A stretch of DNA of 64,000 nucleotides from Watersipora subatra. Taxonomy: Eukaryota > Bryozoa > Gymnolaemata > Cheilostomatida > Watersiporidae. Shown in pieces: positions 1 to 64,000 of the stretch. The DNA lies in the NCBI RefSeq assembly GCF_963576615.1, contig NC_088714.1:4526001-4590000 (forward strand), written 5' to 3'. The position numbers and the translations under genes were made by a program. The first letter of the stretch is position 1, and every line of letters begins with the position of its first letter. The notes below the pieces were generated by a model. The model was not told where the DNA came from and did no database searches. It saw only the letters and a program-made list of their open reading frames with translations.

Positions 1-450
1 CAGTATAATGAAGTTTGTATGCAGCATAATATATAAATATAATGAAGTTTGTATGCAACATAATCATACATACTTTCAATTATACTAGATTTTAATTTTT
101 TATTTCACTGAAAGATCGTCATGTTGAATAAGTATGCCACAAATATTTCATATTACAGCAATATAGTTGAGTGATGCAGGAGATAGTGTTGGTCGGTTAG
201 CCGGGCTGCTAAGCTAAATTTCCTAGATAAATTCTCGAGTGATGCATTGTTTGTTCTTAACCTCTAACCTCTGCTCCGGACAGACAGACGGACAGATGAA
301 CAGACGAACAGACGAACAGGCGGATGGATATGGTTCTGGATATATTCTAAAGGTTGCTAGAATATTTAGAATGCTTGAGAATCTATTTCATTTAAACTCT
401 CTTGTCTAAAAGAGAATCTAAAAGGTTTACAGCACATTCAGTGAGCCACG

Positions 451-556
451 ATTGCATTGTGGGTAGTAGCAGAGCACTGTGGGTGGTAGCAGAGCATTGT
501 GGGTGGTAGCAGAGCACTGTGGGTGGTAGCAGAGCATTGTGGGTGGTAGCAGAGCA
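451..556 (+). repeat. 20-bp tandem repeat, 5 copies
   Basis: Unit AGCAYTGTGGGTGGTAGCAG. It accounts for the small minus-strand open frame 427-726. Confidence 0.9.
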
Positions 557-3497
557 ATTAAACAGAAAAAGGAGAAGTTTGGGTGAATTAGCAATAGGTA
601 GGGAATTTGAAAATAAGTTTCTAATGCAACGATATTTCCTATGAAAAAAGAATGATACTGCAAATAATGTAGTTTAACTTTAACTAGTTTATTAAGTAAA
701 TTGAAAAACCTACTTTCACTCATCAATTGATATGCCTAACCTCAAAAGCTGAATAGTTAATTTTCATAATTCTATTTTTAAAGCCCTAGCCCTGACAGAC
801 TGCAAGGCACATATCAGACTGCCTCGGGTTATAATGGGTATTTCAAAGAATTTCTATTTCCTCGTGTTGAAGCAGAGTGTAAGTCGAGAAACAAGATATA
901 ACTTTATAATAAAGCATCAGCTGCACTGTATTCTATAAAGACGGATGAAAACAGAAAATTTAAATATGTACTCTTTTTATATCCTTGTTTGCATCATCAA
1001 TGGTAATCTGAGCTACGCCAACAATCTCCAGATAAGATGGTGTAATAGGAAGACATGATATGCCTGCTTTGGAGACTATTCCTATCTTTATTGCTATTAT
1101 CATTGCTACTTAGCCCACATTAAGACCAGAATGGTGGCATCCCTGAATGAAGAGAAATATTTTGGAATTCAGATCACCCTGAATATTCTCATCCCTAGTT
1201 GGCAACTCTTTTTGAGAAAGGATACGCAGTGCGCACCATTTTTTCGGTTTATTAAACAGTTTTGCAAATTAACACAATCAATGTTTGCACCTTGATTGAA
1301 AGACTGAAATTCTGGTAAACAAAATAAATAATAACATTAATAATGCCCCACCATTATAATAAAACACCTCCAGCTATGTTGAGCACCTAAGATTTATCGT
1401 ATGAGTATGTTTACAAACACTAACACCTCTTTCTAATTAGATCTGCTATGTACAGTTTGTGACCCACATACCAGTTCTTCTTTGACAATTCATGAGATAA
1501 TGCAACCATAAATAGCAAGCTTCTCCGTCTCCTATGATACAACAGCTTGTGTGACATGAATTCTATTCAAAGTTATGGTTATATAATGTTTTACTTCTCA
1601 ATTGCACTAAAGCAGTATCTAGTAAATTTTAACTAGCATAATGTAATTATGCATAATTAGACCCTTTGAAAGTAGAAAGAGTTTGTCTTTGAAGTACATG
1701 TGAAATGGTTAACCGCTAGATAGTTCATTTTTTGTATGTTTTTCAGCATTTATTTCATATACCTGTGTAATGTTGATTCATTATACATTTCTATACTGCC
1801 TGTTATATATGTTCGGCAACGTAAAAAGGATGTAGCAGAGTTATGCAAAGATATGATTGCGATTGGTTATTTTCCACAAAAAAACTGCTGTATCATTCTG
1901 AATGATTATTTCTTTACGCCATGAAGTTGCATAACAGTCTGATAAGCTGAATATATAACAGCATCACTTCATTGTAATCACTACATCTTCCTCGTTTTAC
2001 AAAAAAGGGAAAATTTTTATTTCACAAGCTAAAGATTGCTAGACAAATGCTTCAAAAAGCATAAAAGGAGATTCTATGTACAGTAACTGAGAGTATATGG
2101 CAGAACTGTCTATAGTTGCGTCTTTTAAATAAGAATTTTCTAGACTTTATTTCTTGTCGATGACCTTAAAGAGAATACAGCTAAGAAAACAGTTTAGTTT
2201 TTGGGCTTATAATCAAACTGTATGAACCACTACTATAAATCTTTTGTACAAAAGAAGATTTTGTCATTTTGTCATTTTGTGGCAAAAGGTCAGCACTTGC
2301 AATAGTAATTATGCTATCAAGCAGAAATTGACAAAGCAACTTAAACGCTAACAATCCAAAAAGTTTATGCTCATATAGACACTCCAACTTACAACAAATC
2401 ACAGAAATCATGTGTTAAGGCTGAAATGCAACAGAAGCAAAATGGCAGTCATTTCAAAATGAAATGTCAGCTCTAGTGATGAATTTATCACTGCCTTTCT
2501 GTAATGTGCGTAGGCAGGGAAAAATTTCTTTCTTCTGACATTCTCCTATACTCCAATTATATTCTTAACTTCTTATTAATAAAGCATTGACTGCGCATAT
2601 ATATTTAATAATTGTTGAGATTCTTGCGTGGGGACTTATTGAAGCAGATATGAGTTTCAATGATGGTCTACGTTATTGTAAAACCAAAAACTTACACAAT
2701 AGAAATAGTTAGAAAATGGGAGGTTCACGATATAAACTAAATTAATGTTATTGAAGGTGTGGGGCCTTAATAAAAAATTGTTTCATAAGGATTAAGAACT
2801 TCAGGGAATGTTTGAAAATGTTAAGAAAGATTTGACGACATTCTGAATTTCATCAGAATATTTTGGAGCCACAGATTGAGTAATAGAAAGCCAAGCTTAA
2901 AAAAGGAACTGAATGTGACAATGGTTAATATAACACTTATGACACACTTATATCCATAGCGGTATTCTTCAGATTAAGAGAGCCAACCATAAAGTTGCTT
3001 AGGAATGCTTTGGCAAAAACATAAAAAAATAGTTAAAGATTCTTTTAAATTTCTCATCACTGCAGAAATTATGATACGGACACCTATGGCAAAAACAAAC
3101 CAGGCAATTTATGCCATGGTATCATTAAACAGCCTATGACTCTAGTTCAAGCATTCTAGTTAGCAGCTCATTAAACAAATAATAAAAAATTCATATCCAC
3201 AACCATGTCAGACTGGGCAAAGGATGCAACCGACTGAGTCACATGCAAGGTAATTTCCCTGAGTAAACAAAGGTAGTTAGATCGAAATCCAATAGCTCAC
3301 ATATTTATAAAATAGCGAGTAGTACTGACTTTTGTTAGTCGAAAACAACATGGATTGTACTAGTTAACAATATTTTTTGATTTTTTGTGTGTAAAGTATT
3401 CAAGATATATAAAAAAACTTCCAATGCCATTTTTGTGTAGCGTTTGTAAACGAAATTAGACAAAAACCTTTTGCTAGCCTTCATACGCTGTGCTATC
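557..3497. other. No gene or repeat recognised
   Basis: AT-rich sequence with only short, unsupported open frames (1736-1924, 2181-2411). Nothing matches a protein family I know. Confidence 0.5.
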
Positions 3498-3820
3498 TAT
3501 GTGCTGTGCTATGTGCTGTGCTATGTGCTGTGCTATGTGCTGTGCTATGTGCTGTGCTAAGTGCTGTGCTATGTGCTGTGCTATGTGCTGAGCTATGTGC
3601 TGTGCTATGTGCTGTGCTATGTGCTGTGCTATGTGCTGTGCTATGTGCTGTGCTATGTGCTGTGCTATGTGCTGTGCTATGTGCTGTGCTATGTGCTGTG
3701 CTATGTGCTGTGCTATGTGCTGTGCTATGTGCTGTGCTATGTGCTGTGCTATGTGCTGTGCTATGTGCTGTGCTATGTGCTGTGCTATGTGCTGTGCTAT
3801 GTGCTGTGCTATGTGCTATG
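3498..3820 (+). repeat. 12-bp satellite, about 27 copies
   Basis: Unit ATGTGCTGTGCT, nearly perfect over about 320 bp with a few variant units near the start (CTAAGTGC, CTGAGCT). All three plus-strand frames are open (AVLC, CYVL and CCAM repeats), so the overlapping open frames here are artefacts of the repeat. Confidence 0.95.
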
Positions 3821-6800
3821 TATATGTAGAACTCTTATATGATATCAACTATCATTATCTGTTAAGCAGTGTTTCTACTAGTGTACACTCAGGCTTGGGT
3901 TCAGTTACAAACAACTTACAGGCTTTTTTCATGTAGATGACCATCAATCTATCTTAATATCTATAATTTATCTAGTATTACCAAAACTACCACAACAATC
4001 GAGTAAGAAACATTTATAGCATACCCAAAGCCACATCTGTATAACCTTAGGAATAAAATAATATAATAAAACATGATTATACTGAGTAAAATACTTGACT
4101 AATGTTTATGAATTGGCAGCTGTGCTCCATTGTTCGGTTGGAGTCGATGCGTCATGCACAAGGATGAAGATTAGAGGCTCCACTTGACGATTTTAAAACT
4201 GAAAGATTTTGAAAGCTTTTAAATGTCACAGATTAACTGTAGTCTATTTTGATAATATTGATAAGACCTGTCATGTCCTACCATGCATCTGTATTTCTAA
4301 TGGAGAGCGCATTCAAGATTTTAGTCTCGCATTGATTACGGTTATAGATTACACACATGTCGCTGCTACATGAAGACTGCTCAATAGCCTGGATCTGGTT
4401 TTTTTTACAACTATTAAGCTAGTGTTGAGCAAGCCTTGCGAGGAAGACATTTAAGTTGGAACAGTCTAGTATCATACGAACCAATTGATAACCAATAGAT
4501 TCTACAGAAACACTACACGCAAATTTTGAACGAGTTACTGTTCGCTTGGATGGAGGAAGCGATCTTAATGCACATGGGAAGGTAATCAAAGACTGCTGAA
4601 AGGCGAAAGTCAGATATAATGAATAACCGTGGATCATAATACTGTAATCTACCTATTATCAACGCAAAGCTTCAAGAACTGTTTACAGATTACCTCTAGG
4701 GTGCACAAGCTTTTTCATGGGCAAGTTAAATGACTTCCATAAGCTCTGCCAATAATGCCTCATATCATAAATTCAGTAAGTAATATATGTCATAACACAA
4801 TTCTCAGTTTGATAAGTGTTTCTCATTGTGTTTTGAATAATTTTTATTAAAATTATTGAATAATTTTTATAAAAATTGTTGAATAGTTTTTATAAAAATT
4901 ATTCAAAAATTATCTATTGCTACATACTCTGCTTACAACCAGCCATCTTGGCTCACACCACTGGGCTAGCCTTGTGAGAAAAAAATTATCTTGGAACGCT
5001 TATGGTTCAACAGCGCTGATTGGTACTTATATAGTACTAACACAGCACTACGAGAGACCTTTCATGTGTAAAGGCTACAGATGACTTGATCAACCTCGCC
5101 TGTGCTGATTGTTAGTCTGGGCTTCGCGGTGGTCACAATGATCTGATTTTACTCACATGATCATTTTACCCTTTTAATGTTAAGTTTCCTAGTTTAGTTA
5201 CAAACTTTAGATGAGTAGTTACAATTCTGGCCAGAAAAAGCTCAATTCTAACCGGACTGAGTCAGTTATGATTGTAATAACAGAACCAAAAAAGTTAAAA
5301 AATCCGTTTTTAGATTTAAAAAAAATTTTTCATCAAGCGTGTTACCCAATAAATATTTGTGAGTTGTTTATTTTATTGCGTCAAGAAATACCACTTTGTA
5401 CGCTACTTTGATAGATAGCCAATGACAATATCTCATTTTATGTTCATCCAACCTTTCGAAAGATGATAGCTAGCCTATGTTTGCTGGACTCATTGTTGAA
5501 TGCTAGCCATACAAAAATGCTGATGTTAGTATCATGATTTGAAATGCAACTATAATGAGAAGCCAACAACTACGACTGATGCATACATCTATGTGCAGAT
5601 GGCTAGCTGTTCTGCAGCAAAATTAGCACAAAGTAATGCTGGATCCTAAAGCCAGATACATGTATGTGTAAAGACTATCTCTAAAAAGGAGAATGTCATG
5701 TCCATAAAACAATACACAAACCATTCTTGACAATAATTATACTTAGCTCTAGTTAAATACAACAGCTGCCAGGTAATATAATCGCTGGCTACCATTGTTA
5801 AATTAGCTTTGCCATGTCTGCGCATCTACTCGATATTTCTCTAATTTTTCTGAGAACTTCAGCCTCTACTTCAACCCTATCTTCGGTACAATAACTTTGT
5901 TTATTCAAATTGTAACAATCTTTAAACTATACATGTTCAGACTGTAAATTGAAGACAATACCTGATAAGCTGGGGTAAAACAAAAGGGACATTAATTTGC
6001 AGGTTCGTTTTTTAATTGATGTAAAAAAAAAGTACGTCAGGTTTTTCATCATTTATCTCGGTAGATAATTGCAAGACTTAAGTAGCAGCTCACGTTGTGT
6101 TTAAAATCTTATAGGAAATGATAAACTGGTGTGTTATAAAAGTTTATTAAATTGCTTAAAGTTTAGAAGTGTATACTTTAAATAGAATGCGAGTATTATG
6201 ATTTTCTTCACTAACATGAGAGTTCAAAGCAGCTCTGGTGAAGGGCAACACAGACACAACTACTGTAGATGAGCCTCTTATTCTAAATGAATAAATGATG
6301 TTCACTTAGCTATCGAGTTGCTGGTCATTTTATGACTGAGTTGAGTGAAATAAGTCATAGTGCTTAAATTCACTTGCCTCACCAACAAATTAGAAACTTT
6401 GAGGTCTAGCAAACATATGAAAGATAAATTGTCTAAGATGGTGAATTAGCAAGGTATAACATAACGACTCTAAAATGACAATAAAATGTTATTTGTTATT
6501 TATTCTTGTTGATCTGGCAAATCTAGCACTCTTAAATGTGATGTTGAAGAGCACTAGAGAAATATTGAGGGAAGTTGTTGGGAATTCTATGAGTGTGGTT
6601 GCAAATTCACCGGTGCAAAAAGTGCTTGATGGTTACAGCAAAAGGTTTTAAAATTGAAGCTAAAACGTGATGAAAAAAACAATTTGACTCATGACAAAAA
6701 TCCAGTAACTCTAAAGTCATACTATAAATATATAGGGCTACAACCTACATTAAAAGCATCAAGTAAAGTTTATATGTACAAATGGTGAGGACAAATAACT

Positions 6801-8994
6801 ATACTTGAGTTTGAAGCCAGCCGTCGACTCTGCGGAGAGTTCATTGCTGCTCCTCTCAGTTTGTTTTTAACGTGTTTCAGCCTTTAAATCATCAATGAAA
6901 GAAAATGCTCGACTTTAAAAGGAACTTTGCGCTCACTCATAGTCAACTGCTAGAATTCCTTCAAGGTACACATTTACCTTAGCTACAATTTAGGTATTCT
7001 TATTATGCTGTGAGAATGCCTTGGTACATTCAAATATGTTGTTTAAGATAGTTTACTTTGGGTTAGTTTTTGTGATAAAAGACATTCATCAATCAAGAGA
7101 GCTTTGGAATTTCTCTTGATACACACTTAAAAATATCCATTGTGGAGGGGAGCGCACACCGCATGTTTGTTGAAGCCTAGATGCAGCATTACACAAAGTT
7201 ACTTTTTGCAAGCTATTTTCAATAATATTCAATCAGCACAACTATCTATCTTATCCAATTAATTAGAGGATAGCATACTGATGAATCCAATAAAAACACT
7301 TTTATTTTTTACTGAGAACGTCTGTTATTTAGCAAGTAGCTAATTTTTAGTATACTACAAACATCAGAGGCGAAGAAGATCTTGGACAATGGATTTTATA
7401 TTGCAGCAGCCTACCTTACTCAGAACTTTCTGGTGTACCATCGCGTACTCAAATCATCACCATAAAATTCTTTCACAGTTTTTGAGAAGCTATCAACAGA
7501 AAATCAAATGCCATAAGCGTATTCCATATATGTATTCTCTACACATACAGAATCTGAAAAAGACTAAAAGTATACAGTCCTCATCATTGGCCTAATGTCA
7601 CAGAGCTGTTTGAGGCTTTCGCTGATCATGCTTCACTTAGCAGCTTCTCTTTGTTGAGCCATCATGAGTTAACATCTGCTATCCAATTTAGATTTTAAGT
7701 TTATTCATAATAAAGCCAACTTTCTTAGGTGTTAAAAAGTGTTACTTTAGCGAAAGCTGGTTTGAAATAGCCACTCAATAGCCTCAGCTCATAAAACTAC
7801 CGCCTGCAATGGAAATTGCTATTATAATTCACAGCAGAACGGAATCTGATGTAATGTGTGGTTAAAAGCAAGCCTTTGAACACCAAATATTTGTCAGCTG
7901 TGTCAATAAGTGCTAATAATATACTTATTAAACAGTATTAGCTTAGTGATTATACACAGATTTATAGATAAACTCAAAGACTTCACAGCTGCATTGAATA
8001 ATGAGTTTTTAAAACTGTGAGCTGTATGGGAATTTTACATTTTCGACATGATTTAACCATAAAGATGAGAAACCTGAAGTTTTGCTGTCTTGCAATACAT
8101 GTATGTACATGTAGGCTTCTTTGGCGCTAACGCACATGCGTAAAAATGAGATATGCTGCATTAATACTGTTTAACTTTTACATTTAGCGTTCTATATCAA
8201 TAAAATGTAAACTATAGAATTGTTATGAGGTGGCTAACTAAAGTTTTAAAGTAACTGGGCTAAAAATAAAAGTTCATTCTCATGTTTGCTAAATATGGCT
8301 TATAGTCAAACATCGTAATTTCTCATGGCACGACACATATGTAAAACATCAATAATGAATGTACAGAATTTGTTTTTCTAGATCGGTAGACAAATTAAAC
8401 TAAAATTAAATTATGGTTAGACTATATAGCTCATCATAACCATGACAATGACAACTCCAGTAATGTTTAAAATACACTGTAGTAACATAAAATATGGCAA
8501 ACTAATTTAAACTATACTCACTTGTATAGTCTTTAGTCCAAAATTACGCAAAATGAACTGTGGACGCTGCTCTATAGCAATGAGAGACAAGGCAGTTTCT
8601 ATTTCAGTTGTTCGCAGCTTCTAAACACGCTTAAGCAAAGAGACAGTAAAAATAGCACAAAATGGTTAAGTTGATAATGCAAGTTGATAAACAACACTTG
8701 AACAAATTATTAGCCCTGTAAAGTGGTGAGGAATAGAAAACTGGATTAAATGAAAAATTTAAGTAACCATCTCATTATATGGAAAGAGAACGATACAGCA
8801 AAGATATCTGTTTTTATAAAATTGCCAATTGCCCACAAAACAAAAAAACAAAGTTGCTAAAAAGCAATAATTTTGGTTGGTAGAAAAATTTTTTTAGACT
8901 ATTCTGTTTTGGAGATCTATTTTTGTTTTGTTTGGACTTTCTGCTACATACAAAAACGATGTCTGAGATAAGTGGTAAAAGCTTGAAGTGTTTA
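3821..8994. other. No gene recognised
   Basis: AT-rich, apart from the short repeat at 4838-4915. Open frames of 60-75 codons here have no family motifs. Confidence 0.5.
4838..4915. repeat. AT-rich tandem and inverted repeat
   Basis: Three copies of a roughly 26-bp unit built on GAATAATTTTTATAAAAATT, which is itself nearly self-complementary. Confidence 0.7.
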
Positions 8995-9137
8995 TTGTTA
9001 AGTTCGCCATGAGTAGTACATGTAAAACTGGCCTCCTTTCATTGTTGAGTTCACCATGAGTGGTACATGTAAAACTGGCCTCCTTTTCTTGTTGAGTTCA
9101 CCATGAGTAGTACATGTAAAACTGGCCTCATTTTTAG
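8995..9137 (+). repeat. 47-bp tandem repeat, 3 copies
   Basis: Units start TGTTRAGTTCRCCATGAGT and contain TACATGTAAAACTGGCCTC. Spacing is 47 bp between AGTTCRCC motifs at 9001, 9048 and 9095. Confidence 0.9.
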
Positions 9138-9311
9138 CTAGTCATAAGACTCTCTTTCCCTTGTAAATAATTGAAAATGTCATTGTTTGTGTGGAACTTT
9201 GAAAGTGCAAAACCAAAATGGATGCTTATCAACGTTATTAGCAGCATGCTTGGAAATGCACAAACAGTTTGAGACTTTCAGTAGCTGGAGCAACTGAAAT
9301 CTCTTTCAGGA

Positions 9312-9354
9312 GCTGTGGTGAGCTCTGGAAACTCTGTGGTGAGCTCTGGAAACT
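9312..9354 (+). repeat. 21-bp tandem pair
   Basis: GGTGAGCTCTGGAAACTCTG followed by GGTGAGCTCTGGAAACTGTT. Confidence 0.7.
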
Positions 9355-12300
9355 GTTGGTTTCACATGTTCACATATTTCACATGTTCATCATATCTTTT
9401 AATCTTCAGCAAGTTAATAAAACAACTTCAAAATTGCAAATAAAAAACTGGAGTGGCATATAAAAGGCAGGATATGACATGAGTGAGACTAGAGACCAGA
9501 TGAAAATTGTCTGTAGGCAGTATCATGTAGTTTGGCAACTTGAATAATTGAAGCGGAGAGAATGAACAAAAAGAACAGGAATAATCGGATAGTGGGATTC
9601 AAAGTACTTAACTGAAAATCAGGAGAAATTTTTACATAGTTAACATTCACTCCATCTTAGTGCATCCTTAACTACGTTTAATTTTGGAACTAGTGTTTTG
9701 TAAAAGCCGATGAGCTAACATTTTGGCTGTTATTCTCGAGTGGCTGGGCTCTTGTGATCTATTACCCCCCCCCCATTCTCTTTCCACCATGATCCATTTT
9801 ATGCCTTAGACCTATAATCGTGAAAGCCATATCGTGTTTGTGAATGTGCATTTGTTTGAAATAGCGCATACATTTATATTCAAATCAAAATAGGATCAAC
9901 TAGCTACAACTATTCACTTTCAGTAAAAAGAGAAAAGTTTCAAAGTTTTACATCGCAGAGAAAATGTGTTAAGAATAGTCACACGCATAAAAACAAATAA
10001 ATCGAAAACTGAACTGATTACGCAAACACAACGCATAATGTTTAAATCATTATTTAGCTAATGAAAAACATGGCTGTGGCATATAACTTTGAGTTGAGGG
10101 TCGAGCATTCAACCCAAAGCTAAACCAAAGCTGAAGAACAGAAATAATACCCAATGGAATTACTGATATGTTTAGTTGTTCGCTAGATTGATAATTGGAT
10201 ATCAAAATTGTTAAAATAATATCTGCTGGTATTCTGGCAATAATTATTAAATCAAATAATCATCAACAGATGTCATTTTGATTATCAAACTATAGCACAT
10301 TCTGTCAATGACGTTTGTTTGCGTCGTAAGTTATTTACTACACTTTAAATATCTATTACACATGGTAGCGCGTCAGTTAACTATTTTAAATAAACAGGAA
10401 AGATTTATAGTTCATTGTCACTCATGGTTAGTGTTAGAGATACTGAACATATATTATAAATGAAGGAAAAATATGGCAAGACAAACCTTTTTTAAATAGT
10501 CCTTTGTAATCCTTGCGTTGAAAGGAATGTTATAGTGAATCATCACAAAAAATAAGCTTTATTCTTCGTGTAAAGATTTACTACACACTTCAGTTAACAG
10601 GCATTCTGGCCAAAAGAATTTAGTTGGGTTTGTGTTGGATCTCCACATAATGCTTGGTTGAATCATATGGGTTCGGACTGGTATGATTAAAAAACTAATA
10701 TACGTTACAAGTAAAGCAAAGTTGTACTACAACTTTGAGCATTAATTATAATTTTCTGCCTATTACTGATGATAAAACATCCAACTTGACATCAGATATA
10801 TTTGCTTCCTTTTTAACATTTGAGTTTATTTATATTTTATTTTATATGCCAAAAACTGTATTTGCTTTTGCTAAACCTTTATGTTAGCTGTATGGTTACA
10901 ATTATGTTTATGACCAGATTCTAAGCACGTATATAATATCTCCATAATATATTGTTTCACATTTTACATGCATAATCAGAGTCAAAGTTTTTATTGTCAA
11001 TTTGCCTTTATGCAGGAATAAAGTGCGGTCTGTTGATACAGAAAACAATCAGCTCGCAAGTAGAGGCTGTGATGAAGATATGGAGCTAGTCTAGTTTAGG
11101 CACAAAACAGTTTATTTAGTTTTTTTGTTTCTAAACAGGATGTTTTAAACTTTAGCAGTAACGATCTTTTCAGGAATTATAATTATTCACCAGATGGTGC
11201 TAACCAAAATTTGGTTCATACATCTTGTTCTACCGAAGCAATTGGTTGACTTTATGATTGTGACCGCTAGGCATGTAGTATTAGAAAAACTTTTGCATTG
11301 CAGAGTTTATAATTTTGGTTAGAAATGTTTGTACATCGTTTATGACAAGCGATGGTTTCAGCCCCTATATTTGGGTACATTTTAAAAATGGACTTGGTCA
11401 TTTCGCAGCAAAAAAGTTTGGACCAATAGCATATTTTTTCAATATTGTTGGTAATTACTAACAAATAACTGATAACTATGTGATTAGACAACTATGAGAC
11501 AACTTATGATGATACAATTTATATGTGATAAGCTAGTTCTTAATTGAACACAGGTTTTTTATTATTCGTCATTGTTGTTATCTGCTTTTTTGTTATCTCT
11601 TTTATGGCAACATTTGACACAAGAGTTCTCAACCCTGACAAATCAATAACGGGTGTTTTAAAATCAGAACACACTAAAATGGAAATTTGCTCTTGAATTT
11701 GTAAGAAATCAAACTAACTACTCATAAAAAATTTTTATTTACTCTATGTAACATTCTATGGAAAAAAATTAATTTAGATTATTTCACAGAAGTCAAGCTT
11801 CATCTTGACAAGCTTAATCCTTGTACAAAGTCAACTTTTTGTAGCTTTTCTTCATTTGGCAAAACAATCACATGAACAAAAGTTCTTATTAGAACAAATA
11901 AACTGTGATTAATTCAAGCTGTTGCAGCCTAAGATCCTATGACAATCAGAAATTTTACAGGTAAATGTGTTTGACATTAAAATAAATGAATTACATGAAA
12001 TGTAGCTGCTACCGTATGCTGAAAGATTTTAAATGGAGAAAGGATCAGATTTTTAGTAAGAAGTGAAGGTTCCTTTTATTTTCTCTAAACATTGCTGAGC
12101 AAAACTAGACAGAAGAAGGCTAACGAGCTAAATAAGAATTTGAGTAATATACAGACAGTATCACATGAAGCGATTGGACAGTCAATACAAGACAACAACT
12201 TTGCCCCCTGATTTTTGACATAAAAACCATTGTGTAAACATATCTCTTAGGTTCTGTATGTGGTGAAACTATAAATAAATGGTTGATGGGTGTGTGATAG

Positions 12301-13380
12301 CTCTGAACTGAACAAGCTTTAAAATTGAACAAGTAGCATGACAGCGTGCTCAACGCAACGCATCACTTTTCGTAACGAAAGCTTTTACATGAGAGTTGTA
12401 GTTAATTGCTGCTGCTATTGCTTTGTAATGCACTAAGAATAATATAAAAATATGCTTAAAAAACAACTGTAATTGTATCTAGCTTCCTCCTGAGGTGAAT
12501 CATCGGCTTAACAAGCCAAATTACACTTCGGCAACATCTAGTGTGTCACAGTTACAAGCCACACATAAAAACTTTTCATATTAAAAGTGGTCTCATACTC
12601 CAATTTGTCACTATAAAGGCTAACGTTTACACAAAACGCTTTGAAAAACTAAATAATAAAACTAAATTACTTGTAGAAATTAAAATAGCAAAACAATGAC
12701 CATAAAAAATCCAATTGTCACATCACCTTTACGTTATTGAAGACAGGCAAATAGAGGTATGGCCTTGGCTCTACAGATAGCCAAAGTTTTGATACAAAAT
12801 GCAAAGCTAGTTTAAACCAGACAATATGAACTTTGAGTTAACGCAACACATTTAAATATTTGGTTCTTTTGTTTGATATATTGGATTCTATCTTCAGCTA
12901 TCACTGCTTGCCTATTCACTTTTACTCACTTGTGTATTTTTATCACCTTGAATTTCTTCCCCATGATAAATGCTAGCCGGCTTTAGATAAGGTTGAGAAA
13001 ATGTGTGACACTGCATCCATAATTTTATGCTTGCAATTGTAGGAAAAATTTGGTATACACATAGTATAAATGCGGTGCACACATAGTATATGCGCCGTGC
13101 AAGGGGTGTAAGCGGTACACGCTATATACATGATATATTTATATGTATATTTATACATATACGTATACTATTATTGTCTGTCATTGTTTATCTGTTCAGT
13201 TTTAGGGTTAAAGTTTTAGTAAGGAAAATCCATTTCACTGAGGGTTTGAACTTGCTTCATTCAAATCGCAAGTCAACAAACAAGCAGGCGTAACCTTTAA
13301 GCTGAGGCTATACTCACTTTCAATTTGTTATCTACTCTTATCAAGATTGCAGGTTACAAACTACATACCGGTATGTACTT
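9355..13380. other. No gene recognised
   Basis: A run of C at 9767-9775 and short unsupported open frames only. Confidence 0.5.
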
Positions 13381-14078
13381 TTCTATTTATATATTTCTCA
13401 AAGTATGTCTGTCTGTGGATCTGTCATTCCGACTAGAGCGCACGCTGATTATTTTACTGATGCGGCCACACGTCACGATGCCCCTGTTAAGAAATATGTT
13501 TCTTAAGGTTCGATTACTGTATCTGGCATCAAGGCAAATTCTTCTCACTCAGACAATCATATTGTCTCCGTATCATCGTATTCAAAGTTTTATGGATAGC
13601 TTCTGGTGGAACAGTAACCTTTTTTCATACAGACGTACTTCTGTGCAAAAATTGTTATTATTAATTCTACATATTCAGGACTTTTATTTTGTTTTCTCAG
13701 TTAGTATTAATTGTATCATTATTGAATCATCTTTTATTGTAATCATAACAAAACAGATTTAATTTAGCTATTACATGTTAATTATTTTACATTTACATTT
13801 AAATACTTTTAAAAGTGTTTTATTTTGTTTCCTAATTTATTTGACCTGCGCAAACCATTTTCCTCATGATACAAAGTTTATAAGTTACAGTTGTTTGACA
13901 AAGTTTGAAAGCCTTTACAGTTGTTTTATTTTTTCTCTTAATTTAAACTGCACAAAACACTTTTCTTATGTTATGAAGTTTGAGGGTTAGAATGGTAACT
14001 GTTGTTTTATGTTAAATAAAAGTAAATTTTCTGTGCAAATACTTTTATTATCCAAGCAAGGCTGGGCATTCAGTTAGT
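13381..14078 (+). mobile_element. Possible non-autonomous Helitron relic
   Basis: Begins TCTATTTATATATTTCTC followed by GTCTGTCTGTGG, a start seen in many invertebrate Helitrons, and ends GGCTGGGCATTCAGTTAG|T, close to a Helitron CTAG|T end. Inside, 13815-13990 holds two degenerate copies of a roughly 107-bp block (TGTTTTATTTT...AAGTTT). The open frames 13325-13762 and 13775-13990 lie in it and resemble no protein. No Rep/helicase domain. Confidence 0.35.
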
Positions 14079-14579
14079 ATGTACTAAAATTGACTCTGAG
14101 AAATTTATAAACATTTATCAATGGCTACTTATCAGGTATTTACTGTACTTGCGATACATTATGATTAAACTAAAATGTTAAAAGGTTTGTGTGATTTAGT
14201 TTTCAACACTAGCGTTATATAGTGACAAAGGCTCAACTAGTTCTTAAAGAAGTAATCAGTACTTCACTTACAGAAGAGTTACAACCTCAGCTTTGAAAAG
14301 ACCTATCTGAGTTCTAGTTATCAATAAAGAATTTCGGAATTGTTGTCTCTCAGCTATACGAGCTTTTATAATGATTTACGTAAGTGACAGCTATTTTGGT
14401 AGCAACTTATCTTTTAATCAAATGATTTAAAGATAAGTTGGTAAGAATTTGTCCCATTGTTTGCTTATAAGTGCTGTGTATGCATATGAGTACCTGATGA
14501 GACCGTACATTTATCACTTATAGACAACTAGCTGTGTTAACCGGCATTGCCCACGTTTTTAAAATCAGCTTATAAACTG

Positions 14580-14935
14580 ACAGGTAATGAGAGTTGCCTG
14601 CCACTTGCTATTAGTCTGGCACACTGCCAATAGATAATTTGAGTAAGCTTACTAATAAAAGCTACCCCTCTCCATGATGTTATGCCATGACTTTGAGTCA
14701 TGCCATGACTTTGAGTCATGACTGAAAGCAGTAGACTATTTGCTCCCAAATATATGAAGCTCTGTGACTCAGTTAGTAAGGCAGTCGGACGGGTGGACGA
14801 GAGGTTTCGAGATCAAATCTTCCGCTAATAGATTCTTTATTCCAAGATATTAATTAATAGCTATAGTTGGACATATACAATGGCACACTTTGAGAAATAT
14901 AGATTTGCGTGACTACTGACCTCATTTTTGGACAA
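14580..14935 (+). mobile_element. Composite repeat with tRNA-derived SINE
   Basis: The 5' module (GTTGCCTG..., TTGATAATTTGAGTAAGC, TTACTAATAAAAGCTAC) and the downstream tRNA-like head (CTCAGTTAGTAAGGCAGTCG, B-box-like GGTTTCGAGATCAAATC), then the tail TTTATTCCAAGATATTAATT. All three parts recur in the same order at 35.4-35.7 kb. An 18-bp tandem (CATGACTTTGAGTCATGC) sits at 14684-14722. Confidence 0.7.
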
Positions 14936-16829
14936 GTCTGGGCTTGCCTTTTTTGTCTGAGCCTTTTAACCGTAAACTGGTTGTACCGAGTTTAATCTTA
15001 AAACATCGTAACCAAGTCAGATCAACTAAAACAACAAAAACGTCTCAAATGCTAGAAAAGCATCTAAAATTTTAGATAAAATTTTTGGGAGTTTCACATG
15101 GGTTACCCTTTAGCTTGTTCTTTGTCATTGAAGAAACCTCTATTGCTGCCAGCCCGTACTTCTTATCTGCTGTTAGTTTGTCACATATCATTTGCCTAAT
15201 AGCAAAAATATATCGCTCTAAAGCCTGTTTTTAGTTTCTTGTAAACAGCTGGCTGCAAGGCCAGTAACAGGCTGAATACCAAAGGCCAAGATTTGTTTAG
15301 GACTCTGCTTCACATTTCTAAATTTTTTCACCAAAGCGCAAGCATTTTTTTTATTATAATTTACCTTGAGATGACACACCAAACTAGACCCAGCTACTTT
15401 GGAAATTTTTACTACTTTTGAAATATTGACATGGCTAATCAGATACTACCACTTACCCTTCGTCAAGGTTGCTCAAGTATGTTCTTGTGTAGCAACACTT
15501 ATTCAGTATTCCCATCATTATCTCCAATCTAATCAACTGCTGGATTTTTTGCACTGCATCTGACATGATGAATAGTTCTGCTGAAAAAATTTTTATGTCG
15601 TTTTTTTCGCTTCACACATTTTTTGCTTGTTCATATCATTAGTTTATCTTCTAACACTAATGAAATAGTTGTAACTACTAACTTTAAAACAAGATATAGA
15701 TGTGTTGATATAAAACTTTTTTTAAGTAATTGTGAAGCTTGCATACCTATACAAATTTTACTTTTTATCATTCCTAGATCGATGACTCTTTCATAAACTC
15801 ATCTTCTGCACAATTCCATAAATAAACATGATGCGGGAGAAAAATATGTTGCAACAATAATAAAAGAACACAAACCAAAACAGTTGTTTTACACAGGATG
15901 CAAGACATACGTTACCAGCTAAAACTAATGATGTAATTGATTACATATCAGCATCTATCAATACATATCAATAAAATTCTATTAGGATGAAAATCTCAAT
16001 GCAATGTAAAAAATGTCGTTTTAAACTTTTAAAACATCAACTTATATTTGGCATTGCAAAACCTATTGGGTTATTTTGTGCCATTCAGTAGCAACTGGCG
16101 GAATGTAATATCAGGCCTGTATTCCTTGGTTGCAAGTTGGGCTGCAAATGTTAGGCGACTAGTTGTGAACACCTGGAGGTTTGGGGGCGGTGTAAGCCCC
16201 TCAACAGGGTTTTTAAGCACCTGGACCTTTCAAGCATCAACAACCCTCAAAGTACGCATAAAATGGAATCAATTGTAAGCATCAAAATCTACATAAATAT
16301 ATTTCTTATGGCTCATGGTAGGCAAAACTGTTTCTGTATTCAACGAACGATATAAAACTCATGACACTACAGATTTCTGTAAGGGACATTGACAGAACAA
16401 AAGCTATTACTTCTTTATTGCAATAGCTCTTGTTTTGTCAATTTGTCCATAGCAGAAATCTTTCACAACTAATTCTGTATCTATTTCAACATCTTTATAT
16501 ATGTGTAATATTAGAAGATTATTTAGACGAACCTCGTCTAAATTTACACTTCAGACAATTAGAGGAACTGACAGACACCTCTCGCACTGGAGTAAATATA
16601 TATTTTTGCTTTACTTTATTTGGGTGAATGCGATATTTGTTCTTTTTCTTTCTTGCTGTGATGAAGAAAGTGAAAAAAATTGATTCAAATTTACATTGAT
16701 TGCATGCGCTCCCTTTAATTAACGTAAATACTGTAATCACAGACTTCAAGTCAAGTAAAATAATTAAAAGAGAAGATAAATGTTAGAGGCACCAGAGACT
16801 AGTGTCTTTGTTATCTCTGGTGAACCATT
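14936..16829. other. No gene recognised
   Basis: Includes a GC-richer patch at 16110-16260 that probably belongs to an unclassified repeat. Open frames around 16.4-16.75 kb overlap on both strands and lack family similarity. Confidence 0.45.
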
Positions 16830-18852
16830 ATCCTATTACTAATGTTGCTGGGGAACTTATGGAAACACTGTCGATGGGTTCATTTATAGGTGGTTCAGTT
16901 TCTGGTTTTAGTGTGTTCTGACTTTCATTACTTTGTTCTCGACTACCAGTGGCACTCTGTGAAACGGGCTCCCTAATTGTTTGTAAAACATTATTAATTT
17001 TATTTGTCTTTAACCACTTCTGTTTCTCGAGTTCCCAACACCACTGCAGATTTAGGAGGTACCTCTTGATCCCTAACAATTGCTGACTGGTTGATATTTA
17101 GTAGGATTCGCTCTTTTGTAGCATGTCTTTTGTTGTACCAGCCTTTTTACCTAAGTCTTTCATTAGCTTCAAAAATTATTAGACACCTGAAGGCAATGTT
17201 GTGTTCAGTGGGTCTACCAATTAAGCTTATTATCTTTCATTTAATAGTTGTGAAGAGAAGCACTGATTTGAGAACAGGGTATCATGATGCATACACAGAG
17301 CTAAATAAAAGTTGATGTTTTTATTCATATTGCCTTTGATCGTGTAAACTGGCCCATCAGCTCTTCTGTTGCTCTGGGCATGCCTTGGAGTATCTGGAAT
17401 ATGGCGCACATCAAACTCTGTGCACTCCCAAAGTCTGAAGAGTCCTAAAACTTTTCAACGAAAGTAAAACAGTTATAGTGATCTACCGCCAACAGGTATC
17501 ATTTCCGATCCTTGTTAAACAAGTCCATAGCTAATCTCCACCAAGGCATCTGCATGGCAGCTGGATTCTGATCAGTAGTTCTGTTGCTTTAAAATGGAAC
17601 TTTTCACACTGAAGATATCTCCTGACCAGGTTCCATATGCCAACAGTAGCGTCCTGGCAACTAAACTATAATAACTGTTAGTCAACAGATGTTTTTAGTC
17701 TTCCCTTGATCACCTTTATTAATATCTTACAAGTAGCTTAAGTAGAAAAATAAACACTATGTTCATAAAAGTTATCACGCCGTCCATTTGAGTCAGATAT
17801 TCCCTAATTGAGCAGATTGGTTCCATAATTTTAGTGGTCTGTTTAAAAATAGGCCAGTCTTCAATTATAAATTTACTAAATAGTCTTCCAACTTCATCTT
17901 GAACAGAACACTTTCAACTTACTCCACCCTTGCAGTAATGGGAAGCTCATTAAAAAATTTTAAGACAGTGACTCACATGTCATGTTGTCAAGTTTGTAAC
18001 TGACAACCAGAGAATATGACAGTTTATCAGCTAGATGCAACTTACGGACAAAAGTGATTACCATTTGGTATGCAAAGAAATTGCCTTAAGGTGAAATTGC
18101 CAAACTTAAATTGAAAACCAAAATAGCTCCTTACTCTCTAACACAGCCAACAAGGATTTTTAGTCCTTTCCAATGAAGAATATTTCACTGATAATTTTTT
18201 TGGTGTCTGATATGAAGAAAACTTATTACTAGTCTAACAGGTTGCCATTACCTCCTTTTTAGTCTGCACGCTCCTCTTTTCCGTCGCAGACGCAGCAGAC
18301 AAAGCATATTCAATAGGTTGTCAATCAACTTATTGAATATATATGAGAACATCATTCATCTAGTAGATTACTCCCTTCAAGTCTTATATTCGGCATTTCT
18401 TTTAGGTAAGTTTTGAAGCATAGCTAATTCCAAATAGGAAAAACTTGAAAAATAATCTTTGGAAAGGATAGAACAAAGTCTGCTTATCTGACTGCTCCTC
18501 AAGTCTCAGCAGCCAATAACCACAATTGGAATCTAAATACTAAAAACATTAAAAAGACCTAGTGCACTTAATGTTTCTCCTGAGTTTGATGTTAAGTATG
18601 TTGCTCAAATTGATGTATTCAATGCAAACTTGCAGGTTACCATCTTTCTTGGTACAACTATGCACAGCGCGCACCAAGAAGTAGGGGCTTTAATGCTTGC
18701 AAATATCCTAAATTGTTTCATCCTCTTTAATTCTTCCAATAAAGATTGCTTCCTAGCAACTTCTATCCCGCGTGGTACACTCTGCACACATGACTCAGCA
18801 CCCTCAGTAAAAGCAATTTTTACTTCAGAATCAATGGCCTCAAGACCATCAA

Positions 18853-18930
18853 ATATGTGTGCATACCAGTCACATGTGAAATCCAGTCACATGTGTGCAT
18901 ACCAGGCACATGTGGCATCCAGTCACCACT
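18853..18930 (+). repeat. Short tandem repeat built on CCAGTCACATGTG
   Basis: TGTGCATACCAGTCACATGTG and a variant with CCAGGCACATGTGGC, a roughly 40-bp unit in about two copies, inserted in the reverse-transcriptase region of the older gypsy relic. Confidence 0.65.
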
Positions 18931-19648
18931 AGGCTCTTTCACAACTTCCTCAATGATGTCTACTAGCCCTAGCTTGAATATGGCTGGCTTTCCTGGAAGA
19001 AGGTTTATTAATCCATTCACTAAGTATACTGTTTTCTTGACGTAAAACTTGAAAAGATAAGGTTACCACATATTTCTCTGACACCCTTAATGTATGGTTT
19101 CCAGCTTTTCAAAGATAGGTATATTGTAATGTTTAAGTGCTTTGCCATCCTGTGAGAGAGTACAGTCACAACAACCCGTGTGTCAGTTTCAAAAGTTATG
19201 GGGTAAGAGTTGGCATTTGCTTTAGGGCTCACGCTTTTGTTGTTTCAGTCCTAAAATCCACTCTTCCACCATTTAGTCATTCAAAATCAGAACCTATATA
19301 CGACTCATTTAGATATTTTACGTCATCTGAAAATTTTTGGAGGTGTTGACTTGCTTATTTTGCTTTTACATTTGTTTGGCATTTTCCAATAACCTTTCTC
19401 TCCGCATTCATAGCAAACTAAGCCCTTAGCTGAGCAATCATCTTTAGCATGTCTTGATATGTTACAGAACCAGCTCGCGCATTTTTTAGCACCCTGCAGT
19501 TTTCCTTAAAAACTGCCTAGCCTCTGGTGTGGAAGACACCAGCCAACTTGGCAGCTTATAAATGATGTGATGTATATTACTTTGCCTGATGAATGCAGAT
19601 AAGCAGATCCAAATCGTCAATATCAATCAGCTGCTTCCGCAATATATA

Positions 19649-20048
19649 CCATACTTTTCAGACTATTAGCTGCTACTCTCTTCAGTTGATTTGAGCAATG
19701 CGGCTTATATAAGGATGCGGCTATTTTGTGGCTTTTTCTTTTACCGCTAGGGTGCATTAACCAGATTCTCCGGTCACTGCACCTTTAGCGGTGAAGGAAA
19801 AAACTAAACAATGCCTAACGGTTTTGTTTCGTTAGGCACTAAGTTAAAAAGCGTCGGTTAATACGAAACAGTGCTGTTAGGCACGGTTCTGTTTTAAACA
19901 GCAAAGTTGCTGCCGTGTTAAAAAGCACTGCTTTGAGTTGTGCGGCCTATACAAAGGCGCGGTCTATGTATTGTTTTATTATCGTTTTTTGGAAAATGAA
20001 GCAGATGTGGCTTATATAAGGGTGCGGTTTATAGTCCGAAAAGTACGG
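19649..20048. mobile_element. 400-bp inverted-repeat (MITE-like) element inserted in gypsy gag
   Basis: The ends are CCATACTTTTCAGACTATTA and, on the opposite strand, CCGTACTTTTCGGACTATAA. The inverted similarity continues into a TTATATAAG motif near both ends. TA dinucleotides flank both sides (19647-19648, 20049-20050). It carries no open frame for a transposase. The gag relic is readable on both sides (GVCD before, LRKQLIDIDDLD after), so the insertion split a pre-existing gag. A second copy lies near 34.6 kb. Confidence 0.85.
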
Positions 20049-20796
20049 TAGTCACATACACCAACTACCCGCATTGTTCAATAGTGACATTTATCAACTT
20101 GTGACTGCTTACCAGTGATAAACTGATGTATGGAATAATCATTCTGTTTCATACTATTAAATTTGACCTTCTCATATATTGCATTTTTAACTGGTTCAAA
20201 GTCTCTGTCAACAAGGAACACAACATTTTGTAAGGTTCAAGTTTGCCTATCATTCGTAGGGTAGAGGATGAACTGATTATAGATAGTAACACTGCCAGAG
20301 TCAACAAACAGGAGAAAAATTGCAATCTGCTCTTCTGACTACATGTCACTATATTTTTAAGCAATTTTAATAGTCTCAAATTGAGCCTTGAAAGTTTTTC
20401 AACTAACCGACAGATTCACAACTTTGAAGTCTACCCTGCGTGAAAAGCAATAATCTTTCAATTCCTCTATGAAGTGATATTTGAGTAATTTGACTAGTTA
20501 ATTACGTATAGAAAGTTGACTCTTAATGACGGCTAATAGTCTACTAAGCTGTGAGATTTGTCCAAATCTTTGTACTTCGATTTTGTAGTGGATTAAATTT
20601 GTACTGCAATGGTAAAGATAAGTTACTCTTCGTCTCTTTCTCACTCTCTCTTTTCTAACACTATGCGATATCACAAGCAAGTATAACTTTTAGATTACTC
20701 TGTAGCTTTGTTGAGTTTATGACTTTCTATTGGCTCAGGTATGGCTTGAATGCCACTGGCATGACAACTGGATATTAACCTCTTAGATTACTCCAA

Positions 20797-21850
20797 GAGA
20801 TTTAGGGAACATTACATGGATGGCATCAGGGTACTGTCAAGACTACCTGTAGAGCAAGAGATACGGTGTGGCGGCCAGGTATTAATCAGGGCATCCGAGT
20901 TCTAGTAGATAATTATGATGCATGAACATGTATATGCTACCAGTGAATGGACTATCTGATGTTGGTCAACAGAGAGTTGCCAGAATTCCCTTGAGAAATG
21001 GTAGGCGCTGACTTGTTTGAGTGAGTATGGCACACAATGTTTATTGATTATTTTTTACATGGGTATAGGTCATCCAGATCGCTAATCAAACATGGTCTTT
21101 ATTGGTGAATAAGATTGTTCCTATTTTTGTTAGATAATGGTCGCTGCTATGTGTCATGAGAGTGGAAAGAGCTTATGAATCAGATCAAGCATGTAACTAG
21201 TAGCCCCTACCATCACCAGAGTGACGGAGATGACTGAGAGGGTGATAGAGATAGTGAAATCTATGTAGAAAAAAGAGTAAAATAAACAGAGAGCCTGTTG
21301 TCATACAAGACAACCTCAATGAAAAGTCCATACCGGCCTGATAAGCTGATGTTCTGGCAAAAGTTGAGGTATGGCTTGCCGTGTGTAGACATGAGTGTTG
21401 GGGACTCTGTAAAGTTTTACTGCCCTGACACGCGGTTAAGTTGAGACAGAAGAAGAATTTTGATAGAGACTTTAGGCCTAAAGGGTTGGAACCTCTAACT
21501 GACTGATATGAGATGTGAGTCAAATTAGATCATTAAGACCAAGGGGACAAGGAGTTGTCTGGTATGAGGCCAAACAAACAAGTAGTTTTTGGGTAGAGAT
21601 TAATGGTAGATTGTTGAAGAGGTCGAGGGTCCATTTGAATATAAGAGTGGTTCTAATATACTGATGGTGATACCGGGGTTATTAATAGTGATAGAGCAGG
21701 TGTTGAGGCTGATAGTGCCTATGCCAGTATTGTTGGAAGTACTGATGTGATTTGGCATAGTAAGCGAGGTAGAGTTGTCCAAGCGCTCAACTGTAACTAT
21801 TACTAGTACTAATTTGTGTGTCGAATCATTATGACCGTGGCTCTCGTCTG
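20797..21850 (+). pseudogene. Integrase relic of another Ty3/gypsy element
   Basis: Plus strand, several frames. HQGTVKTTCRARDTVWRPGI (zinc-binding region), MLVNRE and MVGADLFE (start of the catalytic core), VIQIANQT, HVTSSPYHHQSNGE (region of the catalytic Glu), then LRQKKNFDR and a C-terminal FWVEINGRLL. Many stops. The orientation is opposite to the neighbouring elements. The younger gypsy element inserted at its 3' edge (21861/21862). Confidence 0.8.
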
Positions 21851-21861
21851 ATAGTGGACCC

Positions 21862-22066
21862 TGTAGTAAGATTGATTTAGCACGGCCACTAGACTAGATG
21901 CGCTTGATATATTTTCTTATTCAGTCATTAACAATCTCGTGTTGTTCTGCCCGGAAGCAAGAGTGAATGTTATATTTTTCCACAAAACCTAATATATAAT
22001 CCTACTGCGATAATTCGAATACAATACAGGTGTATATGTGAACGAGGGAAGACAACTACTACAACA
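21862..22066 (-). repeat. 3' LTR of the gypsy element
   Basis: 205 bp, same length as its partner. The outer edge abuts GACCC at 21857-21861. The inner edge abuts a polypurine tract. Confidence 0.95.
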
Positions 22067-22076
22067 TCTCCCTTAA
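22067..22076 (-). other. Polypurine tract
   Basis: AAGGGAGA on the minus strand lies immediately before the 3' LTR, the expected site for plus-strand priming. Confidence 0.75.
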
Positions 22077-22235
22077 TACAAAATAAGAAGTGGGTAAGGC
22101 ATATGTGGATTGGGCATACAGAAAGAAGGCATTAAAAACTATGCCGAACGAAGCAAACATATAAGCCGTAAACTGAGAATAACAAGAGTGAGTATAATAT
22201 GTACAAGACCTAGCAACGAATAAATTATCGGCTGC

Positions 22236-23450
22236 TTACAGATCCATGCGCTTTACGGGTCTACGTATGCAAGTGCTGCGGCGTAATACTGGTGGCTGAT
22301 TGTCAGAAATTGACATAGGTTGTCGTACTGCTGCAGTGTTGGATCCGGCCTCACGCTCGACTAGTGGGAGAGTGCTCGGTTCGACAGTGTCCTGATTGTT
22401 CGGTGACAATCGGCAAAGAGCTTGACGGTTGCGACGTACGCTGCCGTTCGGAGTGTGTACTTCATGCGAGCGTCCTGGAAAGTTTTTTGTAACAACGCCT
22501 TCTCTGTCGAGATCCCTAATGTACACGTCATCATCTCGCGATAGCGGAGATAACTCTTTCGCTCTGTGGCGGCTGTCAAAGTTTCTCTTCATGCAGGATT
22601 TGTAGTCCTGCTCTTTCGACCTGACTATCTCCATGTCAGGAGGATTCGGTAAAAGTGTCTTCGGATCAACGGGTAGGTCCAATCTTAAACGGCGTCCCAT
22701 AAGTAGTTCGGCAAGAAAATAACCGTTCTGTATGGGCGTGTTACTATACGCTAGTAGCGCTCTATACGGGACAGATGATTTGTGTAGCAGATTCTGAATT
22801 GTGCGCACGGCACGCTTTGCTTCTCCATTAGCTTGTGGAATTCCCGGTGAGCTGGTTATGCTGACAAAATTGTATTCTTCAGCAAACTTCTTGAACTGTT
22901 GGCTAGCGTACTGCGGGCCATTGTCAGATATGACAGACTGTGGAATACCGTGACGAGCGAATACGAACTTCAGTGCGTTGATCACGGAGTCGCTATCGGT
23001 TCGATCCAGCTTTAACACTTCTATGTACCTATAATAATAGTCTATAACTATTACATAATCTTTGCTTTGCCAATGAAACATGTCGGTGGCTACACGCTGC
23101 CATGGGCGGTCGGGGAAGATTGACGGTTGCAACAGTTCAGTCTTTTTGCTAGAGTATGTTTGGCATGTTCTACATGACTTTATCATTTCGAAAATCTCGG
23201 AAGAAATGCCTGGCCACCAGACTGACTGGCGGGCTCTCTCTTTGCATTTTGTGATGCCCTGATGGCCACAATGCAATCTAGAAAGAATGTCTGCGCGCAT
23301 CGGAAGAGGTATTACCAAACGGTCCATATACATGAGAACATTGTCCACTAGACTCAGATCTCCTTGAACTTGCCAATATGGCTTCAGGTGCGTCTGCAAG
23401 TCTGATAAGTAAAATGGCCAACCATGTCGCGCGTATTGCCTGATTTGCCT
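22236..23450 (-). pseudogene. pol: integrase
   Basis: 387 codons open from an internal Met (23399). Zinc-binding HHCC: HCGHQG and SCRTC flanking ARQSVWWPGI. Catalytic triad: TDMFHW (D), ISDNGPQYAS (D), PQANGEAKRAV (E). The C-terminal part includes RHRAKELSPLSRDDDVYIRD and ends RRPVKRMDL. This is the longest intact piece of the element and could fold as a domain, but it lacks an intact upstream frame. Confidence 0.92.
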
Positions 23451-23453
23451 TCA

Positions 23454-24059
23454 CGTTGTATCCTCCAGTTGTGCGTGTTTAATCTCATTAAGCCTGCGGT
23501 CCGTCGCTGGTAGTTGCAATAGAGACGATATAGTGTACACCTCAATTTCATCAGCGAGCTTCTTGTCCTCGACGTCTGGTCTACCTACTGGTCGGCGTGA
23601 AAGCAGATCTGCCACATAATTCGACTTTCCCGGTACGTGTTTAGTCACAAAAGTGTACTTCATTGCACATAACCTTTGTCTTTGAATGCGAATCGTAAGA
23701 TCGTTTACCGCCTTCTAATTAAATATGGACCCTAGCGGCTTGTGATCACTTTCAACTGTCACGTCCTGATGGCCAAGAATGTACCTATCAAACTTAGCAC
23801 ATGACCACGCTATACCTAGTGCCTCTTTCTCTATAGGTGACCAACGCTGTTCGGTTTTGGTTAGAGATCGGGATTTACATGCTACTAGCCTTCGGGAGCT
23901 ATCGGATTGCACTTGTAGCAAGACTGCTCCTAAACCCTGATTGGAAGCGTCACACATGATGATTATTGGTTTGTCGATGCTGTACCATGCTAAACCCGGA
24001 GCCTTCGACAATTCACACTTAATGTCAGACACGGCTTGCTTTTGGGCAACATCCCAGAC
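23454..24059 (-). pseudogene. pol: RNase H and connection region
   Basis: In frame with the reverse transcriptase. IIIMCDASNQGLGAVLLQ carries the first catalytic Asp, EKEALGIAWSCAKF the Glu, and VESDHKPLGSIFN another Asp. TAG at 23717-23715 interrupts it. The frame then resumes with VTKHVPGKSNYVADLLSRRP, the typical end of gypsy RNase H. A TGA at 23453-23451 separates it from integrase. Confidence 0.9.
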
Positions 24060-25090
24060 CTAATGTGGCGACTTAAGGACAGCACGAAGTGGTATCGTCA
24101 ATTCAGTGATTCGTGGCGAGAATTTTCCCAACTGATTCACGGTACTTAGGAGTGATTGTAGTTCAGTTATATTTGTCGGGTCAGCGAGATTTTGAATATC
24201 TCTGATACGATCGGGATCGGGTCTCACGCCTTCTGCCTCTACCAAATGACCTAAAAATTTTGTGGAGCGTTGGCTGAAGCAACATTTCTTCGCATTAAGT
24301 GTCATGCCGGCTGCCCTCAGGCGTTGGAGCACTTTGCGGACACGGTCATCATGCTCCTGTTCGCTGACAGAGCTGTATACTAATAAGTCGTCCATGTGAC
24401 AGACGACACTGTCAAGACCTTCGAGAATGTTATATATACACCATTGAAAGGTGTCGCCGGTGCTGACTAGTTCGAGAGGAACCCTATTGTGGCAATAACG
24501 TCCAAAAGGAGTCACGAATGTTGTGAGTAGCCGGAATTCGTCAGATAGCGGAATTTGATAATAGCCCGAGTTTGCATCAAGCTTGCTCATAAACTTTGCA
24601 CCTGATATCTTAGCAAGCGAGCTACCGACTGACGTAGTTGGATATGTGTCACGCCGTATGGCCTTGTTCAAATTTGTAAGGTCGGCACAAATTCGGATCT
24701 GATTTTGGCCTGCCTTCGGAACCTGGACCATGCCCGCACACCAGTCTGTAGGTACGGTCACCTTTGAAATGACCTCCTTTCGTTCCATATCGTCCAGCTG
24801 CTTCTTTACGATCCGCAAACGGGGCATCGATACTGTGTACGGGATATGCAATGCTACTGGTTTCGCATCGTCTCGTATCTGTATCGTAAATGGATCTGCG
24901 AGCTTGCTTAAACCACAAAAAACTTCAGAGTATTCAGATTTAAAATCATGTTTCCCTACAACATCACCAGAAACAGTGTTAACATTGAATACATGATTTA
25001 CATCACAAGTAACCAATTCTAAAGAAATACAAGCATCCTTGCTTAACAGGTTAGTGTTCTGATCAGAAAGTATATAAACTTTCTCAACAA
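24060..25090 (-). pseudogene. pol: protease C-terminus and reverse transcriptase
   Basis: The open frame from 25016 encodes a Ty3/gypsy reverse transcriptase. Motifs seen are WCAGMVQVPK, IRICADLTNLN, LDANSGYYQIPL, TFVTPFGRY, and CHMDDLLVYS at the catalytic Asp pair (HMDD in place of the usual YxDD/FxDD). The thumb region follows with KFLGHLVEAEGV. An in-frame TAG (24062-24060) separates it from RNase H. The frame differs from gag, so the upstream protease part cannot be read continuously. Confidence 0.92.
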
Positions 25091-26116
25091 TGTGTCGGTT
25101 GTCATGTTACCTCCGAAAGAATCTGCACTGCATATAGATACAGCAGCACCTGTATCAAGTTTGAACACACTTACGACCTCGAGACAGTTGTTGAAAGTGA
25201 TATTTATTTTTACCGGCCAGCTGCAATTGTCTACTTTGACTGGTTTGACCTCACCTAGGAAATGTGGTGTCGAGATATTTTCAGCTACTTGAACTTCTGA
25301 AACCTTAAATAATTGTCTGCATACCGATTTCCAATGTCCGATCTTCCGGCAGTGGTTACATACAGATTTGATAGCTGGGCATGATGATTTCGGGTGGGAG
25401 CCTTTTCCACACCTGTGACAGGCTTTCGGTTTACTGGCTGGATTAGGGTTATAGCTAGCAGCACCAGTCGTTATGGGCCTACAGTTTTTCCCATGTTTAA
25501 CGCTGTCTACTGACGCCGACGAACCTTCAATGCCAGGTCTCACTACCGTCTGTGCCTGCTTTGCTGATTCATATCTTCTGCAAATGTCTACAGCAGTGTT
25601 GAGAGTCAAATCTAATTCTGATTGTAGTTTGTTGCTCAGCGAATCATCAGTAACGCCAACAACCAATCTATCGCGGATGAGTTCTTCTCTCAATGCACCG
25701 TAGTTGCAATATTCAGCTTGTCTATACAGTTTATTGATAAATACGTCCATGCCATCGTTGCCTTGAGCAAGCTTATTGAATTTCGCGCGTTCTACTATCG
25801 TATTAGTACAAACACCAAAATATATATCGAAAGCATTAATTAGATTGTCGTGTGTATCCTCTGGGATAGCTTTGGCTAAAATGATATCTTCTGCTTGAGG
25901 GCCTAACGTGTAAACAAGGGTGTTAATCTGTTCTCTATCCCTTTGCTCACATAATCTACTTGCCTCCCGATACCTGAGCCATCTGGCTTTTTACCTAGTC
26001 TATTGTCCTGGATCATGTAAGTCAAATTTGTCCGGTGGATTCAGTCTTGGAATTGAGTAATGTTTATGTACCACAGAAGCGGCATCTTCTTCTTCGCTAT
26101 GCTCACTGTCTCCCAT
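25043..26116 (-). pseudogene. gag, nucleocapsid and start of protease (broken)
   Basis: The likely start ATG (26116) is in frame with the long open part beginning 25750. TAG at 26002-26000 and TAA at 25993-25991 interrupt the N-terminal capsid region. The open part encodes a capsid-like helical region (YRQAEYCNYGALREELIRDR) and two zinc knuckles, CHRCGKGSHPKSSC and CNHCRKIGHWKSVC, both CX2CX4HX4C. It then runs into an aspartic protease with LDTGAAVSIC. After this motif the frame shifts: the protease continuation is in the next frame from about 25085. Confidence 0.9.
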
Positions 26117-26131
26117 AACATCATTGAAGAC

Positions 26132-26149
26132 CTCCTCTCGCTGCCACCA
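26132..26149 (-). other. Primer-binding site
   Basis: Directly inside the 5' LTR on the minus strand, the sequence begins TGGTGGCAGCGAGAG. TGG pairs with the CCA end of a tRNA primer. I did not assign the tRNA. Confidence 0.7.
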
Positions 26150-26354
26150 TGTAGTAAGATTGATTTAGCACGGCCACTAGACTAGATGCGCTCGATATAT
26201 TTTCTTATTCAGTCATTAACAATCTCGTGTTGTTCTGCCCGGAAGCAAGAGTGAATGTTATATTTTTCCACATAACCTAATATATAATCCTACTGCAATA
26301 ATGCGGATACAATACGTGTGTATATGTGAACGAGGGAAGACAACTACTACAACA
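26150..26354 (-). repeat. 5' LTR of the gypsy element
   Basis: 205 bp. It differs from the partner LTR by seven substitutions and no indels. The outer edge abuts the GACCC target duplication. Confidence 0.95.
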
Positions 26355-26359
26355 GACCC

Positions 26360-29300
26360 CATGTCCTTGAGCGTCAATGGCTATCAATATAGGCCCATAT
26401 ACCTGATTGTACAACACAAATGACTGGCTAAGAGTTATTACTTACTTTTCTCGACCTACATGTAGTTTTGTATACATTGCTTGAATATGACGGCTCCAAA
26501 TCGGTCGTGAACACAGACGAACATGTTACACATGAGGTACGAGAATGAAGCTGTTGTGTTTGCCTAGGATTTTTAGCTCTTAGCTTACGCTTACGTCTTA
26601 GCTTACGTCTAGTCTTAGCTTAGCTTACTCTTAGCTTACGCTTACGTCGTCTAGTTATGCTTGAAAGGCAACGACGTAAAAAGTGTGCTTCGAAACACAA
26701 ATTCTAAAACCAACCGAACAAACGCTCATGCTTAATTTTTGGGAACTCTGCTAAGGCGAAGACTTTCGCCTTTGCACGAGGCCTAGGTCCGGCCTATTGC
26801 GCTACTTGCTGCGCGCTTGATGATCATTGGTGCGTCGTGGTGTTTTTGTTTTAAACGGCCCGTCTAAAATAGTTTGAACATGGCATTTCGTTTGCATTTT
26901 TCTATGTCAAAAGTTCATAATGTATCTAGTTTACCAATACATGACTTGTACCGAATTATATTAAGAGACTAAAAAATTATTTCAACGAGTTTTGCGGTTC
27001 AGTTTTCAAAAATGTATATTTTAGTTGGACCTTTATAAGCTGTTTGCATTTTTGTTTTTTACCTAAAGCGCAAATCATCTATTGGTAATCAAAGTGCGCT
27101 TTATTACTGTTAGTACATAATATTTACTGAAATGTCATAAAAGAGAGACTAACGTTGATTTGGTTCGATGCAACTTACCATTAAGCTTTCTTCAATCTTT
27201 GTGCACGCATTTACAATAAAAAATTTGGTAGTATCTCTTTGGAAGTGAAGCAAAATACATCTTCAAATACAATAAACAGTACATAGCTAGGCTTTCAGCA
27301 CAAAAAGCTGCATGGTTGCATCTTGGAATGTAAAAGCATATCTATCTATACATTCTAATCGTGCGTTGTACTTTGTTTAACAACATTGTTAATGTATTGT
27401 CGTCTCATCGTGAAGTCTGGTTGGATGTCACACGCTAGCAATTGCTGTAGATGTATAATCAAATATTTGTTTCAATTTTATATTCTATTTGGAAAAAAAT
27501 TGCATACTAAGGTGATTGTAAGTCGAGGCTTATTTGGACATACATTTTGGGTCTACCTTTTGGGTCATCGTATGGTTCTGCTTATTTTTTTCTGTTTACA
27601 TATAAAAGCTTGGGGCTGAAGAAAGCTGTATGCCTCTATTGAGGCATAACATTAATGTTTGCTCAGCCCATGTTTCTCCTTTTCGTAAGGTCAATTAGGC
27701 AGTGGGCCTAGGCAGTTTGTCGTTCATTTCCGTAGGCACCTTTCTTCAGTGGAAATTTTTTGCAATAAACTAGATTCAAGAGTGTAGAATTCATATCCAA
27801 TAAGTGGCCAGGCCTCCCATACCCACTAGTGAGAGAATGTTCACACCAGGTTTAATAGATGTTACTGAGTTGTCTTTTTGCACTAGGAAATGTGATTGGC
27901 TCTTTGCTGAGTTAGTCGCAGTTAGTTAATTTATTAAGAACAGCAAAGACTGGACGCAGTTAACCAAAAATTATCTTTCTTGTTATGCATGCCTAGTTTG
28001 CGCTTTGACACAGCTTTTATAACCCACATGATGATTCTAAAGAAGAGAATGTAATAAAATTGATTGCGCAAACAATTCAAACACTTAGTAACTATCTAGA
28101 AAGCTGAAAATACTTTCTATAAAGAGCCTAAAATGTCTCTTTTGGATGGTGTTTGCCTTCAACTCGACTCTTAGAATCACATACTATCTGAGGCTGACTG
28201 ACAAAAACAGGATTGAGCTTGCTAAAAAAAAACACGGGAGGTGATTATTTTTCATGTTTGAAATACCTATCATTAATACATTTTGTGAGCTAATGGAACT
28301 TATAATTATTTTATAAAATGATTATTATGCAATTTAAATACATCATTTATTGTAATTAAAATGAAAAAAACATTGATATAATATTTGGTACAAAGCTGCA
28401 GTGGCGGCTCTTGTTCACGGTGCTTGAGTTCATATTAGTAAATAACTAATGTAAATTTGGATCCAGCCAGGCATTAATCACTACTTTTACTGGACAAAGC
28501 ATGCATTTATTTACTCTGGATTAGTCGTCTTAAATGTACAAGTGATTGTGATTTCCCAGGTCATTCATGTTGTCTTAACATTTATTTGGCTACTTTAAAA
28601 AGTATAGCAAACTTGCTACTCATGATACATCTTGTCAGGATGAGCCACTACATGAAATGCAGTTCTGCTGTCTATTTCTGCACATCAATACCTACACTTA
28701 AATGTATATGCATGATCTGTGAAAATAAAATGCTGTACTACTCACACAAATCAACTTTTTCGAAAACTTTCCTTTATGTAGCTAAAACTGAGGCTGCTGA
28801 AATGTCCATCTATCCTGTAAACTAATTCGAAGAATGATTTCTTCAGTTGCTTTGACTATGGTTAGTAATTTATAAGCGGTGTTTTGTATTGTTTTGCAGA
28901 CCAGCTTGTACTGGTATGGTATCAAAAATTGGGATTACATCACCCTGAAAGCAGCTATGATTCCTCAGCTTATTTGAACCCCTTCTATTGACTTGTTCAA
29001 ACATGCTTCAATGTAAGCATTTTGCGAGTGGTGCACCTGCCTACCTATTCAATGGGATTGAAGAATGCTGCTACCATCAAACAGCTCGCGTGTATACTCA
29101 TGCACTTCAACTGAGACACCGCTTTTTTAGTGATCTACCTATGGCCTATCATAGCAAGTTTAATGAGTGTATTTCTATCCTGCCCAATACTGTGAAATAT
29201 TGATCATCAACGGAATAAATCATGAAGATTGTCCCACGATTGATACCTATGGTATCTTGATACTTTTCAGTTAAAGGGAGAAGTAGAGCAATGCCTCTAA

Positions 29301-29914
29301 CTGTAGTTTCTGGATATTTCAGCTTAATTCATGTGAGGACAACTTAGTCAGAAACTCTCTCACCAGAATTTTGCCAAGAGTTTGAACATCGTGTGTTCAA
29401 AGAAGACCAGTTCATATTTATGACAGACATCGAACAGTACCATAAATTTTGTGACTCCCAACTATTGAGGATGTGAGCCATCGCTGGCGCTTATCTAAGC
29501 TCTGCTTACCCGTGCTATTCCTTCAACTTTTGGATAACGTGCTGGTATCATTCTTCGTGTACTTATTGCTCGCACAAAGAAGTACAAGGCTGTTCGTGTG
29601 GATTTTGTGATCGGTAACTATTGCAAGAAAATCATCAAGGGGAGTGAGTGAAGCAAGAGGTGATAAAGAGTCTAAAAAGCAATCTTTAAATTAGTAGCAA
29701 AACTGTAAAGATAGTTACTGACTGAAAAGTTTCTTTAAAGTCTGGAAGAAGCGAGAAAGTGTTGTTAGCATTCATTGTTTCACACTGGAAGACTACAGTT
29801 AAGCATGATACCTTGATACACAATACTACAATAATAAGATCATGCTACCGGCTTAGTATTAACCTTTATGCTTAACCCACCACTTCAGAGTAATCTACTT
29901 TGACTTGTGATAGT
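26360..29914. other. No gene recognised
   Basis: Contains the irregular repeat at 26.6 kb and a GC-richer patch at 26755-26870. Open frames at 27386, 28586 and 28988 show no recognisable domain. The 28.9-29.7 kb part may belong to the same relic as 29915-30215, but I could not align it. Confidence 0.45.
26570..26655 (+). repeat. Irregular TTAGCTTACG-type repeat
   Basis: About eight imperfect copies of AGCTTACGCTTACGTCTT-like words. Confidence 0.7.
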
Positions 29915-30215
29915 GAGGAGGCAGACACGTCTCTTGCTGCATACATTTCATGCTGCTGATGACTATTAACCGGTGTTGATGCCATCTTTTAACACCTATG
30001 TTGCTATCATGGCACTTGTTTATGGTAAAATTAGCAATTGACTGTTTTTTTTATTTGACAAGAAGCCGCAATTACGTCAGAGCAATGGCTACTACAATGT
30101 AAGCTCGGAGATAGTCTATGCGAGAGTTTGATAGGTTTGCATGCGTTCTCCGGCAGTGATGCAGTTTTATCCTTTCGGGCAAGAGAAGAAAAGTCATCGG
30201 AATGTTATCAAAACA
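29915..30215 (+). pseudogene. Fragment of a repeat-associated protein family (EEADT ... GLHAFSGSDAV)
   Basis: Across shifted frames the plus strand reads CDSEEADTSLAAY, TYVAIMALVYGKI and LCESLIGLHAFSGSDAVLSF. These match, in order, the EEADTR, SPDTDV and GLHAFTGCDS blocks of a protein family multiplied in many invertebrate genomes. I cannot name its function. Several stops and frame changes; clearly a relic. Confidence 0.5.
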
Positions 30216-30851
30216 TGTCGGCTGTCAGCAGGCAATGAAAAAACTCGGAAATACATTTAGGTTTTAGGCAACCATTCTTTCTGTGAGACCCACACATGCA
30301 GACTCCATGGCCAGAATGATAGCATCCAGGAATATGGTTCAGACATCAACTGGTTAAGGCACATGCTATTTGTGTCCAAATTTGGTGCAAGTCCTTCCCT
30401 CTCTCCCTGCCAGAGAGAACATTTGCCAATGTATGTGTCAATGCCAATGTCCATGCTAATACCGATGAGCGTGTGTAAATTACATAGAAGCTGTATGGAA
30501 AGAAGCAACATTTAATATCACTCATATACTCACAGTTCCATTCTCACAAGGAGCAATAGACTTGTAGTAGCACATAGACTATTTGCCAATGTACAATTTC
30601 CTTTACATGGGTGGAGACTGATAAGGAAAATGATGAGTATGCAGTGAAATGTCACACCAGTATTATCATCCCACTTCATAATTCATCAGCGTTAGATTAT
30701 AGAACATAATTATATCGTTTAGATTTCATATAGACTAATATAAGCAGTGAGAGGAAGTTTCAGTCACGTTACATAACCCAGAATGCTATGTCTAATTTAA
30801 ATGACATAACGGCTCATATTGCCTCAGAATTTAATGAATCTCGCCGTAACT

Positions 30852-30975
30852 TAATTGGTAAGATGTTTGCCTGGCAAGCGGGAGGTTTTGATATCAAATC
30901 CAGCATGAAATGGATATTTCATTCCAACATTTTAATAGCTATAGCTGGCCACGCCGAAGTACGGTCAAACACACC
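30852..30975 (+). mobile_element. tRNA-derived SINE copy
   Basis: TTAATTGGTAAGATGTTTGC (A-box region), GGTTTTGATATCAAATCC (B-box region) and the family tail TTTTAATAGCTATAGCTGG shared with the copies near 14.85 and 35.6 kb. The 111-codon open frame 30788-31123 overlaps it and is probably not a gene. Confidence 0.65.
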
Positions 30976-32959
30976 ATCTTTCAGATTTATGAATATACTA
31001 GCGGCATTACCTGTCTACAGGAATAGATTCATGTACAGCAAGCGGTTTATTGAGAGTTATCTTTCATACTGTAAAGAATTTGCCTCTGATACATCGGTGA
31101 AGTCGTTTGAGGGTGCGCGCTGATTGTCATTTACTTCATCAATATTCAAAAACAAACCCTAGTTCTATTGCGTAATGTCTGGATTTTAAATACCAACAAC
31201 CCGAACTCAAGACATGCAGTTATGACTTTGATGCATCGACATAGTTGCATCAACGTTCATTGACCTTGCGAATCACCCCGAAGACAAAACTTGTGGGGTA
31301 ACCTACCAGCTCAATAATTAAACTTTCAGCAAAGTTCACAAGTTCTATTTTTGATAAAGACAGAATTTGTCAAAGAACAACCGGTCACAAAATATTAAGT
31401 TTAAGATGCTATTTAAGCAGTTGAAACAAAATGGATCTAATAAAAATCAGTAAAACAGGAGAAAAAGTTAATAGATTAAATATGATCCAAGACTTGAATA
31501 CAAAGTTTTAAAATAAGTCTATAACTCCCAAGTTGTAGGACTCAGCAACTGCCTTACATTATATTGTAAAATAGCTCAACTTGCATTGCTCTGTGTAGAT
31601 CCAGTGACTGAATGCTGAACTTAGGAAAATGCTGCAGTATTTATTCTGTTTTTTACTATCTATAGGAGATAAAAATAAGTCAGGGTATCGTTGGCTAAAA
31701 GAATTGTGACGAGCAAAATATTACAACATGTGAAAGATCCTGCGGAAAAATTGTGAATATTAAAATTTCAAAAATAGTTACTTTTGCGGCTGTGTCTGAT
31801 ATTAAATTGTCATTTCTGGCTGGTCATTTCTTGCTTCGGTTTGGTCTTAGTTCGAACGTCTAGGGGAGGTAGTCCCCGGGCACCGCCTCAGGTGTGTATT
31901 TCGCTGGCTATCCTTTATTTACTGGATTTCATCTCTTTCCTAACCCTTGGTCTGGTAGCTCAGGTGTTTGAAGAGACGGGTCTTGTTACCGCATATGAGA
32001 TAGTGGAATTGCAGGTTATGGTAGTGTTGGCTCTCACGAAGTTGCAGCGTGTGTAATTTCCTAGCCATGGAAATGATCCTTTAGGTGTCGGATAATTAGG
32101 TTTTCATAAATCAAGACTTCTCCGGTTCGTGATTAATTGCAGCTTGTTGTTTCAGAGGTGTAGTGCTTTCTTTTTCAAAGGCCTATGTTCAAGCAGCATT
32201 TCGACGAGATTGGCAGTAAATGCTCCTTTTTCCAAAAGCATGTTTATAATACTGTAAAGCAACTCCAAATATGCAGCCTACTGAAATTGTTTATCTGATC
32301 CGACTGCATACACATATACAGTCATGCATGTCAATAATGTTGGGGAGAACAATGGATATCTGCAATGTGTTTGACAGCTAGTCTACAATGCATCAGTCTT
32401 GAACCACTCAAATCGAAGTTGTCCTATATTTGTACAGAGAAATGATAATGAAATTGACATTGCTAGGCAAACTGAAGTTATTTAAACTGGCAGTATTGAA
32501 AATTTGTGCATGATTTAAGAAATTTTACAAAATATTTGCTATTACTAGCATTTATTAAATGAAGACTCCTCCATGCTTAAAACACTAATCAGAGCTCACC
32601 AGTTTTTCATCTGTGTTTTGACACGGTATATACAAACAGTGCAACAGTAATGTGGTTGTGTTGACAAGATTTACTATCAGTAAAATTTACATGTATAACA
32701 CCACAGACAGTATGATGTCAACGCAGATACAGCATTAGCACCTTACAATAATAAAACAACGCCAACACGATAGCCTTTTTATGAGATATAATAAGGAAAA
32801 CGAATGCATGAAAATTTATGCACATATATACTGAAAGATATGTTAGGAAATGTTGCATATGGACAATATGTAGGTATAGCAGAACATGAAGGGCATAGCA
32901 TGACATAACAATAACATAGCATTAAATCAACGCAAGCTTGAAGTTACAATAACACAATG
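30976..32959. other. No gene recognised
   Basis: A GC-richer stretch at 31840-32050 gives a 90-codon open frame with no family similarity. The rest is AT-rich. Confidence 0.45.
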
Positions 32960-33072
32960 TTAATTTGACGCAACACTTGCGTATAGACAACATTTTTTGT
33001 TTTTCTGTTGGTTGTATGAACAAACAGTTTTCAACTTGTGCCTACTCTCGAGCAGGCAACGTACAGCTGGCT
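32960..33072 (-). pseudogene. PIF1/Helitron helicase C-terminal tail
   Basis: The minus strand reads QLYVACSRVGTS, then a TGA, then TNRKTKNVVYTQVL in the same region. QLYVACSRVG is helicase motif VI and NRKTKNVVY the usual end of Helitron RepHel proteins. It lies one frame away from, and directly after, the 23-residue repeats, so most of the Rep and helicase domains are missing. Likely an internally deleted Helitron copy. Confidence 0.6.
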
Positions 33073-33084
33073 GAGCAGCTGCTG

Positions 33085-33606
33085 TAGCTAGTGCATCATG
33101 TTCTTGTCGCCGCTGCATCTGCTCAGTGGTTTCTGCACGTCTGGCAGCTGTAGCAGCTGCTCTGAGCCGTTTGAGTCGCTGCTGGGTTGGCTCAGCAGTC
33201 TCTGCACTTCTAGCAGCTGCAGCATCTATTCTGGCCTGCTCTCGACGTAGCTGTGTTTGTTCAGCAGTTTTTGCTCTTCTAGCAGGTGCAGTAGCAGTTC
33301 TGTTTTGTTGTAGGCGTAGCTGTGTTTGCTCTGCAGTTTCTGCATTTCTAGCGGATGCAGTAGCTATTCTGTTTTGTTGTAGGCGTAGCTGTGTTTGCTC
33401 TGCAGCCTCTGCACTTTTAGCAGCCGCAATAGCAGTTATATTTCGTTGTAGGCGTAGCTGTGTTTGCTCTGCAGTTTCTGCACTTCTATCAGCTGCAGTA
33501 GCCGTTCTGGAATGTTCTAGCCATAGCTGTATTTGCTCGGCAGTTTCTGCTCATCTAGCTGCTGCTTTGCGAATTCGGTCTCTTTCTCTACGGGAATCAA
33601 TCTGTT
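33085..33606 (-). pseudogene. 23-residue (STPR-like) repeat domain, Helitron-associated
   Basis: On the minus strand a 69-bp repeat encodes about seven imperfect 23-residue units such as TAEQTQLRLQQNRTATAPAR, alternating AETAEQ with charged helices. This resembles the STPR DNA-binding repeats often found near the N-terminus of Helitron-encoded proteins in invertebrates. One TGA near 33554 breaks it. The plus-strand open frame 33126-33629 is an antisense shadow. The sequence downstream matches a Helitron helicase tail, which supports the assignment. Confidence 0.6.
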
Positions 33607-33999
33607 TTTGCGTTTTGGCAGTAGAGTAGGCTTTTTGGGAAGTGTCGTACTGCTTCAAGAAGTGAGCGTTTTAATTGGTAAAACTTCTGGTTTTTAGGTT
33701 ATTTGAGGTATATTTTCAATCCGGAGCGTTTTTAAAAGTGTATGAGATGGTGTGCTTTTTTGTAATATACCCTGCTCTCTTTCTTCTCACCCTCGCCTAC
33801 CGCAACGCTCGGAGTACCCGTGCAAGTTTTGTAGTAGCTGTAGTTCTTTAGTACTCGTAGCTGAAAAAAAATTAAAAGTAACTCAGCTGCGGAAGGAAAT
33901 GAACATGTTTACTATCACAAACAGTGGCAAATCCAACGTTTTTAACACTTTCACTGCCGTAGACGCATTTTTGCGACTTTCCCAGCAATTGCGTAGAAA

Positions 34000-34520
34000 C
34001 TAAATTTTATTATACGCTAATAACATAACCAACGATCTTGAGGACTTTTATGGTAGTGACAGTGTTGTCCGAAGATTTCTCTATAAAGTTAGCTTAAAAT
34101 TTAATTTTGAATTCATGTATGGAATGTCCAACTTGAAAACAAACATTTTTTGTGTTTCAATGACGATACAATGAATTTTTTGCATAGCAGTGTTTTTTAA
34201 CATGTTGGCAAAATAAAATATATAACCAAAACATTCTAGATAAAGTTTGAAATTGAAAAAATACTGTATACATATAAGCAATATCGGCAAATACATAAGC
34301 AATACATAGGAAGACACATAAGCATTATCGACAAAATGGCTGAATTTGAATAAAAAGTAATCTAATTTTATTACTTGTTGATAATATAACCAACGATTTT
34401 TAGGACTTTTATGGTAGTGACAATATTGTCCAAAGATTTTTTTTATAAAATTAGCCTAAAATTTAAATTTATATATTTGTTTGGGAATGTCCAACTTGAA
34501 AACGAACATTTTTGTGTAAG
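34000..34520 (+). repeat. Two diverged 150-bp direct repeats
   Basis: 34000-34155 and 34360-34517 share AACATAACCAACGAT, AGGACTTTTATGGTAGTGAC and GGAATGTCCAACTTGAAAAC in the same order, 362 bp apart. They look like an old tandem duplication or terminal repeats of a small unknown element. The spacer contains ATAAGCAATA repeats and no protein. Confidence 0.8.
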
Positions 34521-34609
34521 TTTTGTAAGTGCTTCCCGAGTTAAAAACAAATAATTGCTTATGTCGATGACATTATAGCCGATTCAGATTTTATCATTAC
34601 ACAGATACC

Positions 34610-34850
34610 ATACTTTTCAAACTATTAGCCACTACTTTTTTCTGATGATTTGCGCCATGCGGCTTATATAAGGGTGCGGCTATTCTGTGGTTTTTCTTTC
34701 ACCGCTAGGGCGCATTAACCAGAATCTCTGGTTAGCGCGCCTCTACCGGTGAAAGAAAATACGAAACAATGCCTAACGATACTGTTTCGTCAGGCACCTT
34801 TTCACTGCCATTAGGCATGGCAGTGAAAGAGTCGAGTAGTGAAGGTGTGG
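34610..34850 (+). mobile_element. Second, truncated copy of the inverted-repeat element
   Basis: Starts CCATACTTTTCAAACTATTA and follows the first about 170 bp of the 19.6-kb copy closely, including GCGGCTTATATAAGG, an ACCGCTAGGGYGCATTAACC block and a GCCTAACG...TTTCGTYAGGCAC hairpin. The distal inverted repeat is missing or too diverged to see. Confidence 0.8.
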
Positions 34851-35139
34851 CAATTCATAGACAATACAACATTGAATGAGAAGTACTTACCTTTTTGAAG
34901 TAGAAACTTAGTAGGTAATTTTCAACGCGAAAAGAATTGTTATGGTGGCCGAGAAAAAACAAACGTTCACGTGACCTTACGTTGGCTTCGTACCATCGCG
35001 GGGAAATTTATAAACAATCTATTTCGCCATAGACATTTCGGCAAAACATGACTGTTTCGGTTTAACAATAGGCGGTCTAAACGGCATCGATGATGAAATA
35101 GATTGTTCATAAATTTCACCGTACTATCGACTCGAAAAA

Positions 35140-35315
35140 AAAAGGAAAGACCGCTCTATGATCTATTTACTACTCATATTAATTCGCTTCGTACGACCGA
35201 AATTCGTACGACAAAAAAAGAAAGACCGCTCTATCATTTGTTTACTACTCATATTAATTCAGTTCGCTTCGTACGACCGAAATTCGTACGACAAAAAAAG
35301 GAAAGACCGCTCTTT
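35140..35315 (+). repeat. 75-bp tandem repeat, about 2.3 copies
   Basis: Unit includes GAAAGACCGCTCTATSATYT, TACTACTCATATTAATTC and TTCGTACGACCGAAATTCGT. The GTACGAC motif occurs twice per unit. Confidence 0.85.
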
Positions 35316-35374
35316 AAGGTGGACCAATACACGCCCGCCACACACACACAGATAGCCACAAAATAAGCTTATAA

Positions 35375-35690
35375 ACAATGAGAGGTGATGTAGTTGCCTG
35401 GCACATTTCCAATTGATAATTTGAGTAAGCTTACTAATAAGAGCTACTGCTTTTCATGATGTTACATCATCACGTAGCGTCGTAACGGAGAGCGGTAGCG
35501 TATTTGTTTCCATATAGTGACATATATCACCTAATGAATTCATCAAGCCCGTGTCGCTGAATTGGTAAGGCATTGGACTGGCGGACGGGAGGATCCGTGA
35601 TTTATTCCAAGATTTTAATAGCGATAGCTAGACAAACACACATGCGACCTTTAAGAAATATATATTATAGGTATAAGATTTATGTACACA
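35375..35690 (+). mobile_element. Second copy of the composite SINE repeat
   Basis: Shares TTGATAATTTGAGTAAGC with the 14.6-kb copy, then a tRNA-like head (GTCGCTGAATTGGTAAGGCA) and the tail TTATTCCAAGATTTTAATAG with AGCGATAGCTAGACAAAC. The B-box region is deleted relative to the other copy. Confidence 0.7.
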
Positions 35691-37249
35691 TATATATAGT
35701 TATACAGCTTACATGTACATGCAGCAATTATAGGATATCGAATGTTGGAAAATAGAAAGGTGAATTTTGACTTTACTACTCACATCTCAAATCAGTGCAA
35801 AGTAATTGTAAGAAAAAGTTGCAAATCTATTGCTTCTATGGAGGAAATCTTATTGACACGGGAAATAAATCATAAAACAGGTGTTTTATCAGATTTCTCA
35901 GCGAAGTAGAAATGACAGCTGCAGCAACTCTTCCGTTTTGTATTCCCCATACTTGAATCAGTCTAAATCATAGCAAAAGATTTTACTCAATGGATGTGCC
36001 AACCGAATTTCAAATTTCTAGAGCTCTTTTGTTTGCTTGGCCCACAGCCTACATGTTCTTGGCCTAACAATCTGTTAGCATCATGTTAGCAGCTTCTAAA
36101 CAATAATGTGCAATTCCTTTCTCCTCCAGCTTTATGTATTACTATTTTATTTTAGCCTTCAGATACTGATTGGTGCTGAAGGTCTTCGCAGTGGAACTGG
36201 TTTAGCGCTTAATATCAGTAAATTAACAAATGTGTGTTTATGGGTTAGTTAGTTTGCAAGTCTCTCATTTGAACTCTGGCGTTACCATTTCTCCAGAACA
36301 ACTTCTCGAGTATGCTATTAATCCTTTTTGCGCAATATCATTATGTATATGACAGTAGTGTGAATGCAATATGTATAGACATCAGACTTGCTAATTATCA
36401 ATTTCTAAATTTGTTTAATTTTTCATTTTTTCAAGTACCAGTTTCACTGTTATTCCAATACTAGCAATACACATGTGCGTGGCCAATCTAGAATTCTTTC
36501 TAATGCATGTCCTTTTCAAAAATTTGCTATGTTTTCATGCTTTGAAGATCTCTTCAATTGTAGTCACTATATTTAAAAATAGGGAATAATTGCAGTTAGG
36601 CTTCCATGTAAAAAGAATGCATGTGACTAATTTCTAAAATTCTAGTTGATCTTTCTGCCCAACTCAAATGTCTTTAAAGTAGGAACAAATAAACTTTCAA
36701 ACAAGTTGTACACAATTTTTAATAGTTTTATTTTACTTCAATTCAATTTTGCAAAAACAACTCTTAATTATAATAAACTAATACAAAATGGCTCTAGCTT
36801 GCGGGAGTTGGAATCTGTGAGAATTACCATCTCTATTGGTTGAAGGATGCTTCATATGATGAATTCTTCACTAAACAATAGTGTAGGCGGAATGATTTTT
36901 TAGTGATCAAACCAATACAGTGTTTGCATCTTCATGCATTGAAAGATGAAAAAGCTATAATTTTCAGTGGCATTACTCTTCTAATAACTGCTATGCTTGG
37001 CTGCGATAGTTAGCTATTTTATAACTTGAGATCTACCAGTGTAGTTTTATTTTAGGCAATTTCTTGAATAGTGCTTTTACAAAGTCTCAAGTATCCATAA
37101 GTTCAACAAATATCCATAAGTTTTTTATTGTTTATCGATATTTTACATGTTACGGAAGTGTATCATTGGCTACTTGTCTGTAGTTCAAATTGAAAAGAAA
37201 TCTTATATCGAAGGTATTGTATTTTAGATATCTTATATATTTTAGCATA
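35691..37249. other. Region upstream of HHAT exon 1
   Basis: Should hold the HHAT promoter and any 5' untranslated exon. No TATA box or initiator can be assigned with confidence. A weak exon-like segment follows TATTTTATTTTAG at 36155, ending near GTTTAG 36200, and could be untranslated. Confidence 0.35.
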
Positions 37250-37367
37250 ATGAAGCCCAACAAAGCTGGACAAGGAAGGTTTTCCATGATGGAAATGTTC
37301 ATTTCTGCGTTGCTTTATGTTACGTTTGTCTCCCGCTGCCTATACCTTGTGTATAAAGCATCTTTAG
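37250..37367 (+). CDS. HHAT: HHAT coding exon 1
   Basis: Encodes residues 1-39 plus one nt (ends phase 1). It begins MKPNKAGQGRF and then a first hydrophobic segment (MFISALLYVTFVSRCLYLVY) that matches the position of the first membrane helix of HHAT. The donor is AG|GTAAGC. The frame is open upstream to 37190, but a TTTTAG acceptor-like site lies a few bases before this ATG, so a 5' untranslated exon upstream is likely. I did not locate that exon or a promoter. Confidence 0.8.
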
Positions 37368-40300
37368 GTAAGCATATAGGTTTGGTTCAAGGTTTTTATT
37401 AAGTATTATAGCTAACCGGATTGTTCTAAATCTTTTGGTCGACTGGAAAGATGAAACTATGGCTGGTGTCATACAACCATTGTCTACCACGGCTGGTGTC
37501 ATACAACCATTGTCTACCACAGATGTCGTTCTGTTGTAGCTTTGTATTAGCCCCTACACAATGCATTAGCAGTTGAGTCAAAGTAAGTTAAGGCCCTACA
37601 TGATCAAGGAATTAAGTGAGTTTTATTTTTGTTCTGCATCCTACAAAGGTGTGCAAAATAAACTGGACTCCCATTGAACAAGTTTCTCAAACTTATTTAT
37701 AATTTGTTGTTACGAGTTAACAATCATAGATGATATACCGCTGGATTAAAAATCATTTCAGGATTCAGAATATCCCATAAAATGATATGTAGGATGCACC
37801 CAAATCAGATTAGCTGCAGTTTCTCGAACCGATGTAATAAAAATGATTGGGTTAAATATTACCAGGTTTCTTGAGATGATTTCTTGTTTCTAAAAGTTAT
37901 ACAAGTAAATTTTTTGTTTTCAAACTCTAGTTTTGTTGGCATTGCTGAATAAGAAATCAGCAACTGAAAATTTATGTAGTGGGATCATATCTGTATAGAT
38001 TGCTAATCTTCAGAGATGTAATGTTCAGACTCTAGCCTACATAACCATTCAAAAACAGTTTTACAGTTTTTAGTTTACATATTTGAGATCAGCACAAGAT
38101 GAGAACCAATTTAATATATAATTTATGGTTATTGACAAAATTCACAATGAGTAACAATGTTGTAAATGAGATTTTTAGTTTTCCATCAAAGCCGAGCAGT
38201 TTATTTCGTGTACCACTGTAGCTTGTCATATTAATTGTTTTTTGTGACATGCCATGCTGATTTGTCTGTGGAATTAACTCCTTTTAACTAAAGTCATAAA
38301 TGGCTTTGTCATTGACCTATGAGTAAAACCTTTAGTTTCTTTCTTTTTTAACTAATTTGAACAAACGGTGTCAAGGTAACTCATACTAAACCGCATCTGG
38401 CTATAAAACTCGCTGATCTGTGACAGTTGTCTGAGGTCTTGGGCCAATTATAGGTGGTCAGCCAGTTAGCAACCAAAGTTAATGCTATTCAGTACATATG
38501 CCAAGTGATTTTTTACTCTTCATTAAATTTTCAGGTTTTATCGCCTCGGCTCAGTTTTGGATTACAAACTAATAGAGCTTTTACGATCTGTACCAACACA
38601 CTCACCTTTGGAATATGTTATTCAGTTTGATTAGACTTCATCCTGTTATACTTGCTTTACGTACAACTCAGACATTCTGTTAATTAAAAAATGGGTTGAT
38701 AAGTATGCTACATGATGGTTTTTGTTTGTTTAGTTGCCTAATGTTCGCATACATTTTAAATAGCCATCTATGGTTGGTTGATAATTTAGAATGTAAACAG
38801 ATCAACTCCCAGTTTTCAATGTATTCAGTTAATTACCTTAACAAATGTAAAATGAAGCAGGATCAGAATGAGTGATAATACACAGTTTATATTGCAAAAA
38901 AAACAAGAGCACAAAATAACCAAATCAACTTATTCAAAACAAACATTAACAAAATTAGTGCTGTCGTATGACATACACATTATTGCCGTATCGCTCTGGG
39001 GTTTTGTGTGATCTGGTAAAGTGTGCTCGATAAGGCTCAGCATCACTCACATTTTCACTATTATCTAGTTCAATATCCACGTGGTCCTCCTTATATGTCA
39101 AAATGTCTCTTTCTGAATAGATAGTAATAGTCGAGGAATTGTTTCTTTCTTAGATCCTGCCATAGTGTGGCATATCTTTGAGTCACTAATATGTTTTGGG
39201 GTAGATTCGACCATAACTGCAGTGTTGGATATTAATGCAGGAACTTCTTCAATGGTCCAAGTGGTAGTGCCCTTTGCATTAGGCGGCTTCACAAATACGT
39301 TGTCTCCTACACTGCATGGGTTGAAGTGAATGTTTCTCTGCTGTCTGAATGAGGTTCCAGCTATCTCTGACAGTGAACGGTAGTCCGGCCATCTCATTGT
39401 TGGGAAATTGTCTCAGTACAACATTTCCTGCACAGAGCCTTTAGTTCAAGCCAACATTCCTTTAATTGTTCGATGTTGTCACTCTGCTATGCCATTGCTT
39501 TGCTGGCGGTAAGCACAGCTAAAGATGTGGTCTATATTCCACTTTTTAATTAATCTATGAAAGGTTTCACTTCTAAATCATGGTCCATTGTCTATCAGGA
39601 GTTCTCACCGGAGTTCCTCTTTCATAAAACACCTGCTCAAATAGTTTGATAGCAGGTATAGTAGTCTCATTTGTTGCCATACGCAAAGCTGGTTATGTCC
39701 GCAGTTCACCAGCATCAAGTGTAGTGCTTCATCGTGATGGGTCACGTCTTATGCCAACCTTGTCCATGTCTGGTCTACCGACAGCACACCATTCTCCTAT
39801 CTTACCAGAGCCGAATTGACTCATCTACACATCTGACCTTCTCTTAATACTCTGTCCATATCGTCTTTCAGCCCTGCATCACCCTAATTTGATGCAAGAA
39901 ATAAAATGTTCTCTTCACCCAGATGGTGAGTATCGTGCAGATAAATTAGAGCTACTATCGAATACGAACTGACACAGCCAACTGAAAAAATTGCAACCAT
40001 AGGCTTGAGTCACTTCTTTGGAGACCTCATCAACTCGTCAGCTACATTATCTTTGAACTTGACTAGTTTAAGGTCTACAGATTACTCATATAGACTAACA
40101 TGGAAATCATGCTAAGCCTCCTAGTCAACATTTGACCTAACCCATTCACTTTTGGACACTTACTGTCATCAATCACAGAGTTTACCCACCCAAATACAGA
40201 TGCTAAATCATTCATGATTCTCATTCACTTCATGTCCCACTTAATGCTACAATTCGAACCTCTAATTACAGCCTCCAGTTCTGCAACATTTATGTGATTC

Positions 40301-43300
40301 CCATCATCCTTTCTCAACGGACAGCCATTCTCAACTATTTGACCATCAACATCTACTGCTACACCAACAGCAAGACTGCTTGCATCACACCATATGTCAC
40401 CTCTCTCTTATCAGACACAGACCTCTCACCACTAATGAGATATTTCTTTTCCAGTAATACCTTAGTCTCAGAAAGCATAGTTTTGGCGCAGTCAGAGATG
40501 TGGCCATCACAGTCACTAGTCTGCCTTTTCATGAAGCTACATGCTACCCGCAGCCATCTACCCGCTGTGTAACCCTGTGAGACGACCACAGCAAAAGAAC
40601 TCACGGCTTCATCAAAATTGAGTCAATATCACCGACATTGTTGTTGCGTCCCCAAACCAGTGAATCATTCTGATATTTTCTCACACAAAAACCAAGCATG
40701 CGGGCATCAGTGATTTGATTGTGTTTCTTTGTCATTAACCCATAACTTAACAGATGTTTCCTAACACTAACAACAAACACATTATCCTCATCTACAATGA
40801 TGTCATCTACATAGTGGTGCGAGCAATATGCAACATTGGGATCCATTGACAACACCTTACTGAGTACTTGTGACATGATAATCATAGCAACGTTCAGGCC
40901 GAAACCCATTCGTGTTATTACGTAGAGCTTGCCCTTATATTGAACCGCCTAGAACTTTAGAAGCTTATCATCAACATACAGCTGCAAATACGCCTTCTTC
41001 AGATCAAGCATGCAACAGTTTCAACTAAGTTTGCCCTCCCCTCACGAAGCTTCCGACAAACAGCTGCATCTCCTCGTGGATTGCTATTAATGTGCGGATT
41101 CAACTCCTTGTCTTAGTGTAACACTGGCCTGGCTTTCCTCTCCTTATTCGGCTGAAAACTAGCCAATACGGGTTCAACTCTTTTAACCTCCTTATGTACT
41201 GACTTGTCATATTCAACTAGGCTGCCACACTCACGCCATGACTCAACTTCCTCATAATCTGACTTACACTTGTGGCCAGTCTCATTCTGCCCGCACTGAT
41301 TTGTCAGAACGGGAGCCCCTCTTTTCCATTTCCAAGAAACTTTAATGCTTGTCATCAAAACATGCATTGAAGTCAGCATCATCAACTTACAAATTTGCAC
41401 TCAAGGATACACCAGCAGCCGCGACAAATGCAATTTACACACCTTGATCAACACTTCCAAGACGATGAATACTAAACTGACTTATAGAGACACCTCTTAA
41501 ACCTTTCAATGCATCTATACCCATGATAGTCTAGAACCCACAAACCGATAATTGTGACACAAAGCAACGCAATTTCACTGACCCACTTCTTATATATGTG
41601 AACAAATAAACTTTATCTTCGCACACAGTAGTTTTACTATCCAACATTGTTACAGTATGTGGCACAGAGTTATGTTTAGAACCTAAAGCATCAACAACTC
41701 GATGTCACTACTGTGCTGACAACCTGTATCAACCAACGATCGACAGGGAGCACCATTGACATAAATATTTGCCACAGGTAATTATGCCTCTACCATCGTG
41801 TTGCGTGCGATTTTTCGATGTAAATACTAACCCGTTGCCATTTCCTGCTTTGTTTGGACATCTTTTAACCAAATGATCAGGATAATTACATCCAAAACAT
41901 CGTCTGACACGCTGGCTGCGAATACGAACAGACCTATACGTCTGTCTTTTATTGCTACAATCTCGTGCAAAATGACCATATTCTGAAGACACGAGGCATT
42001 GAAAACACTTGACCTGCTTAGCGCCTACACAAACCAGAGTATCATTGCCTCCCCTAAGCGCAAGCATTGCACGACCTTTACTGACCGACTCAAGCTTAGC
42101 AACATTGGCATTAGATTTGAGCTGTATTGCGATATCAGCCAGCAGAACGGACACAAATGCACGCTTTATCACCGGTTTCCCATTGGTCCTTTGACCCATC
42201 AGAGCAACCAACCTTCTAATATCAGCTAAATAAACATTAACTGATTCATTTTTTAACAATACCCTAATTTTGAATTGTTTGTATGATGTAAAAAATCAAC
42301 GTTAAACGCTCTGCACAACTCTGCTTTTAAGGTCTCAAAATTATTGTTCATAGATAGATTTGCTGATAGACTGCAACAGCTGGCCCAGAAAGGAACAATG
42401 GGAAAAAATTCCGCAAATCAGTGACTCCCAATCAGTGAGTCCCTCCCTGACTACTTCTAATTTTTCTAACCAAACTAACTTTTCCGTTAGTATTCTGATC
42501 ATCATAGCTCTTCACTATCTGAGGAAACCGAATACCCTTCGCTAATGCCATGTTGCCGAAATAGCTTGTAGCAAGAAGTAAGATCAGAATGGGCGATAAT
42601 ACACTGTTTGTATTGCAAAAGAACAAGAGCACAGAACAACCTGTTCAGTCTGACCTCGTCAAAACACAAAGCAACTAGTTTACGTTGTGCTTAATGTAAT
42701 GCTTAGTGTTAAACCGGACCCTGTATAGTGGGAAAGCAAGAAGCAATAAATGTCACATATACAATTGTGAAAAACATTCATATGTACAATATAACATAAA
42801 ATATTCCACAACAAACAAGTTTTTACTCATATTGAAATCATAGCATGTATGTAAGAAGCATCATATGTAAAGTGCTCTTGATGAACAGACATTTGGTGGA
42901 TACGGGTTTGGGAAGATGAGCGAGGCTGGTGTTTTACCATGACTTAGCCATGACTCGGCATTTCATTATAAAATGAAACATTGTTTTATCCATTCATGCT
43001 AACTGCTCTAAGACTTTCAATCTATTCATCTCTCCTGCATTAGACAAGGAAGATATGCTGAGCTTTGATCTACATCCGAGCTGGTGGTTTGGCAGAAAGA
43101 TGGATGATTCGGACTATGAGTGGAGATACTGGGTTGATTACTATAGCAACAATTTGCCGTGGTATTTAGGCCACGCCCTATTGGGTCTCGCCATAAACTG
43201 CCACTTAGAAAAGGTAGACTTGCATCATCTTGTTAAATTTTGTCTTATTGATTTAATATGCACCAACTTCACAGCATGGTTGTTACAGACCTTGCTCTGT

Positions 43301-46300
43301 CTTTGAAATGTTTGTCGTATGCCTAATGATCAGTGTTTGTGAATGCTGATTTTATCTGTGTGTTCAGTTTTGTTATTTTGACAAAAATTCTCAACGTTAA
43401 CTACAAAACTTTAATGTTAACATCTCACGCATGACATTTGTAGTGTGACCTAACCTTGACAATATTTCTGTCTCCTGTCAATTGACCCTGCAAACACTTA
43501 CTTGCATAGATCTTTACTATAATAAGAGCGGCGTCTGTCTGTCGGCAGCCACGCTAAGAACGTTAGGAAAATATTACCTCACGTAGTAATTGAATTCGGA
43601 TACTCCGATTTACAGACCGGTGTGCTAATTACTACCCCACTTGGCCCCCTTGCCACTTCACGAATTATTTGTGCACATACTGATTATTCTTTACAATCTT
43701 TCTGTCAGGAATACTAGTTACTTTAAAACGGAATTTCAACAAAGCTATTTGAACTCACACAGTTTGTTCTTGTGCACACACCTATCTGACATGGTCTCAC
43801 CGTTGAGTACATCAAAGATCAGTGGTCATAAAAGTAGAAGGCCAGCGATACGCACCCAACATAACTATACAGTTGTCTGCTAATTTTGATGCTGGTATCC
43901 TTGCACTCCTGCTTGCCGTAGAAGATCATCAGGTGTGCCTATAAAATACAGAGAGTAACTACTATACAGTATGTGCACAATCATTTGAGAATACATAAAG
44001 GCTGTTGACTTATGCAGGTGTTACCATGTCTGCCTATTAAGCCAAATGTCATGAGTTCGAATCCCGTTTGACACAATCTTTTTCCCCAACCTAGTAAAGA
44101 TTCATGCGCATGTTTTTTCTCATTACACTTATTTAGTATTTACTGCCAAGGCTAAAGCGGATCAATTTATTTATTGTTTCTTTACATGGCAGTTATTTCT
44201 TTCACATGCTTTTCCTCGAAAACTTACTTTTGTGTGTTGTTTTGCAGGGCCGAATCTATGTGAACATAGCATTTAGTCTCGTCTCCCTCTCTTATATACT
44301 TGGCATAAAGCAGCTTACCTTTCTCATATGCAATGTCTGCCTTGTCTACCTGACTGTGGTTCTCACTAGAAGGAAGGCGTTGGTTTGGGCGGTCAGCCTC
44401 ATGCTCCTTAGTCTCCTCAACCTGCAGGGCACCGCCACATTCATTGTGAGTACCCGGTCTAGGCCAATTGAATATTCTTGTTCAGTTTAATGGCAAACAC
44501 GGGCAAGTGTATTGGCAATTGAGATTTCCTATAGAAACAGCCTCATATCCTATCAGAGACATAGTTGTCTCCTATTGTTGTTTAACCAGCCGTACATGGT
44601 TTTCTGTTAGGTGTCTTTTGTTATTCATTTATAACTAGTCAACAATTGTTTGTGTGATTTTTACCCATGAAGGGTTGTCACCACATGTTGGCTGACTTGA
44701 ACCAATACTTTGTATAGCCAAGTATTTTACAGTCATACCTCAACATATGAGTTTAATGCGTTCTGGGACAGAATCATTTTTTTCGTATCTCAAAGCATTA
44801 TCTCCTATATGAACTAACAAAAAACAGATTAATACGTTCCCACCCTCTGATAAACCCTCCAACAACGGGATATTACAGTGGAAAAACATGTTTTAATTGT
44901 TCTAGTTCAACACTTACATTCACAAACTAAAAACTTTCTATCTACTTGTTATGGTCTGCAATAATATGTAACACTACTATATTTAATACTGTATGGAGCT
45001 CTTACCTTCGAGACAGACGGTATCCCGTGCATGAACAAGCATCAACTCTGAACTCATTGCTAAATTGCTAGACTTCACAGGTCAAATTGTCCATGCTTGT
45101 GATTATTTGACAAAATGGCCAGTATCTTTCCAAGGTGTTCCAATAAAGTAAGAAGCCATTGTGTTTCCATTCCTAATTTTGTTAGTTGTTAAGGTATATT
45201 TGGTGATATAACTGAACAGCTAGTGCAGGCAATATAGGCTGTATTCACCACTTGTTTTGTTATGCAGATGAAGTTGTGCTACCCTGACCCGACTGGTACA
45301 CGCTATATGATGCTCGTCTACGCCATGTCGATATGCAACTTGAGACTGGTCTCTCTCGGCATAGACATGATTGATGAGTTTGATCGTACAGACAATGTGG
45401 AGTCGTTTTATCGTGTGCTGGCATACACTCTTTATTTGCCTACTTTCTTTAGCGGCCCCTTCACGTCCTACAGGCACTACATCACTAAGGTAACAGGCTA
45501 TAAGTTCAAACAGAACAGCAAGCTAGCATTCATAGCCTAGATGATAACAGCTGCTCATGCAAACACATGAATGTTTTTAATCGAGGCACAATTTTTTGGC
45601 AGTCATAAGCAGGTAGTTGTTATTGCAACATGAAACTTCTAGGCTCCAGCTTAATGTACACCATTAGATTCACCAAGTAAACAAACATTTTCTCATTGTC
45701 TTTGGCATGCTCTAGGCTTGCAAACCTCTAGTGGCTTGCCTTGTGCTAGAAATCAAGATAATGTGTATTTTTGCTTATGTAAACTGTAAGGTGGCTTCAT
45801 TGATGCTTAATTGCCATTTTCTATTTATAGTCATGATTGAAAAGTGAGGTTTTTGGTTCACCAAATGAAATAATAAAACACTTGACTAATAAAGCACCTT
45901 GACTCATAATTTTCTTAAAATACAAATTCTTCAACATTCAACATGAAGTTTCAGCAAATTTATGACTCAACAACTAAAGTAATTTCCAATGTAACATGTC
46001 TGATGTTTTTCGAAACATTATAATTTTGTAACTGAAAATGCAGAGACCGATGAAAATTACAAATTAAACAAGTATGAAAAATATGATTGCTAAGTTAGGG
46101 AGCTTTCGGATTTCTCTCTCATAGGAATGTGAGGGGGTCAGCTGCGTGGTTCAGATTTTAATTGAGTACCCCTGAAAATTTTAAGAAAAATTGCGATAGT
46201 TTCTGCCTTATTGAGTTACAGAAGGTGTTTGATAACCGGGTCAGGTAAGCTTTGTCGATAGTAAATGAACCACATTTGTGTCAAGGCATCATAAAAGTTT

Positions 46301-49300
46301 TGGACCGAAATTTTTATTCATAGTTTAATGTTTTTAGGCTATGATAACCTCACACTAGTCTTCTAATACGCGACTACAATGTATAATAAAGTTTTTGATG
46401 AGATTTGTTCACAGATCATCAGAAATGACATTTAGAGGATAACTCCAAGTTTGCAAATTCAAGTTGGACTAAACTATCGCTTATCTCTTGCTGAATTCTA
46501 TGATAGATATGTAGATATTTTACCGTGTGGTTGTTTTACGCGAATTTACACATCTACACGAATTATTCTCTAATTTGCCTTCTTATGCATTTTTAATCCT
46601 AGACTTTCATTTTTATAAGCTATTAGAGTATTTTTATAGACTGTTAGAGCACTATTATTATTATTACTATTTTCATGAATGCACGGGTAATAAAATAATT
46701 ATCCAATGAATTTGAGTAACTTAAGCTAGTCTAAATCTTTACTGTAATAGAGCCATGAAGCCAGCTTGGCATCCAAATTCGTCATGGCCATGCTCGTATA
46801 AGCATATGCAGTTATGCTGCATAATTATGTGCACAATTAATCCATAGTATGACAAGCACACTGTAGTTTAGTAGATAGAATGTCTGCCTGCAGATCTGGA
46901 GTTTCCAAGTTCAAATCCACTGTGAATCGGGTTTTCGTACCTAAAACTTTATTGCCATAACTGGACACACGAATGACAAACACAGATTTATATACATGAC
47001 GCGCTCCTACGATGTAAATTATAGCGTTCCAGGAATGTTTACGTTATAGGGATTTTACATTATAAGAACAGTAAAATAGACGTTAATTGCCTAATCTATT
47101 CCAAGATCTTTCCAAACTCACCGTTTTGTTCATACAAAAAATGAAAAACTTGAATTTTTAATTTGTAGGCTGTACCGTGACTGCAGTATTATTGGTTTGC
47201 ATCGACAACTTTTCTCCTTTTTGCTGATCAATTTCATTGGTTTTATAGACCATGATTGCGATAATTTTACAATAAATTGATGGAGAGTGCACATCTTCAG
47301 CGTTCATTTACAAATTTATATTTGCATATTTTTTTATAAACAGCAAAATCTATTCTGCAAAGTAAAACTAATAACAAATATGTTATACGTCTACAATAAG
47401 GCAAGACAACAAAATATTCTCACTAAAAAAATGGTACTACCTGTTCATCGTCTATCTGTGCACAGGGGTGAAGGTTAGGATAAAAAATAACTTTCGACGA
47501 TACTCCAACTCGTGACATACAGATTGGGGAACCTATGCTGTAACACCTGCACCAATTGATCGCCTTTATGTATATAGGAACAATTGCGCAGCTACCTATT
47601 CTCTGTTTTGTCGACACATCTGACGATTTATCACGACGAACTAGAATGTCATGGAAGTTGTTTAATATATATAGTATATATAATAGAGATACCGCTATGC
47701 TCAAGTCATTTTCCTTTCGCAAGAGGATCGAGATAAATTAGCATTAAAAATGAATTAGAGGACTCGCCGGATTTAATACTTTACGTTATTTAGAATTTTT
47801 TACGTAATACAAAGCAAAACTTCACATAAATTTTTTACATTACTGTATCTGGAATTTACGTTACAGCAGGTATACGTTGTAGGAGCATCTACTATATATA
47901 GAAAAGCTTTTAGATTATTATCATTACTATAATATGTTAGAGTATTATTATTATAAACTATTAATAAAACAACAAATAGAACATAAAAACTTTCTACTTG
48001 CACCCACCGTTAATTTTAAGAACAAGATTCTTGTTGCGCAAGTCCAAAACCTTAAAATTTGTCTCATCCAGTTGAGATGCATTGACTCGTTTCATTCTAG
48101 GATTTAGCATTAGAAATAGTCAAACTTTGGCTATGACTATTTTCATATTGCCAAGAGACAACTCAAATGTTTTTTGTTTACTCACATTTGTAGCGCCTAT
48201 TACGCATAATGCACCCTAAAATAATTCATAATGGGCATGAAACACATTCTGTTGTAATTATAAAACAAGGGAATCATTTTTATGTTGATTTCATTCTGAT
48301 AATTCCTCATGACGGTACAGTGTGTAGTATTTGATCTCAATGATGATAAATTAGGTTTTTAACGCATTAAAAACATTTTTTTATGTTCTTGTAAAATATC
48401 ATTAAAGGAGGTGTGACGCAGTTAGCGAAATTCAACTGAATATTAATCTGTAGTAACTTCCTCGTGAAGCAATTTATAATTGTTGGTCATGTTTGCTAAC
48501 CGACAATTAAGTAGATCAATGACAAACATGAATTTCTTTGTTGTTATATAGCTGTCTATTTATTCGGCTAACTAAAAGAAATTAATTTATGGGCAGCATT
48601 TATAACCACCTTATTTTCTTGTACTTAACTATGTTTAAGGTTGCCTCGTATCTGTTACAGATGCTAGTCATACTACATTAGACACTCCTATAGCCTAAAC
48701 CCAGTATTACGTAAAGCATTTATGTAACGTTTTTGCTTCGTATTACGTGAGAAATTCCATATAGCATGAAGCTTTAAATCGATCCAAGTTCTCAAATTTG
48801 ATTTGAGTAACAAGAATCTCATAGTTAGCCGTAAAAAGTGTTGTTTTCTCTTTTGCCTTATCTTTTGTCTTTCTTGAGAAAAGTTATCAAGACAACTCAG
48901 TGGTCAGTGACTTCTCAAAAAATTCCAGATGGTTCAAGCCAGTGGTTCCCAAATGGTGAAGAATTCCCCCAAAGGGGGAAATTTTCATTTTCAATGGGGG
49001 AATTCCGGCCTTTATTTATAAATTTTTGCTGATACATTGTATTTGCAAAGCTTTGCATAATACTTACATGCTGCATATTGTTGTTTGTTGTTAATAAATT
49101 GGGCGTTTATTACATTGTGTACTGTCTTGGGATTCATAGTTTTAATCATACTTTCTATAACTTTAGGGAGTTTCTACTTCTTTTTCACCAATAAGATGCT
49201 GACCAGACATTTATAAAGATAGTTGAACTAGTAAATGCTGTGATACTTAATATTTGATGCTGTGGAATGCAGAAATGATAAAATATGAAGAAGTATGCAG

Positions 49301-52300
49301 ATTAAAAGCAAAATTAAGTCTGATAGAAAAGGAGGGAATAGAGTTTTCGTAGTCTGGAAAGGGGGAAGGAAACCAGCGAATCTAATTGGGAACACCTGGT
49401 TTAAGCCAATCGTACCTAATAAATACAAAACCTGCCAATATTTCTGAGGAATAGCTTTAGTTGACACAAAAGCATTGTGAAGAAGCTCACACTCATGTTC
49501 AGGGCATTCTTTTTGCTGATGTTTAAAGACCTGAAACATCGACTTGTGTGTCTCACCTTTTTCAGGATATCTAGCAGTGCTAAGTGGTGAACCATGCTCA
49601 GATTTTAAACAATGGCTCCATTCTTTTCGTTTAATGAATTTTTACATTAATCTTTGAAAGTTAGTTATCGTGGTTTCAAAAGCAAAGTGAAATGGCATAT
49701 GTTTATAAATTCTTTTGATCCATCAAAACATTATTTTGGACAGCGTATTAATTTTGTTGTTGTCTATCCTTACAGATGTCTGTCAAGCAAGACACGCTCA
49801 CCTGGACAAGGCTAAAATGGTTCATTTCAGAATCATTCTTGCTGCTGCTCTGGTGGAGCCTAATGGAGATCTCTCTTCACTACTTTTACAGCTCCGCACT
49901 TCAGCAGGTTGGTGTCATTCTCGCTTCTTAGCTTACCAACTTTTGGGCTCACACTTTCAACGATCACTATTTTTCCGATTAATTTGCAAGTTTATATCAT
50001 CCAAAAGATAGAAACAGCGAAAGTCCGCAGGTCAAGCAAGTTTAGTTACTCGCAAACCTTTATCGAATGTTCTGTGTGTGCGAGATATGGAAACGGCACT
50101 AGCGAATGAGGCCCAAAAAATGTCGCCCAAGCTATTCCAATTAGAAAGATTTTCCACTTTTCAGTTCCTATTTTGAAAATGTACTGCTAAACGAGCTAGG
50201 AGTGCGCCGCTCGTACCCCTTGCATAGAATTACTTATTTTTTTGACAAAGCACCCGTGTTAATCCGCGGCATGTAAATGTCTATTGAACCGCTTAATGCA
50301 CGGTAACTCAATGTGCGCATGACTCCATATGGAAACATAGTGCATGCCGGTCAGAAAGGTAATTTTCAGGTTCATTCTTTGTCACACGCTTGGTGAGGCC
50401 GAGCAGGAAGTTCACTGTCAGTTTGGATTAATATTTTGCTTACTCACACTATTTCGATTTGTGCATGTTGATGTGTATCCGCTTGGCCGCTATCACTGTG
50501 TAGCCAGGTGCTCCCTCTTGTCACCTTCCCAGCGCTAAATATTCTAATCTAAACTTGTAAATAAACAGCGCAGCTGGCCAAGCCGTGTCGCCTGGCAAGA
50601 CCTTCCTATTGGCTGGTCTCAAAATAGAATGACTACTTCGAGACGATATGTACCACCGATGAGGTAAGCGGGCTACGCACATGTTGTTAGGTAATGATTG
50701 CTCTGGCTTACACTCAATTTCCCAAAAGGATTTGACTTTAGGAAGTCCATTAGATGGCACTGTAACAAATAATCTCTAGTTTTAAGAATTGTTCGTTCAA
50801 TCGTAAGCTTGCTTCAGTGTCCGCTGTTTACAGGTGCAAATTTCTCACCAGTTGGGTGTATTTTATTCTAACAGGAGGAGTACTTCCTAGTGAGCGCTGA
50901 CAACATGACTGTCTTTGGACTCTGTTTTGTGCAAGCAGCACTTTTCAACCTTAAATACCTCGTTCTCTACGGTGTGCCAACCCTTTTTGCTGAGCTGGAT
51001 GGCATCAGCATGCCTCCACGGCCCTGCTGCTTTCTCATCAAGCACACAGCCTCTGCCATTTGGCGATTTTTCGATGTTGGTCTTTACAACTTTATTATAC
51101 AGTGAGTCATTTTTTATTTGTTTCAAGGGTTGTCTTTTGTCGCTTTTTATTTGCTCTATTCTGGCGATTTGCTTAGTTTCATTTGCTTTCCTCTAAATTC
51201 ATAAATGTTGGAAGCATTTTACCCCGTGTAATATAACCGCTTGTCAGCATTGCTTTGCCAAGCAGCAGCCATATGTCCCAGGTAAGTGAAACATCCAGTT
51301 GAATTTATAGTAGCATGACTATCTAATAATCTGTCACAATTTGTGTATGTATTCATGCCATATGTTCTCAGCTTCATTGATGGTTTCATCTTACATGCCA
51401 ATTTTTGATATAGAAGTATAAAAAACAGAAGACTTCATAGCGGGTTCAAGCATATCTAATGACCTTCACATAGATAAGGACTATAAAGAGCGGTGATCAA
51501 TAGTAATGGCAAACAACTAGCAAAAGTTGACAGCATGCAAAGATATGAAAACATATAACAGATATTCCTAAAGCTTTTACTGCTGACCTATAGTTAGTGA
51601 GAAGAAATTAGAGTAAATTAGTCTTGATTTTCCCAGCCTTAACAAACCATGTAGCGAAGGTCATGATGACAGCTGAATAGATATATTATTTGTATCATAT
51701 CTCTGTATGTTCAATAAGTTCTATGGGGATAAACAACTAAGAGGTAAAGGTAATCACTAGCAATGATAAACAACTAAGAGGTAAAGGTAATCACTAGCAA
51801 TGGTAAACAACACCATTCTCTACTAGTTCTAAATGTATGAGTAACTTTATAACACAAGTAAAGAGGTTTGTGAATCTTGAAACACTGCATTCTAGTTGTT
51901 TCTTGATAACAGTAAAGCTGACAATTACAGTAAAAGGAATTAAAAAGAACTAAATATTTGAGCATATTTACAAATCAATGGAGGGCTCCAAGTGGCAAAA
52001 ATTTGTCATTCGAGTACATAAATCTTGTGGATTTGTGAGCATTCAAAATGGCGGCTGTCAAAAAATATTTATATTCAAATGAGATTAAGTTTTAAAAAGC
52101 TTTGAGATTTTTGACGTTTTCTGTCCTTCAATGAGAAATCAGTAGCTGATGTGCCAAATTCCAAGAAATTCTCGGCAGCTCTTTGAAAGTCTGTTTATAT
52201 GACATAAAAATGGTGCAGACACACAGGTACACCGACTTATCATTTTACAGCGAGAAATTGGAAGATCTTTTTCATTCTATCACAGTTGCTCGTTTTCTAT

Positions 52301-55300
52301 ACAGCAATGCAGCATGCTATGTTGTATTGCTATACAGCAAAGCTATGCTGTATAGCAATGCTATGCTGTATAGCAGCGCTATGTTGTATAGCTATGCTGT
52401 ATAGCAATGCTATGCTGTATAGCTATGCTGTGCTATGCTGTATAGCAATGCTACGCTGTATAGCAATGCTACGCTGTATATCAATGCTACGCTGTATAGC
52501 AATGCTATGCTGTATAGCAATGCTACGCTGTATAGCAATGCTACGCTGTATAGCAATGCTACGCTGTATAGCAATGCTATGCTGTGCTAATTTTATAAAT
52601 AACAGGAATTATTTCAGCGGTCTGTTCAACTGGCTTTTGGTTTGAATACATGTAGTTATCTTTTCTTGTTTGAGAGCAGCGTTTCTATAAATAGCTCTGC
52701 CCAGAATATGGCTGTTATAGTGCTAACATGGCGTTAACAGTAGACCACTTGTGATCGCTAGAAACTGCCCATGTAGCATAATACATGTAATATTATTGTA
52801 TGAGGACTTTCCAACAAATAACTTTGCTCAATTGCTGAAAACCTAGTTTTCACTTTTCACTCCATTAAATGCGCAATGATATAGAGTTCAAAAGTGTCAG
52901 CTGTGCAAACCTTTTTGTCTAATTATTTTTTGTAATGGTTTTTCTCTAAAATACAAATGCAGTTTGATCTATTTTTGTCTGCTAAAAATTGTAAAAATAA
53001 AATAATAAAAATCTAAATATTGAAGCAAGCAAACGAGGGACTGCAACCTTTTGTTTCGTCATCCTTTCTCTTCAGTGAAATTGTTCTCCTGGCGCCGATG
53101 TCCTGGTGCCGATGTACTGGGATTTAACATTTTTACCGAGACCATGAATTGAGGCTCTTGTTTATTTGTCTAGATCAATTCATGAGAGCCTTTGGATTGA
53201 TCTAGACTGTAATCCCCCAACATTTAAACCGTAATCCCAACCCATGAGGGTTGGGATTACGGTTTAAATGTTGTGGAAGAAATATTTGGGGTGGCTGAGG
53301 TTATAGGTTGGGGAAGTGATGGATTGGGGTGATAGCTTACGAGTTGGAAGATTGGGATTTTGAGCTAGTGCTTTCAATAAAATAATATGTTTTGGACATA
53401 ACACATGCATCTGTATAGGAGAGGATTGCTATCGCTCGTCTATTGTCTTGTAGGTACATATACAAGCCTTTTGGAGGGTCCAAACTCGGTCTTTCACAGC
53501 AGGTGCTCACCATGTTCTTATGCTTTGTGTTTATTGGCTTCTGGCACGGCACTGCTGCTAATATCTTTATCTGGGTTCTTGTGAATTTCCTCACTATGTT
53601 TATGGAAAACATGCATAAACATCTGATTCAATCACGCCAATGGAGGAATGTTGTGGTGAGTTTTACTAAGAACTATGAACTTCCTCTTAGGTCTCTACTA
53701 AAATTGCGTCTATTGCACTGCACACGTTGGACGATCTATTGTTGGTTACGCAGTATCTTACGGAGGGTAAAACAGAAATACTTGTGGTGTTTAAAGTTCA
53801 AGTAGATTAGGAACTTGCAAGGTCATTCATGGGATTTCAGTTTAAGGTCGCCTGTACGCAGACTACAACCACTAGAAAATCTCTCCAGCTTCTAGCTGCA
53901 TGCCTTTGTGTTCTGTGAATCATTGTAAAGCTGCATGTATTTGATTTCTCACATGCTGGTACATGGCAGGCCACTTAGACGTTAACTTTTGAGATAGGTT
54001 TCTTTATTTACAACCGCATATTCTTTAATCAACCAAGAACAGGTTAACTTGTATGACTTTATGGTCATTGCGGAATTGGGTAGGAAGAATCTACTCTAAG
54101 CTGTGAAAATGAATGTTTGAAAGATTTCTGAATGTGCACAATTATTGCTTTGCTGGCAGCTCCGTCATCAATCTCCGATATTGTCATTATTTCTGCGAGC
54201 TATGAAAAAAGCTGAGCTATACTTTTTCTAGCACTTTTTATGTGCTAGGAGGCCACATCCGTGGCTTATACTTGAGTTGTTGCTATAGCTTGCGCATCAT
54301 AATGACCCCAATTGTTAGCTTTTTGTATTATCATCCAAGGATGCTATTATATTATATGTTATAGTAGATGTGTGGCGCTTGAAAGGTTTTTTTTAAATTG
54401 TCTAGTCGTTTGAACTTTTTTGTCTGTAGCAAAAAAATTGCATTGGTCCGGTATGTCTGTGGTCTATGGAGGTTTTCTCCGCAGCCTTTTACAATATCAT
54501 AAACAGTTGCTACATGTCACTAGCTAATGTTATGTTCTCAATTTTGTGTTTTGCTGTTGTCATCAATATGATGAGGCTGTTTAGATTTTTCTAATGCCCA
54601 AAGTGTGTTTAAACATTGACAAAATTGTTCTCGGGGTAGTGAGGGTAAAAATTTGGGCTGATATTTATCGGTCATGAACCAAAATTCTCCTTTAAAGAAA
54701 AATTAAAGTAATTAAGAATTTCCCAGCACTACGATTCACTGGTGCAATACATAGCCAGTGAGGTTTCAGAACAAGTTTGCGAGAGATTGTGATTGAGCAA
54801 GGAAAGGGGTTGTGACATTACCGGATGCTGGCCTGGAATAAAGAAACAGAGAGCTTAGCTAGTATAACTAGATATAGTAGTATGTTCTTTATCACTGGCC
54901 ATCATAGCGAGCAAATTCTAACTGTTTCCTTTTTGACTCACTGAAATCTTTTATGTCTATTTTCAAATAGACGGAGTATAAAATCGCATGAAAATCTGGT
55001 GAGAGATCATTTTATCTCAGTCCATATATCTCAGTAGCCTTCTTTAAATCAAGGTATAAATGTACCTTAGACGCTGCACCTCTCTAGAGGCAGCTGTTAA
55101 TGTTGACACTTTAAAAAAGCTTCAAGGAGTGTCATAAATCTTAAGAATACAAAGCATGCATCGAAATAGAGATCAGGTTGAAAATGAGAACTAACATGAG
55201 CTTTTTAGCGAACCTCTCATCAATTATATGGTCTCAAGTCACGACTAGAAAATAACTACACATTAGGTAGGCCTACACAAATGCCCTTAATAATCGGCAA

Positions 55301-57163
55301 GGTATAACCTTCTATTACTCGACCTCATCACTACAACTAGACAACTAGTCAAAGTGTCTTCGTAAAATGCCGATGCCATCACATTCCGAGGCTAAATTTG
55401 TCATGCTATTGTCTGCATTATGCCCATCTAGTCGATCTTGCATATGTCTCTATTAACACCAGTGTATGATATTTGTATAGGTTGTGCGCTATTATATGTG
55501 ACCTTGTAAATTTCACGGTCTTCTGTTGGTTGTTAAATTCTATTCGTCATCGGTTGATGTTTTGACTGGTTATAGGTACAGTTTGGAGAAGATGCTGCCT
55601 ATAGGCTTGAAGTGCTTCTGATGACTCCCATAGGCGTTGTCTCTCTCTGGTCCATGTTTGTATTTCTTGGTGGAAGGAATGTGGGCTTTAATTTATATAA
55701 AAAAATTTTAAAAAATGGTAAGTTGTCTCTCTGTTTTATGCTTAGGTTATATGCATTGTGGAGATAGCCAGTAGTTTACGGAATCTAAAACTATTTGCAT
55801 CATGCCTCGATCTGTAAGTTTTTCAAATGAGCCAACTCATTTAAAAAACTTACAAAACTCATTAAAGTGCCATTAAATTATTGTTGTGTAAATGTAAAAA
55901 AAATTTATAATCTTTACGCCAAAAGAACAAATCTAGTTTTTTATAAATTGCCCTTTTTATATATTATGTGTGAAATCTGCCGCAAATACTGAAAAAAATA
56001 ATTGAACTCGCGTTCGACAGTACATCAATGTTTATCAAAAACAAAAAAGCTAGTCTGTTTACCTCTGAATATTGTGAAAAATGTGTGAGATGAATAGCCT
56101 TTGTTAGTCTTAACCTATAAGTCCTATGGTACCAGCTGGAGTGCATGGATCACAATTCCTTGCTGTTATTATAAATCTGTTTCTTTTGATGGCAGTCATG
56201 AAATGAGGAGTTGTCTCACCTATAGATGAACAACTTTTAAATACAGTTTCCTTGTTTTATAAAACCACTTCCAATGTAGCGTAGGTAAAATCATATAACA
56301 AGAGCTTCATGCATGTGTCTTTTCAAGGAACAAAGCTCAAAATTATGACAGAGAAAACTTTGTTCAAATAAGAATACCATTTTACTTAGCTCATGTTGCA
56401 GGCAGCCCAGCCCAGCCCAGCCATGGGTAATAAGAACGGTTGCAGAGAACCAAGTATATTGCTGATAGATGTTGTTACAATAAATCACAAGTTCTATATT
56501 TTTACTGCAGAAGTAGCAACGAAAAAAATGTTCTGTGTGTAGTTTTGTTCTTTACTCGACTTCCTGGGTATAGGGAATGTTTACGGTGAAAGAATATGCA
56601 GACATCCTAGTTTATAAAGCTCATGAATTTATGAACTGACAAAAGAATTTCATCTAATATGAGTCTGCGAAATTCTTAACAAATTTCCTCAAACCTGACT
56701 CTTAGTGTTCAGAAGTTCTCTGTAGTCGTGATGAGCCGTTTGTAGGTAGAGTAGATAGTGCTATGTAGCATTTGCTAGTTTGAAATATTTTATGATATCA
56801 GCTTTGTGGAGTTATCAGCTCTCTCTACAGTGAAGGTTTTTCCTCATTTAACATAGTTAATCAGAGATAAGAGCAATTTGATACAAAAACGGTAGCGCAG
56901 GGCGTCATATATTTAAATAGTTAGCGCTACTGCAGCATTGTTGTTAGTTTTCAAAGTAAATTTTTATTTTATTTTTATGTTTTGAAGCGCATCTGGAGCT
57001 GCGAGTGACCGTACTGCTGCTCTCTTATTGCCACATTGTCTTCTCAAGGTGCCTTGAGGATGGCAGCTTCCTCCGATGTGTGCGAGATCTTATGAGACTT
57101 AAGCGTCGTCATTCAGACGCTAACAGCAGCGATATTAATAAAAAAAGTAAACATAAACACTAA
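37250..57163 (+). CDS. HHAT: Hedgehog acyltransferase (protein-cysteine N-palmitoyltransferase), full nine-exon gene
   Basis: An MBOAT-family enzyme of the ER membrane that attaches palmitate to the N-terminal cysteine of Hedgehog proteins. I assembled it by hand from GT-AG exons with matching phases: 37250-37367, 43044-43213, 44248-44445, 45268-45489, 49776-49907, 50875-51101, 53454-53655, 55576-55717 and 56988-57163. Together they give 1587 nt, or 528 residues plus TAA, against about 493 in human HHAT. Family landmarks seen in the translation are DYEWRYW near residue 60, WRFFDVGLYNF with the invariant Asp at 347, GGSKLG at 363-368 and GFWHGTAAN with the catalytic His at 387. The 40-residue Asp-His spacing equals that of the human enzyme. 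The catalytic His argues against the inactive paralogue HHATL. The protein is strongly hydrophobic throughout, as expected of a multi-pass enzyme. The start is the first ATG after a possible untranslated-exon acceptor (TTTTAG just upstream). Confidence 0.93.
37460..37520 (+). repeat. 30-bp tandem pair at the start of HHAT intron 1
   Basis: GGCTGGTGTCATACAACCAT followed by TGTCTACCAC, present twice, about 95 bp after the exon 1 donor. Confidence 0.85.
38861..42660 (-). pseudogene. Decayed LTR-type retroelement in HHAT intron 1, antisense to the gene
   Basis: Minus-strand fragments in order. Gag start MALAKGIRFP (near 42550). Gag: NVYLADIRRLVALMG and zinc-binding CFQCLVSSEYGHFARDC and CFGCNYPDHLVKRC (41729-42259). 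Protease: RSLVDTGCQHS near 41730. Reverse transcriptase: GFGLNVAMIIMSQVLS and HHYVDDIIVDED (40601-40909), followed by WLRVACSFMKR (40359-40604). Integrase remnants: RQHRTIKGMLA near 39460 and its C-terminus with VGDNVFVKPP (39098-39397). About 60 bp of direct similarity (GATCAGAATGRGYGATAATA...) at 38861 and 42582 suggests eroded terminal repeats. Pseudogene with many stops. The family is known from invertebrates, but I did not assign a clade. Confidence 0.75.
43044..43213 (+). CDS. HHAT: HHAT coding exon 2
   Basis: The acceptor follows a pyrimidine-rich CTCTCCTGCATTAG. The exon enters in phase 1 and ends in phase 0 at AAAAG|GTAGAC. It encodes residues 40-96, including DSDYEWRYWVDYY and a segment ending GHALLGLAINCHLEK, which aligns with the human FEWSFWMEW...LLLGH region. 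Confidence 0.9.
43517..43660. mobile_element. Helitron-like start joined to a minus-strand tRNA-SINE head
   Basis: TCTTTACTATAATAAGAGCG followed by GCGTCTGTCTGTCGG resembles a Helitron 5' end. It is followed on the minus strand by a tRNA-like head, with an A-box-like TGGGGTAGTAATTAGC and a B-box-like GAGTATCCGAATTC. In HHAT intron 2. Confidence 0.4.
44010..44100 (+). mobile_element. tRNA-like SINE head in HHAT intron 2
   Basis: CAGGTGTTACCATGTCTGCC followed by GAGTTCGAATCCCGTTTGAC, a perfect B-box core (GTTCGAATCC). No family tail seen, and it does not close as a full tRNA by eye. Confidence 0.5.
44248..44445 (+). CDS. HHAT: HHAT coding exon 3
   Basis: Phase 0 in and out. The acceptor is TTGTTTTGCAG|GGC and the donor ATT|GTGAGT. 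Its 66 codons (residues 97-162) encode alternating hydrophobic stretches (FSLVSLSYILGI, FLICNVCLVYLTVVL, AVSLMLLSLLNL), consistent with MBOAT membrane helices. Confidence 0.9.
44728..44850 (+). mobile_element. Fragment of a dispersed repeat end (CAGTCATACCTCAACATATG)
   Basis: CAGTCATACCTCAACATATG followed by TTTAATGCGTTCTGGGAC resembles the terminal sequence of DNA-transposon-derived repeats common in animals. Only one end is visible. Not classified. Confidence 0.35.
45268..45489 (+). CDS. HHAT: HHAT coding exon 4
   Basis: Phase 0 in and out. The acceptor is TTTTGTTATGCAG and the donor AAG|GTAACA. It encodes residues 163-236. SICNLRLVSLGID and LAYTLYLPTFFSGPFTSY correspond to the human RCLYYTSFSLEL and LAYVFYYPVLHNGPILSF segments, part of the conserved MBOAT core. 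Confidence 0.92.
46862..47000 (+). mobile_element. tRNA-derived SINE copy in HHAT intron 4
   Basis: TGTAGTTTAGTAGATAGAAT (A-box region), TTCCAAGTTCAAATCCACTG (B-box region), then CTTTATTGCCATAACTGGAC, which resembles the tail of the other copies. Confidence 0.6.
47002..47890. mobile_element. Possible inverted-repeat element in HHAT intron 4
   Basis: The ends are GCTCCTACGATGTAAATT and, on the other strand, GCTCCTACAACGTATACC, both followed by TTACGT-rich sequence. A diverged fragment of the same family (TTTTGCTTCGTATTACGTGA) lies at 48680-48770. No clear target duplication and no transposase frame. Could be two separate fragments in opposite orientation. Confidence 0.4.
49776..49907 (+). CDS. 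HHAT: HHAT coding exon 5
   Basis: 44 codons (residues 237-280), phase 0 in and out. The acceptor is CTATCCTTACAG and the donor CAG|GTTGGT. The reading frame begins MSVKQDTLTWTRLKWF and contains LLLLWWSLMEISLHYFY, matching the human RLLCWWWLAELMAHLMY helix. A longer open frame on the same strand (49715-50011) is a frame-shifted shadow of this exon. Confidence 0.88.
50875..51101 (+). CDS. HHAT: HHAT coding exon 6, carries the invariant Asp
   Basis: Residues 281-355 plus two nt. The acceptor is TTATTCTAACAG|GAG and the donor ACA|GTGAGT. It encodes FNLKYLVLYGVPTLFAELDG and WRFFDVGLYNFIIQ. The Asp of FFDVG (residue 347) corresponds to human Asp339, a conserved MBOAT active-site residue. This exon and the next carry the catalytic core. 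Confidence 0.93.
51736..51812 (+). repeat. 38-bp tandem pair in HHAT intron 6
   Basis: GATAAACAACTAAGAGGTAA and AGGTAATCACTAGCAATG occur twice in succession with a partial third copy. Confidence 0.85.
52305..52590 (+). repeat. 18-bp minisatellite in HHAT intron 6
   Basis: Unit CTGTATAGCAATGCTAYG, about 15 copies with shortened units in the first third. Each junction contains GCTATGCTGTATAGC, which can fold into a small hairpin. The 119-codon open frame here is a repeat artefact. Confidence 0.92.
53219..53272. repeat. Perfect 25-bp palindrome with 4-nt loop in HHAT intron 6
   Basis: Left arm 53219-53243, loop ATGA, right arm 53248-53272, with no mismatch. Arms begin AACATTTAAACCGTAATCCC. A second, separate inverted repeat (TCTAGATCAAT, 53169-53179 and 53196-53206) lies just upstream. 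Confidence 0.95.
53454..53655 (+). CDS. HHAT: HHAT coding exon 7, carries the catalytic His
   Basis: Residues 356-423. The acceptor is GTCTTGTAG|GTAC and the donor GTG|GTGAGT. It encodes YIYKPFGGSKLG, then FIGFWHGTAANIFIW with His387, the counterpart of human His379, and MFMENMHKHLI. Reading continues openly to 53805 past the donor, but that extension lacks family similarity and I treat it as intron. Confidence 0.93.
55576..55717 (+). CDS. HHAT: HHAT coding exon 8
   Basis: Residues 424-470 plus one nt. The acceptor is GACTGGTTATAG|GTA and the donor AATG|GTAAGT. It encodes VQFGEDAAYRLEV and SMFVFLGGRNVGFNLYKKIL, which aligns with human [21 protein letters not shown]. No open frame of this exon is long enough to stand out by length alone; it was found by phase and similarity. 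Confidence 0.88.
56988..57163 (+). CDS. HHAT: HHAT coding exon 9 (terminal)
   Basis: It enters in phase 1 after TTATGTTTTGAAG. It encodes HLELRVTVLLLSYCHIVFSR, aligned with the last HHAT membrane segment (human VTLSVLGFLYCYSHVGIAW), then a hydrophilic, lysine- and serine-rich tail of about 35 residues ending at TAA 57161-57163. The tail is longer than in human HHAT and partly explains the greater length. I see no clear AATAAA close downstream. Confidence 0.85.
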
Positions 57164-57906
57164 ACTTTTTCTATGCATTTTATTACTGATAACTCTTATC
57201 ATTCCTGGCTTTTCCCTTAACTTTTTAATATGCATCATTTTTGTACACACTGTAATTTTTGTGCCAAGTATGTTTTGCAACTTTCTCCCCTCTTTGTATA
57301 CTCTGGTGCTATGTAGGTTTAGGCATCCGCTTTATCAATGTATAGAATCTCATGTCGTTATATGTCTTATAAAGTATAGCGGGGTTTAGCTGAAGAATCA
57401 GGATGTGCATGTGGGAACGACTCTAATTATTATCAACACATATTTCTGGTGTCTGTTTGTAAGGCAATGGCTAGTGCTGCTGTTTCGAGCACAAACAGTT
57501 AAATACATGTACATGCTTCATAATTCATTTGAAAAATGTGTCTAGGTCGCACAACTAAAACGTAGCTGAGGAAAAAACTAAATGATGAACCCTAACATTG
57601 TAAAAGATGAGTTTTGTTTGTCACGGGCTGTAAAAAATGAGGCGTTTTCAACGTACACTAAAAGCAAGAGACAGGGTTACTGGGAAAAAAGTGAGGGATG
57701 ACCACTGGTCAAATATTTCTTACAGTTTAGCGCATACACTTATGCGGTGTATTTCAGAACAGTACAGTGGAGTCAAGAGTGACAAGGGGTCCATTAGGCA
57801 TGCATGCAAAAACAGCTATTTGCTCGTTTAATAAAAAGGTAGGAGACTCCGGTAAAGCCCAGACATTGGGTGAGAGAGAACTGTTGATTACTTCGAATAT
57901 CTAGGG
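57164..57906. other. Convergent intergenic region between HHAT and ADPGK
   Basis: 743 bp between the two stop codons. It should hold both 3' untranslated regions. I see no coding sequence or repeat family here. Confidence 0.6.
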
Positions 57907-58136
57907 CTATTTTATTTGCAAGGAAAGGCCTGCACCAGATATGTTATCTCCTCCACCAGCGGTTTGGTAAATATCTGTACAGACCAGATTGGGAGCTACG
58001 CAAAACAGCTTGGCACCTTCTTCCCAACAACTCACAGGACGATTGTCCTCCACATGAATCCTTTCTGAACCTAAATAGACGATACAATCCGGCATAGAGA
58101 TTACCCGGATGTACACATGAGCTGTACTGAAATATT
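57907..58136 (-). CDS. ADPGK: ADPGK terminal exon with the catalytic GXGD motif
   Basis: The acceptor is TTTCAATGGCAG|AATATT. It encodes EYFSTAHVYIRVISMPDCIV, CWEEGAKLFCVAPNLVCTDI, then TAGGGDNISGAGLSLQIK and TAG (57907-57909). The Gly-Gly-Gly-Asp corresponds to the GXGD anion-hole/catalytic base motif of ADP-dependent kinases. AATAAA (minus strand) overlaps the stop codon region and could act in polyadenylation, but this is unproven. Confidence 0.88.
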
Positions 58137-61100
58137 CTGCCATTGAAATGCAAAATATACATTATTTCTGTAGCAGAAGATAGTTACCACTGCCCTTTAT
58201 GTGACAAGATTTGCCAATCTCGGATTGGACTCACCATCTGAGAGTTCACTAACAAGCAGACATACTCATAAATCGAGAGAATGCAGTTGATGACAAGTTA
58301 CTTTCGGTCTTAGAATATGTCAACAGCTGCTTAAACTACTGTTCCATGCTTTACTTGTTTGTTAAAAAACGGAAAATGTATTATACATAGTTGAGACAAT
58401 GGAGGCCATATCGGTTAGTTGATTAGGTTTAAGCGTTCAGTTAGTACTAGTACAAGAGATAAGACTTGAACAGTTTTTTTCTATAAAAGGTTAGAATCGC
58501 CATTTCTTGTTTCACTTTGTCACAGAATTACATAACTTTGTCAAAGGCTTTCGAACTATATTTTGCTACTAAGCTGAAGCTTCTATTTAACCCATAAAAC
58601 CCTGTCTATATATTTATTTTGTAAATGATGTACATTAGACGGTCAATAGACTACATTTCCTTTCAGAATAAAAACGTATGTCTTATCCAAGTTAATACAC
58701 AGATATAAGTACACACGTACAGTCTATCAAAGTTAATATGCAGTTATAAGTAAAAATGTTCAAAGAAACAATTGGAGACATTTTAGGGTCGATTCTGTCA
58801 CATAGGAATATCTGTTTGTTACCGTGACAAGGATGATCTTAATGAGATGGCCGACCCACTTCACCATTATTTACACGATCCCAATTTAACTTTTTGAAAC
58901 TATTTCAAGTAGGCCTAAGTCTATGGTACTTTAGACATAAGTAGGCCTAAGGAGCCATAGAAGTAACTTAATAAGATGTCAAGCATTCCCACTCTAACAG
59001 ATACTCGCAAACACATAAAACTCCATAGATATGAAGTTTATTGCAATGTGAATGTCATAACGAGATGACTCTCTAAGTCTATTAATCATTGAGAGCTGTT
59101 ATTAAATCACTTCTGGCTCCCTTTTACCAACATGTGAACCTTTGAGCTATAATATGTACCAGAAGCAATGATAAGATAGATGTATAAAATGGTGACTCCC
59201 ATCAGTTTTGAATACAGCTTAGGCTGTTTTTTAATTCCTCAGGCTCAAGAAAATATGGGTTTTTTAATACTTATTTACCAAGGGTATATGAGTTCATACT
59301 GCAAAAGGAAAGAAAAGGAAATTTTTCATTGCAATCTTTGGCAGCCCATTATGCAAAATCATAGTTGAAGCACGCAAATGTAATATTCTTATGTTACATA
59401 ACATGTAGCAGCATATTATATTTTTTTGTCATGGTTGCATATCGCCCTGCGTGTTTCCATTTTTATGGCATGACACATGTAGGTTCAGGGCTCACTCATC
59501 CAACCTTCCAACTCGCAGCATTCTTTAGTACAATTCTCTAGTATAACTGTACCAACCATTGTGACCTCCCTGTTGATCAGCAAATCAATAAATATTTATA
59601 TCAATAACGGTGCCAATACACTATCAAATGGGATGTTAATACGATACCTTTAGTTCGACTCGAAGAAAAGGATTCATCAAGGATGAGACGAGCATTGTCT
59701 AAATTTATACTAGTATTACCGCAGACGTGTCTGTTGGCGACCAAGGAGGCCTTAGCGGTAGCCGACATCGTGTTTGTCCACTTGGAACCTGTTAACAAGT
59801 TGGATATGCCCTAAATCCTACTGGTAAAAGGCAGTTAAAAGAGGAAAAATTTGAAGAATTAGTCATTATTAAAGTTTATTGATATGATCTAACAATAAAC
59901 TAAGGCAACTTGACAATTGATTGTTTGTATTCCTTCACTCATGGCAAGTACTCACTGCATTTATAGAGGTACATATGGCCAGTCTGGAAGGCTACTTACT
60001 ATTAGCAACAATACAAAGTTAGTAACATCAAGACAGCTGTTTGATTAAATACAATAGCATGTCCATAAATGGGCAAACAATTTCTATCTTAAGTAGGCAA
60101 CTTTGCAAAAGGGAAAGCGAGTTCGAATTGAGAAAAAGAAAATGAGAGTTTACTTATGTAGAGAAATTCTGCCCGTCCATCATGTTCAAACATTTATTTT
60201 GCAGGTCTGAGAAGCTATTAAAATCTGTTGAATATGTTTTAATGTTTAAATTTTTCAAGAAATTAACAATAGTTTGATGCTAGCCAAAAGCAATATTAGC
60301 ATATATCCTTGAAAAACTCTCTGATAACATCGCCAACTTCAATAAAAAGGTTAGTAAGAAATGGAGAAACACTATGAAGCAGATGTTCTTGTGTAAACCA
60401 TTGGGTAAATGTCCTAATATATACATGGAAGCAACACATATACAAATATTTTCTTTTAGAAGCCAGACATGTTTCTTTTGGCCTGATTCATAAGATCTAA
60501 TTAATAAATAAGCATAGTAATTACACACCTTTAGCCATGACTATAGCTTGGTAAGCAAGAGTGTGAACATAGTAATTACTTACCTTTAACTGTGACTATA
60601 GCTTGGTAAGCAAGAGTGTGAACATAGTAATTACCTACCTTTAACTGTGACTATAGTTCGGTAAGCAAGAGTGTGAACATAGTAATTACCTACCTTTAAC
60701 TGTGACTATAGCTTGGTAAGCAAGAGTGTGAACATAGTAATTACCTACCTTTAACCCTGACTATAGCTTGGTAAGCAAGAGTGTGAACATAGTAATTACC
60801 TACCTTTAACTGTGACTATAGCCTGGTAAGCAAGAGGGTGAACATAGTAATTACCTACCTTTAACTGTGACTATAGCTTGGTAAGCAAGAGTGTGAACAT
60901 AGTAATTACCTACCTTTAACTGTGACTATAGCCTGGTAAGCAAGAGGGTGAACATAGTAATTACCTACCTTTAACTGTGACTATAGTTTGGTAATCAAGA
61001 GTGTGAACATAGTAATTACCTACCTTTAACTGTGACTATAGCTTGGTAAGCAAGAGTGTGAACATAGTAATTACCTACCTTTAACTGTGACTATAGCTTG

Positions 61101-63624
61101 GTAAGCAAGAGTGTGAACATAGTAATTACCTACCTTTAACTGTGACTATAGTTTGGTAATCAAGAGTGTGAACATAGTAATTACCTACCTTTAACTGTGA
61201 CTATAGCTTGGTAAGCAAGAGTGTGAACATAGTAATTACCTACCTTTAACTGTGACTATAGCCTGGTAAGCAAGAGGGTGAACATAGTAATTACCTACCT
61301 TTAACTGTGACTATAGTTTGGTAATCAAGAGTGTGAACATAGTAATTACCTACCTTTAACTGTGACTATAGCTTGGTAAGCAAGAGTGTGAACATAGTAA
61401 TTACCTACCTTTAACTGTGACTATAGCTTGGTAAGCAAGAGTGTGAACATAGTAATTACCTACCTTTAACTGTGACTATAGTTTGGTAATCAAGAGTGTG
61501 AACATAGTAATTACCTACCTTTAACTGTGACTATAGCTTGGTAAGCAAGAGTGTGAACATAGTAATTACCTACCTTTAACTGTGACTATAGCTTGGTAAG
61601 CAAGAGTGTGAACATAGTAATTACCTACCTTTAACTGTAACTATAGCTTGGTAAGCAAGAGTGTGAACATAGTAATTACCTACCTTTAACTGTGACTATA
61701 GCTTGGTAAGCAAGAGTGTGAACATAGTAATTACCTACCTTTAACTGTGACTATAGCTTGGTAAGCAAGAGTGTGAACATAGTAATTACCTACCTTTAAC
61801 TGTGACTATAGCTTGGTAAGCAAGAGTGTGAACATGAACTCTGGTAAGCTTCCGAGACCCGCCTAGCTTATCTACAGCTGTAAACAGCTCTCGGATTTCA
61901 TCAAGAGTTGTGGCCACGCGCGGGTTGGAGTCAGCAACCAGCTGGGCTGGTTTGTTATTTAATACAGCTACAAGAGTTGATACACGCTTATTTACAGCTC
62001 ATATTCTCTAGGTTAAATTATAATGGTAGAGTGAAGGAACTGCAGGAGACCACTAAACGTACAAGTTGAATGATGTGCATGATGTATTGAAGAAGTTTAT
62101 AATATATTGAGAAAGTGTATAACACACTGAGGAAGTGTATAATACATTGAGAAAGTGTATAATACAATGAGAAAGTGTATAATACATTGAGGAAGTGTAT
62201 AATACAATGAGAAAGTGTATAATACATTGAGGAAGTGTATAACACACTGAGGAAGTGTATAATACATTTAGAAAGTGTATAATACAATGAGAAAGTGTAT
62301 AATACATTGAGGAAGTGTATAATACACTGAGAAAGTGTATAATACAATGAGGAAGTGTATACTACACGGAAGAAGTGTATAATACAATGTGGAAGTCTAT
62401 AATACATTGAGGAAGTGTATAATACATTGAGAAAGTGTATAACACAATGAGAAAGTGTATAATACACTGAGGAAGTGTATAATACACGGAGGAAGTGTAT
62501 AATACACTGAGGAAGTGTATAATACATTTAGAAAGTGTATAATACAATGAGAAAGTGTATAATACATTGAGGAAGTGTATAATACACTGAGAAAGTGTAT
62601 AATACAATGAGGAAGTGTATACTACACGGAAGAAGTGTATAATACAATGTGGAAGTCTATAATACATTGAGGAAGTGTATAATACATTGAGAAAGTGTAT
62701 AACACAATGAGAAAGTGTATAATACACTGAGGAAGTGTATAATACACGGAGGAAGTGTATAAAACACTGGGGAAGTGTATAATACATTGAGGAAGTGTAT
62801 AATACACTGAGGAAGTGTATAATACATTGAGAAAGTGTATAATACAATGAGAAAGTGTATAATACAATGAGAAAGTGTATAACATAATGAGAAAGTGTAT
62901 AATACACTGAGGAAGTGTATAATACACGGAGGAAGTGTATAATACACGGAGGAAGTGTATAATACACTGAGGAAGTGTATAATACACTGAGGAAGTGTAT
63001 AATACACTGAGGAAGTGTATAAAACACTGAGGAAGTGTATAATACACTGAGGAAGTGTATAATACACGGAGGAAGTGTATAATACACTGAGGAAGTGTAT
63101 AATACACTGAGGAAGTGTATAATACACTGAGGAAGTGTATAATACACTGAGGAAGTGTATAATACACTGAGGAAGTGTATAAAACACTGAGGAAGTGTAT
63201 AATACATTGAGGAAGTGTATAATACACTGAGGAAGTGTATAATACATTGAGAAAGTGTATAATACAATGAGAAAGTGTATAATACAATGAGAAAGTGTAC
63301 AATACAATGAGGAAGTGTATAATACACCGAGGAAGTGTATAATACATTGAGGAAGTGTATAATACATTGAGGAAGTGTATAATACAATGAGGAAGTGTAT
63401 AATACATTGAGAAAGTGTATAATACAATGAGAAAAACCAACCAAGTAAATTTGGAAGTTCCTGCTCATTCATGCCAAGGCTCTCAGCATATGGCAGTACT
63501 TTAGCTATGAGCCCTTTCAACAGCGACTCCTCGGTAAAGGAGGCCATCTCAAAGTGCGTCAGTGTGGAGGGAGCCATGTCTTTTAGAAACTTTTCCAAGG
63601 CATTCAATCTGTTTTCTCTAACCC
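57907..63624 (-). CDS. ADPGK: ADP-dependent glucokinase, C-terminal half (four exons; 5' part outside window)
   Basis: ADPGK phosphorylates glucose to glucose-6-phosphate using ADP; the animal enzyme is ER-associated and belongs to the ribokinase-like fold. Exons in transcription order are 63624-63442, 61997-61794, 59788-59648 and 58136-57907. Every junction is phase 1, and together they give 251 residues plus TAG. Diagnostic similarity to the human enzyme: THFEMASFT...LGMNEQEL (human VHLELASMT...LGLNEQEL), LTRVHVHTLAYQAIVTVKG (human LTRIHFHTLVYHILATVDG), and TAGGGDNIS (human TVGLGDAIS), the GXGD motif with the catalytic Asp at 57946-57948. The N-terminal half lies beyond 64000. It is convergent with HHAT, stop codons 743 bp apart. 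Its introns are unusually full of tandem repeats. Confidence 0.9.
58137..59647 (-). other. ADPGK last intron, no recognised element
   Basis: 1511 bp between exon donor GTATCG and acceptor TGGCAG. It contains a short imperfect repeat around 58907-58950 (AAGTAGGCCTAAG twice) and nothing else I can identify. Confidence 0.6.
59648..59788 (-). CDS. ADPGK: ADPGK exon
   Basis: 141 nt. The acceptor is CTTGTTAACAG|GTTCC and the donor AAAG|GTATCG. It encodes SKWTNTMSATAKASLVANRH, then VCGNTSINLDNARLILDESF, matching the human HWANQ...AGARVAGTQACATETIDTSRV segment of the sugar kinase core. Confidence 0.88.
60516..61835 (-). repeat. 24-copy, 55-bp minisatellite made of exon end plus splice donor
   Basis: Exactly 24 units of 55 bp (1320 bp). 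Read on the minus strand, each unit is the last 42 nt of the ADPGK exon (ending ACAGTTAAAG) followed by the first 13 nt of its intron (GTAGGTAATTACT). The unit at 61781-61835 is the genuine exon-intron junction; the other 23 lie in the intron. All copies keep GT at the donor position. The two most distal units vary there as GTGTGT and GTAAGT, while the other 22 are GTAGGT. Copy-specific substitutions sit in the exon-derived part. Confidence 0.95.
61794..61997 (-). CDS. ADPGK: ADPGK exon whose 3' end seeds the 55-bp array
   Basis: 204 nt, phase 1 in and out. It encodes VSTLVAVLNNKPAQLVADSN, DEIRELFTAVDKL and LTRVHVHTLAYQAIVTVK. The donor is AAAG|GTAGGT at 61794/61793. Joining to the next exon gives TVKGSKWTN, equivalent to human TVDGHWANQ, which fixes this donor as the productive one. 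The acceptor (GAG|CTGTAA at 61998) lacks a good pyrimidine tract and is the only one compatible with the open frame, so it is less certain. The last 42 nt recur 23 more times in the downstream intron. Confidence 0.85.
62081..63434 (-). repeat. 20-bp minisatellite filling an ADPGK intron (about 67 units)
   Basis: Unit on the plus strand is AATACANTGAGGAAGTGTAT with single-base variants. The array occupies nearly all of the intron between 63441 and 61998. It begins within about 10 nt of the donor and ends about 85 nt before the acceptor. Because 20 is not a multiple of 3 and the minus-strand unit has no stop in any frame, it produces long overlapping open frames of 20-residue periodicity (YYTLPQCIIHFLSVLYTSSV-like) that are not genes. 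A block of 13 units (260 bp) is duplicated at about 62261 and 62521. Confidence 0.95.
63442..63624 (-). CDS. ADPGK: ADPGK exon with the LGMNEQEL motif
   Basis: The acceptor is TTCTGTTGTGTAG (AG at 63626-63625). The exon encodes VRENRLNALEKFLKDMAP, THFEMASFTEESLLKGL and LGMNEQELPNLL, matching the human strand-helix region before the large-domain core. The donor read from phase is CTTG|GTTGGT, a weak match to GTRAGT. The minisatellite of the following intron starts within about 10 nt of this donor. Translation stays open straight through the intron, so the exon end rests on phase and similarity, not on a stop. Confidence 0.8.
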
Positions 63625-64000
63625 CTACACAACAGAACATATTTCAGCAGGGGAAAGACATCAGTAGTTCATGACAAACACTGCTGACGCAGCTAGACTC
63701 AAAACTTCCACAGCAGGTTAAGAACTTAATACCAGCAGCAAGCCAGGGAATTCTTATTTCAGCGCAAAACCACAAAAAATTATTCTACAAAGTATAGACT
63801 CGTTAGCATGTTTTTGACTGCAAAACATTTCTCCATCAGAAGTCATAAGCTGCAATGTTTTCGTAGTCAACTCACTTATGTGATGGCAAAAACGAATTCC
63901 CAATCAAAAGGCACTGCGATTATTATGCATTTTGATCAAATCTTCTATATTATGACATGAGCACACAACTTCTACTATTCATAGCTTAAGATAAAAATAA
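63625..64000 (-). other. ADPGK intron upstream of the first visible exon
   Basis: Non-coding sequence upstream of the TGTGTAG acceptor. The preceding exons of the gene are expected beyond the window edge. Confidence 0.55.

Follow-up and report, generated by a model that had tools for sequence, protein, structure and literature searches.

A tandem array of 24 head-to-tail copies of a 55-bp unit, in which each copy carries the end of a coding exon together with the 5' splice site that follows it, was identified in the ADPGK gene of Watersipora subatra, a cheilostome bryozoan. The array is quite probably a passively expanded intronic minisatellite whose first donor is the one in use; most likely, slips in copying multiplied the unit and splicing removes the extra copies without harm. 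It lies in a stretch of 64,000 nucleotides (4526001-4590000 of contig C7; hereafter the window, with positions counted from its first letter) and was found at one place only in the assembly (239 contigs, 783.72 Mb; the genome note gives an assembly size of 783.70 Mb, PMC12902671).

The ADPGK exons contained in the window, exons 4-7, when joined encode 219 residues that are 100% identical to the W. subatra protein P0121, named by NCBI as 'ADP-dependent glucokinase-like [Watersipora subatra]'. The coding sequence of P0121 is distributed over seven exons on the minus strand, and mapping of the protein places exons 1-3 outside the window, at would-be window positions 64207-66370. Exons 4-7 below are likewise from the mapping of P0121.

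63442-63624, minus strand: ADPGK exon 4, 183 nt
61794-61967, minus strand: ADPGK coding exon 5, 174 nt, phase 1 to phase 1
59789-61793, minus strand: host intron between exons 5 and 6, 2,005 nt, phase 1
59648-59788, minus strand: ADPGK exon 6, 141 nt
57907-58070, minus strand: coding part of ADPGK exon 7, with the GGGD motif and the stop

The Pfam family ADP_PFK_GK (PF04587) is matched above its cut-off of 27 bits by both the 219-residue window part (237.9 bits, E 2.2e-70) and P0121 (451.4 bits, E 3.6e-135), and this score above the gathering value, together with the GXGD motif (GGGD) in exon 7, assigns the product to the ADP-dependent glucokinases. The window part also matches the PDB entry 5ccf, 'ADP-dependent glucokinase' (E 1.3e-24), which we take to be the mouse enzyme. 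As judged from sequence similarity, the gene is a real ADPGK.

The repeated unit combines 42 nt from the end of exon 5, which read VHTLAYQAIVTVK followed by the base that opens the next codon, with the first 13 nt of the intron including the 5' splice site, which read GTAGGTAATTACT in 22 of the 24 copies. Exon 5 ends at 61794, its donor lies at 61793 and exon 6 begins at 59788. The final 42 nt of exon 5 (61794-61835) belong to copy 1 and the array takes up the first 1,278 nt of the host intron.

60516-61835, minus strand: tandem array, 24 head-to-tail copies of the 55-bp unit (24 x 55 = 1,320 bp)
61792-61793, minus strand: donor 1, AAG/GTAGGT (the slash marks the splice site), the donor to which the NCBI protein model points
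60516-61780, minus strand: copies 2-24, within the intron, with 23 further donors
60571-60625, minus strand: copy 23, with the strongest donor, AAG/GTAAGT
60516-60570, minus strand: copy 24, the most diverged (5 changes), with a weak donor, AAG/GTGTGT

Every one of the 24 copies is 55 bp long, and their point differences define eight unit types, which follow one another along the array in the order AAABAACAACDACAACDADEAFGH; the exon's own type is found in 12 copies. Tandem Repeats Finder (TRF) placed the array at 60513-61835, with 24.1 copies of period 55 bp, a 96% match and a score of 2471. The copy count, the origin of the unit from an exon end plus donor and the exon boundary, all proposed in a preliminary description of this DNA made from the letters alone, are thus borne out by TRF, by the in-register units and by the exon join of P0121.

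The GT of the donor is kept in all 24 copies, with AGGTAGGT in 22 of them, AGGTAAGT in copy 23 and AGGTGTGT in copy 24. The preliminary description had every donor conserved; this holds for the GT, but the match to GTAGGT is limited to 22 of the 24 copies. Its further statement, that substitutions fall in the exon-derived part, is not supported: the altered donors of copies 23 and 24 place substitutions in the intron-derived part as well, and no significant bias was observed. Variable positions over all 24 copies amount to 9 of 42 in the exonic part and 2 of 13 in the intronic part (Fisher p=1.0), and over copies 1-22 to 8 of 42 and 0 of 13 (p=0.18); by this comparison there is no significant sign that the donors of the array are protected, nor that they are being removed. 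Duplex energies computed with the human U1 5' end were -11.9 kcal/mol for donors 1-22, -12.2 for donor 23 and -7.8 for donor 24, while the donors of exon 4 (-5.0) and exon 6 (-6.5) pair more weakly.

The secondary structure around the donors was also examined. The exon part of the commonest unit contains TTGCTTACC, complementary to GGTAGGTAA of the donor, and this pairing is present in the minimum free energy fold of three units. Predicted donor accessibility is 0.0006 in the consensus array and ranges from 0.0001 to 0.003 across the 24 real donors; values as low or lower were obtained in 33% of 200 shuffles of the unit in which the donor was kept. An array reduced to one copy gave 0.0005 with the intron start of copy 1 and 0.0014 with that of copy 24. 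Array-specific masking of the donors by RNA structure was rejected, the accessibility being unremarkable against the 200 shuffled units. As a separate observation, TTGCTTACC shares CTTACC with the U1 5' end, and CTTACC occurs 20 times in the array.

The array retains marks of its growth. It opens with an ATG (61835-61833), and a second ATG stands directly after it (60515-60513), followed by other intron sequence.

60513-60515, minus strand: ATG just after the array, matching the opening ATG at 61833-61835 (3-bp microhomology)
60901-61230, minus strand: copies 12-17, a 330-bp block duplication of copies 6-11 (61231-61560)

The ATG pair is likely to be the microhomology of the founding duplication, since a duplication between two ATG triplets would yield the founding pair of units with an ATG at both edges. 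The founding step would have copied the final 42 nt of exon 5 in tandem, together with 13 intron nt, between these triplets, and the array would then have grown by unequal exchange or slippage, including the copying of a six-unit block. Copies 12-17 repeat the unit types of copies 6-11 in the same order without difference, which points to growth by multi-unit exchange. The farther a copy lies from the exon, the more it differs from the exon copy (Spearman 0.48, p 0.019, with p 0.0068 in a one-sided permutation test; rho 0.40, p 0.06 when copy 24 is left out), as if new copies arose at the exon end; this gradient is suggestive only, because the block duplication makes the copies non-independent. 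The distinct changes in the exon-derived part comprise seven nonsynonymous and three synonymous ones, near the random expectation of 74% nonsynonymous; copies 2-24 therefore behave as noncoding DNA, with no sign of coding constraint.

The consequences of using a later donor can be read directly from the sequence. When donors 2, 3, 4, 23 and 24 were joined in silico to exon 6, all five products read ...TVKGR-stop, as the preliminary description had predicted in proposing that later donors truncate the protein. The other later donors must give the same end, since the stop is reached within the first 8 retained nucleotides, and it is located upstream of two exon junctions. P0121 joins exon 5, at donor 1, directly to exon 6 without insertion, and its exon 5/6 junction is free of gaps in an alignment with eight other ADPGK homologues. 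No truncated ADPGK was present among the matches listed in protein searches with the 219-residue part (best 120 of 494 and best 120 of 905) or among the best 120 of 705 matches to the truncated form (E up to 1e-60), an absence that concerns deposited protein models and not RNA reads. P0121, in a cluster of one sequence, was the only match above 62% identity among the best 120 of the 494, 905 and 705.

The repeat content of the genome was surveyed in twenty 10-kb samples taken at 3-Mb steps along contig C7, which carries ADPGK. In the 200 kb sampled, tandem arrays number 79 and make up 15.3% of bases; one sample (L016) consists entirely of a 98-bp satellite. Twenty of the arrays are large (period ≥15, ≥5 copies, ≥300 bp), and the donor-like motif AGGTRNGT occurs in none of these 20. 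If large arrays were seeded at random, about 410 of some 78,000 would be expected to include a donor before selection acts, a figure estimated roughly from a single chromosome. Repeats make up a smaller share of the window than of the samples (7.6% of bases against 15.3%), and the window has three large arrays.

A genome-wide search for three AGGTRNGT motifs with gaps of 20-50 nt gave 17,036 matches; of three control patterns with the same composition, the reversed one gave 4,741, a scrambled motif 8,495 and the reverse of the scramble 20,047. These are counts of overlapping matches, not arrays, for one spacing range and one scramble. A 3.6-fold enrichment (17,036 against 4,741) was considered and dropped in view of the scrambled controls, and since the controls span 4,741-20,047, no enrichment of donor-like tandem motifs is claimed. 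Arrays of many AGGTRNGT units were noted on contig C1 at 151986-153237, 521340-521788, 1609941-1610253 and from 2139934 onward. Flanks were read for three of these and for one more at 1238578, and an exon end was recognised at none of the four, a check of low power with about 0.7 kb of flank ending in the array. One array (L025) begins about 325 bp after a plausible exon with a weak Pfam match below the cut-off; another (L026) runs opposite to a 75-residue open frame without Pfam match; a 58-residue open frame, also without Pfam match, reaches the third (L024), where an exon end is possible; and no exon end was visible by eye at the fourth (L027). Donor-like tandem motifs are thus common in W. 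subatra, and an array on an exon end seems to be rarer and can be explained by random seeding.

Other features of the window were recorded, including a second array in the ADPGK gene.

62088-63431, minus strand: another minisatellite, 67 copies of a 20-bp unit, in the ADPGK intron upstream of exon 5 (61968-63441)

This 20-bp array begins at intron position +11, almost fills its intron and has 21 acceptor-like CTTYCTCAG sites, so that exon 5 has acceptor-like repeats on its upstream side and donor repeats on its downstream side. Retroelement frames at 22236-25750 (minus strand) match reverse transcriptase (PF00078) and integrase (PF00665 and PF17921), and a third such frame at 25043-25750 (minus strand) has CCHC-like motifs by eye without a Pfam match. 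An open frame of 167 residues at 33126-33629 (plus strand), mostly a 69-bp repeat (5.6 copies), is rich in Ala and Cys, lacks a Pfam match and may be spurious. Opposite ADPGK, an open frame at 53419-53802 (plus strand) contains an MBOAT exon (PF03062, E 1.6e-12), presumably of an HHAT-type acyltransferase. A 12-bp array of 27.5 copies (98% match, TRF) lies at 3489-3817.

The preliminary description had offered a passive expansion with many decoy U1 sites as one of two alternatives, and it is this one that fits best, given the neutral-like changes, the join in P0121 and the richness of the genome in minisatellites. Splicing would mainly take the first donor, beside the constrained exon, and copies 2-24 would leave with the intron and drift as noncoding DNA, with probably little or no effect on fitness. 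That positions of the intron part vary no less often than those of the exon part over all copies counts in favour of passive expansion. Against it count the donors themselves, numbers 2-22 being as strong as donor 1 and donor 23 slightly stronger; the intact intron positions of copies 1-22 (0 of 13 against 8 of 42, p=0.18); and the repeat content of the window, below that of the samples (7.6% against 15.3%). Where donors are duplicated, an intron-proximal site can prevail if U1 binds every one of them, and with later donors of equal or greater strength a clean use of donor 1 is therefore not assured. As an exon end was recognised at none of the four arrays checked, the predicted hundreds of donor-spanning arrays are also unseen. 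A dose effect like that of the repeat in human CBS, in which a minority of later-donor transcripts (TVKGR-stop) would be degraded and more copies would mean less ADPGK without any regulation, is unlikely. It would draw on the equality of donors 2-22 with donor 1 in U1 pairing and the excess of donor 23, on the premature stop upstream of two exon junctions in the five translated cases, and on the lower CBS activity reported with more repeat units (PMC5188458); the matches listed hold no truncated protein, which speaks against it, although decay or annotation filters might have removed such transcripts. That the array acts as a natural splicing rheostat, its 23 decoy donors (one of them stronger) diverting a share of ADPGK transcripts to decay, is quite unlikely. 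If it did, copy number would change fast by block duplication and would set the enzyme level of each colony or allele.

The other alternative of the preliminary description, a regulated on/off switch in which a controlled choice between donor 1 and the later donors would turn ADPGK off through nonsense-mediated decay, is very unlikely. The stop just past donor 1 would indeed make any later donor an off state, but one retained donor would presumably suffice for this, variable positions are equally frequent in the intron and exon parts, donor-like tandem motifs stand at background level in the W. subatra genome, and the proposal is disfavoured both by the lack of a truncated protein among the matches listed and by the lack of any significant sign of donor retention above the background rate. 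An error of assembly, by collapse or expansion, is a highly improbable source of the array. Tandem repeats are error-prone in general, but eight distinct unit types at a single location in the assembly argue against an artefact, as do the PacBio HiFi data with QV 63.5 given in the genome note and a mean of about 6 kb per read (13.30 Gb over 2.20 million reads), which exceeds the length of the array (PMC12902671). That the copies act as in-frame mini-exons of 12 or 6 nt, or as sites of recursive splicing, is extremely improbable: each unit has an acceptor-like CTATAG or TCACAG, the resulting VTVK and VK insertions translate in frame and AAAG/GTAGGT used as an acceptor would recreate the same donor, but the acceptors look weak by eye, an intact frame is to be expected of a unit copied from coding sequence, and P0121 has no extra VTVK or VK at its exon 5/6 junction.

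The array offers an unusually clear natural test of donor choice by the spliceosome among 24 sites. Of these, 22 agree with one another at every one of the nine donor positions, and both the exon-derived context and the spacing are uniform. The genome note reports that RNA-seq data (poly(A), specimen tzWatSuba4, BioProject PRJEB62167) and contigs of the alternate haplotype have been deposited for W. subatra (PMC12902671), so that donor choice and length variation could be measured without new experiments; a genome has also been published for another cheilostome, Flustra foliacea (PMC13326412). The array also illustrates how exact splice-site copies can come to lie inside a conserved gene where the genome is rich in minisatellites.

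The preliminary description knew of no described case of this form. The form is already known, since the 31-bp VNTR of human CBS shares the layout: it is given as c.1444_1467+7(16_21), with 16-21 copies and point differences (PMC2630376), is listed as 'exon 13-intron 13' (PMC1395315), and is termed non-coding where more repeat units were found to decrease activity (PMC5188458); its original description (Lievers 2001) is taken here as cited in these three papers. The text of PMC3614847 available to us does not treat the CBS repeat. The ADPGK array has the properties of an exon-intron boundary VNTR: the unit spans an exon end and its donor, copy 1 is the real exon end, and the many copies have invariant length with point differences. 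No earlier report of the W. subatra ADPGK array was found in the literature text searched. The miR-137 VNTR was considered as the same form and set aside, its splice sites being reported to lie in pre-miR-137 sequence.

Several reported systems resemble the array in part. In human CBS the 844ins68 variant likewise duplicates an exon-intron junction in tandem and leaves duplicated splice sites to choose from (PMC2630376). Tandem repeats at exon-intron boundaries, with altered splicing, are reported in human segmental duplications (PMC2812944) and are similarly minisatellite expansions across such a boundary; they average 30 bp x 4 copies and lie in recent paralogs. Tandem duplication of AGGT-bearing gene segments has been linked to intron gain (the Rogers model), with a multiple duplication of 24 bp in fission yeast (PMC4974935). 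The ADPGK array shares the tandem copies of such a segment, but its AGGT straddles an existing exon end and no new intron results; a duplicated exonic segment does not supply both GT and AG here, as 13 intronic nt lie inside the unit and the acceptor at 59789 lies 727 nt beyond the array, where the sequence is not repeated. With the CBS VNTR the array has in common an enzyme gene, many copies of fixed unit length, scattered substitutions and a unit formed of an exon end (24 nt in CBS) and an intron start with the donor (7 nt in CBS), and it provides an invertebrate example of the same form. Its unit is 55 bp (42+13) in 24 copies, in another gene and another phylum, and the bryozoan case differs from the known ones in unit, gene, phylum and the cleanness of its copies.
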